Source of the DNA: Labia minor
Lineage: Eukaryota; Arthropoda; Insecta; Dermaptera; Spongiphoridae
Assembly (NCBI GenBank): GCA_963082975.1
Contig: OY720349.1
Coordinates: 50,077,962 to 50,141,961 of the forward strand
DNA length: 64,000 nt
Direction of reading: 5' to 3'
Part shown: positions 1 through 64,000 of the stretch, one piece after another
How the letters are laid out: each line of letters starts with the position of its first letter
Numbering within the stretch: position 1 is the stretch's first letter
Notes under the pieces: model-generated
What the model was told of the DNA's origin: nothing
Database searches by the model: none
The model's input: the letters and a program-made list of their open reading frames with translations, nothing else
Translations under genes and position numbers: made by a program

Positions 1-13
1 TTGCTTACAGACA

Positions 14-44
<31 letters not shown>

Positions 45-198
45 CATACATACATACATACATACACACACACAGACATAATTCGAAAAATGGTATTTTC
101 CGACTCAGGGAGGTCTAAAACGTCAAGATCTATCGAAATCTCGAAGTCGAAATTTTTGACGATTCCAATACTTCCCTTATACGAAGTATGCGGGAAAG
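1..198 (-). mobile_element. Family A HINE-like element, 5' part (copy A1)
   Basis: Antisense copy of the first ~200 bp of the element at 13871. It ends (element 5' end) with the motif CTTTCCCGCATA at 198 and reads into a CATA microsatellite at the window edge. The rest lies outside the window. The block of TCGAAATCTCGAAGTCG type is shared with A2 almost base for base. Classification as a non-autonomous Helentron is inferred from A2. Confidence 0.75.
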
Positions 199-1335
199 TA
201 AAAAATTAAAATAACCATTTATCTATTACACTAATTGATATCTTTTTCTAAGCTCTTAAGAAGGCTCTTAAAAGAAATATGCGGGGAAATAATATAAAAT
301 AAAAAAATATATTAATAAAACAAATAGCTTCAAATATGAATATTTAAATTAATAAATAACTTTTAAGTGTTTTCACATGGTATTTATTATTATTCACCGT
401 ATGTTTGAATAACTGTATAAAGAGCAATTATAATGATAAATTGATTTCTTTAGGTGTTGCATAACTACAAGGGGCTTTCATCTCTGAATACACATTTATG
501 TGTGAATCTACGTATTACATCTAATATCTAATATATTTGTTTAGTAATTTTATTTTTCAATAGCATATACATAAAGGTACAATATACTATCTCAGTAGCT
601 TCTCTCATATTAGGAATATAGGCGCAATCATTCTTTCTGTATTTAGTTCCATATATCCCAAATTTAAAAATGTGAATAATTCATAAACCTCAATTTTTTT
701 TCTTCTAAATCATTATTATTAAAATGAATATAGACCAGGATTAACCAAGCCTTGTGTTTCATTAATCGCCTAGAAAATTTTTTTTATAAGTCTTTATTTC
801 AATTTAAATATTTTCAAATGGATACTTTTTATTATAAAATAATCTTCAAAGGTATGTATATATTTAAAATTCTAGACATCAATTTAAATAAAAATTGTAT
901 AAAATTTCTTGAAATTAATTAGAGACAAATAATGAAAACTAATTGTTACATTTATAAATGAAACAAAATTTTTTATTATTATGAAATAAATAAATTCAAT
1001 TTAACTATTAATTTATTTAATAATATAGCTTTTATTTGTATGTATATTGATGCTAACCTTAGAAATGGTATATTTATGACTGTTTGAGAGAACTTAAATT
1101 TTTTAAAATTAAAATAATTAACTTTTTTCTTTATTATTTGATTGATAAATATATAGTTAAAATTTAAAAATAACTTTTCTAATTTTCAAAATATATATCA
1201 AAGTGTATTTTTTTTTATTTTATTTATGGAATAAAAATGGAAAAACATTCGTTTATTGACAAATGTTATGAAAGAAAAAAGAACAGAAAACGATAACCTA
1301 GACCTTTGATTATATTTTCTATCAAAATTTGGCAC
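199..1335. other. AT-rich sequence, nothing recognised
   Basis: Low-complexity AT-rich DNA without a convincing ORF, splice pair or repeat terminus. Confidence 0.5.
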
Positions 1336-1339
1336 CCGG

Positions 1340-1510
1340 GAAATTTCAAGGGCAGACGTCAGGCGGGCGCCAATGTGGCGCTTTTAGGGTCCGATCAATG
1401 AGAATCTCAACCCCTCTTTCGGTACCCCTTGCCGGTAACTCTAAAACTAGAAAAATCATCGGCATCTGTGCCCGGTGATTTGTGGCTTTGTTTTGAAAAC
1501 ATCGGATGGA
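1340..1510 (-). other. GC-rich island, possible LTR/primer-binding-site junction of an old retroelement
   Basis: A 170-bp island of much higher GC than its surroundings. On the minus strand a stretch ends in GCGCCACA, then one base, then TGGCGCCCG (1365-1373). That is the layout of an LTR end followed by a tRNA-Lys-type primer site of Ty3/Gypsy elements. No second LTR, polypurine tract or protein domain was found, so this is at most a fragment. It could instead be a host regulatory or exonic island. Confidence 0.22.
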
Positions 1511-2142
1511 GAGAATAAAAATAAAAGCTATTTCGAATATTATGTTTTTATTCATTGTATAAAATATCTATTTGGTTTATTGATAAAGAATATTCTTTCA
1601 GAGAGTTACATTTGACCATGCTGACTATGACATCAGAAATGTATCTCATTTATTGCATTGTTTTCTTTTACTCGGAAACAAAATCCTATCGCTTTTGATA
1701 TCCTCTCAAATAAAAAATATAATATTACTAGTAAAAAAAAATAAATATCAACTTTATAAATTCCGATTCATTGATTATAGCCTGTTTTAGAATGATTTTA
1801 AATTTGATATAAAAGAATGATTATTATTATAGCATACATCTTATTAGATATTAAAAGTTATATATTTGTTAAAATTATATATAAAAATATATAAAAACAA
1901 TTTATTACCTCATAGCTTTCAATAAGTTAATGCTAATTTGTTTATTAAATTTAAAAAAGTTTTAAAATTTATTATGGCGTCTTGTTGAATATTTTAATAA
2001 TAATATAATAGAAGTTCATTATAATATAAAACATGTATTTATTTATATCCTAGATATCAAGAAATAATGTGCGAAGTTATAATGAATAAACCAAGCATTG
2101 AAACAAAAGAATAATTTTTAAAATTTTTCCAGTATGAAATAA
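1511..2142. other. AT-rich; one weak exon-like patch at 1602-1640
   Basis: After a good acceptor (TATTCTTTCAG, AG at 1600-1601) a GC-richer patch reads RVTFDHADYDIRN before a GT at 1641. A second frame is open as well, so coding strand and phase are unsure. The rest is AT-rich and unassigned. Confidence 0.2.
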
Positions 2143-2754
2143 GTTGACCTGTGGCCAGGTCCGAACCGACCGACGGTTTGAAGTAAATTAATTTCTAGCT
2201 ACAGAAACAATTTCAAATAATTTTAATATATCTATTAATGTAATAAAAAACAGATATGAATACATAAATAATAAATATAAACATTTTTAATTTTATTTTA
2301 TTTATAATATATATGTAAGACCAGGCTGTGACGTCATGAATGGCTGGATGACGTCATATAATTTTAAATCAAGAAAAAACTAATAAATATGATTTTCCCG
2401 AGGATAAAACCAATACAAAGTGTATGATTCGTGGTGATATATAAAAAAATCTCCTCATGTGAAAATAACCCTTCCCTTCCTATCATCGATCGCTAATACT
2501 ACCACTTCCGGTTTCCGGATTTGCACCAAAAGTTGATCAATTCATCCCACTGATGCATTAAGTAAATATACCAAATTTCATCAAAATCGGTTGAGCCGTT
2601 CAGGCTGTACACATCTATACGGACGGACGGACAGACATCATGCTAAAAATACTTTTTTCTGTTAAGAAAATGCATGATTCGTGGAGATATGTAAAAATCT
2701 CCACATGTGAAATTTGGTTTGAAAACAATACCTCCCTTACTATCGTCGGTCGGT
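2143..2754 (-). mobile_element. Family C HINE-like element (copy C1)
   Basis: Complete antisense copy. Element 5' end ACCGACCGAC at 2754. Element 3' end is GTCGGTCGGT followed by the hairpin GACCTG-GCCA-CAGGTC near 2143. The internal microsatellite (GTCC/GTCT type) is short here, at about 2621-2637. It contains paired 'TGACGTCAT' motifs and the phrase AAATCGGTTGAGCCGTTCAG. It has no ORF of its own. It matches C2, C3 and C4 over its whole length. Confidence 0.8.
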
Positions 2755-3281
2755 AAAAAGAGTTAAGTTAAGTTAGTATTAATCAAGATAGGAAAATTGA
2801 TATCTCATATCATTTTAAAGTACAATTTTAGTAAAAATCAAATTAAAAAAAAAATAAACTTTTAATGATTTTTGAAAGTTATATAATATTTTTTAAAATG
2901 AAAATCTTTTAAATTAGATATTAATATAAATTTCTTTAAATGAAAAGAATAAAATTTGTGTGTACTTTACAAAAGTAAACAATCAAGAATTAATTTAAAT
3001 AAAAATTTCATTCACGTATTTTCGCATAATTTTCTAAAAAAGCTTATTTTTGCTTAACTTTTCTAAAAAAGCTCAAAATAACATAGAGGCCATTTTAAAA
3101 ATCTTATATAAATAAATTATAATATATAATAAACCTTTTAAATATTATATTAAAAACATAGATATCAATATTTTGATAATTTATGTCTTGTCAACTATAT
3201 ATAGGCACACTCTCACACATTTCAACCAATCAGAAATTTATAATTTTTTTCTCATTATTGTATGGTTAGTATATATGTATA
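2755..3281. other. AT-rich sequence, nothing recognised
   Basis: No repeat terminus or coding signal seen. Confidence 0.5.
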
Positions 3282-3340
3282 CTAGCAGACCTGGCAAAGC
3301 TTCGCTTTTGCATGTGTGTCTGTATACATATATACGTATG
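3282..3340 (-). mobile_element. Helitron 3' terminus
   Basis: Read on the minus strand it ends with the hairpin GCAAAAGC-GAA-GCTTTGC, then eight bases, then CTAG at 3285-3282, with T following. That is the Helitron 3' signature (hairpin about 10 nt before CTRR, insertion at A/T). The element extends rightwards. Its 5' end is uncertain: either near 3545 (TCTATCTATC in antisense) or as far as 7492. Confidence 0.55.
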
Positions 3341-4054
3341 TGATAACTGAACACTTAATAATAATAATAATAATGTATTAAATGAATATAATTGAATTTT
3401 TATTATTACATTTTTATTTGTTGGAAAATTATTTCTACTTTATTTAATTGTTAATAGTTATTACATTTAATTAATAGTTTTCGGAATAAGTATATTCTCT
3501 TATTATAGAGATTCTTATTGTTTGTCTCACAAGTCTATAGATAGATAGATATTATTGATGTTAAAACGCAGTGAACACACAAAAATCAGCAAAATGTAAC
3601 GATTGCTTCCAAATGAATTGTCAACCTGCAACATCCCAAATACACAACCAAGATAAGATTTAACTCTCACCATTTATCCTCTTTTTTTGTTATTGTTATT
3701 TTCATTAAATTTATGTTATATCACACTCGTTAATCAATTGATAATTTAAAATTGAACAATTTCTATCTCACCCTCCACCTCCATGTTTTTTTAAAAATAT
3801 ATTCATTTCCATAATGAACTTAAAAAAAAATATTTTATTAAAAATTACATTTTATAAAATGCATTTTATATAACTTTTTACTGATATATTAATTATATTT
3901 ATAAATTTTACATTAAAATCTTAAAAGAATTAAATTTAAATATTGTTTCTTTCGGTTCGATTTAAAATCTATATAAAAACACCATTAATTATAAAAAAAT
4001 TAATATTTTAATTAATATAATATTTATAATAAATTGCAAGAAAAGCTTTCTGTA
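3341..4054. other. AT-rich; TAGA microsatellite near 3538-3550
   Basis: Possibly the body of the Helitron that ends at 3282. No coding signal. Confidence 0.35.
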
Positions 4055-4215
4055 AAATGTTCACCTCCGCTCGACCCCGCCCGCCCCACTCCTGTCTTCT
4101 CCGCCTGACCCCACCTGCATGCCTGCCGGCCGATGCGCTGCTGCCTCGAACGCATTCAGTACTCATTCCCCTTGCAGTGCAAGACGCTCGCCGTCCTACT
4201 CACCGAAATCATCTC
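4055..4215. other. Sharp GC-rich, pyrimidine-skewed island
   Basis: A 160-bp island of about 60% GC in about 20% GC surroundings. The plus strand is strongly C/T biased and an ORF starting at 4057 begins MFTSARPRPPHSCLL and runs on into AT-rich sequence. On the minus strand a donor-like TTCG/GTGAGTAGG lies near 4196-4208. It could be the first exon or promoter of the gene proposed at 4566-6480, or a foreign island. Strand and role cannot be settled from sequence. Confidence 0.3.
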
Positions 4216-4565
4216 TTGACTAATCAAGAATTAATTGAAGATTTACTTATTTTATTAATTAAAACCAAGATTTTATTAGTAAACTTTAAAAAAAAAACAA
4301 TATTTCAATATTTTTCATTGAAAAATTATATATGTATATATAATTATAAATTTTTAATCAAATTCTTTGAAAAGATTTAAAATCAATTATAAGATATAAT
4401 TTTCTTTAAATATATTTATTAAATATTTTTTTAAATTAAAATCATCTTTAAAAAATTTGAAATAATTATTAAATCTTTCGCTATTTATTTTTAAAATTAA
4501 TATAAAAAATAAATTTAAAATATTTTATTTATTATTTCTAATCTCATTAATACATGGCTCTTCAG

Positions 4566-4634
4566 TGTGGAAATCAATTTCTTCGTGTTGAATCCATGAA
4601 TATAACACTGCAACATCAATCAATCAATCAGTTG
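4566..4634 (+). CDS. Candidate host exon (model P1, piece 1)
   Basis: Acceptor TGGCTCTTCAG ends at 4565 and donor GTAAAT starts at 4635. The 69-nt insert is open in frame 0 for 23 codons, beginning CGNQFLRVESMNITLQ, and ends on a codon boundary. That boundary fits the frame of the next candidate at 5800. The family is not recognised. Caveat: the 112-codon ORF 4554-4892 runs straight through the proposed donor, so this may not be an exon at all. The alternative downstream acceptor at 4829 would also keep frame. Confidence 0.28.
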
Positions 4635-5799
4635 GTAAATTACTATTCAATATTAATCAAGTTAATATTTTCACTTACCAACATCTCATCCTCTTTAATA
4701 ATAATTTTGTTCTACGATTCTCGTATTATTATTTTATTGGAGTTTCTATTAAAAAAAGGAAAACAAATTTTGGATAAATTGAATGAAAAATTTCTCAAAT
4801 CAGTTTTATTTAATCTCAATTTATTCCAGTGGCTTTATCACAGACTTTGTTCGATGAAATTGCTTCGAATAATTAAAATATTTTTTTTTTAATTTGAAAA
4901 TAAAACATTTTAAATCTATTATAGATATTTAAATCGATTTATTTATTTTAACATTTGAAATATCATTGCAATTTTCAAAATTTAAATTTTATGAATATAT
5001 TAAAGAACAACATTGCTTTCAATGTTTCAATATATAAAATGATATTCAATTTGTAATCAATATAATAATAAAATTAATATCATATAAAAATAAAGTGAAA
5101 TAGTATAAATAAGCCTTTATCATTGATTGTCATTGATTGGCACAGGTGATTAAAATAACATTATAAAAAAAATATACAATACTACTTTAAAGGGCATTTA
5201 TATACCTATTCACACACATACTTGATAACATCAATAAAAAAAAACAATTCTCATAAAATTTCTTAAAATAAATAAATAAAAGCAATTTATTAGAATAGAA
5301 ATATCCAAATGAAAAATGAATATTATTTTGTCAATTTATTATTATTATAATATAAAACTTTTGGAAAGTAAATCAAGGGTATTTCTATTATATGTCAATT
5401 ACACAGAAGAATATCTTCATAAAATTAATGAGATAAATTTCCACTGTGGCATCTCATAATCTTTTTAATATTTAAGAAAGAAGAGATTTTTAGTTTTGTG
5501 GTGTTGTGTAGGAAATTTTTTAATGACTATTAATTGAGTATAATAACTTGTAGTATTTCTATTAAAATCCACTCAAACACTTATGAATTTATTCATCCAT
5601 TCATAAAATGGAGTGGCTCTAGGATAATTCTAGAATTTTAGTATTTTAATGTAATATTACTGAAAAAATAAAATAATATTTTTTTAAAACTTACACCTCT
5701 TCAATCATTATAATGTTATTTATTTTATTTTTAAATCTATTATATTTGTCTTTTTCTTAAATGACATAACTAATCTTATTGAATTTCTTTTTTTTCCAG

Positions 5800-5873
5800 T
5801 CGAGTGAGATGGAATATCAATACAAGTCTTCGAGTTTAATCTGCGAGTTATATCAAATTTTATTAACTTCGAG
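5800..5873 (+). CDS. Candidate host exon (model P1, piece 2)
   Basis: A long pyrimidine tract and CCAG ends at 5799, and GTCAGT starts at 5874. Of three frames only frame 0 is open: it begins SSEMEYQYKSSSLICELYQ and ends with two bases (AG) of a codon. Joined to 6293 the split codon becomes AGA and the frame stays open. The product is unknown. An extra ten-base piece between CAG (6060) and the strong donor GTAAGTAA (6071) may be an alternative micro-exon but would break the frame downstream. Confidence 0.35.
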
Positions 5874-6292
5874 GTCAGTATTTATTATTAATTTGATTTT
5901 CATTCAATTTATAATTATCTATTTTAAAATTTTATAATCTAATATGTTATTTTTTTTCTTCCATTTCATGATTCAATCTTCGTTCCTTCTACTGGATGTT
6001 GATTCAAATTCTTGATTATCTTCTCCATCTCTGATGATGATGAAATGACCTTCATACAGCTCACCAAATGTAAGTAATCATCGTTATTTATTTATTTAGC
6101 ATGGCACAAATTCAAATAGGAATAAATTTTATTAATTTCAATTTCTAAATAAAATATTTCAAGTAAAATTTAACATACATAACAGTAATTATATTTGATT
6201 TATGATTGATTGATTTTCTTTATTTTGATAATATTAATTAGAAAATTATAGGGAAATATATTCTAGAACTTAGTGAGATTAGGGGATTTCAG

Positions 6293-6345
6293 ATTACATC
6301 TCTCAAGAATGAGTATCATTGATAAAGGAAGCAGAAGAGAGAAAG
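6293..6345 (+). CDS. Candidate host exon (model P1, piece 3)
   Basis: Acceptor GGGGATTTCAG ends at 6292 and donor GTAATT follows 6345. The phase required by the 5800 exon is the only one of the three open through the whole piece (reading LHLSRMSIIDKGSRREK), ending with one base (G). The exon is distinctly GC-richer than its flanks. No known domain is recognised. Confidence 0.35.
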
Positions 6346-6424
6346 GTAATTAGAATTGCGTTACACTGGGGGGAGGGGGGCTAATCATTGGAATATACTT
6401 ATATTTTGTTGTTGTTGTTTTCAG

Positions 6425-6480
6425 GAGGTTGCTTCCTACTTCCATCGAAGGATGCTGGTTTTCATCCTACTAATCCATAG
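6425..6480 (+). CDS. Candidate host terminal exon (model P1, piece 4)
   Basis: Excellent acceptor: (TTG)n TTTTCAG ending at 6424. The phase carried from 6345 gives GGCFLLPSKDAGFHPTNP and then TAG at 6478-6480. Four pieces in compatible phase with good splice sites argue for a spliced transcript. The peptide is short and unfamiliar, so a long non-coding RNA remains possible. Confidence 0.35.
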
Positions 6481-6850
6481 ATTAATTTAGAATTATTAAA
6501 TAGAAAAGTGTGGGTGGATAAAGCATGTGCCATAACAATATTATAAGAGAAGGGTTGTATTAATTGCATGCCATGTCTGAATTGTGCCTTTTTGTATTGC
6601 TGAGAATGTATTTGAGGTGGATCGAATGAACGGGCATTCGGGAAGGTAATTCAGCACAGTTCCGAAATGGGAATAGCCTGAATAGGAACAAATTGTTGGA
6701 TACCTTTTGAGCGTAGGATAGATTCGATTAGCATGGGCGATCCACTCCTAATAGTGGAGACCATGCATCTTCTTAGGTAGGCAGGTTTTATTTCAGTTTG
6801 CCCCGAATGTGGCAGTTTCATTTCGAAATCCAAAAAATCAAATGAATTTT
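6481..6850 (+). other. Moderate-GC region after model P1, possible 3' UTR
   Basis: GC is higher than in the AT-rich deserts, without long open frames or repeat ends. Its position directly after the proposed stop suggests a 3' UTR. It could equally be an old transposon body. Confidence 0.25.
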
Positions 6851-7329
6851 CAGCTGATTCAAAAAGGCGTACAGACCAAACGCCTTATTTTTTTAATATT
6901 TTTTTTTAAGGCGAACTTTCTTTTTCATTACTTTTTCCAAATTCCGTAAGGAGAGGCTTGGAAGGGCTAATTTATGGGGATAGGAGGAGGCCCTATTAAA
7001 TATTCAATTGTTTTTTTATTTTTTATGAATTAAAAAAAAATAATTGAATATCGTGATTATTTTCTTTAATTTTTTATTTTCTTTATTGAATATATAATTT
7101 AATCATTTTTACATTTTAAAGATTTTACTATTTAGGTAGAATCATTTATTAATTAGAATTAAAATTGTAAAATTATTGATTTAAAATGAAAATTCAAACA
7201 CATAATACTTATATTATATATATATAAATATTATATTGTAATTTTATGTATATACCTACTTATAAGTAACCAATATATCCATGGTGACCATGAATAGACT
7301 TTTACCAAAATATTACTAATTAAATTAAT
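6851..7329. other. AT-rich sequence, nothing recognised
   Basis: No coding or repeat signal seen. Confidence 0.5.
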
Positions 7330-7492
7330 TTTGGATTTAACTACACTAAAACCTTCTCTGGGATGCCCACAACAATCCCTGAGAGTTTCATCGCAATCGG
7401 ACGGGTAGTTTTTGAGTTTAGGCGAGACACACAGACAGACATTGCCTTTTATATATATATATATATATAGATAGATAGATAGATAGATAGAT
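7330..7492 (-). mobile_element. Helitron-like 5' end
   Basis: On the minus strand the sequence starts in (TCTA)n TATATATA followed by AAAAGGCAATGTCTGTC, then text of the type 'CTACCCGTCCGATTGCGATG'. This resembles the 5' ends of arthropod Helitrons (TCTATATATATAAAA, then a 'gctgaaccgattt'-type block). It abuts the mariner remnant at 7496. The matching 3' end is not certain. The one at 3282 has the right orientation. Confidence 0.4.
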
Positions 7493-7495
7493 ATA

Positions 7496-8206
7496 TTAAA
7501 TAAGTTCGCGGAACGGAAATGATGAAATCAATTTTTATTGGAGTGTCTCCTCTCGACTATCTCGCAATTTGAATTGGATTAAATTACATAACATATTATA
7601 TTTAAATTAAATATAATTAATTATAAATTATAAATTAAAATTAATAAATAATATTTATTAAGCCAACGCGTGTTTGGCTCTTTGTTGATGGTCAAGAATA
7701 TATCTATATTTTTACGGTCAGTTTAGAGAAGAAAAATGAAAACATGGTAGGTAATCTCTTCCGGTTGAGCTACATTTCTCAAAAGTTGACAGTTAACTAC
7801 GAATTTTGAATAATGCTCGTATACCAAATTTCATGATTCTAGCTCAAACCGTTTTTGCGTAATCTTGTCTACACACACACACTCGCTTGGCACCGAAGAG
7901 CCGGGTTAACACCACTCCTTAGCCTCCTGTTTAGATTCAGGACCTTGATGGTAGACCCAAGTCTCATCCATGGTGATAAATCGACGAATAAAGTCGCTTT
8001 TATTCTTCTTAAAACTCTCCAAATGTTGCTAGCGAAGTCGCACTCGAATGTGGTTTTTCTCCATCGTTAGAGAATGTGGCATCCATTTTGAAACCGAAAT
8101 TAACACTCGAAATATTGCTTACTCTGCCCAATAAAATGCCTAATCTCTGTTAAATCTCTTTCAGTCTAATATTGATGAATTGATGGCGCTCCGCGAACTT
8201 ATTGAA
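7496..8206 (-). mobile_element. Mariner-family transposon remnant with a nested insertion
   Basis: Imperfect terminal inverted repeats built on AATAAGTTCGCGGARCG lie at 7496-7515 and 8187-8206. The minus-strand frame between about 8010 and 7895 reads QHLESFKKNKSDFIRRFI followed by TMDETWVYHQGPESKQEAKE and then a stop. This carries the mariner motif TMDETW with the first catalytic aspartate. The rest of the transposase is deleted. A family B element interrupts it at 7540-7885. It is a dead, internally deleted copy. Confidence 0.75.
7540..7885 (-). mobile_element. Family B HINE-like element, 5'-truncated (copy B1)
   Basis: Element 3' hairpin end (antisense GGAGTGTCTCC) at 7540, then the CGAGATAGT motif, the AT-rich tail and the 'GCTCAACCGGAAGAG' block. 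It stops in a CA microsatellite at 7885, where mariner sequence resumes. It lacks the 5' block. Confidence 0.75.
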
Positions 8207-8688
8207 CAAACTACTAGAATATTTATTTATTTTTATTTTAGATTAAATTTAAATTATTTAATATATTCTAAAAGTTAACTTTTTAATTAATAGAGATTAA
8301 TATTAAAAATATTCACATATTTTAATGTTTTCCAAAGAGCCATCTTAAATATTTTGATTTGGATATCTATTGACAACTGTTATTAATTACTTTATAATTA
8401 AAAAAAAACAATTAAAATTACTTTTCTTTTAAATGAAATCTATATAAATCGACTCTTCATCACAAAAACTTCCTAACTCGTGAATTTCATAAAAGCTGTG
8501 AGCAAAATTTTTGAGATCATAAAGATACAACATGTATGTAATTTGTTGATATTTTATAAATTTTAAATGCTTTCTATAAATAATGCACATAAATAACTCC
8601 ATTTTCACATTAGACGCATATTCTATAAATTAACCTTGAAATCTATTTTATGGAATATGTATGTATTTGTTATGATGGGTTGTAATCA
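8207..8688. other. AT-rich sequence, nothing recognised
   Basis: No feature supported. Confidence 0.5.
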
Positions 8689-8832
8689 ATGTACTTGCAC
8701 TTGACATTGACGGTGCATTCAGTTGAAAACGGGGACAAACCGACAGAATTGAAATTACCATTCGAAATAATTCACGTGAAACAAACATCAACACTATGTA
8801 TTATATATGTGTATGTAGAACTTACTTTTTAA
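8689..8832 (+). CDS. Small ORF or exon-like patch, function unknown
   Basis: A 47-codon ORF starting at an ATG, with a GC-richer core reading SVENGDKPTELKLPFEII. An acceptor-like GTGCATTCAG lies just before that core and a GTGAAA donor-like site after it (8776), so the core could be an internal exon of about 55 nt. No family recognised. Confidence 0.22.
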   Translation: MYLHLTLTVHSVENGDKPTELKLPFEIIHVKQTSTLCIIYVYVELTF

Positions 8833-9110
8833 TTGATTAATATTAAATAAAGGATTAAATGATAAAAGTTTTTTTTTTGGCAAGGCAGCGAGGACAAGAT
8901 GAAATGGAGGAAATTTGTTTTATGTTTCTCTATATATAAACTATTCATTATAAACTTTATCATTTATTAATTAACATTAGTCATCAATTAATTGAATTAT
9001 AATTATTCATTCATAAAATAACTGTAATGAATAGTTTAAAATGTTTCTCGTATTTTGTGTAATAACAAAAACAGTTTGATTGTTTCTGAAACTTTATTTT
9101 TATTATTTTT
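8833..9110. other. AT-rich spacer
   Basis: Nothing recognised. Confidence 0.4.
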
Positions 9111-9714
9111 ACTATCTCGTAAGAGATAGTATTGCGATCACGAAAATTTTCGATGTGGAGATTTTGATGTTTTTATACGTTTTGAAGGTTCCTGGATCAT
9201 TTTTACTAAGCTTGAGAAAAATGTCTGTGTGTGTGTATGTGTGTGTGTGTGTGTGTAACCTAGATTACGCAAAAACGGTTTGAGCTAGAATGATGAAATT
9301 TGGTACATGGGCATTATTCAAAATTCATAGTTTTCTATCAACTTTTGAGAAATGTAGCTCAACCGGAAGAGGGTCATTACCCACAACGTTTTAATTTTTT
9401 TTCTTCTAAAGTGACCGTAAAAATAAAGATATATGTTTGATAATTTTTCACATGATTAATAATTGTATAAAACTGCTATATATAGAATTTCAGCTTGATT
9501 GAATCACTGAAAGTACCAGAATTAATTTTTTAACACTGTAAATCACGCACCAGCACGTGACCATCAACAAAGAGCCAAACACGCGTTGGTTTAATAAATA
9601 TTATTTATTAATTTTAATTTATAATTTATAATTAATTAAATTTAATTTAAATATAATATATTATGTTATTTATTCCAATTCAAATTGCGAGATAGTCAAG
9701 TGGAGACACTACAG
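9111..9714 (+). mobile_element. Family B HINE-like element, complete (copy B2)
   Basis: Starts with the perfect hairpin ACTATCTC-GTAA-GAGATAGT. It continues through the 5' block, a GT microsatellite at about 9226-9256, and the block with AAATTTGGTACATGGGCAT and GCTCAACCGGAAGAGG. It ends with GCGAGATAGTC and a terminal hairpin of GTGGAG-ACA-CTMCAG form. The small ORF inside it is a by-product. Together with B8 it has a private 3' extension (9715-9863). Confidence 0.85.
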
Positions 9715-9863
9715 CTTATTTTATGATGATGTCAATTATTTGTGTATGGTCGTCAATTTGATGTTTTATTCTTGTATAATTTCTTAACATTCAAATTGAT
9801 ACTCTAGGGAACAGAAGGATAAAACTATAAACTAGATAACCCTTTCAAACTTAAAAGAATTTA
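9715..9863 (+). repeat. 149-bp flank shared with the 3' side of copy B8 (61347-61495)
   Basis: Sequence beyond the normal family B terminus is almost identical to that after B8, 51 kb away (about one visible difference). Identity stops abruptly at 9863/61495. The 5' flanks of the two copies differ. This fits mobilisation of flanking DNA by read-through of the 3' terminator, as known for Helitrons. Confidence 0.8.
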
Positions 9864-9898
9864 AGATGTTCGAAGATAGTAACAATTTTTTACAAAAT

Positions 9899-10087
9899 CT
9901 AGGCAATGATCCGAAGTTTAATGCGTTGAAGTTTTTCTAGTGTCGGAACTAAAAAAGAATGCCTGACAATCAATAGTCCTGAAGGTTTTTCGATATAATA
10001 AAGTTGTTCTACAATCTGAACAAAAAACCAGGAACGTTTTGGATTATTATTATTATTATTATTCCAATAACATCCACCACAACGCAA
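9899..10087 (-). CDS. 62-codon ORF with exon-like text, function unknown
   Basis: The minus-strand ORF starts MRCGGCYW, crosses an (ATT)n run (poly-Asn) and then reads RSWFFVQIVEQLYYIEKPSG and on to a stop. The second half has coding-like composition but no recognised domain. It may be an exon fragment or chance. Confidence 0.2.
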   Translation of the reverse strand: MRCGGCYWNNNNNNNPKRSWFFVQIVEQLYYIEKPSGLLIVRHSFLVPTLEKLQRIKLRIIA

Positions 10088-10571
10088 TCTAAATCAAATG
10101 AAATTTCGTGATTCTGATTAATTTATATTTCGAAAAATAAACTTAAGTTTTTATTTTTATTAGTCTTAAAAATTTTTGGAATCTAATCTCTTTTATTTAT
10201 ATCGAGTTCCAATATTTTTCAGTAATTTTAGGATTCTATGTGTTTTAAAAGTTTAATTTTTATTATTTTCAATCGTTTGTTTTACATAATAGATTGAATT
10301 TTATTAAAAATTTTGTTAGGTTTTATTAGGATTTGCAAAAAAACAAGATCAATGAAACCACCAACCAAGAAAACAAGATGACCATAGAACAAATAAACAA
10401 ATAGTTACCTATATTATTAAATTAAAATTTATTCTTCATTTTACTATAAATCGTGTTAGATTGTTTAAAGACAACATATTTGAAGTAATATGAATTAATT
10501 TAAAAGGATTTTTTAACGTTATAACTAGTAAAACTCAAAAGAATAAATATTTTAATAATTGAACACATTTG
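10088..10571. other. AT-rich sequence, nothing recognised
   Basis: No feature supported. Confidence 0.5.
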
Positions 10572-10730
10572 TTATACGATAGGGAATAATTTTTGTTTTA
10601 ATTTCTTGCTTCTTTGATCAACTAAGTTCATACTTGTCTTCATAACTACATCACTTTCACTCAGTATCTTGTGAGACAGTCTCTTCCTTTGCATTTGCTT
10701 TTCTTGTCTCTTCTTTTCCAAGTTTCCAAT
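10572..10730 (-). CDS. Charged 52-codon open frame, possible exon
   Basis: The frame contains LEKKRQEKQMQRKRLSHKI and later MNLVDQRSKKLKQKLFPIV before TAA. It is Lys/Arg/Glu rich and could form a helix. It has no ATG at the upstream limit and would need a splice acceptor, but none is convincing. The strand is purine-rich, which by itself favours long open frames. Confidence 0.22.
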   Translation of the reverse strand: MGNLEKKRQEKQMQRKRLSHKILSESDVVMKTSMNLVDQRSKKLKQKLFPIV

Positions 10731-10801
10731 TCAACACTTACAAAGAAAGTTTGACATACATCCAAATAGAATTATAGAATTCAGACTTCTGTTTCTCTAT
10801 T

Positions 10802-10803
<2 letters not shown>

Positions 10804-10836
<33 letters not shown>
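10804..10836. repeat. (TA)n microsatellite
   Basis: Uninterrupted TA dinucleotide run. Confidence 0.95.
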
Positions 10837-10838
<2 letters not shown>

Positions 10839-10839
10839 C

Positions 10840-11831
10840 ATCAAATAATAAAAAATAACAACCAAGTAAGTATAAGAATTTTATAAACTCTTATTTATGC
10901 TTGGAATTTTTGTTTTGAAATTTTTTTTAGGAAAAGTTTTTCCAACTATTTGTTTTTCTTTTTCTTTTACACTCAAGTTCAACTTTTTTTCTCTCTTTTT
11001 ACAATTCAATTATAAAGAGTTTAAAGATTTCAATAATAACTTGGAAAAAAGAAAATTATCAACAACGCCGGATGTTTTTCTTTTTCAGAAATTAAGATTA
11101 TATACAAATAAAAATATAACTAAGTTAATAATTGATTTTCTAAAAATTGAATTTTTCTGGAAGATAAAAAAATTAAACTTGTTTGAAATCAATAACTCAA
11201 TATAATATACACCAATAAATATTAATTAATAAAAATTAATAAATAAGTCATATTACTTAATTATTTATTTATTTATCATAATTAATTTCATAATCGAAAT
11301 CTGATTTTTTTTTAAATTGGGAAATAATTAAAAAATGTTTTTTTTTTAAATAAATAAGAAAAATGAACTAAATATAGAGAATACGAAATTAACACATAAC
11401 GTTCATTTAACTTTTTACATTTTTTAATTATTGATTTTCAAACTATTAACAGTATTCATATTAAAAGTATTCTAATATAAAAAAATAAAGGTATTTAAAG
11501 GAAGCCATTTTTAAAATATTATTTAAGCTCTCAGAATATGAGAATAAAATCTTGATATCATTAGACATTGATAAATTAAGTCAAATCAAAATCATTTAAG
11601 CGGTGTGAGAGAAAATTACAAAAAATTAATGATGTATAATATCAAATCAATTTTAGTAAAAAATAACATATAAATAATTTAATTATATATTTTTATATAT
11701 TAATAGGAAACTAAATTTAATTTGAGAACCTTCTTTTCTTTTTTAATTATTATATGTTGTTCACATTTATACACGCCACAATGTCAATATTTTTGATATA
11801 AAACTTTAAACTGTAAAAATTTAAGTAAACA
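10840..11831. other. AT-rich sequence, nothing recognised
   Basis: The Phe/Lys/Asn-rich ORF in this stretch looks like a chance product of base composition. Confidence 0.5.
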
Positions 11832-11857
11832 TACCTCCCTTACTATCGTCGGTCGGT
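11832..11857 (-). mobile_element. Family C terminal fragment
   Basis: Antisense 26-bp match to the 5' terminus of family C, ending ACCGACCGAC. The rest of the element is absent. Confidence 0.65.
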
Positions 11858-11861
11858 AAAA

Positions 11862-13236
11862 AGAATCAATAATGCAAAATTAATTAATATGTTATATATC
11901 AATTCATATGGTATTGTTATATTATAGTAATAGCAAATAATTAAAACAAAATTAAACAATATTGTTAAAAAATTATCAAAATTAATAATATTATTATATA
12001 TAAATAGGAAACTAATTACATTTTTGAATTTACTAATTTTTTATGTTTTTATTTGATCGTCACCTGGTAAAAAAATAAAATTTATATTTCTAAAATATAA
12101 AATTAATTTAATAATGTATTAAGAGATTAAATCGAACAGGACAGGGTTTTTTAATCTAATTTTTGACAGAGAAAGTGGCGTATTTTTTCATTTTATTTTT
12201 TTCTTTTCTCTATTTTAAATTGGATTTAATTTATTTTATCTCATTCTTTTGTTTCTTTTTCTACTTTTGCCATTTCGTTATTATCGTTAAAATCTTTCTG
12301 AAAAGAAGCATTATCTCCTTTCTTTCCATACTTATTTTAATACTAAAATTAGAATTTTACTGGTGAATGAATTACTCGTACAAGAAATACTTTAAGAAAA
12401 TATTCTTTAAAATTTAGAATATATTAAAATAATTTATTTTATTAAATTTAAAATATTTATATTTTACAAATTATTTAATTTGTTTCCATTTTTGTCTTAT
12501 ATTTTTATATATTTAATAAAATACATTTATTTTACTTATAGATATAACCCAAATGTGATGTGTGGATTATATTTTCTTCTTTCGACGAATTTCGAATGGC
12601 TTTATTCGTTATTGGTAAAACATAACTGTCAATTATGAATAAAATGCTTAAGCCTTACCAAAAAGGATTTCTAAATTTTTATACATTTTTTTATTAATAT
12701 TTTTTATGAATTTAGAATATTTATGTCTTACTTAATCAGATAAAATTAATCCTATTTATGATACGTCCAAGATGTTTCCGTTTTATAACCAAACTTTTTT
12801 CTTTTCAATTCCTTTTTATTATTTTTATAGAGGTATTGTATATATTTACTTTTTTAATATACGTAATTTTTGTAATTTTCTATCTAAATTATTTGTAACA
12901 AAATCAATAATTTAAAAGATATATTTCTTGATTTAATGATATTTAAATTCTAATCCAAATGATATTGGTGATACAAATAAATATTTAAATTGTAAATAAG
13001 TTATTCTAGTAATGAGATATAAAAATAAACTTGACACTATAACAGTAGTCAGCAAAATAAATCTCTCAAGACTGATACGAATAAACAATTGTCATAATAT
13101 AAATTATATATTATTCTTTTCGATACTTAGATTACAATTAGCCTTCAAATACTTTCATTTCTATATAAAATAGTAAAATAATTATGTCTTTATAATTATG
13201 TATACTTAAAATCATGATTAATATTAAATTTTAAGT
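11862..13236. other. AT-rich sequence, nothing recognised
   Basis: No convincing ORF, splice pair or repeat end. Confidence 0.5.
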
Positions 13237-13789
13237 AGATAGTATTGCGATCACAAAAATTTTCGATGTCGAGATTCCTGAGTCATTTTCATTAAGGTTG
13301 AGAAAAATGTCTGTGTATATGTGTGTATGTAGACAAGATTACGCAAAAACGTTTGAGTTAAAATCATGAAATTTGGTATACGGGCATTATTGAAAATTCG
13401 TAGTTTTCTATCAACTTTTGAAAAATGTAACTCAACCGGAATAGGGTCATTACCTACCATGTTTTGATTTTTTTTCCTTTAAAGTGAACGTAAAAATAAA
13501 GATATATGTATGATAATTTTCCGCATGATTAAAAATTGTATAAAACTGCTATATATAGAATTTCAGCTTGATTGAATCGCTGAAAGTACCAGAACTAATT
13601 TTTTAACACTGTAAATCACGCACCTGCACGTGACCATCATCAAAGAGCCAAACACGCGCTGGTTTAATAAATATTATTTATTAATTTTAATTTATAATTT
13701 ATAATTAATTAAATTTAATTGAAATATAATATATTATGTAATTTAATCCAATTCAAATTGCGAGATAGTCGAGTGGAGGCACACTCCGG
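13237..13789 (+). mobile_element. Family B HINE-like element, complete at 3' end (copy B3)
   Basis: Begins within the 5' hairpin (AGATAGTATTGCGATCAC), has a short internal deletion in the 5' block, a TG/TATG microsatellite, and the standard body. It ends GCGAGATAGTCGAGTGG plus a hairpin with CACTCC. Copy A2 follows only 81 bp later in the same orientation. Confidence 0.82.
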
Positions 13790-13870
13790 CTAATTTAAAA
13801 TTGAAAAACAAAAATATTTTAATTAGAAGATTTAAAAGAATTAAATCAATTATTTGCAAATCAATTTTTA

Positions 13871-14468
13871 CTTTCCCGCATACTTCGTATAAGGGAAGTA
13901 TTGGAATCGTCAAAAATTTCGACTTCGAGATTTCGATAGATCTTGACGTTTTAGACCTCCCTGAGTCGGAAAATACCATTTTTCGAATTATGTCTGTGTG
14001 TGTGTATGTATGTATGTATGTAATGTCTGTAAGCAAATTTACTCAAAAATTAATCAAGCTAGGACTTCGAAATTTGGTACATCGATATTATTCACAGTTT
14101 GTAGATTTCTATCAAAATTTCGTCAAAATCGGTTTACCGGAAGTGGTACTTTACCTACACTGGTTGCGTTTACCTTTCAAGTAAAGTACCAGTTTGCTTC
14201 GAGATATTTGCTTCATATTTTGTATATAGATTTAAAAATATGAAAAAAATTCAGATACCAAATTTTATCATGATCTGACTACCGGAAGTGACATTTTACC
14301 TATACAAGTAGCGTTAGGTGTAGATTATAAATATATATAATAGTGTTAAACCATTTTACTTTATAATTTAAATTAATTAGTTTGTTTATTTTTATTGTTG
14401 TTAAAACATAATAATAATAACCTAATTACCTATTTATATGCGGGAAAGTCTAGGGGAGGACACTCCCG
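13871..14468 (+). mobile_element. Family A HINE-like element, complete (copy A2)
   Basis: Starts CTTTCCCGCATACTTCGTAT and ends TATGCGGGAAAG followed by the hairpin GGGAG-GACA-CTCCC. Inside are a 5' block homologous to family B (GTATTGGAATCGTCAAAAAT against GTATTGCGATCACGAAAATT), a TGTGTATG microsatellite and two 'CCGGAAGTG' blocks. The two overlapping ORFs across it are not genes. Confidence 0.82.
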
Positions 14469-14751
14469 ATTTTTTACATTAATTTCAATTCCAACTAAAA
14501 TCATTTACATATCTAATAATTTAATATGCAATATTGTTTAAGGATTTATCTATGTTAGTAGCTAATCTTTAGGGCTTAAATTTAGAATTATGCAAATTTT
14601 GACATAATGTTAAATTAAACCACCTATCTTCTTTTCTTGGTTTTTAAGTACTATTATTAAAAAGAGAATTGGCTATAATATCTCTATAAACTACACTTTA
14701 TAAAAATAAAAGAGTAAGGAGTCACATTTAGGGCAGGGTTCCTATTGTTGG

Positions 14752-14765
14752 CTTAAACGTTTAAG
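14752..14765. repeat. Perfect 14-bp palindrome
   Basis: CTTAAACGTTTAAG, embedded in a larger GGCTTAA...TTAAGCC arrangement. Confidence 0.7.
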
Positions 14766-14886
14766 GCTTAAGCCATCGTCTACATGTTGTAAATTTGTTT
14801 GTGAAAGTTTCCTATCTGCTTATCCACCCTCCAATAACATTGTTATACAATAAGACAAGATTTTTATAATATTAAAACAACTTTGA

Positions 14887-14915
14887 ATATAATAATAATA
14901 ATAATAATAATAATA
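14887..14915. repeat. (AAT)n microsatellite
   Basis: About nine AAT units. Confidence 0.9.
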
Positions 14916-15403
14916 TAAATGGTGTGCTTTCTGCTGCCAGGGGCAGATGATTCACTTGCTCTCTCACCTATTCACTAATTGAATTTTCAATAAAATTTCA
15001 TTTTTATCTAAAAATAAAATTTTTAGAAACTAGAAAAAATATTTAATGGTAAAACATTTAGTCAGAATTCAGTTTTTATCCAAAAACAATATAATTATTT
15101 TAATAATATTGAAAACTATTGATTGATATAATTATTTATTATTTGTTGAAAATCATAAAAAATTATTACTTATTGTGTTAAAAAATCATATTTAACATCA
15201 ATTTTATTAAGATTAAAATAAATTAAACATAAGAATTCATTTATTTAAAATAAAAATTAAAAATAATGATTTTATATTATTATAATTGTAATTGCAATTC
15301 TTTTTTGATTAAATAAAAAATTAAAAATTTAAAAATTAAATATAATTAATATTTTGCAGGCTCCTGTAATATGTTAGAAATAAAAATAAAATACATTCTA
15401 TAC

Positions 15404-15699
15404 CAGAGGTTCTTAAACTGTGGTCCGCGGACCCCTGGGGGTCCGCGAAGCCTTTACTAGGGGTCCGCAAAGCTGAATTTTCTTTCTTCAATATTATAAT
15501 ATCTAATAAAATGTGTTCTACAATATGCAAAAAAATCGTTATTAACCAATCACTGTTAGAAATATGCATCATATATCCTTGTTCTTATGAGATCGTAAGC
15601 CAGAAATTAACTAATAACTCCCTAAAGTTGGGATGGGGTCCGTCAAAAATTTTTTTTTCAAGTGGGGGTTCGCGGAGTACATAAGTTTAAGAACCTCTG
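15404..15699. mobile_element. hAT-type MITE (296 bp) with perfect target duplication
   Basis: Termini CAGAGGTTCTTAAACT and AGTTTAAGAACCTCTG are inverted repeats with the CAGRGG start typical of hAT. An 8-bp target duplication TTCTATAC flanks it at 15396-15403 and 15700-15707. GGGGTCCGCG-type subterminal repeats occur. It is non-coding. Sequence and size resemble the element at 52131. Confidence 0.9.
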
Positions 15700-15766
15700 T
15701 TCTATACCAAAATTTAAATTTAAATTTAAATTTCCTAGTTTTACTACGGCAAAGTTTCATCTAGTG

Positions 15767-15980
15767 CAGGGGTCGGAAACCTGGTGTCCGCGAAGCCATT
15801 TCCATGTGCCCGCATTCAAGTTACTAATTATAATATTAATTTAAAGTAAAATGTTTTTGCGATCAGGCTCTTAAACATTTTCGATTTTTCAATATGGCTC
15901 TAAGTATCACCAAGAGTTACCACCCTTGTTATATTATTTCAGGAATATGCCCGACTATTGAAAAAGGTTGCTGACCCATG
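15767..15980. mobile_element. hAT-type MITE (214 bp) with perfect target duplication
   Basis: Starts CAGGGGTCGGAAACC and ends GGTTGCTGACCCATG. The 8-bp target duplication ATCTAGTG is at 15759-15766 and 15981-15988. Non-coding. It is a different subfamily from the element 67 bp upstream. Confidence 0.88.
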
Positions 15981-15988
15981 ATCTAGTG

Positions 15989-17065
15989 CATTTGTCATTT
16001 CTTGTTTAATAGTTATAGTCAAGATTTTGTGAAAGGACGAAAATAATCGCAAATCATCCAAATAAGCTTTGTTGATCTTAAAAAAAAAATTTACTCTTAA
16101 ATTATAAAATCTGACGCTCGTATCAAAGTGGTCTTCGAGCCAAATGTTCCCTCTGCCCCCTCTTGCTACGCTATTAATAATGGATTAGAGATTAATATTA
16201 ATATCTTATTAATTAATTAATGTCGTCCAATGTTGGTTTTTAAGAAAAAAATTAGCAGTTTCCGATTCAGAAAATCAAAAAATGTACTATAGTAAGGGGC
16301 TTAGGATTTGATAGGTGCTGTACAAAAATCAGAGATTTTTTATGTTAATAAAAAAATATATACTTTATTATGAACAAAATTTTAAAATTACTTTTATGAA
16401 TTATTTGATTTATGTGGTCCATCGACAACAACTTTCTAATTCAAAATTTATATTATGTGTTTTTTAATTTGTTTGCGATTTTTATTACTATAATTTCATG
16501 AATATATAAAAGATTCAGATTCAGTACGCACCAAATGGTCACTATATACACTCAAAGTATACACTATATGGTCATTATTTGGACGGTCAGTTTTGACTTT
16601 TCAAGCATACAATAAAATAAAAGTAAAATAAAAATATAAAAAATATGAGGAGTAAATTTCTCATTTTGAAAGCATGGGTTGCTTTAGAAATAGAAGGAAG
16701 AATAGATATATGGCCATGTTGGGGAGGGGTTCTCATTTGGAAATCGAGACACGCATCTCACTTCATAAAATGCATTGCCTAGAGTGGTAACTAGACCAAG
16801 ATTATTCCTATTGTTATTTAGACAAGTTTTCAGAAGAGAATAATAAAATGCTCCTAAACAAAACAACAACCACAAAAAATCAACAAAGTAAAAAGTAATA
16901 TTATAAATTGCTAATTATAGAGTTTAGGTAAATTGATGATATCATTCAATTGATATTTCATTTTACTTATATAAAAAATGACATTTAAACATGTAAATAC
17001 GATAAAAAAATTAAAAAGTTTATTAGTCAAACAATTAATCAATATATTTTTTATTTTATATATAA
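15989..17065. other. AT-rich sequence, nothing certain
   Basis: A 63-codon minus-strand ORF (16684-16875) is somewhat GC-richer at its end but has no recognised domain or splice support. Confidence 0.4.
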
Positions 17066-17107
17066 TCTATCTATCTATCTATATATATAAAGGAGAGTGT
17101 TTGTATG

Positions 17108-17138
<31 letters not shown>

Positions 17139-17380
17139 TTTGTTTACTTTTTTGCTGTCATAGAAACAAACAAAAAAGAAATTTCCTACTTAACCGACAC
17201 TTGATAATTTAGAATTATAAACAAAAACAATTGAACATCAAAAAAAAAAATCTCACTTAACCGACACTTGGTAATTTAAAACTATAAACAAATTGAACAT
17301 TTTCAAGATAGAAAGACAGAAAGATTTATACTTAAAACGTTTACAAGACTAATAAGATAAATTTTAGATTAATATATAAA
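17066..17380 (+). mobile_element. Helitron-like 5' end with TGTA microsatellite
   Basis: After A comes TCTATCTATCTATCTATATA, then TATAAAGGAGAGTGTTTGTATG and a (TGTA)n run at 17101-17138. A unit containing CTTAACCGACACTTG is repeated twice in tandem (about 17189-17310). It is cut off by, or nested beside, the family D Helitron at 17381. Confidence 0.5.
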
Positions 17381-18814
17381 TCTATATCTTCTATATATAT
17401 AAAAAAAGGTTTTTGTCTGCACATTGCTCAGAATTTAAAAATTTTTGCATATCTTCGCGTTTCATGACCTCTAGAATCCAAAAGTGACTTTAGAATTTTT
17501 CATGTCTGTCTGTCAGGAAAATAAGGATGCAATAGACTCAAAATTGGCTGAAACGATTTCTATGAAATTACATCACAATATTCTTATATACTTCTATGGT
17601 AACATAGGCTTTAAATTTTATTAATATCTAATCAATCAACAGCAGAATTTAATTTTTTGAAGTTTATATAGTTCTCCGTGTTGTTCATTCAATGAAATTA
17701 AAATATCAAAATGAAATGATCAAGAAATATTATACTCTATCTCTATTATAACATATACAATACTTACGAACCATAGGCGGAGGAAATATTAAAAGATATC
17801 ATTGCGGGTTCAGGCCAAATCGATCAACATTAATTAAGATATTTTCATTATGACAGAAATTCGAAAAAACCTCGAATTAAATATTTCTGTTCACTAATTA
17901 TTTGTAGACTTTAGTAAAACCTACGCATGACTCAATAGATCCGGATAAACTTTTTCAAATTTTGATCTTAAAATATATCTTGAAGGTAGTAAAGAAAGAG
18001 TAAGATGCGGAAATCAATTGTAAAATATTAGGTTACTCAGACGACTTAAATATAATAGGAGATTCGGCAATTGCAATTACAGATAGCTTGGAAAAATTAA
18101 TCGAGGGTAGGGAAAGAGATGAGGTTTGAAATTAATAATGATAAATATAAATATTTAGAATCAAACAGAAGCAGTATTAACATACAAAATGTAGAATTTG
18201 AATATGTAGAAAAATTGAATGTAATCATGAAGGATAATAATATTTGAGAAGAATTTAATACGAGGCTACAATCGGGAAAGGCCTGTTATCATGCAATAAA
18301 GAGGGTTATCTCATCAAAATTATTATAAAAGGGAATCAAAATTAAAATATATAAAACAATTATTTTGTCTGTTCCTGTTGTATTATATGGGTGTGAGACA
18401 TGGTCTATGATCTTAGGAGATAAGAGTGGATTTAGAGTATTTGAGAATAGGATTCTTCCCAGCATTTATGGGCCAAAGAAAGATGAGGACACCAAGGAAT
18501 GACGTAAGAGAAATAGAACAGAGGCTCAGGATAAGGACACTTGGAGAAATGTGGTTGTAGCTGCCAAGAACTTTCGAGTAGATAGATATAACATATTCAA
18601 TAATAATATATATAATTACTTTACTGATTAAATTAAAATATATTTTAAATAATCACACAATAAGAAATGAATGTTTTATGTTAAACATTGATTGAAACAA
18701 AATGGATGGAAACCTTTTACTACTTTCAACCAAATACTATGTACCACTCGGGGGTACAGGGGGCGGAGTACCCGTCTAGGTGTGAAGAGCGACGAAGGAG
18801 CTCTGAGCAGCTAG
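17381..18814 (+). mobile_element. Family D Helitron carrying a captured LINE fragment (copy D1)
   Basis: The 5' end is TC (TCTATATCTTCTATATATAT, preceded by A), then AAAAAAAGGTTTTTGTCTGC. The 3' end has the hairpin AGAGC...GCTCT and terminates in CTAG (18811-18814), followed by T. About 18000-18580 is homologous to the reverse transcriptase region of copy D2 but carries stops and a deletion of about 180 bp with GACG at its junction. Sharing both exact ends with D2 marks it as one transposing unit rather than a truncated LINE. Confidence 0.65.
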
Positions 18815-18896
18815 TATAATATATATATAATATGCCTCTCACGAAAAGAGAAAAATATCGGTAAAATTAACTAATCTACACGTCTATATAATTGTA

Positions 18897-19040
18897 ATGC
18901 ATGATGCCTCAGAATATACTATAAGTCTGTTGGGAACTTGGGGGGGGGGGAACTTTTCCAGTCTGAGAAGACTAAAAACATATTTAGGGAACAGAATGAC
19001 TGAAAGAGTAGGTTTAACAGTTTCCAACCATTCCTGTCCG
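18897..19040 (+). pseudogene. hAT transposase dimerisation-domain remnant
   Basis: The frame reads FSSLRRLKTYLGNRMTERV (18954-19010), close to the conserved C-terminal hAT dimerisation pattern 'L+RLK+YLR..M.. .RL.GL'. The conserved text ends soon after, followed by CCCGGG-rich sequence (about 19078-19150). No catalytic region, start or terminal repeats were seen, so it is an isolated piece. Confidence 0.5.
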
Positions 19041-19283
19041 GAGGTACTTCCATTTTCTAACCTCGAAGTTAGAGGGTTATTCCCGGGAATTCCTTAATTC
19101 TTTAATTTTTATTTCCCGTTTTCCGGGAAAAAACGAAACATTTCCCGGGGGAAAAAAAACAAATTATTTTTTGTGGCCTTCTTTGGTGCCGATTCACCGA
19201 TAAATTTACAAACATGTAGTTAAAAATAAATAAATTTATATTAAATTAAATTTGTAATTAAAATAAATCAAATTAAAAAAAAG
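19041..19283. other. CCCGGG-rich stretch and AT-rich spacer
   Basis: Several TTCCCGGGAA-like motifs (19080-19150) may be subterminal repeats of the hAT element whose domain lies upstream. Confidence 0.3.
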
Positions 19284-19863
19284 CTGGAGTGTCTCCACTC
19301 GACTATCTCGCAAATTTGAATTGGATTAAATAACATATATTAATTTAAATTAAATTAATTAAATTATAAATTAAAATTAATAAATAATATTTATTAAACC
19401 AGCGCATGTTTGGATCTGTTGATGGCACCACGTCACGTGTTGGCGCGTGAGATTTGCAGTTTTAAAAAATTAATTCTGGTACTTTCAGCGATTCAATCAA
19501 GCTGAAATTCTATATATAGCAGTTTAATACAATTATTAATAAGGTGAAAAATTATCAAACATATATCTTTATTTTTACGCTCACTTTAGAAGAAAAAAAA
19601 TCATAACGTTGTAAGTAATGACCCTCTTCCGGTTGAGCTACATTTCTCAAATATGATAGAAAACTATGAATTTTGAATAATGCCCATGTACCAAATTTCA
19701 TGATTCTAGCTCAAACCGTTTTTGCGTAATCTTGGTTACATACTTACATACACATACACACACACAGGCATTTTTCTCAACCTTAGTGAAAATGATTCAG
19801 GAACCTTCAAAACATCAAAATCTCAACATCGAAAATTTTCGTGATTGCATCTTATGAGATAGT
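19284..19863 (-). mobile_element. Family B HINE-like element, complete (copy B4)
   Basis: The element 3' hairpin CTGGAG-TGT-CTCCAC begins at 19284. The 5' end (ACTATCTCATAAG) is at 19863. With B5 it shares private features: CAAATTTGCGAGATAG, CCAAACATGCGCTGG and CACGCGCCAACACGTGAC. The pair therefore forms a subfamily, lying head to head. Confidence 0.85.
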
Positions 19864-20223
19864 AAAATAGTCTATCATTACAATAAAAAAATATAATATA
19901 TATAAATTATTACAGGAAAAATAATAATATAAAATAAAAGACCATAAGATGAATAATATATTTTAATATTAATTTAATTGTTAAATAAATATATTGAAAA
20001 TACTAATTTCTTTTTTTTAATTTATATTTATTAAAAGAAAAAAATATACTAAGTATATACATTAATATATTTATATAAACAATTCGCAACACTCATTAAA
20101 ATTAAAAAAGTTTTCCATTATCTATTGTGTCATCAAGATGCTGATGAGGGAATATGAATGTAGAACCTGATTCCTGATATAAAACTTATAAAAATCTTAT
20201 TGATCTAGTAAATATAAGTATAG
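19864..20223. other. AT-rich sequence, nothing recognised
   Basis: No feature supported. Confidence 0.5.
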
Positions 20224-20676
20224 TACAGTTGTGCAGTCTACCTTGCGCGTACTGGCCCACGTTAACCCAGCCACTACCGTTTTCTTTCTGTCCCGTAGTA
20301 CTCTAAATTATTTATGTACATTTTTTCAACACTTGTTTTGCAAAATAAACTTGAAGTATAGTTGATTTAGTTTATCAAAAGAAATATAGGAAAATGTAGA
20401 GGAGTAAAGTACTGCATAAAATAGACAATACAGAAAAACGAGAAGTCAAAGAAAATCTATCGATCTATTATACTTTAAGGTGTTCATTAACCTTAAAAAC
20501 ACAAGGGTCAATGACTTTTGCCAAAACTTTCAATGAAATTAGTGCGCCGCCAGTTGTGTACGTGTATTTCAAAAGCGGTGAGGACTGAAGTAAACGACGA
20601 GAACTAGGAGTGAATTTCCTACGAAGTACTGAAAGTGACGACATGCAAATGCGATGACTTCCGAGTATCCACTGTA
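20224..20676. mobile_element. Possible pogo/Tigger-like non-autonomous element
   Basis: The minus strand starts TACAGTGGATACTCGGAAGT at 20676, like Tigger/pogo termini. The plus strand starts TACAGTTGTGCAGTC at 20224. TA lies at both edges, as expected of a TA target. It is GC-richer than its surroundings and has no transposase frame. The terminal match beyond TACAGT is weak. Confidence 0.4.
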
Positions 20677-21405
20677 TATACATAGTTTTTTATAAGTAGT
20701 ATTACCCAATAAAAAAAATGAGTAAATTTCATTAAAAATTCTTTTTTTCCTTTATTGTAGAAAGTCATATAGGAGTACAATAAAATATATGCTATGTGAG
20801 AATACTCAATTCTAATTTGGTTATATCTCGTTTCGGAATGAATTGGAATTAATTATTATCCTCTGTAAATTTCACTAGTAGTATACGATGCGTTTGCAGG
20901 AAGCGTAGGCGTAGTGGGCGATCAATTGATCCCGGGGTCTGTAGCATAGCCTCTTTCCCTCGCTCGACAAAATGTCCCTGGCTTAACGAGTCGGAATCAG
21001 CTGAAAAACCGCTGCGCTAACAAGACAAAGGCTCTATTAAATTTTATATCAAAATTCCTCCTATCCTCTCTAACCCATATCTACCTAAATATTATACCTT
21101 CACAGTCTTGCAACGATGAAATTTGTACATTTTCTACTTTTAAGTTATTATATTAAATAAAAGATCTCAAAAAAAAAATTTCTAATAAAATTAGTTGCAT
21201 AAATTCAAGTACTAATTTTGCTATTTATATATTTTATAAAAAAATAAAATGTTTTTTTTTTTTAATAAATTTGACTATTAATTTTTTTTTAATTTAATAA
21301 TTTTATGACAGAGATAATTAATTCAAGTCACATATCATTTATATCTTATAAGTAAATAACTAGTTGATCACGTCAATATATTTTTATCTTAAAGAAACTA
21401 TTTTT
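20677..21405. other. AT-rich, with an unassigned GC-richer patch at 20880-21020
   Basis: The patch (containing GGCGTAGTGGGCGATCAATT) has no open frame, terminal repeat or RNA fold that I recognise. Confidence 0.3.
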
Positions 21406-21516
21406 ACTATTTCGCCAGAGATAGTATTGCGATCACGAAAATTTTGTCGAGATTTTGATGTTTTTATAGGTTTTGAAGGTACCTGAATCATTTTCACTAA
21501 GGTTGAGAAAAATGCC

Positions 21517-21551
<35 letters not shown>

Positions 21552-22007
21552 ATGTAACCAAGATTACGCAAAAACGGTTTGAGCTAGAATGATGAAATTT
21601 GGTACATGGGCATTATTCAAAATTCATAGTTTTCTATCAACTTTTGAGAAATGTAGCTCAACCGGAAGAGGGTCATTACTTACAACGTTTTGATTTGTTT
21701 TCTTCTAAAGTGACCGTAAAAATAAAGATATGTTTGATAATTTTTCACATGATTAATAATTGTATAAAACTGCTATATATAGAATTTCAGCTTGATTGAA
21801 TCGCTGAAAGTACCAGAATTAATTTTTAACACTGCAAATCTCACGCGCCAACACGTGACATGGTGCCATCAACAGATCCAAACATGCGCTGGTTTAATAA
21901 ATATTATTTATTAATTTTAATTTATAATTTAATTAATTTAATTTAAATTAATATATGTTATTTAATCCAATTCAAATTTGCGAGATAGTCGAGTGGAGAC
22001 ACTCCAG
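21406..22007 (+). mobile_element. Family B HINE-like element, complete (copy B5)
   Basis: Starts ACTATTTCGCCAGAGATAGT (hairpin), then a TG/TATG microsatellite at about 21516-21555. It ends GCGAGATAGTCGAGTGGAGA plus CACTCCAG at 22007. Closest relative in the window is B4, in opposite orientation with a 1.5-kb spacer. Confidence 0.85.
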
Positions 22008-22788
22008 ATATATTTTTCTTTAATATGAAATCATTTATTGAACGCATCTTTCTAATTTATTTCAATTAACTATCAAATCACGTCCCATTTAAATATTTTC
22101 GATTTAGGTCAATTTCAACAAGTAAATATTTATTTATTTTCATAAATTATTTCTAATTATATTTTTCATACATAAATAAATAATTAATTGGCATATATTA
22201 AATCCGGGAAATTTAATCTATCTCTTCTCTCTTGCTCATTTAAATTTAATGTTTTTTTTTCTAACGCATTCTTGTACTTCAATAGTGATAATTTTTAGTT
22301 TATTTCGGAATAAGTCATTTTTGTTACATTTTTCTCTTTATCAAGTTCCGAAGATTTCATATCAAAAATATATAAGAAAAACAATCTTATGTTATATATA
22401 TATTTGTCTATTTTTATTATTATATTTTTTTAATTAAAATAGTATGAAAAGTTGATTTATATAATACATAGTTTTTGAATGATTGGGTAAAAATAAAATT
22501 ACCCTAGAGCAATTTACAACTTTTCTCTGATTCATCGTATGTCGGCTCTCAGGCTTCACTCTATCAACAGTTTTTTTCCTATAAATAAAGTTTTTTTTAA
22601 AAAAAAACTTTTATAATAAACCACTAAGGTATTTTAATTAAGCAAAGTAAAAAAAATGAAAGCTGTCTTAGAATAGATTATTAAGCTTAAAATTATTAAT
22701 GTATTTTCTATTCTATCTATTATATCTATACTATAATAATATTTTATCTGATCCATATATATCATATATTTGTGTACTTTACTTTTTT
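22008..22788. other. AT-rich sequence, nothing recognised
   Basis: No feature supported. Confidence 0.5.
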
Positions 22789-23338
22789 ACTATTTTGCTA
22801 GAGATAGTATTGCGATCGCGAAAATTTTCAATGTCGATATTTTGTTGTTTTTATAAGTTTTGAAGGTTCTTGATTCATTTTCACTAAGATTGAGGAAAAA
22901 TCTCTCTCTCTCTCTCTGTATGTACGGTTTGAGCTAGAATCATGAAATTTGGTACATGAAAATTTGTAGTTTTCTATCAACTTTTGAGAAATGTAGCTCA
23001 TTTGGAAGAGGACCATTACCTACCACGTTTTGATTTTTTTTCCTCTAAACTGACCGTAAAAATAAAGATATATGTTTGATAGTTTTTTACATGATAAAAA
23101 ATTGTATAAAACTGCTATATATTGAATTTCAGCTTGATTGAATCGCTGAAAGTACCAGAATTAATTTTTTAACACTGCTTTAATCACGCACCAGCACGTG
23201 ACCATCAACAAAGAGCCAAACACGCGTTGGCTTAATAAATATTATTTATTAATTTTAATTTATAATTTATAATTAATTTTATTTAATTTAAATATAATAC
23301 ATATTATTTAATCCAATTCAAATTGCGAGATACTCCAG
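22789..23338 (+). mobile_element. Family B HINE-like element (copy B6)
   Basis: Starts ACTATTTTGCTAGAGATAGT. The microsatellite is (TC)n here instead of (GT)n. A short piece with the usual GATTACGCAAAAAC text is missing. The 3' end is shortened to GCGAGATACTCCAG, so the terminal hairpin is lost. Confidence 0.8.
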
Positions 23339-23760
23339 ATTTTTATTTTTGATAGTAAAACCTTATCTTCAATTGATAGTAATTCTTTGAATAAGAATGT
23401 ATTATAGTACAAAGACAATTTATAACTATTCTTATACAATGAAAACAATTAAGATTAAAAAAAAATCTAATCCCAAAAAGTCAATAATACCATTAGATTT
23501 GCAGCTTGATAAGTCATACCTTTTTGAATTTGAAATGCAACATTATTCGTGTAATATAAATTAAACGGAAATGATAGAAAAACAAATTTATTATGGGCAT
23601 AAATCATTGTGGACTAGGAAATACTAACACACCCAGCATATGTTCAGGTTAAGAGACTATTTCTTGTTTCCATACCTGAAGAACTAATCCTATGATTTCT
23701 GAAATTAAATTTTTAAATATAATATAATATACGTCTGTATATATTTTTAGAATAAAATAA
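23339..23760. other. AT-rich sequence, nothing recognised
   Basis: No feature supported. Confidence 0.5.
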
Positions 23761-24318
23761 GTTGACCTGTGGCCAGGTCCGAACCGACCGACGGTTTGAA
23801 GTAAATTAATTTTCAGCTACAGAAACAATTTCAAATAATTTTAATATATCTATTAATGTAATAAAAAACAGATATGAATATAACATAAATATTTTTAATT
23901 TTATTTTATTTATAATATATATGTAAGACCAGACTGTGACGTCATGAATGGCTGGATGACGTCATATAATTTTAAATCAAGAAAAAACTAATAAATATGA
24001 TTTTTCCGAGGATAAAACCAATACAAAGTGTATGATTCGTGGTGATATATAAAAAAATCTCCTCATGTGAAATTTGGTGTGAAAATAACCCTTCCCTTCC
24101 TATCGTCGATCGCTAATACTACCACTTCCGGTTTCCGGATATACACCAAAAGTTGATCAATTCATCCCACTGATGCATTAAGTAAATATGCCAAATTTCA
24201 TCAAAATCGGTTGAGCCGTTCAGGCTGTACACATCTATACGGACGTTCTGTTTAGAAAATGCATGATTTGGTGAAATTTGGTGTGAAAACAATACCTCCC
24301 TTACTATCGTCGGTCGGT
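23761..24318 (-). mobile_element. Family C HINE-like element (copy C2)
   Basis: Antisense. The 3' hairpin GACCTG-TGGC-CAGGTC lies at 23763-23778, directly after 23761, and the 5' end ACCGACCGAC is at 24318. It has lost the GTCC microsatellite and neighbouring text but is otherwise very close to C1. Confidence 0.8.
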
Positions 24319-25372
24319 AAAAATTCTAAAAACACTTGTACATTTCTTTCTAAGATTCAAATATAAAGTTTTAATTTAAAAAAAAAATCATTCTCATTCT
24401 TGCAGAAAAATTTATTTAAAATGAAACTTATTATTTCCTAAGAAAATTCAAATAATTAGAAAAAATTGGTAGTGAAAATCGGGGATACCTCCATTCTTTT
24501 ATCTTTAAAAAATCTTAAATCAATTTTAATGATATTGAATTACGATATTATTAACACTTAATAAATTTTCACAGACTAATGATTCAAACTGTTCAAGTGG
24601 ATGTACCCCACTCACAAGGTTATTATAAAGATAAACAAATTTCTTTAGGCTCGATATATTTATACTTCATTTATGTCGATAGAGAATCATTTTTAGTTTG
24701 CTTTCATTTTTTTACATTAAACAATCTTTTTATAAAACTTCATGAATTATATTTTGTTGAAATATTGATTATTTATTTGATTAAGAAAGAAAGAGAATGT
24801 ATTTATTAAAACTTTTCTGTATAAGTAAGATAACCCGAGTGATTTCATTCTGAGTTAATAAAAGTGTTGAAAATTATTTTTAATATTTGAAGTCTTGATA
24901 TCTTAAACTAAATTTTAATTGAAATATTTAGTTAATAATTGCACTTAGTAGAATTCAAGAAAGTTCATTTTTATATAAATAGGATTAAGTTTTGAAATTT
25001 TGAAATTATTCATGAGGTCTTGGCATACCTTTTATAAAATTTTAATTTATTTAAACAATTCTTCGAGAACTAAATAATCCTTTATAATTTTTCAACAAAC
25101 GAAATTAATTTTATTTTAATAATTAACATGTTTATTAGTATCTAAATAATAATAATAATAAATAATAATAATAAATAAGAACTGAATACAAACTTATAGG
25201 TTATGAGTTCTCTATTATTATTCTATATTATTCATGAATTGACCAAGATTGGCAAAAATCTGTGAGATTCTAGATAAAACTGTAAATGTTTAATAATGGA
25301 TTAATAGAAAATGGAACTAAGAAGACAGTAACAAACTCAGACTGTCAATAGAAGTTTACGTTCTTTTAAAAT
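24319..25372. other. AT-rich sequence, nothing recognised
   Basis: Contains an (AAT)n-type run near 25146-25176. The ORF at 24579 looks like chance. Confidence 0.45.
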
Positions 25373-25760
25373 TGTCTAGCCGTGCATTCTGACGCCATTT
25401 AGCGGTTCGTGAACGTACCACCGTTTCCCCTTATTTGATTGCCGAACGGTTGTCTGCGGAGCAAATCAATTCAAACTCACTTCTCCACGCAAACACTTCG
25501 CCTCCAAGAGCACCATTGTTTCTGGGAATCCTGCCGCCGCCATCTTAGTTCTCCATCTTTTGCACCCTTTTATCTGTCTTTTTGGTACCACAACCACCCA
25601 ATCTCCAAATACCATCCTCTTCGTGTCCTTTTTCATCTTAATGGTTAAAACCAACAATTCGCTGTAAATAAATAACTGGATTCTTAAAATAAACAATTCT
25701 CATCATATCTCGTTTCTTTTTATTTCAATTCTGCTTTTCACCCAGCCTCTCGGCCCTACA
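25373..25760 (+). mobile_element. Possible solo LTR of an old LTR retroelement
   Basis: A 388-bp block clearly GC-richer than its flanks starts TGTCTAGCC and ends GGCCCTACA (TG...CA rule). It carries an AATAAA signal at about 25687 in the right place for an R/U5 boundary. The flanking five bases (AAAAT and GAAAT) agree in four of five. No coding region adjoins it. A host exon or promoter island is the alternative. Confidence 0.38.
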
Positions 25761-26784
25761 GAAATGGAAAGCATTTTTGAACCAAAGAAGAAATTCAGAA
25801 GAGAATTATGAATGTTTGTGGAAAAGGTTATAATCATAATATAAATCGACCCATTTATAAAAGGCGTTTTTATTCAAGAAAATGATAATAAAATTATTTT
25901 GGAAATGTCATAATTTACCAAGCCAAATGTGATAAATGAACTTTAATATCTTAAGTACTCAAATGAAACAAACAAGATATATATTATTTGGTTTTTGATC
26001 TTTAATTCAATTCATTCAAATAAAAATATTTGTTTATTTAATGTTATACTAACTAAATTTTCAATTATATTTTAATTTATATTTATGTCATAAAGTTAAT
26101 AAACAAAATTTATTTATTATAAACTAATATATGGAATTGAAATTGATAATCTCTCTTTAATAAAAACAAAGAAGAAAGCATTTTTTTCAAAATATCAAAT
26201 TAATAATTCTTGAATAATCTTTAAACTAATTCTGATTTGATACTGTATTGTAAATTTTGCTAGTGGGCCCTATTTTGTGCTACCTTCATCAAACTCCCTC
26301 TTTATATATTAACATATATTTTTATATATTAACTTTTCTCGCTGTCTTTATAAATAAATTTTTCTCAACACAAAATTTACTGTTCTCAATTTTTGTTAAT
26401 GTTTTAAAATTTTAAATTATATTTTTTTCAATTTATGATAATATTTTTGTTTTAGTATAATATTAAACATAAATTAATATTTACAAAGTAAATTAAAGTA
26501 AATATCACTTTGTATTTATTTAAAATTTATTTATAAAATATTTTGAACCACAGGCAAATAAAAATCTAAGGTTAAAAATAGTTTTACCATATTTGGAAAT
26601 AAAATATTTTTTAATCTTATATATAAATATATTATAACAACAAGGTCAACAGGCTAAGGGCCTGTAAGACAACAATGTTACCCCTTGCCTCTTGAGATAA
26701 CGTGCCTCAAGGCCATAGTACTTTTAACTAGAAGAGGGAGGTTAATAAAAAGGAAGATGAAAATTTATTTATATCGAGAAATCG
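25761..26784. other. AT-rich; unassigned patch at 26642-26720
   Basis: The patch contains AGGCTAAGGGCCTGTAAGAC and is GC-richer. It may be a repeat fragment, but I cannot place it. Confidence 0.35.
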
Positions 26785-27165
26785 GCAGTTGGACTCTTTT
26801 GTATGATAATGCACCATCACATCGTTCGCGACTTGTAACTGAATTTTTGGTCAAAAATCACGTTATTCCTTTGCATCATTCGCCCTATTCACCAGATCTG
26901 GCTTCGTTAGACTTCTATCTGTTCCCTAAACTGCATTTGACGATGAAAGGAAAGTGGCACGCATCTATTGAAGCCATTGAGAAGGCGACGACCGACTTCC
27001 TAAAAACCATTCCAAAAAGGACATGGAGAAGTCGTTTGACAACTTGTTGGAGCGTGCAAATTTGTGTATCGATGCAGAAGGGGAATACATTGATTAATAA
27101 AAATGATTTGTTCCAAAATGTACATTGGTTTTTTGTTTTTTTTAAAAAGTTCGGTTTCTTTTGGA
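26785..27165 (+). pseudogene. Mariner transposase C-terminal remnant (DD34D)
   Basis: The frame reads SWTLLYDNAPSHRSRLVTEF and later HHSPYSPDLASLDFYLFPKL. This gives the second and third catalytic aspartates (DNAPSH; LDFYLF) separated by 34 residues, the mariner spacing. After about 26999 the frame shifts by one: the homologous text (MEKSFDNLLERANLCIDAEG and a stop) continues in another frame to about 27098. AAGTTCGGTTTCTTTTGGAA at 27147-27166 may be the terminal repeat region. The N-terminal half is missing, so it is dead. Confidence 0.8.
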
Positions 27166-27239
27166 ATGGAGGGTGTATTAGTTATATCTATATGTATGTA
27201 TCCGGTTTTAGAGGGGAACACTGCAGGTGAGTTACGTTA

Positions 27240-28063
27240 CAATATACATAAATAACTAGAATCGTATGCTTAAAAGAAATCAAAATAATTTCAAATTATT
27301 ATTAAATTAATAACTACTCCAGGAACTACAATCCCTAGTTTTATATAAACCTATTATAGAAATATTATATATATAGGAATTTACAATACCCAGGGAGTGA
27401 TGGCATTTAATAATACAATGCAATACATTTTCAGGCTATATTTGTATCGGATAGATTTGTTCAAACTCTTGGAAGTGATTTTCAATCGTATATATTACAA
27501 ATAAGTTTTTAGATAATTATATTTTAGAATAATGTTTCTATAAAAAAATATTTAAAGTTTTTTCTGGGAATAATATTTAATGATGAGCAAGATGTTTATT
27601 ATGTTATCTTTCAATTTTGTTTTTATTAATTTAAAATGTTATGTAGTCAATTTTTTTATTATATTAATATAATAAGTCTATGTACATTGAAGAATAAATC
27701 AATAAATAAAATTCAAACAGTAGAATGATAACGGAAATTATTTGTTAGATTGTAAAGCATATTAGTATTAATAGTATAAAAGTTGAAAGAATTTGTCCCC
27801 GGATATTATTATAATTTTCGACGATACAAAGAAAGGTCATTTCTCCGATTTAGATAAAATCGAAATTCAATTTTCTCCCAAATGATAAATTTCCTTTGAA
27901 TCTGTAAGGATCATAATTTTATATATGAAATTTGAATTCTCTAAAATTTACTTCTGATTAATCAAAAGTTGATTATATCCGGGAAAACAATTGAACAATT
28001 ATCATGGGTTATAAATTAAACAATAACTCTTATGAAACATATTATATGATTATTTAGATATAT
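27240..28063. other. AT-rich sequence, nothing recognised
   Basis: No feature supported. Confidence 0.5.
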
Positions 28064-28195
28064 AGTACTACGGAACTTGTGGTAGGCTTCAACAACACTC
28101 TGTTTGTCCCTATCTTCATCCAATGTCTAGCTTTACTTTGTCAATCCATTGCATCTTTGATTTAGTCCTCAGTTGTTTTCCAATTGATTTCCATA
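28064..28195 (-). pseudogene. LINE reverse-transcriptase C-terminal fragment
   Basis: The minus-strand text reads GKQLRTKSKMQWIDKVKLDI and, in a shifted frame, LDEDRDKQSVVEAYHKF. This matches the usual end of non-LTR reverse transcriptases ('RGRPRxRWxDxVxxDL... DRxxWRSVVEAA'). It is frame-broken and very short. Confidence 0.5.
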
Positions 28196-28949
28196 TAACA
28201 AATTTCTCAATTTTCTATTCTTTAATAAGATTTTTAAAATTTATGTTTTATTATATTTTTCTAAACAATACAAAAAACTGAATTTGAAAATTTCAATCAA
28301 ATTTTTTCCCATTGATTTATGTTGCACTCAAACATTGAACTTCTTTTAATAACGTTTTTCTTAATTTCACTTGGCGTCTGTCTCTCTGTCTGTCTGTTCG
28401 CTCTTTTGATAAATTGAAATCGATTTTTCATCGACTTTTTATTGAGATAGACTTTTGAAAATTTTTATAGATATTTCAATGAATCCCTAGGATGTATAGA
28501 AGAAATATAATTGAATTTTAATTAATTAATTGTAATTCATTAGCGATTAATTACTTTTAGTAACTAACTCCTTTTGTATTGCTCCGATTAATTTTTTTTC
28601 AACGGATTTTGAAACATAAATATTGATTTCAGGATAGATTTTCATTTTGAACGAATTTGAAAATATTTCATAGCATCAAAATTAATGATGAATTCTTATT
28701 AATCGCCAATGAAGAGAGGTTTCTTTCCCTCAGATGGTATATAGAAAATATCTTTTTTTTTATACATTGTATATTTCCCTGATAGAAAGGAAACAAAACA
28801 ATAGAATAACCTTTTTTTATATATATATATATACATTTATAAAATCTCATATTAATAAAAATTATTTATTTATAAATATAAATAAATAATTATTATTCAA
28901 TAATAGCATTTACTTAACATAAATGCATAAAATCAATTTTGGAAGATTA
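28196..28949. other. AT-rich; CTGT-rich patch near 28376-28400
   Basis: The patch (GTCTGTCTGTTCGCTC) resembles the microsatellite segments of mobile elements in this window, but ends could not be found. Confidence 0.35.
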
Positions 28950-29235
28950 ATATATTTTTTTGTTTTATTCAATTTGTAAATTTTCGTATAACTTCATCTT
29001 TTCTATTTTTCTTGTTATATTAAATAAATTTATCATATTAAAATTGCACTAAAAAGACTAAAATAATATAAATATAAAATTTTTTTATAAAATAACGTTT
29101 TTCCAATGGACTAAAAAGAATAAAATAATTTTTCTATAAGCTTGACAAAGTTTATGGATGAATTGCTTCTTATTCAACGAAAAACGTTCATATAAATAAA
29201 TAAAACTAAATGCGCCCAACGTTTTAAAATATTTC
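28950..29235. mobile_element. Foldback MITE family F, one arm (copy F1)
   Basis: Matches the reverse complement of 44588-44820. It contains two ACTAAAAAGAMTAAAATAAT motifs and the CAACGAAAAACGTT core. Between two AACGTT sites the inner segment ending in AAATGCGCCC lies in the opposite sense to copy F3. Confidence 0.65.
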
Positions 29236-29693
29236 ACTCATTTTCAAATCACTATAATTTCTGATACAACAAATTATTTTTTTTATTCTAATTTATTTAT
29301 CCTAACGGTATTTAGTTGAAGACCATTTTTCAAGAACATTCTCATATTTTATCAATTACCAAACTCTCCTCACAAAAAATGTAAGATGGCTCCTTTTGTT
29401 CGAGACATGTTTGTCACAATTGAATGAGTGGATATATGAGCATCAACACCCAGTTTTACATGAATAACTAAAATAATTTTAAAAAAGCAAAATTGGTAGT
29501 CGTAAGAGATTTGAAAGCAGACGGAATGCGCACCACTATTTACATTCTGGAGAAAATTGAGACGAGTCTTGTTTTATTCTAATAAGCAAATCTTTATTTA
29601 AGATACTAAAAATTCAAATAAAATTTTAAATATTTTTAAAATAAATATAAATGGAATTTATATATACGTATATAATTAATAAATATTAAATAA
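29236..29693. other. AT-rich; small transposase-like text at 29490-29580
   Basis: A frame reading KAKLVVVRDLKADGMRTTIY faintly resembles the helix-turn-helix start of Tc1/mariner transposases. Too short to call. Confidence 0.25.
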
Positions 29694-29723
29694 TAATAAA
29701 ATAAAATTTTAATTATTTAAATC
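29694..29723. repeat. SINE target-site duplication, left
   Basis: Identical to 29996-30025. Confidence 0.85.
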
Positions 29724-29995
29724 TTCGTTGTCGATAACTTCCTAGCGGAAGTGTCGTGGCCCTAATAACTCCACAGGAGTCATAGGGTGTTCATGGGAAA
29801 ATTTGACCGAAGTGGTTTCCCCTTGCCTTCTTCGGTGGGGCAGCCGATGTTAAATTGAATTAGATTTTTATATTTATTAATTAATTAAATTAAATAAATA
29901 TATAATCTTGAGTTCTATGCTGGGATTCGAACTCAGGCTTCCTGTGTAGAAATCTAGTACTCTACCCACTCAGCCATGCTGCCCCCATTTAAATC
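29724..29995 (-). mobile_element. tRNA-derived SINE with 30-bp target duplication
   Basis: On the minus strand the head (about 29989-29923) is tRNA-like: A box TGGCTGAGTGGG and B box GAGTTCGAATCC. The 3' acceptor side does not pair, so it is not a working tRNA. After an AT-rich linker the body contains GAAGAAGGCAAGGGGAAACC and CCCATGAACACC, text typical of RTE-clade LINE tails. Identical 30-bp direct repeats at 29694-29723 and 29996-30025 flank it, so the insertion is young. Internal pol III promoter is expected from the boxes. Confidence 0.85.
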
Positions 29996-30025
29996 TAATA
30001 AAATAAAATTTTAATTATTTAAATC
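29996..30025. repeat. SINE target-site duplication, right
   Basis: Identical to 29694-29723. Confidence 0.85.
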
Positions 30026-31319
30026 ATGTAATTCCAAATTTTTAAATTAAAATGAATTGCTTTTTCAATAATAATTTTATTTGTAAAAGAGAAGAAAGAA
30101 GCTACTTTTCAAAATTTCTTCCTTCTTTTGTTATTACATTAAATACATATGTAAATCATTAATACCGCCTTAATTAAATCCTACAACTTATTAAAATTAA
30201 ATAATTTATAATAATTATTGTTTTTATATAAGACTTAAATTTTTTACTGTTTTAAATTAAATTGTAGCACAGATCAAAAAATAATAGTTTTTCAATATTG
30301 ACCTTTGAAAATAATATTTTATTTGATTTTGAATTAAATAATAAGCTAAAAATTCAATAATATATTTTATTTCTATAACAATTTATTTGTTATATTAGTT
30401 TACATACTAAAATATAATTACACTATAAATCAATCCCAGGTTCAAGTAGTAAAACATTTACACGGATCAATTTTCTTTTATCGTGAAACAATATTAATTG
30501 AAATGAATAATTAAAATATATATTTTTGAAAGATTAATTAACAATATAGTTAATATAATGCTGTTAGTTAATAATGATAACAATTTTGTTTCAAAAAAAT
30601 TTCCTACATTAATAATTTTAAAAAATAAATAAATCCATTGAAAATTATATTTTGATTTATCATTCAATTCTATTCATTTAATTAATCTATAAAAATGTAT
30701 ATACTGCTTTTGTTCCTGATGGAGATCTATTCGAATTGTTCTATTGACACCAACTATCAAAATGATTAATAAATAATGACTAATCCTTTCCATTTTCCTC
30801 TCATTATAAATCATCCTATTTACTATGTTATCAGTTGTGCTAGTACTTTGAAAAATTGCTTACACGAACAAATGTAAATTTAAATAAATTAAATTTAACT
30901 AAAAACAAGAGAAAGGATATATTTTAAAAAGGGAAAGTTAAAAAAAGGAAAAAAAACTAAATTAATTAAACCTTCTTTATTATATCAATCAATCTTTTCT
31001 ACTTAATTCTCTCGGTCAAATATTAATAGCTCAAATAATTAACAAATAACAGCATAAAATAAATAAATATAAAAGTATAAGTATTTTAAAATTATGTCTG
31101 GATTGCACTAATTCCATAAATGTAGTACCGGAACCCCGGTAATTAAGTTAAAAAAAATTATTCATTATTATTGGGTTTGGCTGGTAATATTAATACCTGA
31201 TTCACCGAATCGCCATTCAAATAGTAACATACAAACAGAAAAGTAGGCCTGTTGATATAAAATATATACCTTGGACACCGATCTATCTTTGAATGAAAAC
31301 ATTATGCATAATTAAATAG
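30026..31319. other. AT-rich; nothing certain
   Basis: A short inverted CCGG-AACC-CCGG at about 31127-31139 precedes the repeat tail at 31320 and may belong to it. Confidence 0.4.
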
Positions 31320-31475
31320 TGGATAAATTCTGTTATTATACATCAAAACCTTCCTTTTCAATCACTCAATCTATTAAAAAAGAACATCAAAATTCGTTGC
31401 GTAGTTTTAAAGATTGAAGCGTTTATAGGGACAGAGAAATCGACTTTGTTTTATACTATGTAATGATTATGAAAA
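31320..31475 (+). repeat. Probable LINE/SINE 3'-tail fragment
   Basis: Contains ATTCGTTGCGTAGTTTTAAA and ends GACTTTGTTTTATACTATGT plus AATGATTATG. I recognise this wording as a tail common among insect interspersed repeats (probably RTE-type). No coding part adjoins it. Confidence 0.45.
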
Positions 31476-31606
31476 AAAATTTTAAAAAAATGTATTTAAT
31501 TAAATTAATAACTTTAAAAAATATTCAATGATATTTAGCTTAATTATAAAAATTTAAATAAAAAGAAATTACTTAAAAAAATTACAACAATAACAATAAT
31601 ATTCAG

Positions 31607-31681
31607 TCTGCAGACAATCAGTTCTCTTCGAACTCTATGTGGAGGAGTTCCATGTACGACTGTCAACTCAATTCAGAATAA
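31607..31681 (+). CDS. Candidate host terminal exon, function unknown
   Basis: Acceptor AATATTCAG ends at 31606. The next 75 nt are about 45% GC and open in frame 0: SADNQFSSNSMWRSSM and on to TAA at 31679-31681, with AATAAA overlapping the stop. Serine-rich, no domain. The following ~200 bp are also GC-richer and could be a 3' UTR. The upstream exon is not found. Confidence 0.33.
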   Translation, partial: SADNQFSSNSMWRSSMYDCQLNSE

Positions 31682-32512
31682 AAATTTTTATCTCTTAAGT
31701 TTTCGCCTTTTGTGCACCTATGAAGGACATATCATTCGTTCACTATTAAGTCCGCCTCTTATTTCTTAAAGAGGGAATGCGTTTTGTCTTTTTCCCTCAA
31801 AGAAGGGGTTTGTATTGACATTTTTTTCCAACAACGACTGTGTGTGTGTTTTGAAAAGGTGGGTAATTATATTTCGTAGGTGTCACGATGAATAATTAAA
31901 TTATTATTTATTTTATTTGAAAATTATTTAAACAATAATTCGTTGCTTAGAAATTGAAATTTTCTTAAATGATATAAGTAATAAGCATGACCTTATTGTT
32001 TAAATAAAATATGTAATTTAAACGATTATTAAATGTTATTTTGGAAAAAATATTTGTTTGGATATCCCAATAGTTTTTAAATAAAATATAATTTTATTGA
32101 AGCCTTTGTCATTTGAATTTACATTTGCATATAATTGACATCAATTTCCAAGCACAAATAAATCATGAATTTATTCGATCAGGATGTAAACAAACATAGA
32201 AAATTTTTTTAAAAAAGTTGTCATCATAAATTTTATTTATTACTAACAAATTTTTAATTCTAATTAATTGTTTATTAATCATTGTGAGTCACTATGATAT
32301 TTCTCTACGATTTAAGGCACCATTATCAATTTCTGTAAGTTCCCATGATTATATGTTTGCAAGTATATATTATATAGATAGGTCCTATAACTAACCTTTT
32401 GCAAATTGATTAGAGCAACATAGAATTTTTATTGTAATTCATATAAAAATTATTTTTATGACTAATGAAATAAGACATTATGAAAAAATATTTAAAATAT
32501 TAAAAAAAATAT
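31682..32512. other. Possible 3' UTR to about 31880, then AT-rich
   Basis: No further coding or repeat signal. Confidence 0.35.
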
Positions 32513-32937
32513 CTTGAGTGTATCCACTTGACTATCTCGAAAATATGAATTGGATTAATTAACATTATATATTTAAATTAAATTTAATTAATTATAAATT
32601 AAAATCAATAAATATTATTTATTAAACCAGTGCGTGTTTGGCTCTTTGTCACGTGCTGGCGAGTGATTTGCAGTGTTAAAAAATCAATTTCGGTACTTTC
32701 ATCAAGCTGAAATTCTATATATAACAGTTTTATACAATTTTTAATCATATGAAAAACCATCAAACATATATCTTTATTTTTACAGTCAGTTTAGAGGAAA
32801 AAAAATGAAAACGTGGTAGGTAATAAACATCTTCCGAATGAGCTACATTTCTCAAAAGTTGATAGATTACTACGAATTTTGAATAATGCCCGTGTACCAA
32901 ATTTCATTATTCTAGCTCTGCGTAATCTTGCGAGCAT

Positions 32938-32978
<41 letters not shown>

Positions 32979-33086
32979 CAGAAACAGACATTTTTCTAAA
33001 CCTTAGTGAAAATGACCCAGGAGCCTTCAAAATGTATAAAAACATCAAATTCTCGACATCGAAAATTTTCATGATCGCGAGATAGT
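32513..33086 (-). mobile_element. Family B HINE-like element, complete (copy B7)
   Basis: Element 3' end at 32513 (antisense CTTGAGTGTATCCACTTGAC, hairpin degraded) and 5' end CGCGAGATAGT at 33086. The microsatellite is (CA)n(GA)n at 32938-32981. Overlapping ORFs of about 90 codons on both strands come from this repeat and are not genes. Confidence 0.83.
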
Positions 33087-34371
33087 AAAAATAATAATTA
33101 TTAATATTTATTAATATTTGTGATATAATTTGAACTCATGAAATTTACTTCAATTAACTAGTATAAAGATACAATAAATTGTATGTTATTAATATAGATC
33201 AAATAAATACAATAAAAAATTTAAATAAATCTAAATTACATATATATTTAATGTTTTCTTTTTTTGAATGATTTAGAATGAATTAAATAGACGCACTCAT
33301 TTATAAATATATAAACTGAATCAATTCAACAAAAATAAATTCATTTTGAATGTTGGGATTTAACTCATTGTTTGTTATTATTAATTATTGTATATTAATA
33401 TAGAAAATTTATAAATACACAAGGACAGTAACTAAAAAGTGAGAGAAGGGGGTTGTGTTCAGCTTTTTGACGTACTCAACAGATGTCTTCAGTTTATGGT
33501 AATCGTATGCTTATGTTTATGAATGAGGGCCTGGAATCAAAATAAATAGCCAATTTTCTGTTTTTGTACAATTAAACACTGGTTGTTAATCTAGTTTTAA
33601 TTTCACAATGAAGAACTAGTTCGTAAATTAGAAAATTAAATGGAAGTTTAATGAAAATTGTTGACATTATTTATTTAACTTTTTAGTAGAGTAACTCCAA
33701 CTTGTTTATTTTCAATGGAAATCAGAACATGAACTTCCTGATAAAACGTGCGCATCCAATCGCAGAATTCAATTTAAAATGTGATATCTTTTTTCTTATT
33801 TAATTAAACTCCACTAATCAAGCTATTGAAATATAATATAATCACTGAATAAGAATATGAAGAGTACCTAATTTTTATATTAATAGTAGTAGATATAAAC
33901 AAATATGATGGAATTTTTTAATTAAATTTTGATTTAATAAAAAAAGAAATACTCATAATATATGATGATACATGTCTTTGGGAAATTGAAAGATAATATT
34001 TTTTAAGAATACTATCTGATTAAATATTATATTTTTTTTCAAAATCTTACTTGACAAATAATACTTTTTATTTATTGATTTTTTATTATTATAATATTTT
34101 GAATTTAAATTTATATAAAATGCAATTAGACTTGTTAAAAAACTATCTTTAGAATATTCTTATTTTATAGCCTCTAATATTACTAATACTTTATTTTAAT
34201 TCCATTAACGATGATTGATTATATAATAAATCATATATTATATAAGATTTGTTAGATTTCAGTAATGGAAAGGATTTCGTAATATATGACTCCGATCATC
34301 ATATTACGTTATTTAAAAAAACGAAAAATATAAAAATTTATTTTAAAAAATATATAAAAATAATGGAAAAG
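33087..34371. other. AT-rich sequence, nothing recognised
   Basis: A small patch at 33440-33550 is GC-richer and has a MSSVYG/GTAATC donor-like site, but support is poor. Confidence 0.4.
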
Positions 34372-34376
34372 GACTA

Positions 34377-34905
34377 GTTATATATTTTACCTTACCTTAA
34401 TGGGTAATTAAACGGTAAAGAAATAAAAGGCAATTTTATTTAAGAAAGAGTAAGAAATTTATTATGAGTTTGAAGATACAAATTCAATCATACATAGGGA
34501 CACACTCCCGTCTAGTCTAAAATATCTCTCGTCACTTTACATCTAGTCATTACATCTCTAGTTGCTAGTCATGCTTTTTTTCTTTTATATCACCGAAATA
34601 AGGGAAGGAGAAAGGTAGGGGTGAGGGATGAAATGAAGAGTGGTCTTTCCCAGGCATATGTTGAAATTTCTCCTCAAAAGGGTCACTGCAACTGCAAACA
34701 ATAAACCACACTGCCCTCTCCTACAAAGAATATTTCATTTAACAAGTGCACCCTTGCAATTTTCAATTGAATGAGCCTTGCCATGTGTTTTACCTGCTAA
34801 ATGCTAAGAACCTTAATTAATGTTCACATGTGGAAGTATGAACGTGACTAACATAACTTACTTATTCTTAATTGTAATGGACACATGTGGGAACTTGACA
34901 TTATA
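34377..34905 (-). repeat. 3' LTR of the Gypsy fossil
   Basis: 529 bp, nearly identical to the split copy. Flanked outside by GACTA and inside by the polypurine tract. Confidence 0.88.
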
Positions 34906-35368
34906 TCTCCACCCCCTAAAGGAAATTTGTGTAACAAATTGTCTAGTGGGTGAAGTTAATGTGTCCATTTGCAGGGAGAATTATACATTCCTTTTTAAAG
35001 AATTTAATTTTTCATTGTTTTTCACTTAATCACTATTTTGTTTTTTTTTTATATATATAATTATTAAACACAATGTTTTCACTTAAGTATCTTGCACAAA
35101 AATTATTATTTAATATCACTGCACTGAACACAACACATTTTTCACATAACAAAAATAACAAAAACATCAATTAAAAAAAAATTTTTTATTTCTTATAAAT
35201 TTAAGCAAATTGTTTTTATTTTTATTTTTTTTTTATTAATTACTAAATCAAATTTATTCGGACTACCATTGTGGTCGGTGGATAAGGAAAAGTAATTTAT
35301 AACAATTAATATAATTTCGTACTCTTTCTAATTATTATGGTACCTCCTAAAACTAATAGGAAAAAAAC
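34906..35368 (-). other. 3' internal region of the Gypsy fossil
   Basis: Polypurine tract (34906-34918), then AT-rich sequence without ORF. Confidence 0.6.
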
Positions 35369-36502
35369 TTATATAATAATATTCGAAAAAAAAATGTATA
35401 CAATTTTAAATTTAAATTTTGTCCACACCCGTTTTAAATGATATTTCCATTTCATTGATATCTTTCTCCTTATCTTATTAATGTGTGGAGAAAGTGACGG
35501 GGCTATTTGCCATGATCTAATATAATTTACTAACACAATATGATATTTAATTTTACAAACAACTACTAATTGATTTCTATAAAAAAGCTTGGGACGGGTG
35601 CCTTCCTTTGAATGTCTCGAACTAATATTATTCACATTATTTATACTTTGATCAATATTATCAATTTTAATTTCATTTTGAATTAATGTTGGGAAATTAG
35701 AAACTGTATTAGGGGATGACGGAAAATTATGTTTATTAATTTCGTTATACGTAGATTCATGAGATCGCTTTTTATTTTCTATAAATCTTAGATTAATTTC
35801 TTCTGGTTTTGAAATTGTTTGGTCAAGATTGATCTTATTTATTTCTATATATTCACGTTCATTTGGAGTTAATGGAGGGGGTGTTGGAGATGGAGTGTTC
35901 TTTGGAGGATAATGATCGAATTCAGGAGTCTTTTCTCTTATAAGTTCTGGACAAGGTAACGTATCAATAGAATTATCTTCACAAGGAGATAACACAGGTG
36001 TATCCGCATCATATGATTGAGCAATTTTCTCAAGAGCATTGAATTGAATAGGTGGGGAGGGTGGAGGTGAAGAATAGAGTGAGATTTGAGATTTTTCTGA
36101 GAGAGAATTATCCATATTATTGTGTAAGGAATTTTCTTCCAATTCCTTTTTAATTAATTTCTTGGTTTCTGTAATTTGAGGTGGATCTTCTAAATTGATT
36201 AATTCTGCATGAGGTTTTATACTTTGTTCTTTAGAACATTTATATAAAAATTCTTTATTTGAATTCATTGTTTCATCATTGTTAATATTTTTATCATTAA
36301 TATGTTTAGAGGGCAAAATATTTTCTGATATTCTATTTTTTGGTAATAAATTAGAAGAATGTAATGATTTTAAAATTGATTTTTCTTGTATTAATTTATT
36401 CATTGGTAAAGTTATATCAATTGAAGATAATTTATGATTGTTTATTGTATTTTTTTCATTAATATCACTTGGTTCTTTTTTTAACTTCAATATTATATTC
36501 AA
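35369..36502 (-). CDS. Second ORF of the Gypsy fossil, function unknown
   Basis: A 377-codon frame rich in Asn, Ser, Pro, Glu and Lys. The first two thirds look disordered, with proline runs (LYSSPPPSPPIQF; NTPSPTPPPLTP). The last quarter is basic and more structured (RPKLFYRNQLVVVCKIKYHI...). There is no zinc knuckle, DTG protease motif, YVDD-type polymerase motif or integrase motif. Some Gypsy relatives carry extra ORFs and this may be one. It sits after the Gag-like ORF in element order. Confidence 0.6.
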   Translation of the reverse strand: MNIILKLKKEPSDINEKNTINNHKLSSIDITLPMNKLIQEKSILKSLHSSNLLPKNRISENILPSKHINDKNINNDETMNSNKEFLYKCSKEQSIKPHAELINLEDPPQITETKKLIKKELEENSLHNNMDNSLSEKSQISLYSSPPPSPPIQFNALEKIAQSYDADTPVLSPCEDNSIDTLPCPELIREKTPEFDHYPPKNTPSPTPPPLTPNEREYIEINKINLDQTISKPEEINLRFIENKKRSHESTYNEINKHNFPSSPNTVSNFPTLIQNEIKIDNIDQSINNVNNISSRHSKEGTRPKLFYRNQLVVVCKIKYHIVLVNYIRSWQIAPSLSPHINKIRRKISMKWKYHLKRVWTKFKFKIVYIFFSNIII

Positions 36503-37034
36503 AATTTAATTTGTTCTGGTCAAGGAATTGTCCATTATCAATTTTATTTTTCTTATAATTGTTTGAATTTAATATTGTTGATTTATTTTCAAAAGAGGCA
36601 AATTTTTTAATCATATCTGGTTCATTTAGCCAATCATTAGTTTTTTGTTTTTTATAATCCGCCGAACTGTGGTAGCGGGGAGGGGGGTGGTAATTTTGAT
36701 AATTATTAGAATGAGAGCGATTTCTGGGAATGAATTGTCTATTGTAATTTGAATCGTAGAGATTACTCTCGCTTTTTGTTTCGCGAAATATGTCCCTAAG
36801 ATCCCTTCTCAAATTCTCCCAGGTGGTTAGACTTACGTGGGTCAGCATTTCATTGGCACTGCCCTGAATTTGGTCTCTAACGTACCTGAGGAAAAATTCG
36901 TGCTGGTCATAAGGAAATGTACTATATATTTTATCAACCGTATTAATAAATCTTTGGAGTACGTTTGACTCGCCCTTAAAGATAGGAATACATTGTAACA
37001 AATGATCTGTATTCATTTTCATCATTAATTTCAT
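36465..37034 (-). CDS. Gag-like ORF of the Gypsy fossil
   Basis: 189 codons. Text such as IPIFKGESNVLQRFINTVDK and WENLRRDLRDIF resembles the capsid-type Gag of insect Gypsy/errantivirus elements, in which 'IPxFxGxxxxLxxFI' and 'xWxxLxxxLxxxF' are conserved. The C-terminal part is Asn/Arg/Tyr rich and could bind nucleic acid, without CCHC knuckles. It would form the particle if made. It is described here only as a fossil part. Confidence 0.7.
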   Translation of the reverse strand: MKLMMKMNTDHLLQCIPIFKGESNVLQRFINTVDKIYSTFPYDQHEFFLRYVRDQIQGSANEMLTHVSLTTWENLRRDLRDIFRETKSESNLYDSNYNRQFIPRNRSHSNNYQNYHPPPRYHSSADYKKQKTNDWLNEPDMIKKFASFENKSTILNSNNYKKNKIDNGQFLDQNKLNFEYNIEVKKRTK

Positions 37035-37864
37035 TTTTCAATTACTTTATTTATTGTATTATTTAATTTTATTATTATTATTTTACGTTGATTATTATTA
37101 TTTTATTTTGATTATTATTATTTTATTTCGATTATTTTATTTTATTTTGATTATTAATTTTTTTTATTTTGATTATTATTTTTTTTATTTTGATTATTAT
37201 TTTATTTTAATTATTATTATTTTATTATTATTAATTTTAATTCATTTTATTATTTTATTTTTTTATTTTAATTAATTTATTTATTTATTTTTCATAAAAT
37301 TTTATTTATTTTAATTTATGTTAGAAAATTTATATAATTGTTAAATTATTTATTTTAAAATTTATTTATTATATTTTTTTTTATGTTAGAAAATTTATAT
37401 AATTGTTAAATTATTTATTTTAAAATTTATTTATTATATATTTTTTTTTTATGTTAGAAAATTTATTTAATTGTTAAGGTATTTTATTTTAAAATGTATT
37501 TATTATATTTTTATGTTAAATTTAGGGTATGACTGTTTGTATAGCTCACGATTTTTCTTTCTTCTTTCTTGTTGACTGCGCCCTTCGGATAAGTATTATC
37601 CTAGTATTTGTAGATGACCCGGGATGATTTGCTCGTACCGTTCCTCGTTAAGGCAATGGACGTCGCTTTCCTCGGTGTCGTGTAGTCGTGGTAGCTCGTA
37701 GGTTTGTAGTGGCTGCTGCTTCTTGGTTGCTGAAGACGATGTTCAGACTCCGTCGATTGCTCAGGAGATGAAGCAGGAATTTAATCACCGTTCGCGATAA
37801 AAACTTTAAAAAGTTGCCGTTTGTATTGTATAAACGTTCGCGAAATCCTACCGACTGTGCGCCA
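37035..37864 (-). other. Leader of the Gypsy fossil with low-complexity and tandem repeats
   Basis: Primer site next to 37864, a GC-richer leader (37540-37860), three tandem units of about 65 bp containing TTATGTTAGAAAATTTAT (37316-37520), and a TTATTTTGATTATTA-type run (37060-37280) before the Gag-like ORF. Confidence 0.7.
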
Positions 37865-38074
37865 GTTATATATTTTACCTTACCCACGGGTTTAATGGGT
37901 AATTAAACGGTAAAGAAATAAAAGGCAATTTTATTTAAGAAAGAGTAAGAAATTTATTATGAGTTTGAAGATACAAATTCAATCATACATAGGGACACAC
38001 TCCCGTCTAGTCTAAAATATCTCTCGTCACTTTACATCTAGTCATTACATCTCTAGTTGCTAGTCATGCTTTTT
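37865..38074 (-). repeat. 5' LTR of the Gypsy fossil, inner part
   Basis: Continues at 39846 after an inserted block. Confidence 0.88.
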
Positions 38075-38270
38075 ACCACGTTTTTCTTAGCTTGCTTTCT
38101 TGTTTATTTATCTGTTCGCGTCAAATCTTGCAATCGAAATTTCGACCACTTCCAGTCATCCAATCGCTCTGAAACTTTTCAGAGTTATGTATTCTGGATG
38201 ACAATACAATAAAATAACACATTCGTAGCTTGCAAGTGTTTAATTAGAGCATAATTAATGAATATAATTT
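38075..38270 (+). repeat. Direct repeat, copy 1
   Basis: Starts ACCACGTTTTTCTTAGCTTG. Nearly identical to 38762-38969, with fewer GTTT units. Confidence 0.88.
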
Positions 38271-38761
38271 ATATATATATAGATAGTATCTAGTATCTAA
38301 TATCAACCTACCCTTTCTTTCCTTCTACCTGAATAGATCCTTTTGTACCTTTCCTACATAATAAACAAAAAAAAAACTAGAATAATAACAACAAATTCAA
38401 CCATTATTATTTTTTTTAAATATAGATTCTTTTTATTTACTAATAATACATCTTTTGCAAAAATAAAACCACAAAAAAAAAACAAACTAACATTTCATTT
38501 AAAATAAGAAAATAATAGAAAAAACCTTTCATAACAAAATACTAAAATTTTTGTCATATTTCTTGTTAATCCTTTTGTTATAAATAATAGAAAAATAAAA
38601 AATAATAGATTTAATTATTCTTTTAATTATTAAACTATAATCTTATCAAAAATTTAGAATTATTATTAAATCACTTTATATAAATTTATATACCTATTTT
38701 TGGAATGTTTTGGTATTCACACTTGATCATTCATAAAAATTGTCTAATATTTTTTTATTTT
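38271..38761. other. AT-rich spacer between the direct repeats
   Basis: About 490 bp, no coding signal. It could be the inside of a small terminal-direct-repeat element or the result of a local duplication. Confidence 0.4.
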
Positions 38762-38969
38762 ACCACGTTTTTCTTAGCTTGCTTTCTTGTTTGTTTGTTT
38801 GTTTATTTATCTGTTCGGGTCAAATCTTGCAATCGAAATTTCGACCACTTCCAGTCATCCAATCGCTCTGAAACTTTTCAGAGTTATGTATTCTGGATGA
38901 CAATACAATAAAATAACACATTCGTAGCTTGCAAGTGTTTAATTAGAGCATAATTAATGAATATAATTT
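38762..38969 (+). repeat. Direct repeat, copy 2
   Basis: Same sequence as 38075-38270, including ATCGAAATTTCGACCACTTC. Confidence 0.88.
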
Positions 38970-39078
38970 TGTATGGGAAAATCAAAACAAAAAGTGTAAA
39001 TATTTAAATTTGAAAAAAACCGTTAAAAACCCGTTAAAAGAATAAAGTAAATGTAAATATATGAAGACTAAAAAGTAG

Positions 39079-39848
39079 AAAATAATACTTTATATAAAAA
39101 AAAAACTTTTTTAAAAAACCACGTTTTTAACGCACTAAAAAGAAGAAAATAATTTTTCTGAAACCCCATAGGTACTGACATTACAAACAAGAGATATGAT
39201 TTGAAGAAAATTTTCTATAACGTAAAACGTGGGGCGCAACTATGGCTAAAATATTCTGTATCGTATAAAAATTTATAAATAAATGTTATTAGGTACAAAT
39301 TAATAGGATAAATGAATTCATATTTTAATTAGCTTCAAAAAGTAAAGCTTATAACTTATCGAAATTTTTAAAAGAGGTAAATTTAATTTATGAAAAGATT
39401 ACCTTTAGATTACTAATAATATTCACTTTTAAAAAATTCTGATAAAAAATGACATCCTAACAATGGTAAATAATATAAGAAATTTAACTTGAAGAAATCT
39501 AAAACTAAATTTTGCTACTGCAAAACTTCTAGCAAATATTTAATATTTATGTTAATAAAATTTCTAAAGTGTAAATTGAAGATGTTTATTTAATATTAAG
39601 GAATTAATTTTCCAAAAAAAATTTACATTAATAAAAGTATTCTGTTGGATTACTAATAATATTCCCTTTTACAAAAAGTCTGGTAAAAAATGGCCCCACG
39701 TTTTACGTTATAGAAAATTTTCTTCAAATCATATCTCTTGTTTGTAATGTCAGTACCTATGGGGTTTCAGAAAAATTATTTTCTTCTTTTTAGTGCGTTA
39801 AAAACGTGGTTTTTTAAAAAAGTTTTTTTTTTATATAAAGTATTATTT
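39079..39848. mobile_element. Foldback MITE related to family F (copy F2)
   Basis: Inverted arms of about 157 bp at 39079-39235 and 39693-39848, nearly perfect, with AAAACGTGGGGC at the inner edge. They share the ACTAAAAAGAAGAAAATAAT motif and the CGTKGGGCGCA core with F1 and F3. About 460 bp of AT-rich spacer holds a short direct duplication (GATTACTAATAATATTC at 39410 and 39649). Confidence 0.78.
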
Positions 39849-40173
39849 TCTTTTATATCACCGAAATAAGGGAAGGAGAAAGGTAGGGGTGATGGATGAA
39901 ATGAAGAGTGGTCTTTCCCAGGCATATGTTGAAATTTCTCCTCAAAAGGGTCACTGCAACTGCAAACAATAAACCACACTGCCCTCTCCTACAAAGAATA
40001 TTTCATTTAACAAGTGCACCCTTGCAATTTTCAATTGAATGAGCCTTGCCATGTGTTTTACCTGCTAAATGCTAAGAACCTTAATTAATGTTCACATGTG
40101 GAAGTATGAACGTGACTAACATAACTTACTTATTCTTAATTGTAATGGACACATGTGGGAACTTGACATTATA
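39846..40173 (-). repeat. 5' LTR of the Gypsy fossil, outer part
   Basis: Resumes the LTR and ends at 40173, followed by the GACTA duplication. Confidence 0.88.
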
Positions 40174-40447
40174 GACTACATCATTCATTTTATTTTACTA
40201 GTTTTGTTAATTTTGAAAAATTGCTTAATAATATATTAAGTGTTTACGTCATTTTTATATATATATCTATATATTCTAACAGAAAGTTTAAAGTTTCATT
40301 GTAATCTAAAGTTGAAATATTGTAACATTGGAACAAGTGAGTCCAAAACTAAACAAGAAAGGGTTGTAACTTGTGAAAGATAAATATCTGAACTTTATAT
40401 ATATATATATATATATTGAAATATATTGATATATATATTTATAGTAA
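40174..40447. other. AT-rich spacer with a TA microsatellite
   Basis: (TA)n at about 40397-40417. Nothing else seen. Confidence 0.5.
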
Positions 40448-42282
40448 TCTATATAAATAAAAAAAGGTTTTTGTCTGTACATTGCTAAGAATTTAAAATT
40501 TTTGCATATCTTCGAGTTTCATGACCTCTAGAATTCAAAAGTGACTTTAGAATTTTCCATGTCTGTCTGTCTGTCTGTCCGGAAAATAAGGATCTTATAG
40601 ACTCTAAATTGCCTGAACCGATTTCTATGAAATTACATCACAATATTCTTATATACCTCTATAGTAACATAGGCTATACATTTTATTAATATCTAATCAA
40701 TAACAGCAGAAATTAATTTTTTAAAGTTTATATAATTCTCCGTTTTGTTCATTCAAGAGCCTGGCATGAATATAATAAAAAAATAAATAAATCAATTAAT
40801 TTAAATTAATACTATTGATGAATGTATATATTGTTAATTTATCTATAGTTTTATATCGTTAATTATTATAAATTGTCTCAAGTCTCTAACTTTGCATTTT
40901 CTCAAATTTCATTATAATTAAAAATATTCAATAAAAATCAAGCAATGAAAATAAAATATCAAAATGGAATGATCAAGAAATATTATACTCTATTTCTCTA
41001 TTATAACATATACAATACTTACGAACCATAGGCGGAGGAAATATTAAGAAATATCATTGCGGGTTCAGGCGAAATCGATCAACATTAATTAAGATATTTT
41101 CATTATGACAGATATTAGAAAAAAAAACCTCGAATTCAATATTTCTGTTCACTAATTATTTGTAGACTTTAGTATGACTCAATAGATCCGGATAAACTTT
41201 TTAAAATTTTGATTTTCAAATTTGTCTTGAAGTTAGTAAAAAAAGAGTAAGATGCGGAAATCCAATGTAAAATATTAGGTTACTCAGACGACTTAAATAT
41301 AATAGGAGATTCGGGAATTGCAATTACAGATAGCGAGGAAAAATTAATGGACGTAGGAAAAGAGATAGGGTTTGAAATTAATAGTGATAAGAAAAAATAT
41401 CTAGTAACAAAGAGGAACAGTATTAACATACAAAATCTTAATATACAAAATGTAGAATTTGAATATGTAGAAAAATTGAATGTAATCACGAAGGATAATA
41501 ATATTTGGGAAGAATTTAAATCGAGGTTGCAATCGGGAAACGCCTGTTATCATGCAGTAAAGGAGCTTATCTCATCAAAATTATTATCAAAGGGAATCAA
41601 AATTAAAACATATAAAACAATTATTTTGCCTGTTGTATTATATGGGTGTGAGGCATGGCCTTTGACCTTAGGAGATGAGAGTAGATTAAGAGTATTTGAG
41701 AATAGGATTCTTACCAGCAATTATGAGCCAAAGAATGATGAGGACACCAGGGAATGACGGAGACACTGCATGCGGAGAAATTGCATGACCTCAATGCATC
41801 TCCAGAAATAGTTTGGATTTTTAAAGCGAGAAGGCTGCGATAGGTGGGGCATGTGGCTAGAATGGGAGAGAAAAAAGATATTGGTGGGGAGACCGATTGG
41901 AAAACGTCCGATTGGAAGACCAAGGACGCGTGGAAGGGACGTAAGAGAGATGGAACAGGGGCTCTGGACAGGTACACTTGGAGAAATGTGGTTGTTGGGG
42001 CCAAGAACTTTCATGTACAGTTGAGCCACATAGATAGATAGATAGATATAACTAATACAATAATAATATATATAATTAATTTACTGATTAAATTAAAATA
42101 CATTTTAAATAATCACACAAAAAGAAATGAATGTTTTATGTTTTAATAATATACTGATTGTGAAACAAAATTGATTAAAACCTTTTACTACATTCAACCA
42201 AATACTATGTACCACTCGGGGGTACAGGGGGCGGGGCCCCCGTCTAGGTGTGAATACCACCGAAGGCGCTCTCAGCACCTAG
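40448..42282 (+). mobile_element. Family D Helitron carrying a captured LINE fragment (copy D2)
   Basis: Inserted between A (40447) and T (42283). 5' TCTATATAAATAAAAAAAGG, then a block with CCTGAACCGATTTCTATGAA, as in insect Helitrons. 3' ends ...CACCGAAGGCGCTCTCAGCA CCTAG. It contains most of a reverse-transcriptase C-terminal half (41266-41757) and, in other frames, its tail region to about 42015. There is no Rep/helicase, so it is non-autonomous. It has about 190 bp (40755-40945) absent from D1. Confidence 0.65.
41266..41757 (+). pseudogene. Captured LINE reverse-transcriptase segment
   Basis: Reads LGYSDDLNIIGDSG (the catalytic Y-x-D-D box as YSDD), then the thumb-region text KTYKTIILPVVLYGCEAWPL and ESRLRVFENRIL, and stops after KNDEDTRE. 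Following frames keep the expected tail (GRPIGKRPIGRPRTRG). The fingers, first catalytic Asp, endonuclease and ORF1 are missing. The family is a non-LTR retrotransposon; the clade was not determined. The segment is dead but well preserved, so capture or transposition was fairly recent. Confidence 0.75.
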
Positions 42283-43381
42283 TACTGATATATTCTGAAC
42301 CAATTGATACTTACTGTTCATTTTGTAATATAGGCATAAAAAGTATGAACGTTTATTTTAGAAAGTTAAAATATTTTCTATTTTATAATTAAATTAATTT
42401 TAAAATTTTTATCCTATATTTATATAATATAAATATAAATATTAAAGAAATGAGTGTTGATCGTATTTCGCGGATGTACAGAATTTGAGTGGAATCGCAT
42501 TCATCTTTTGATGTAAAGTATTCATTAAATCAGTAAATTTAATATTAAGTGGTAAGTTTTTGCTCTCTAATAACGAAAAAAATTATCTTAAAGTAGAAAT
42601 ATCAATACAAATATTATTTTATCTGTAAATATCTTTAAATTTAGAATTTGCTATGAAATCGAAAAATTTATAATAAATAAAGACAAAACCAAAGTTGAAT
42701 TATTTCTATTTTGTTAAAAAGTTAAACAATTTAAATAAAAAAAATTCTAATTTTTATATAAATTTTATTCTACTTGTAAAAAATAAGTCAGAAATAATTA
42801 TAAATCCAAGTAAGAAAAATAATATTAAAAAAAGAAAATATAGTTTTAGGATGTAAAAGTAAATAAATTATTAATTAATCAATCAATTATTTTTCTGGAA
42901 AGTAAATTAAATAATATGATATAAATAAAAGGAAAAATTATCATAATATAATTCATTTTTTTTTTAAATATTTCACTATGATTGTTTATATTAAAAATAG
43001 GTCACCAATCATTATTGACATCTGTCACAACACGGATATGTCGTTATCACTCTGTCGGTAGGTTGGATTGGCAGTAGAGATAAAACTTACCCTGTGTTTG
43101 TTATTTATGAACTTATGAGAATTAATTTTATCCACCAAGATTGAATGATGATCTAACAACAATCTCATAGTTTAATTCTATCGGCCAAGTTAAACAATAA
43201 AAACTCTAATTTCATTTGATTCTAAAAACTAATTTTGAATCACTAATTAGTAGACATAGAATCATCACATAGGAACATAAAACCTACATATATATATATA
43301 TATTATAGATGTTGCTTTATTTATAATTACAAATTATTATTATTATAATTGCTCTGAAAATGTAAAGTTTTCATTTGGAAA
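42283..43381. other. AT-rich; nothing certain
   Basis: A strong donor-like AGTG/GTAAGTTTTTG sits at 42551 after a GC-richer patch (42455-42515), without a clear open frame. Confidence 0.35.
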
Positions 43382-43588
43382 TCAAACAATTCTCGCCATC
43401 AAATTGAAATGAATGTATGATTCAAAATTTAGAGCATGTTGATCTGGTTGTGTTTGATGGATGGAATCCAGCCCCTCCGACATGATGACTGTGGTGCCTT
43501 CAGAGAAGAAGATCGATTTCTCTTTATGAATCAACAACCACTCCCTGTCATTATACTCCGCTTCATAATATAAGTCTAATGGTGCCGT
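43382..43588 (-). CDS. Candidate host terminal exon, function unknown
   Basis: The minus-strand frame is open for 68 codons from an AG at 43590-43589 to TGA at 43384-43382. It includes LYYEAEYNDREWLLIHKEKS then IFFSEGTTVIMSEGLDSIHQ. The patch 43440-43590 is near 47% GC in AT-rich surroundings. AATAAA follows the stop by about 60 nt (43322-43317). The acceptor lacks a good pyrimidine tract, and a 44-codon plus-strand frame overlaps, so strand is not certain. No domain recognised. Confidence 0.38.
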   Translation of the reverse strand, partial: TAPLDLYYEAEYNDREWLLIHKEKSIFFSEGTTVIMSEGLDSIHQTQPDQHALNFESYIHFNLMARIV

Positions 43589-43594
43589 CTAGAT

Positions 43595-44104
43595 CAGCAT
43601 ATATTATGTTCTCTCAATTTTTTTATAAGACAATGCCATTAGTTATTAATAAAATAAAAATTTATTTCAAAGGAAATTTTTATTTATCAAAATAATCATT
43701 AGAAAAAAAAGTCAAAATAATTTTTTTCTTAAATATATTCAAATATTTTTTAATTTTACCTTGTATTATATCGATGTGAAACCATGATGAGGAGATGAGA
43801 ATAAATTTATGATACCATTCATAGAATTGTTGGTTCAGAAAAATAATCAAGTTTGTTTAATAGCAAACCAATTGGGATGCGATAGTCAGACATTAAAAAA
43901 GGTGAATTTGAGTAAAATTGGGAAAGTATAGGAATTGTAATGAAATAGCTGGATATGGGCTTGATCAGATATTAGTTGCCACAAAAACAAGATCACTGAG
44001 TGGAGTAGTCACAAAAATAGGCAGTTTAAATACGCTAAATAACAAATAAATACTTATATTCGAATTGTTTCAAAGATAAGGGAAAGTTTTAAAATATTCA
44101 TCAA
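43595..44104. other. AT-rich sequence, nothing recognised
   Basis: No feature supported. Confidence 0.45.
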
Positions 44105-44820
44105 ATAATATAAATATAAAAATTTTTTATAAAATAATGTTTTTCCAATGGACTAAAAAGAATAAAATAATTTTTCTATAAGCTTGACAAAGTTTATGGA
44201 TGAATTGCTTCATATTCAACGAAAAACGTTGGGCGCATTTAGAATTATTTATTTATATGAACAATCAAGTCGAATTTTTGTAATAATAAGAATTTTATTA
44301 AACACATAAACTGACAATTTTTTTTATCATGCAATAAAATTGATAGTTTAAGAGCTAAGAAATTAATCTTTTATTATTTTTCACTGTAATATACTTATAT
44401 CAAAGAGTGTATCAAAATTTAAAAGAATTTTTATTAAATTTACATATTATCAATCAAATCCAAAATGGGTGATTATAAATTATTTGAAGAAATAGTGTTA
44501 CTTGGCAATTAAGTGTTTTACTGTGGTATGTATCTTAGTATATATGAATTATAGCTCTATAAAGGAAGTTAATTGCATAGAACTAAATGCGCCCAACGTT
44601 TTTCGTTGAATATGAAGCAATTCATAAACTTTGTCAAGCGTATAGAAAAATTATTTTATTCTTTTTAGTCCATTGGAAAAAAGTTATTTTATAAAAAATT
44701 TTTATATTTATATTATTTTATTCTTTTTAGTGCAATTTTAATAAGATAAATTTATTTAATATAACAAAAGAAATAGAAAAGATGAAGTTATAGGAAAATT
44801 TACACAAATTGAATAAAACA
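44105..44820. mobile_element. Foldback MITE family F (copy F3)
   Basis: Inverted arms of about 140 bp at 44105-44245 and 44588-44730 meet at CGTTGGGCGCATTTAG on the left and CTAAATGCGCCCAACG on the right. The right flank to 44820 is shared with F1, so the full element is longer than the paired arms. Non-coding. Confidence 0.75.
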
Positions 44821-45010
44821 AAAAAATATGAAAATGTTTGTTTTTGAATTGAAAAGTAAAAAAAAAAATATTATTAATTTGAATATTTTCAAAGTTAAAT
44901 TCACACGGGACAGAGCCCTCTTTCTATGTATTAAGGCAATCTGATCGGATCAGATATCTAATTGTTTAATGATAGTATTAGACACAGATTATGTTATTTT
45001 ATTATTAGTA

Positions 45011-45542
45011 ATTGTTCAGATTAGTTGTTATGTCATGGATTTGAATAAAACTTACCAGAGGATTCTTTGTTAGTTCCAAAGAAACTTTCCTTATGCAATA
45101 TTTCCGGGTCGCTTCAAGTTTACGGGGTAAAAATTATTAAAATTTGCATATGAATCCATTGATATTCTATTTAGCTACTATGTTTTATTAATTTGACCAT
45201 CAGAGAGCTGCACTAATTTTCGAATTTTTTTTTTGTCAGTTCGGATTCCAAATAGTAAAAAATTAATTAATTAAATAATTTCACTAAATCCAAACCGAAC
45301 CAAAAAAAAAAAACGAAAATAAGTGAATAATTAGTGAATTAGTCAATAAAACATTACTTAATGGTTCCACACATTTCGACGTTCATAATCAGCTAATCTG
45401 TCAAACTTAAAAAATCCTTATTTAGCTCGAAAACTAGAAAAGAACGAGAAATATTGCATAAGGAAAATTTATTTGGAATTAATAAAGAATCCACTGGAAA
45501 AGTTTTATTCAAATCCATGACAGGATAACTAATCTGAACAAT
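45011..45542. mobile_element. TA-flanked foldback MITE (532 bp)
   Basis: Inverted arms of about 95 bp begin ATTGTTCAGATTAGTT at both ends, and TA is present on each side (45009-45010 and 45543-45544). This suggests a Tc1/mariner-type mover. No transposase frame inside. Confidence 0.75.
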
Positions 45543-45773
45543 TAACGATGATTTATATTTATTTAAACTCAATAATTAAAGAATTATTTTTCATTAAGAC
45601 CTTAAATTTTGATTAGTATTTCTTTAATTTTATATGACAGTATAAATTATCCCAGGATAAAGAAAAGAAAATTTTTCCAAATGGATGTCAAAGGAAATAA
45701 ATAGTTTCATTTGCAAAAAACCATGGAAAACATTTTCAAATAATCGTCAAAAGGAAAAAATATATGCGTTAGC

Positions 45774-45774
45774 A

Positions 45775-45810
<36 letters not shown>
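45774..45810. repeat. (TA)n microsatellite
   Basis: TA run with one interruption. Confidence 0.9.
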
Positions 45811-46423
45811 CATATTTCAAATTGAAAATGAACATTTTTAGAAGAAAAGTATTTTAATGGATTTGATGAAATCAATGTTGTTCTTTCATTAAAAAGAAAA
45901 TTATATATATAAACGTAGTTGATATATTTTTTTATAATTCGTTGGTATTTTTTTTACGAAAATAAAAAAAAGAATGTATAAACATATAATATGAAGGTTA
46001 AAACGTTCTTTTAAATATAAAAATAAATTATTGAAATTAAATCAAAATTGGTAAAAAGAAGCCTAAATAAAGAGAAAAAAGTGTTGAAAATAAATGTCTG
46101 AATGAAAATAAATTTATATTATATTGATGTTCATTCAATTTCATTTTAAGAGTGATGGAACGAAATATTTTTCTCTGTTTAAAAAAGAAAAAAGAGTAGT
46201 AATTTTAACCCAATTACTTAGTTTGAAGCTCCATTAAAATGTTAAAAGGAATAGACTAAATGTATTTCTTTTTAATAACACAGTACCCGGAGTTGAGTAA
46301 TTATTAAATTCATAAATTATTTTAGAAATATGCTAATATACTTAATAAAATAAATAAATATCTTTAATAAATAATGGTTATAATAATATTATTATATATA
46401 TAATATCCAATCGTCATTCACTC
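45811..46423. other. AT-rich sequence, nothing recognised
   Basis: No feature supported. Confidence 0.5.
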
Positions 46424-46475
46424 ACTCGCTGGCCCCGTAACCCGTAACGCTCGGGCTCATTCGGTTATCAATATA
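46424..46475. other. Isolated 50-bp GC island between TA-rich arms
   Basis: GCTGGCCCCGTAACCCGTAA and CGCTCGGGCTCATTCGGTTA lie between TATATATAATAT and ATATATATAT. Possibly a small foldback or a repeat end. Not assigned. Confidence 0.3.
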
Positions 46476-46946
46476 TATATATTCAAGTGTGACCACCTTA
46501 ATAACATAGGCCTATTATTAATTAGAAAATCTAATTTCCACTAAATTGATTATTTTTATTCTTAGTTTATTTTGATATTTTTTCAATATCTATTGCTTTT
46601 TTTATTTGTATCTAATTTTATATATTTTGTATACTCATCTTTTAAACATCAAGGATTCAATTTTTTAAAAAAATCTCATCGATTCTATTTTCTAAGGTAA
46701 ATATTGTATCACATTGAATAGAATAGAATGAAGAATTCATATTGTAAGTAAATAACTCTTTGAAAAAAATATAAAAATAAGTGAAAAAAGAAGATTGATA
46801 TAATAATAAAATAAAGATAGACAAAAATTGAAAACTGAACTCTAAAATGCATTTAATTTTGTATACTTTATAAATAAACTATATATTATACTTATAAATT
46901 CATAAAATAAATAATAAATAATTAAATAATGAAGGCTTCCTTGTAG

Positions 46947-46987
46947 TAATGCTCATTTCTGGATCTGATCTGATTATAAGGACTGAG
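46947..46987 (+). CDS. Weak candidate exon, strand uncertain
   Basis: After CTTCCTTGTAG (AG at 46945-46946) the frame MLISGSDLIIRTE runs to a GTGGGG donor-like site. The minus strand of the same patch is also open (QIDILSEFYPTSVLIIRSDP). The GC-rich patch (46940-47030) is probably exonic, but I cannot choose the strand. Confidence 0.2.
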
Positions 46988-47205
46988 GTGGGGTAGAACT
47001 CGGACAGAATGTCAATTTGTTTCTTTCTCTCTTTAAATATATATTTATTTAGATTCATAAATTAATTAATTATAAAAATTAAATTAATTATAAAACATTT
47101 TCCTATTTCGGAATATTTCTTCTTAATCAATAAATATGATGCATTTATTCGAATATATTTTTGATCTAACTTATCAAAAAACATTTTCAAAAATAAATGA
47201 AAAAT

Positions 47206-47284
47206 TTATAATTTAAAACAATTACGATTTTTCATTATGACCAATGCTGTCTGTGGGCACGCCCTCCTGGGAGGCGAGAGGACA
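47206..47284 (-). CDS. Candidate host terminal exon (model M1, piece 3)
   Basis: The best acceptor in the window: a C/T tract of about 20 nt then CTCTAG (AG at 47286-47285), with a second CCCAG 18 nt further in. With the phase carried from 48128 the frame reads VLSPPRRACPQTALVIMKN and ends TAA at 47208-47206; AATAAA lies about 57 nt beyond (47149-47144). A second frame (EGVPTDSIGHNEKS, stop at 47224-47222) is also open, so the phase rests on the model. Function unknown. Confidence 0.4.
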
Positions 47285-47289
47285 CTAGA

Positions 47290-48127
47290 GTGAGAGGGGA
47301 GGGGGAGAATATCGAAGAAAAAAATATTATTTAATAGAATTGATTAAGTGATTAAAAAAAAAGTAAACATATACAAAACTGGTTGTTTTGTAGTTAGTTA
47401 AAAATAACTTAATCCAAAATACTCAAAATACATTATTGTTGTATATAATTTATTTAAATTTATTGAAAATTATGATTGAAAACTGGGGTGCGAATACTGA
47501 ATGGTTTAAAAATGCAGTCCTTTTGGTTTAAAATTTGTATAGTCAATCGTTAATAATCTTACATAAAATTACATTTTATGTTTTAGTAGATACCATTTTA
47601 TTAGATGATTAAAGAAATATAAGACACCGTCATGGACCAATAATGAGAAATAATTATGGAAATTTATATTTTCCTAATGAAAATAATTTTGAAACATTTA
47701 AAAAACTTGAAAAGTGTATTTATCTTTATAAATTTTATATCCTTTCTTGTTCTTTTAATAAAAAAAAACTGATATCAAATTGTCTCTTATTATATTTCTT
47801 TGTATACGGAAGGTATCGCGTGTGGCAACCAAACCAAAATAATTGGACAATAAAAATCGAGTTTCCATAGAAATTAATTATAAATAATTCTAAAAGTTTT
47901 TGATGACCTTTAAAGGTTAATGATCCCATTTTCATATTCTAAAATAGAAAGAATTAGAAACAATTAATAAAGAAAATTAATTTCGATATTTTTGAAGTGT
48001 GACAATGAGAAAAAGATTATAATATGGCTCTCATTCTTATCCAGCTTGTTTCTCGACTCTTGTTTATTTATCTTTCTGAACCCCTACTCATTAATTTGTA
48101 TATATATTTTGTTAATTAAAAATACAC
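47290..48127. other. AT-rich, possible intron of model M1
   Basis: Contains chance ORFs only. Confidence 0.35.
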
Positions 48128-48196
48128 CCCGCCCCGAATTCTCTTTGGCCATGACGCCACGTATCATGGGTAAAGCACGTTCTTAGGGCAATGGAC
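48128..48196 (-). CDS. Candidate host exon (model M1, piece 2)
   Basis: Minus-strand acceptor CTCTGTCTCTTTAAG (AG at 48198-48197) and a GTGTAT donor at 48127-48122. Of three frames only the one with one leading base is open: SIALRTCFTHDTWRHGQREF, ending with two bases (GG). It joins the 51422 exon through a TGG codon and the 47284 exon through GGT. About 55% GC. No domain recognised. Confidence 0.38.
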
Positions 48197-48349
48197 CTTA
48201 AAGAGACAGAGAGAAAAGACAACAAAATACAACAAAGTTCTTGTTTATAAACATAACTCATTAAATATGCATTAAAGAAAGAATCCAAAGACTAATGGAA
48301 ATGAATTAAAAGATGGAGATTTGAATTGCTTCCCTTTGAAAACATTTTT
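48197..48349. other. AT-rich spacer
   Basis: Nothing recognised. Confidence 0.4.
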
Positions 48350-48957
48350 ACCGATCGACGATAGTAAGGGAGTTATTGTTTTCACACCAAATTTCACATG
48401 TGGAGATTTTTATATATCTCCACGAATGATGCATTTTGTTAACAGAAAAAAGTATTTTTAGCATGATTTCTGTTCGTCCGTCCGTCCGTCCGTCCGTTGT
48501 GTGTCCGTATAGATGTGTACAGCTTGAACGGCTCAACGAATTTTGATGAAATTTAGTATATTTTCTTAATGCATCAGTATGATGAATTGATCAACTTTTG
48601 GTGTATATTTGGTAGAATTAGCGATCGACGATAAGAAGGGAAGGGTTATTTTCACACCAAATTTCACATGAGGAGATTTTTTACATATCTCCACGAATCA
48701 TGCACTTTGTATTGGTTTTATCCTCCTTAGTTTTTTTTTAATTTTAAATTATATGACGTCACCCAGCCCTTCATGACATCACAGCCAGCTCCTACTTATA
48801 TATTATAAATAAAATAAAATTAAAAATATTTTTGTTATATCCATATCTGTTTTTTATTGAATTAATAGATACATTTAAATTATTTGAAATTGTTTCTGTA
48901 GCTGGAAATTAATTTATTTCAAACCGTCGGTCGGTTCTGGGCCTGGCCACAGGTCAA
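48350..48957 (+). mobile_element. Family C HINE-like element (copy C3)
   Basis: Starts ACCGATCGACGATAGTAAGG, has (GTCC)n at 48475-48496, and ends CGTCGGTCGGTTCTGGGCCT then GGCCACAGGTCAA. The terminal hairpin is partly decayed. If model M1 is real, this element sits in its intron in antisense. Confidence 0.8.
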
Positions 48958-51421
48958 ATTATTAATGATATGTAGTTCTTTGATAAGGAGCAATACTTTT
49001 AGTGATAAGTACCGCTTCTTCATAAACATCTAATATTCGTATATTTCGGGAACAATGGCAGGGTGCTAATACCTCCCATATTTTGCAGAGATACAGGGGC
49101 GTATCATTGAATGATAGAGGTGTTGGGTATGAGTATAGATCACCCTTAATTGTGTATAAATTTATAAATATATTATTAATTGTTTATAAATATACATGAC
49201 AAAATTTTGCAGAGCTCGTCTTACCCCTTTTTGTACAACACATACTAGGACATTATCATATCATTTCTTATACACATCCAAAGGTACATATATATATCCT
49301 TTCTAGTTTGGGTACTACAAATTATCTTTTGTTTTTAAATAGATAATGGAAAAATTAAATATTTTTTCGTAAATCTCATCTTTATGACAAGTAGATTAAA
49401 GTTAGTATAGTATAATTTGTTTTAATTATATTATATAATTGAAAATAATAAATATATGTATGTATATAATAATATTAAATATTCCTTCTGGAATTCCCTA
49501 TTATGGAACCCAAAAAATAATAAGACTCTTAATCTTTTAAATTAAACTTAATTCATATTTTGAAAATACAATTTAAGCATTCTGAAAATTCATTTATTCC
49601 TCTATAAAACACTTTAATGTATAAAATAATATTTTTATAGCCCTTTTAAAATATATATTTTATTGTAATATCACATTAAATATTCTATTGAAAGAAGATA
49701 TACAACTGTCCAAAGAAATAGATGGGTATTTTATATATCAAAAGAGATCTAAGTAAAAAAAAAACTTATTTCCCAGCAATTCTCACTGGAATTAAACTTC
49801 ATATATATAGTATAACTATAAGATATAATCAAAGAGTTGAAATGTATGATATCCGTATATATTGGTATATTATAAAGTTAGAAAGAATTATGTTTAAAGT
49901 ATAAGAGATCAAATTATCCTGGTCATGAAAATATAAATTACATTTAAATTTTAAATCATATTTATCTTTTATACTGGCTAAGAATCATTTGGGTAGTTTT
50001 TAGTGAGGGATTTTTTTTTTTTTTTTTAAATGTAATATATTAATATAGATATATTGTTGTATATATAATATAATATATTATATAATATTTGTATATTTTA
50101 AAATCATGTATATACATATTTATCAGTTAAAATGTTAAAAAACAACAAAAACTCACAAAAGTTTATATTTAAAATTAATCGCTTTACACGCTCGTATCAT
50201 CTCTATATATGTATTTTATAAAACAGATATTAAATATGTATATCCAATATTGATTTTTGATTTTTGATTAAATAAAATGTGTCCGAGTATGATTAAGCAC
50301 CTTGAATGGTTCATTGGATCATTTTCAATTGAGTAATAAATGAAAACGAGAGATGAAGGGATGCTTTTGAACAGTGAGAGGGAGATAAAGTGGAGAAAAA
50401 TAATCATTTAATCCTAATCATAGGTTCAGAGATGAATGTGAAGTAGAAAGGATTATTTATTTATTTATATACAAGTATATGTAGTATTAAACAAATTAAT
50501 GGAATACGTGCCTAGGACAAATAGAATATAAATAACAACATTAAATATTAAAACATTGATATACATATAAAATACATATACATAACATATAATATAGAAT
50601 TAATAAATTCAATCTTGAATCATCTTTAGTTAAAAGAAATGTACTGGCTTAAAGAAGTATAAAATTTAGTTAATTTAATTTTAACGTTTTAATTATGTTA
50701 TAAATTAATAATCATAACTACTTAACTAGACAATTAAATTAAAATTAAAGGAAAATTGAATGTTTATAAAAATGATCAGATATCTTAAAATAGTTTTAGT
50801 CACACCTAAATTCATAATAATATAATAAGAGTTTAAAATATTTTTAATACTAGCTAATTTTAATAAGATATTTATGTGGGGTTTTAAACATTATTATTGA
50901 TTAAATAATAAAATATATAATAATAAATAAATAAATTGTATCTAAAAAAAAACTTTCATTAAATGATTGTACGTTTGTGATCAATTCATTCTAATTAAAT
51001 ATTTTTTTTATAAAAAATAGTTTAAATTCTTAGTATCGGTTTTGAGACCATTTAAGTTACATTTAGTGTTAAATATCTTTTGACAGAAATATTTCCAATG
51101 GAAAATGGATTAAATTTTATTGATGGGGGAGTGAAACTACAAGTAATCAAATTCTCATAAAATAATTACTGGGCATTTGTCTCTTGATGGAAATGCCCTT
51201 ACCAGTTTGCATTGATGCTCTCTATTTATTAATTAATATTAAAATAGAAATAAGGGTTTACTATCTCTAGAATTGCTTAATGTTTGTAGAAACTATGTAT
51301 TCTAGTATAGTTTTGTTTGATTGATTAAACTGAAATAATAATAAAGCTATATTTATATCTTATTAATTGTCAATAAAGTTAAGTGAAACTTAAACGAATC
51401 GAGTAGATTTGGAGAATTTAC
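48958..51421. other. AT-rich, possible intron of model M1
   Basis: TTTTGCAGAG occurs at 49081 and 49205 near CAGGGGCGTATC, hinting at a decayed hAT element, but ends do not pair. Otherwise nothing is recognised. Confidence 0.35.
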
Positions 51422-51484
51422 CATAGTTCTCGCAAAACTGGTTGCCTATCTCCAGGGGCATTTCCTTCATCCAATCTATCAATA
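51422..51484 (-). CDS. Candidate host exon (model M1, piece 1)
   Basis: Minus-strand acceptor GTTTTTATCTTATGGCAG (AG at 51486-51485) and donor GTAAAT at 51421-51416. The 63-nt insert is open in two frames. The one with one leading base reads IDRLDEGNAPGDRQPVLREL and ends TG, completing a Trp codon with the exon at 48196. The other reads LIDWMKEMPLEIGNQF. The first looks more protein-like. Further 5' exons were not found. Confidence 0.4.
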
Positions 51485-51489
51485 CTGCC

Positions 51490-52122
51490 ATAAGATAAAA
51501 ACACTAACTAGAATAGTTTGGATTTTTTATTATTTAAATACTCATTTTTTCTAAACATAAGCTTGTTTTTAATAAACTAAGATTTTTTACATTTGTTCCC
51601 TCTGCCTATATAGCTTTATATTTATTTTGTTCAATCGGTTTCTTAAAACCTTAATTACTTTATTTAATCCACAGATTCTTGCAAACTTTAAATTACAAAT
51701 TTCAAAATTTAGAAGTGTTTTTTTTTTTGTTTTTAAATCACGATTGGTTCAATTCAATGAAAATAAATATTATTAGATATCTTCTACTTGAATTGAGTCT
51801 TGGATTGAATAAGTTAAAATAAAAAAGAGATCAGGGTGTTGATTTTTTTCTTTCTTAATAATCAACTAATTATTTTTATTCCATTGTTATGTTATTGGAT
51901 GGAGAATCATGCTATCAAGGACTTCGGCGAGTTATTGTATTGATATAATTTTATAATTACTGGGATCTTAGCCCAGTCGAGGGAAATTTTATTATTTATT
52001 CTAGTTATCATTTATTTATTAATTATTAATAAGTTATTCACGTTCCTAAGTTCTATCAATTGTTTGTTAATTTTCTTTTCTATTTCCTCTCACACTTACA
52101 AAAAAAATTATAAAATTTTAAA
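51490..52122. other. AT-rich sequence, nothing recognised
   Basis: No feature supported. Confidence 0.5.
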
Positions 52123-52130
52123 GTATATAC

Positions 52131-52427
52131 CAGGGCTTCTTAAACTGTGGGTCGCGACCCCCAGGGGGGTCGCGAGACTACTGAAAGGGGGTCGCAAAGA
52201 TCTGATACTTTTGATTCATTATAAATAAAATTTTAAAATTAGTATACGCACTACGTACAAATATAAATACAAATAAAATAGTACGATATTACATCTACAT
52301 CTACGATTAATATATATTTCATTATATGGAGGAGGGGGTCGTTTAAAATTTCCTAAGCTTGAAGGGGTCGTTTAAAATTTCCTAAGCTTGAAGGGGGTCG
52401 CTATATAAAAAAGTTTAAGAAGCCCTG
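52131..52427. mobile_element. hAT-type MITE (297 bp) with perfect target duplication
   Basis: Termini CAGGGCTTCTTAAACT and AGTTTAAGAAGCCCTG. Target duplication GTATATAC at 52123-52130 and 52428-52435. GGGGGTCGCG-type subterminal repeats. An internal unit with GGGGTCGTTTAAAATTTCC is duplicated in tandem (about 52333-52390). Confidence 0.9.
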
Positions 52428-52435
52428 GTATATAC

Positions 52436-53017
52436 AATCAATTAAAATGTAAATATTCTAATTATATGAACCATTAAATAAAGTAAATAACATAAAATAA
52501 AAAATATATAAAGGGCTATAAATATATATATATAATCTTTATTTTTAATTTTATGAATAAATAGTATTTTTATTTTATATAAATTCAACATAATGATTAC
52601 AATGCTTTAGGAAAAAAAATAAATTATTGCTTGATTCTCACTACAAATTTCTGATAAAAAGGAATATTTTTTTAATATAAATTAAAATCAAGTAAATTTA
52701 ATTTTTCTTAGTATAAAAATATTTCACCATATTCTTTTGAATCTTGTCCTCGGGTATTGATATTATTTATAAAATTATAATAAAATTATAATAATTATAA
52801 ATTATAATGAATTATAATGAATTTATATGTACACATATTACCTATATATTTTTATTTTTTAAATTTTGGTTTAAAAAAATTTTCTAGGAAAAAACTTAAA
52901 TTATTGAAAAAATCAGTTTATCTCAATCTTTAATACTTAGATAATATTTTTTTAATAAGAATAAAAACAAAAATAAAAATTCTTATAATTTACAGTATAA
53001 TAAAATCCTTTTATTAG
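52436..53017. other. AT-rich sequence, nothing recognised
   Basis: No feature supported. Confidence 0.5.
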
Positions 53018-53073
53018 ATTCAAGTCGTTTCCGTGCCAAACGCATCGTTGAACGCTCGGTAGCTTTTCAATAA
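53018..53073 (+). CDS. Weak candidate terminal exon
   Basis: After CCTTTTATTAG (AG at 53016-53017) the frame SSRFRAKRIVERSVAFQ ends with TAA at 53071, overlapping AATAAA. The minus strand is open too. A small GC-rich patch in an AT desert, nothing more certain. Confidence 0.22.
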
Positions 53074-53079
53074 AAAGAT

Positions 53080-55280
53080 AATCATGTCGAATTTAAATCA
53101 ACCGAATATATTCAAAATCAATTAACTTAAAAAATTGTAGTTATCTTTCATTAAAGTTTAATTGAGAAACTTGACTAAAAGAAGAAAATGACAGAAATAC
53201 TAAAGAGAAATAATTTTCTTGGTTATCCTAAGCGAACTAATCCCTTTGTTATATTTATTTCTTAGAGACTATATCAGAAAAATTAAAACTATATAATAAA
53301 ATATATTTAAATAATTTTTTTTTAAACAATAACATAATCAAAAACCCAATTAGGAAATATAATTATATAATTTACAATATTATTCAAATTGAGTTATACT
53401 TATTAATTAATTCGATAGATAAATCATTTAAAATTTAATATGTATGTATTTATTCTAGGATAAATAATTAAATTAAATAAACACCATTTGTCTACTTGAG
53501 AATAAGCCATCTAAGAGAATAAAACTTAATTTTAAAGCGCGAACAGATTTTATAGAATTCTTTATTAAGTTAAGATATATGCTAAGTTTTGTATTTACAT
53601 TAAAGATTTATTTAAGATGAATTGAAATTCGTAATTTGACTACGAGTAATTTTCATTTAAAATTTGCACAAAAAGAAACAATTAAAATATATATGTGGGA
53701 TCTATTCTATTGTGATTACTAATAAAGAATGAAAAGGTTATATCACTGTCAATTGGGTCGACATTTAAATTAAGATTTCTTTTAATTTAATATTATCAGA
53801 CAATTTCAATTTTCAACATATAAATGTAATATATTTTTAAAAATCTCTTCCTGATGGAAATCAATTTATCAAAGAAAAGGGGACAACATGTATTTTAATT
53901 TTCTCCTTCAATTATTATAGATGATCAAACCGTAAAATATTTTGTAATTACTCTTTTATATTGTTATATACATACATAATCAACCTCTTTTGATATTTTG
54001 CTACTAATATTGTTACTGAAAAAATAATTGGAGGTAAAAAAGTGAATTTATTATTAAAGATATCCCAATTATAAATAAAATGAAATGAGTGAAACTCTCT
54101 TTTCTTATTTTTTTTTAATAATATAGATATTAATAAATTATAATTTGATTTTAAGAAACGATTTATTCTTATCTAATAATTTAGATTCTAGAAAAGTTTT
54201 TTAATTTGATATTGTAAAGGGTAGTAATACATAATCAAGGAAGAGAAGAAATTGAAAGTGGCATTTTAGTGAGAAATTCATTAATTGTCTGATTTATTAT
54301 TTAAATGCTTAAAGAGGCCATACAAATTACTTCAAAACACTTGTTAAATAAGTTTTTTTATAAAATTTCTCTTAGAATTGAAATATAAGAAAATTTTACT
54401 ACTGTGTGTCTCTAAAGCAAAGTCTATTAAAACTACAAAGGTGACATTTTAAATTTAAATTAATTACCTCTTAGAACAATACAATAATAATTTTAATTAA
54501 AATTGAATAACAGAAAATGTTGGTTTCGTCGAGTGATTTTTTTTGTTCTGTTGAAATTTAAACAAAGTATATTCTTAATAATTTTGTTTAAAATTTATGG
54601 AAATGAAAGATTATTTAAATTTTCTTTTTGATAAATGAAAGTAGTCTGATGTTCTCGAATTAGATTATTATTTATACATAGAGGTCCAGCCTTTCCATTT
54701 CTAACGATTCAAAGTGCATTGTTGAGTTTAAAACCGTATATATACTATAACATGTATTGTTTCAATATGTAGTTGGTTTATGTTTAAGTATTGGTTAGCA
54801 TATTACAAGACTGAATGGAATATTAAGATTAGATTCTCTCTGGTTTACGCTTTCATATGATATATTTAAATAAAATATAATTCTGTATATACAGAACCGG
54901 TTTAATTAGGAAATTAATTGAAATATTAATATTTAAATATTTGGAAATGATATATTTAAAATATATTATATATATATCTATTTCTGATAAGAATTTATTT
55001 TATAAATTTGGAATATTAATTAATATTGAGGTTAATTGTCTGACAAATATGAAATTAAGAGAATATGAAGGGGGAAGGAGGTGGAAATCCTACTTGGATA
55101 GTTGCAGATCTCAATAAGGAAAATGACAAGATTCATTTTTTATTCAAATTCGTTTTAAAAACAATTTATTTAATTTACTTATTTTTCAGTGAAATCATTC
55201 GTTCAAAATAAATATATATGTTAATAAAATTTAAATTTCACTGACTTATAAATTATATATAAGTAAAACCGAAGAATATG
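53080..55280. other. AT-rich sequence, nothing recognised
   Basis: Over 2 kb without ORF, splice pair or repeat terminus that I can support. Confidence 0.5.
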
Positions 55281-55282
55281 AC

Positions 55283-55460
55283 GCATTTTCTATATCTCGA
55301 AAACTAACCCTTTTGGTCTGGAAAAGGAATTGGGGAACGATTCTAGGCACCTACTCGACCAGTTGAAGCGCGTCTACCTTAGTTATAAGCGAACAATCGT
55401 GTAAGGAGGATTTGTTTAGTCCGTCATCTTCAAGATCAACACATGCGACATATCATCATA
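55283..55460. other. GC-rich patch open on both strands
   Basis: Plus strand: KTNPFGLEKELGNDSRHLLD then QLKRVYLSYKRTIV and a stop. Minus strand: YVACVDLEDDGLNKSSLHDC then SLITKVDALQLVE and a stop. It is probably coding sequence of a host gene or an old transposon. Family and strand could not be decided. Confidence 0.35.
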
Positions 55461-56560
55461 TTTATTTCAAAGTCTCATAATTTGTTTTCTTTTGCCGTTT
55501 TGTAAGTTTAGTGTATTCTACGCGTTTTTGCAGATTCAATAAATTTAATATCAAGACTTATTTATTCATATATTCATTGTTTACTATTTGCAAGTTTATT
55601 TAAAATTGTGAGGAAGGAGTGATATGACGCATTGTGTGTGCAAGGATTAAACATTGAAAAATTGAATCCCCTCAAATAATTTAGTAAGATGTGGGAAATA
55701 TTCATAGTCTTAGACTTGTCTAAATATATTTCTAACCATTCTAATTATTTATTTATTATTTATTTGTATTATTTAAGTTATGTTCTATTTTAATCCTCAA
55801 AACTAACCTAATTAAAAATTTTATATTTTATTTTATTTTTCTCCACCCCTATTAGAGATAATGACGAAAAGTTGACTTTTTATTTTTATAAATTTTAGTA
55901 GTTCTTTTTTTAAGAATAAAACTGAAATTTTTGCTATGAATAGCTAATAGGTACCATTAACACCAATAATCATGTCACAATAGGTATTAGCGTTTGAGAT
56001 TTGGCAAAAACCCAAATTGTGCGTCATATCCCTCGGTTTTACCTTTACTATATTGCGAATGTAATTTTAAATATGCATTTTTAATTAAATTGGGCAACCT
56101 AAAATCAGAAATACACTATCTAGTAAATATTATTTGGTTTGAAAAAAATCGATTATATTATTTGTATAAGTTGTATTATTATTTGTTACCATAAATTAAA
56201 TTATTTTTATTATACTTTCGATCCTGAGAGACAATACAAATTAAGTCTTAAATTTTAATTCTAGTAAATTGTCATTTCCATAATCCAGGAGAAAAAAATT
56301 CAGATAACCCAACCTATGAATATTCAAATATGATTATAAACAGTCCTGAGTTATATATTAGTTTAATATTTCGGTCAGATAGAGTTTTATAACAAAATTG
56401 ACAATTCATTAACTCTTGTACATCTTTATATATATATTTAAATGGAGTATATTACTTAGTTTTTTTTGGATTTTGTTTGAAAATATACATTTTTTTTAAG
56501 GAATGCTAAATATTATTTGAATCAAAAAATTTTCCATCGTTAGCTATTTGAAACAATTTT
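55461..56560. other. AT-rich sequence, nothing recognised
   Basis: The 66-codon ORF at 55994 looks like chance. Confidence 0.45.
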
Positions 56561-56564
56561 TTTT

Positions 56565-57116
56565 TCTTTTGATGCGGCCCATTCATCGATTACTTAGTGG
56601 TTCCTGAAGTGCTTGAAGATATACATACCGGAACGACTAATAATCTGATGGAGCACCATCTGGCGAATAGTGAATATGCTATAGTATTTAGCATTTTAGG
56701 TGCTTCCAAAATATTATCTTACTTTTGAGATATGTGATCGAGCATTACCACGTATAAAATTCAACTAATGTTTTTTGGCTGGTATCATTTAAAACATCAT
56801 TCTAAGCTATCCATTGTCTTTTATTATGTTCAGCACTAAATGTAATATGATTCCAATTCTTCAGGTGAAAATTCTTTCGGTTCACTTTTGAATTCTTAAA
56901 GCTTTTGAATGCTTTAAGTTTATTAAATTGTTGCCTATTGAAAATAAGTCTTTTGATGAAAACGACACCTTTCTACAACTTTTGATTAAAGCAAAAAGAC
57001 CACAAATGCTGTTTTGGTACGAAATGTTTAACCAAAATAATAAATATGTTGTTTATACTTCCACGAATGGAATATTAAATTTTAATATGGATTATCAACA
57101 CTTTAAAACGCCATAA
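56565..57116 (+). pseudogene. Decayed coding block, unassigned
   Basis: GC is raised over about 550 bp. One frame reads CGPFIDYLVVPEVLEDIHTG then TTNNLMEHHLANSEYAIVFS (to about 56729). A separate ORF at 56928-57116 reads LLIKAKRPQMLFWYEMFNQN. The phrase 'LVVPEVL' recalls the N-terminal region of retroelement integrases, but the match is too weak to name a family. Confidence 0.3.
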
Positions 57117-57119
57117 GAA

Positions 57120-58067
57120 TATTTACCATGAAAGTAACGCTATCACAATTCATTTGATTATAGAATAAAATGAAATGTTTGCCTAACATAATTCTGTCAG
57201 AGAATGTTCTATGACATCTCTTCCTTATGGCGTTACATTTATTTTCAAAGATAAATATATAAATTATTTGAAATTTGTATTATTTCATTATATTATTTCA
57301 AATAATAATTTATTATTTATTTAAGTAGTTAATAGATTATTTTCTCTAGCAATTATTTTCTTTAATTAATGTTATTTCTAATAAAAACAAGTAAATATAA
57401 TTATTTTAGAAAATATAATTTATTCATATATGAATATAGAATATTAATAAATGGGAAGAGAATTCAGGAAACGGATATAACAATTGGTCGAAACCAATTG
57501 GAAAAGTTCCAAATATGTCAAGAATCATTCAAGGTGTTAAGAGAATTTATTTGATAACGTTTTTAAACAGGTTTGTCTAATTTTTTAATTATAATCCAGT
57601 CATATTTATAATATCAACAATATTTTATTAACTAAAATATCAAATTGAATTTAATTTGAATTGAAAGTTATTTTTTGCATATTAACACTATATTATCTGT
57701 GTGAGTAGAAAATTATATAAATTTATTGAAATAATTATAATTACTTTAATAAGAAAATATTTTTATTATATGTTAGGAAAAAAATATTTTTTAAATTATA
57801 TTATTTTATTTTAAAAAATCTATAAGTAAATAAGTTGTAGGCATATTCAATTTTTTTTTAATTTCCTAATTTTCTAACCCCAATGATTTCAACCAAAAGA
57901 ACCCAGTCATATTTATCTTTCTATTTAATTGTTTTTAAAATTAAAAAAAATAATAATAATTTTTAGTGGGCTCTGAGTAAATTTCTTTAAGGAAAGGGGC
58001 CAAATAAGTTTGGGAACCACTAATATTAGAAGAGAATGCCAATACAACCTCCTATCAACACATTTTT
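57120..58067. other. AT-rich sequence, nothing recognised
   Basis: No feature supported. Confidence 0.5.
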
Positions 58068-58700
58068 ACCGACCGACGATAGTAAGGGAGGTATTGTTTT
58101 CACACCAAATTTCACATGTGGAGATTTTTACATATCTCCACGAATCATGCATTTTCTTAACAGAAAAAAGTATTTTTAGCATGATGTCTGTCCGTCCGTC
58201 TGTCCGTCTGTCCGTCTGTCCGTCTGTCCGTCCGTATAGATGTGTACAGCCTGAACGGCTCAACCGATTTTGATGAAATTTGGTATATTTACTTAATGCA
58301 TCAGTGGGATGAATTGATCAACTTTTGGTGCAAATCCGGAAACCGGAAGTGGTAGTATTAGCGATCGACGATAGGAAGGAAAGGGTTATCACACCAAATT
58401 TCACATGAGGAGATTTTTTACATATTATCACGAATCATTTACTTTGTATTGATTTTATCTTCGAGAAAAATCATCTTTATTAGTTTTTTTCTTAATTTAA
58501 AATTATATGACGTCATCCAGCCATTCACGACGTCACAGCCTGGTATTATGAATAAAGTAAAATTAAAAATATTTATGTTATATGCCTATCTGTTTTTTAT
58601 TACATTAATAGATATATTAAAATTATTTGAAATTATTTCTGTAGCTGGAAATTAATTTATTTCAAACTGTCGGTCGGTTCAGACCTGGCCGCAGGTCAAC
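58068..58700 (+). mobile_element. Family C HINE-like element, complete (copy C4)
   Basis: Best copy for defining the ends: starts ACCGACCGACGATAGTAAGG, GTCTGTCC microsatellite at 58189-58235, ends GTCGGTCGGTTCA then the hairpin GACCTG-GCCG-CAGGTC and AAC at 58700. Flanks are T at both sides. The Pro/Ser/Val-rich ORFs across the microsatellite are not genes. Confidence 0.85.
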
Positions 58701-60767
58701 TTATTTATATTTAAAAATCTGTTAATTTACATTATAAATAAAATATCTAGTATTTCTGTACTTTAAGTTTAAATAAACAATTTAACATTATGAAAAAATT
58801 TTTTAATAGCATTTATTTTATTTTGATATAAAATAAAAATTTAATATTCACGAAAGAATCATCTTCTTTTAACCAGGCACTATACGATTTATTAGTAAAT
58901 AATGGATTTATAAAAATAAAATTTACTCTGGTTAAAAAAAATTGTTCATAAGAGTATTCTTTTCAATGTTTATTTATAAAATCCTCCTGACCTTTGAATA
59001 ATCATATTTCTTGTTTTCTTCGAATTGAATAATTATATTTTATTAAATAATTATTTAAAAATAGAAAAATAATGACCCCTTCAATTCAGGTTCCAACAAT
59101 TAACATTAAATTCAGATACATATATACAGATTACAGATCAAAGTAATGTATAAACTACTTTATTATTATTATTACTTTTTAATCGTTTTATATTTTCTTG
59201 TTTACGCATCTATTAACTACACAAAATATAAACATATATATTATATAAATATTTAAAATGTGTATTTTATTGTTTAATATTTATTAACCTATACATACCA
59301 TATAGGTGTATACATAATAAACCGCATAATTATTATGATATAAGTATATTCATATGTATGGACTAATAAAATTAATGGTTGCATTAAATTTTTGTGACTA
59401 TGAATTAATGTTATATTCAGTTTAATTATTTATATATTTAAATTATAATATATACCTAGAGTTAATCAAGTTACTTACCAATGACATTTTTCATTTTGTA
59501 TGTAAATATAAAATCTCAATAAAAAAAGTGATTTTTATATTGCGTTGAAAAAATTAAAAAATTCAATAGTTTTTCAAAGGAAAATAACTTATTTGATAAA
59601 ATGAATAATATTCGAATTTGAACTTGAAATAATATTAAAATTATAATTAATCAAATAAAAAAAAAATCATAAATAAAAATACATGTTTCTTGATAATTAA
59701 TGCAAAATACACTATCTACTGTAAGACACATTTTCATTATATTTGAAAAAAAAATAATTGCAAATTTTTTATTTAAAAATTCACATTAGATAATATACAC
59801 CTATATATACACGTATTTTTGCCTGTATAAAGAACTTTCATCAAACAATTATAAAAAGTCTTGGATATCAAATTTTAAAACCTGAGCATATATATATTTG
59901 CCCAATAATCGCGCGAGTAGTTAAACCAAATAAAAAAATCACAAAATTACAAACTGTTTCATTCATGATTTAAAGATATGATAATTAATTTTTAAATATA
60001 AATGTATTATTAATAATATTTTGATCAAAATATTGTAGAGAGCCTAATTGCAAAATTTTCAATTGAATAATTTATGTTCAGACAGCTACTACTTATTAGG
60101 AGTGAGTGATTGTGTTTAATTAGTGCTTGTGTCTTTTTAATGAAATAATAATTAAAAAATAATTAAAAAATTCTTTCTTCAGGTTTTCATTATTTACGTT
60201 GTAAAACCTTTAACTTAAGAAAATAAAATGTGACCATATTTAAGAGAATATACTCATAAACTCGATTCAAAATTTAAATAAAAATAAAATAACATAATAA
60301 AATTAAATTCATGTAAATAGGAAATAGAATTGAAGGCCAAGGTAAGTCTATTTTAAATTTATTTTGTTAAAAATGTTGGTTATGAGAAAATAAAAATAAT
60401 TGATGGCTCAGGTGAACTTAAAGTTCATAAAAAATATTAAGTATACCTTTTTAACTTCTGGCTTATTTCTAAAACGCAATGAAAATACAAAATACTTCAT
60501 TTCATTTGCCACATTTTAATTGTTAATGGGTGATGTATTTAATTTTCTACTCTTGTCTATTTATTTTCTCAAATAACAAGTAACTTCTTAAGCAAATTCT
60601 CTTGTTTTGCAACTACAATACTTAATTAATATTTGTTTATTTATCGAAAATGCCATTATTCAATTAAATAATGAAAATAACAAGCTGCATTTCATATATA
60701 CTTACTTATCTATTAAATTTATTTAGTTGAAGTTTTACATTTTATTAAATAATTACTACAATTAATT
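58701..60767. other. AT-rich sequence, nothing certain
   Basis: A consensus-grade donor (GCCAAG/GTAAGT, 60340) follows a 21-nt open piece (EIELKAK). It is too short to call an exon. Confidence 0.4.
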
Positions 60768-60825
60768 ACTATCTCGTAAGAAGTTTTGAAGGTTCCTGAA
60801 TCATTTTCACTAAGATTGAGAAAAA

Positions 60826-60891
<66 letters not shown>

Positions 60892-61346
60892 GACAAGATT
60901 ACGCAAAAACGGTTTGAGTTAGAATCATGAAATTTGGTACATCGGCATTATTCAAAATTCGTAGTTTTCTATCAACTTTTGAGAAATGTAGCTCAACCGG
61001 AAGAGGGTCTTTACCTACAACGTTTTGATTTGTTTTCTTCTAAAGTGACCGTAAAAATAAAGATATATGTTTGATAATTTTTCACATGATTAATAATTGT
61101 ATAAAACTGCTATATATAGAATTTCAGCTTGATTGAATCACTGAAAGTACCAGAATTAATTTTTTAAACACTGCAAATTTCACGCGCCAACACGTGACAC
61201 AAAGAGCCAAACACGCGTTGGTTTAATAAATATTATTTATTAATTTTAATTTATAATTTATAATTAATTAAATTTAATTTAAATATAATATATTATGTTA
61301 TTTATTCCAATTCAAATTGCGAGATAGTCAAGTGGAGACACTCCAG
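60768..61346 (+). mobile_element. Family B HINE-like element (copy B8)
   Basis: Starts ACTATCTCGTAAG, then lacks about 55 bp of the 5' block. It has the longest (GT)n in the window (60828-60882) and ends GCGAGATAGTCAAGTGGAGA plus CACTCCAG. Shares TTATTCCAATTCAAATTGCG and the AAGTGG variant with B2 only. Confidence 0.85.
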
Positions 61347-61495
61347 CTTATTTTATGATGATGTCAATCATTTGTGTATGGTCGTCAATTTGATGTTTTA
61401 TTCTTGTATAATTTCTTAACATTCAAATTGATACTCTAGGGAACAGAAGGATAAAACTATAAACTAGATAACCCTTTCAAACTTAAAAGAATTTA
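61347..61495 (+). repeat. 149-bp flank shared with copy B2 (9715-9863)
   Basis: Near-identical to the sequence after B2. Homology ends abruptly at 61495. Confidence 0.8.
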
Positions 61496-61626
61496 TAAAG
61501 TATCAATAGAATAAGAATGAATTGTATAATTAGAATACTCTATTTATTTAATTAAATATAAGGTTATGAAATTGAACTCTAACCTACCAGTTTTCTCAGA
61601 TAAATCGTGACAAATTTTGTCTAGTT

Positions 61627-61860
61627 CAGTAGGGTATGGAAGGCATGATATGAGTTGGATACCAACTGAAGGGTGCGTGAAGCACCTAACGTAAAAATAT
61701 TTTTATATATATAAATATGAATATTAAAAAACTACGTAGGGAAAATAATGGTATAACGAGAATAAATATCTTGTTCCCAAAAAAAACATCATAACTAACG
61801 CCCAAGAGGACGCAAGATGGGTGTATGTCATGGGCGCCAATTACTCTAAGTACGCCTCTG
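61627..61860. mobile_element. Older hAT-type MITE (234 bp)
   Basis: Starts CAGTAGGGTATGG and ends TAAGTACGCCTCTG. Flanking octamers GTCTAGTT (61619-61626) and GTCTAGTG (61861-61868) agree in seven of eight, and the terminal repeats are only partly alike. Hence older than the other three. Confidence 0.65.
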
Positions 61861-61868
61861 GTCTAGTG

Positions 61869-62763
61869 ATAGTACATTTAGTGCTTAAAACCACTAAAAG
61901 TTAAGGAATATACAATATATATAATAATATAATTTATAAGAGTAAGTATACGCATTTAACGATAAATGTAAAATAAAACTTTCATTTTCTGTGAAATATT
62001 TCTATATCATTAAATCATATTCTATATTTAACTATTTTATTTTATTTTTTTTATTTTTTAACTATTTCATTTTGTAAACGATTATAATATTTTTCCTTTT
62101 CAATGATATCCGGAATCAATTGATCTCACTTTGATTATCACGTGTGAATAAATCCGATTATGCGATCTGATTCATTTTCAATTCGTGCCAAACAAACATT
62201 TACTTAATAGAGGGAGAGAGAAAGAGACATATTTTAACTGATTATCCATCCCTCTTCTTTATTTATCTAAATATATAACATAGTTATATACAAAGTAACA
62301 TATGTAAATTTATATATCTTGAGATTGTTTGTTTTCAAGAAGTATATCTTATGTCTATTTGAGATTATTGTTTCTAAGTTTAAAATCCCTTATTTTATTC
62401 AGTTATATTCAAGAGTTCATAAATGCCTTACGTATCCCTTTAGCTTTCCACGGTTCATATTACAATTGAACCTATTTTAGTAATCTTAAACTTAAATCTT
62501 ATAAGAAGGAATCCATCTCTTATCAGAGGGTATCCATATCGATTAAGTATCTTAAAACATTGAACAATCGTAAAATCCAGGATTGGTTCTATTGTATTTT
62601 ATATATGCAAACAATAAAAATATTTATTACCAATGATAACATGACTATTCAATTATAAATATTGTTTACATTGTATTAAAAAACTTTTTGTAACAATGTA
62701 TAATCTCATTTGGTTATAACGAAAGGGAAATAAAATATTACTTTTTTGTTTTTTATTAAATAA
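61869..62763. other. AT-rich sequence, nothing recognised
   Basis: No feature supported. Confidence 0.5.
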
Positions 62764-63282
62764 CTAGCTGCTCAGAGCGCCTTCGGTGCTATTCACACCC
62801 GCCCCCTTTACCCCCGAGTGGTACATAGTATTTGGTTGAAAGTAGTAAAAGGTTTTCATCCATTTTGTTTCAATCAGTTATAATATAAAACATTCATTTC
62901 TTTTTGTGTATTTATTTAAAATATATTTTAATTTAATCAGTAAATTAATTATATATATTATTATTGTATATGTTATATTTAACAGTTCTTGGCCGCAACA
63001 CCCACATTTCTCCAAGTGTCCCTATCCTAAGCCTCTGTTCCATCTCTCTTACGTCCCTTCCACGCGTCCTTGGTTTTCCAAGCGGACGTTTTCCAATCGG
63101 TCTCCCCACCAATATCTTTTTTCTCTCCCATTCTAGCCATGTGCCCCCCCTATCGCAGCCTTCTCGCTTTAATAATCCAAACTATTTCTGCTGATGCATT
63201 GAGGTCATGCAATTTCTCCGCATGCAATGTCTCCGCCATTCCCTGGTGTCCTCATCATTCTTTGGCTCATAATTGCTGGAAA
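62764..63282 (-). mobile_element. Family D Helitron 3' part with LINE fragment (copy D3)
   Basis: Antisense. Terminal CTAG at 62767-62764 next to T, hairpin AGCACC-GAA-GGCGCT, then the LINE tail region in reverse to 63282. It keeps the ~180 bp deleted from D1. The 5' half is missing. The three overlapping plus-strand ORFs here are antisense shadows of the LINE text. Confidence 0.65.
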
Positions 63283-64000
63283 GCTCTGCTTTATGATATG
63301 GAATTTATTCTTTTGTTTATATTAATATTTATAATTTAAAGATTTTGCAAATTTTTTTTTTTTAATATTCACTTAATCTACTACTACTACTTACAACTAA
63401 CCAGAAAAATAATATTTCATAATGATTAACATTATGATTATATGACTTGAAATGGGAAATGGGCGCCGTGAAAATACTCATATACAAAATATTATTAAGT
63501 TTTTTTTATTCAATAATATTTATATTAAAGAAAATTAAATATTTTTTTTAAAGAAAATAATAAATTTTGTTAAGTAGTTGATTTTTAGCCAGAGTTGTAT
63601 GAAGAAATTTTAGTTAAAACAAAATTTTTAAAAACAGCATCCTCTTGTGTAAGATTCATCGCTTCACTTCAATTTTATCTATGAACAGGAATGAATTTTA
63701 ATGGAATGATGTGTAATTACACATTTTATTTAATTTTAATTTTTATATAAATATATTTATTTACCTTTTGAAATAAATTAATAATTTATGGAAAATAAAA
63801 AAAATATTTTTTGCTGAATTTATTATTTCAAATATAATTATGAGATACTGATTAGATAGTTGTATTATAAAAAGCAATAAATCACAGAACTCTTACTCGG
63901 AACTATCAACACCAAAGTTTCGGTCAAAGCACTAATCAGGATACCAATAGTTTTTTATAAAATATACCCACCTACTTCTAGTTGAAATCTGTTATTTGGT
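63283..64000. other. AT-rich sequence, nothing recognised
   Basis: No feature supported up to the window end. Confidence 0.5.

Follow-up and report, generated by a model that had tools for sequence, protein, structure and literature searches.

Three related families of DINE-1/HINE-like elements in the genome of Labia minor and the divergence of their ends

A stretch of 64,000 nucleotides from the dermapteran Labia minor (assembly GCA_963082975.1, contig OY720349.1, positions 50,077,962 to 50,141,961; hereafter the window) contains three repeat families, A, B and C, that differ in their 5′ motifs (TTTTTACTTTCCCGCATA, TTTTTACTATCTCG and TTTTTACCGACCGAC, respectively). Do families with such different ends belong to one kind of element, and how did the ends come to differ? 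An initial annotation proposed that all three follow the plan of non-autonomous Helentrons and that one lineage swaps its terminal motif and 3′ hairpin together, perhaps to match different Rep specificities. Our analysis makes it very probable that A, B and C represent related families of non-autonomous, protein-less rolling-circle elements of the DINE-1/HINE kind, and that their ends differ chiefly by joint drift of the paired end copies, shown for A and B, rather than by module exchange. Recent insertions are numerous in this genome, which also has nested empty sites and open frames for Rep-helicases and so provides material for examining the little-tested rules of Helentron end recognition.

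Shared layout and classification

Counting fragments, we found 2 copies of A, 8 of B and 5 of C, which together occupy 11.7% of the window. The three families have in common a T-run, a 5′ subTIR, a partial inverted copy of it, a core, a microsatellite, a 3′ inverted motif and a hairpin. Element A1 (13865–14469, + strand) reads TTTTT, then ACTTTCC...CTCCC, then GA, and 39 other places in the genome follow the same plan. Its 5′ subTIR ACTTTCCCGCATA (13870–13882, +) was unchanged in 38 of 40 aligned copies, and the adjacent inverted repeat GGGAAGT, a partial complement of the subTIR (13893–13899, +), was kept in 39 of 40. The TGTG/TGTA microsatellite (13991–14022, +) is followed by a core block homologous in A, B and C (14022–14170, +) that includes the core box GAAATTTGGTACA (14069–14081, +). 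The 3′ subTIR TATGCGGGAAAGT (14437–14449, +) was unchanged in 36 of 40 copies, and the hairpin GGGAG-GACA-CTCCC (14454–14467, +) was exact in 32 of 40.

The second A copy, A2 (1–198, −), is the 5′ part of a longer A composite and runs off the window. Family B comprises B1 (9106–9713, +), B2 (13232–13787, +; 5′ motif lost), B3 (21401–22006, +), B4 (60766–61345, +; deletion past the 5′ motif), B5 (19284–19867, −), B6 (32514–33091, −), the fragment B7 (7540–7882, −) and the 3′-truncated B8 (22784–23338, +). Family C comprises C1 (58063–58697, +), C2 (2147–2759, −), C3 (23765–24323, −), C4 (48345–48954, +) and C5 (11796–11862, −), of which C5 is a 5′ head only.

The motifs, inverted copies and hairpins quoted in the initial annotation were all present in the window. 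A structural scan, which required at least four T, AC plus 7 nt, an exact inverted 9-mer 200–1500 bp downstream and then a hairpin, returned four matches (A1, C1, C2 and C3), whereas 40 dinucleotide shuffles averaged 0.025 matches and never gave more than one; the B copies and C4 were missed through a changed motif, hairpin or T-run. At least four T preceded the 5′ motif in 12 of the 13 copies with a recognisable motif, compared with 114 of 5094 AC sites in the window, these copies included. The core box GAAATTTGGTAYA occurred 11 times in the window (0.03 expected), every time inside an A, B or C copy, and C3 and C4 carry variants of it. With the microsatellite cut out, shuffle tests gave z values of 18.9 (A–B), 11.1 (A–C) and 9.0 (B–C) for the core past that block and 8.2, 6.6 and 4.7, respectively, for the heads. 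Three of 12 cross-family comparisons were unclear, namely the B3–C4 heads (89 of 500 shuffles as good) and the post-microsatellite parts of A1–C4 (42 of 500) and B3–C4 (4 of 500). The scan and the homologous cores bear out the proposal of one shared architecture. A, B and C are probably related by descent in their 5′ half, and A and B also by their 3′ end, while the 3′ half of C is different.

The C elements also carry a palindrome, TGACGTCA, at window positions 58508, 48754, 2329 and 2349, and 23937 and 23957. Each of the four longer C copies has it, C2 and C3 have a second one 20 bp away, and there is no other copy in the window. Presumably it resembles a CRE/ATF site.

The individual features of the plan are developed to different degrees. 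All tested subTIR positions paired in A (13/13) and C (10/10), and B paired over only 9/9; against the published subTIR length of 11–15 bp, A falls within the range, C is borderline and B, with 9–10 bp, is short. The inverted repeat beside the 5′ subTIR matches at 6 of 7 positions in A, 8 of 8 in B and 5 of 7 in C, and its fold was equalled by 9, 0 and 80 of 200 shuffles in A, B and C, respectively, so that this feature is weak for C. The 3′ hairpin is present in all three families, with 7 (A), 13 (B) and 6 (C) of 200 shuffles folding as well. A microsatellite had been said always to follow the 5′ block; one does stand there, but its type differs by family (TGTG/TGTA in A and most B, GTCY in C) and it is nearly lost in C3. 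As for coding capacity, which the plan lacks, 10 ORFs overlapping elements gave a single Pfam match (E 0.0048), under its cut-off and antisense to B6; the analysis also covered 76 window ORFs of at least 68 aa. The ends, ACTTTCC...CTCCCGA and similar, are not the canonical Helitron 5′ TC and 3′ CTRR. Rfam at gathering scores gave no match in the search, and exact motif scans gave none among viral contigs and genome contigs.

This layout is the DINE-1/HINE plan already published, as far as the consulted sections of the two sources describe it (PMC2374699, PMC4067079), and because of that agreement the class assignment is supported by structure, feature by feature. In those sections, Drosophila DINE-1 likewise has subTIRs, a partial 5′ inverted repeat, a block A interrupted by a microsatellite, a middle that varies, a 3′ subTIR, a stem-loop and a T-rich target; it differs in its subTIR letters, in a 13-bp subTIR as against the shorter one of B, and in the microsatellite, since GTCY occurs here only in C (PMC2374699). 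HINEs and Helentrons, in the portions seen of Thomas et al. 2014 (PMC4067079), share the subTIRs, the 3′ palindrome, the T strings at the ends and the occurrence of several families per genome, and no target modification is reported for them; unlike them, our families lack a same-end autonomous partner among the elements examined, and no endonuclease turned up in the searched parts of the three Rep proteins. The Cg_HINE elements of the Pacific oyster, as presented in an excerpt of their description (PMC7492417), are likewise related families with joint diagnostic changes in subTIR, inverted repeat, stem-loop and microsatellite, and their partner was likewise not found; they contain tandem central repeats, whereas only a repeated head in C is found here. 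The canonical bat Helitron Helraiser resembles our families in its 3′ hairpin and in flank read-through and differs in its ends, TC...CTAG, according to the part of that report consulted (PMC4778049). New here are three co-resident families in one genome, a nested insertion that serves as an empty site, and mirrored changes between A and B.

Insertion sites, copy numbers and mechanism

The ends were analyzed at 40 A places, namely A2 of the window and 39 places that the search had located. As the DINE-1/HINE plan predicts, ACTTTCC starts all 40, and in 37 the match extends through the final base of the predicted 3′ end, the exceptions being two altered ends (L037 and L046) and the cut A2 (L048). 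The 5′ T-run reaches at least five in 38 of 40; the two short ones immediately follow another A's tail (L021) and a complete C (L043). The hairpin is followed by GA (14 places), GAA (14), GC (6) or others (3) and then by T's, with a right T-run of at least five in 35 of 37 measurable places and TTTAT instead of TTTTT in L015 and L019.

One A copy, L013, lies inside a B element, so that other B copies serve as a paralogous empty site. At the insertion point B6 reads CATTTTTTTTCC, B2 and B8 GATTTTTTTTCC, B1 AATTTTTTTTCT, and B3 and B4 GATTTGTTTTCT; the filled site reads CATTTTT-[A]-GAATTTTTTTTCC. Four of the six B copies have 8 T at this point, and the filled site has 5 + 8. The insertion seems to have added TTTTT with no other visible target duplication, a gain that by the T-runs alone is indistinguishable from a T5 target duplication. 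A second candidate, L009, is weak as an empty site, with a paralogous window stretch that is 82.7% alike and on the left side only. Consensus ends that miss the inverted motifs, or a target-site duplication, had been named as findings that would contradict the assignment; the ends of the A places coincide with the predicted ones apart from the exceptions above, and no duplication beyond T is visible at the L013 site.

Most likely, a Rep-helicase made elsewhere in the genome would recognise the 5′ subTIR, alone or folded with the adjacent inverted repeat, nick there, and peel off and copy one strand. Copying would stop at the 3′ subTIR and hairpin, and the product would join at a T-run, with the terminal T's belonging to the element. 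The genome does contain Rep-helicase genes with a Helentron signature, and the three families may be substrates of such Reps. Direct observations are the element anatomy, the constant ends, the T-run target and the one TTTTT-adding insertion. Another reading takes the three families for MITEs derived from a cut-and-paste transposon that duplicates TT or TTTTT at its target. The T-runs on both sides and the five T gained at L013 would suit it, and a 2-bp TT duplication is discussed for DINE-1 in the sections consulted of Yang and Barbash (PMC2374699). MITEs have terminal inverted repeats and a target duplication, however, and here the 3′ inverted repeat lies inside the element, with a hairpin after it, L013 has no duplication beyond T, the right side of L015 and L019 is TTTAT, and the flank common to B1 and B4 (see below) is shared on one side only. 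We consider the MITE reading highly improbable.

Across the 604-Mb genome (71 contigs), a first look gave 744 candidates for A, 3552 for C (query C1) and 6255 for B (query B3), which are candidates rather than verified copies. Among 40 scored places per family, taken best-first and with the query included, identity to the query copy was 96–100% for A, 93–100% for C and 86–100% for B; the best identity apart from the query itself was 99%, 98% and 94%, respectively. These values suggest that A is youngest, then C, and B oldest, an order that is a reading rather than a measurement, since the lists are best-first and a diverged query lowers identity. In a best-first sample, A1 and 39 others differed from their consensus by a mean of 1.1% (0.3–3.3%). 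The 72,220 flank bases around 39 A copies contained 11 B and 5 C stretches.

How the ends differ between families

Three distinct hairpins had been described, but those of A and B proved to be variants of one sequence, and only the 3′ end of C is unrelated to the other two. Between A and B, the 3′ ends can be aligned throughout, with a score equalled by 0 of 1000 shuffles; for A–C and B–C, 296 and 147 of 1000 shuffles, respectively, did as well. The suggested covariation of the 5′ motif with its 3′ inverted copy was found: the 9 sites of the 5′ motif include 2 at which A and B differ, and both differences are mirrored in the 3′ copy and, by reading, also in the 5′ inverted repeat. A simple simulation that let the arms change independently produced such mirrored changes in 1.7–2.7 per 10,000 runs. 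Among 40 copies of family A, six carry a change in one of the two subTIRs, and in no case is the other changed to match, which indicates that the pairing is preserved in the source element rather than in each copy.

The initial annotation attributed the different ends to exchange of motif and hairpin as one module that follows different Rep proteins. For this speaks the homologous core beside a C 3′ end and hairpin unrelated to those of A and B. For A and B, we reject exchange on the basis of their homologous 3′ ends, with substitutions mirrored in both subTIRs, together with concordant heads and tails. In 60 of 60 heads the 5′ motif belonged to the same family as the core, and in 62 of 63 tails the 3′ subTIR likewise matched the hairpin; the remaining one (L051) is not a tail but an A head in reverse orientation next to an inverted C tail. 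Thus, no mixed-family ends occurred in 60 heads and 62 tails (325,223 bases from 78 sources), a sample gathered around A copies and Rep loci, restricted to heads with a motif within one mismatch, and therefore no fair census. For C, the unrelated 3′ end is as exchange would have it, but the sampled sequence contains no mixed ends, and an old lineage whose 3′ half was replaced would explain C equally well. Central repeats and stems of DINE-1 also vary between Drosophila species, the stem with compensation (Yang and Barbash), and D. willistoni has DINE-1 types with different subTIRs in one genome, as stated in the consulted sections of that paper (PMC2374699). Module exchange by one lineage is accordingly improbable, and joint drift of the paired copies is the reading we prefer. 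A bolder version of joint drift, doubtful at present, is that the three motif copies (5′, adjacent inverted and 3′ inverted) evolve in concert as families succeed one another from B through C to A; the end signal would turn over by paired substitution, with the 5′ hairpin and end-to-end pairing as alternatives that set start and stop.

Several copies are composites or share flanks. In each of the four longer C copies the 5′ head recurs in degenerate form about 205–290 bp in (near 58358–58445 in C1), like a head-to-tail array with its first unit cut. The composite to which A2 belongs has C sequence inside, and L050 repeats both its A–C junction, which falls at A position 446, and its tail type. 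Beyond the hairpin, B1 (9714–9863, +) and B4 (61346–61495, +) have 150 bp in common, 149 letters of which are identical, and their 5′ flanks are unrelated; the B1 hairpin has one mismatch and that of B4 is whole. Read-through or one-sided recombination would give such a one-sided shared flank, and read-through of flanks is shown for Helraiser in the consulted part of its report (PMC4778049). Break-induced or other recombination between B copies, instead of transposition read-through, is a plausible source to which we give somewhat less than even weight. Fifteen of the 20 B1–B4 substitutions in 9179–9863 fall left of 9399, and this uneven divergence speaks for some recombination, as does a patch near 9539–9553 that resembles B3 and B5. 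Against it stand the abrupt end of the shared segment beyond the element and the unrelated 5′ flanks, which read-through predicts likewise. An upstream flank seemingly shared by B5 and B8 was gone under low-complexity filtering, and the upstream pairs that the filter left (A2–C5, B3–C5 and B4–B5) are short and were taken for AT-rich chance.

Rep-helicase loci and other features

The Pfam profile PF14214 gave 104 matches in the genome (126 candidates, all scored), several of which are pieces of one gene. Of 30 Rep loci read, 23 have a GLPH-type motif, four (L079–L082) have RVEFQNRGSPHIH and three had neither by the pattern used; GSPH is also present in L088 and L089. The GLPH type is as in Helitrons, and the S form is given for Helentrons in the portions consulted of Thomas et al. 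(PMC4067079). An endonuclease is a defining Helentron domain. Three GSPH-type proteins have Helitron_like_N and PIF1 domains, and Pfam found no endonuclease in their C-terminal parts (1374 of 1785, 1569 of 2181 and 1043 of 1754 residues searched, the first being the protein of the L082/L080 element described next), so that these Reps may belong to a Helitron2-like group without endonuclease.

Comparison of the 16-kb surroundings of L082 and L080 delimited one element, bounded by TTTTACCACG and AAAAGTAGAAAA and 8143 bp long in one copy, with no A, B or C motif and, by the test used, no inverted subTIR of at least 9 bp. B and C matches in one of these stretches fall outside the Rep element. A, B and C align weakly with the middle of the Helentron-type element (best E 7e-7), but these alignments are AT-rich and away from its ends, and we took them for composition. 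No A, B or C 5′ motif was found in 9.9 kb around L088, and no A, B or C motif on the 3′ side read of L089. The autonomous Helentron with the same ends that the initial annotation called for was thus not among the three Helentron-signature elements examined, one in two copies and two in part, and the other Rep loci were read at most as stretches of about 3.5 kb. The idea that the ends match different Rep specificities found no support in these three.

L088 (G000:C1:47863600-47868600) has an open frame of 2181 aa for its Helentron-signature Rep-helicase, whose C-terminus looks by eye like a Ulp1-type protease, and a 7-bp hairpin lies about 260 bp past the frame. At G000:C5:46739897-46792979, five Helitron_like_N matches of equal score share the same stops and are spaced 9.8, 9.8, 5.7 and 5.7 kb apart; this is apparently a tandem array of a decayed Helitron.

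The window has other features as well. The ORF at 26658–27230 (+) had no Pfam match at 0.001, and we take its stretch DNAPSH...HSPYSPDL to be mariner-like. Two long ORFs on the − strand (36468–37037 and 35372–36505) likewise had no Pfam match at 0.001, and one of them appears gag-like by eye. Another repeat with a GTCT stretch occupies 17365–18824 and 40422–42293, and its ORF at 41251–41754 has by eye the look of a reverse transcriptase.
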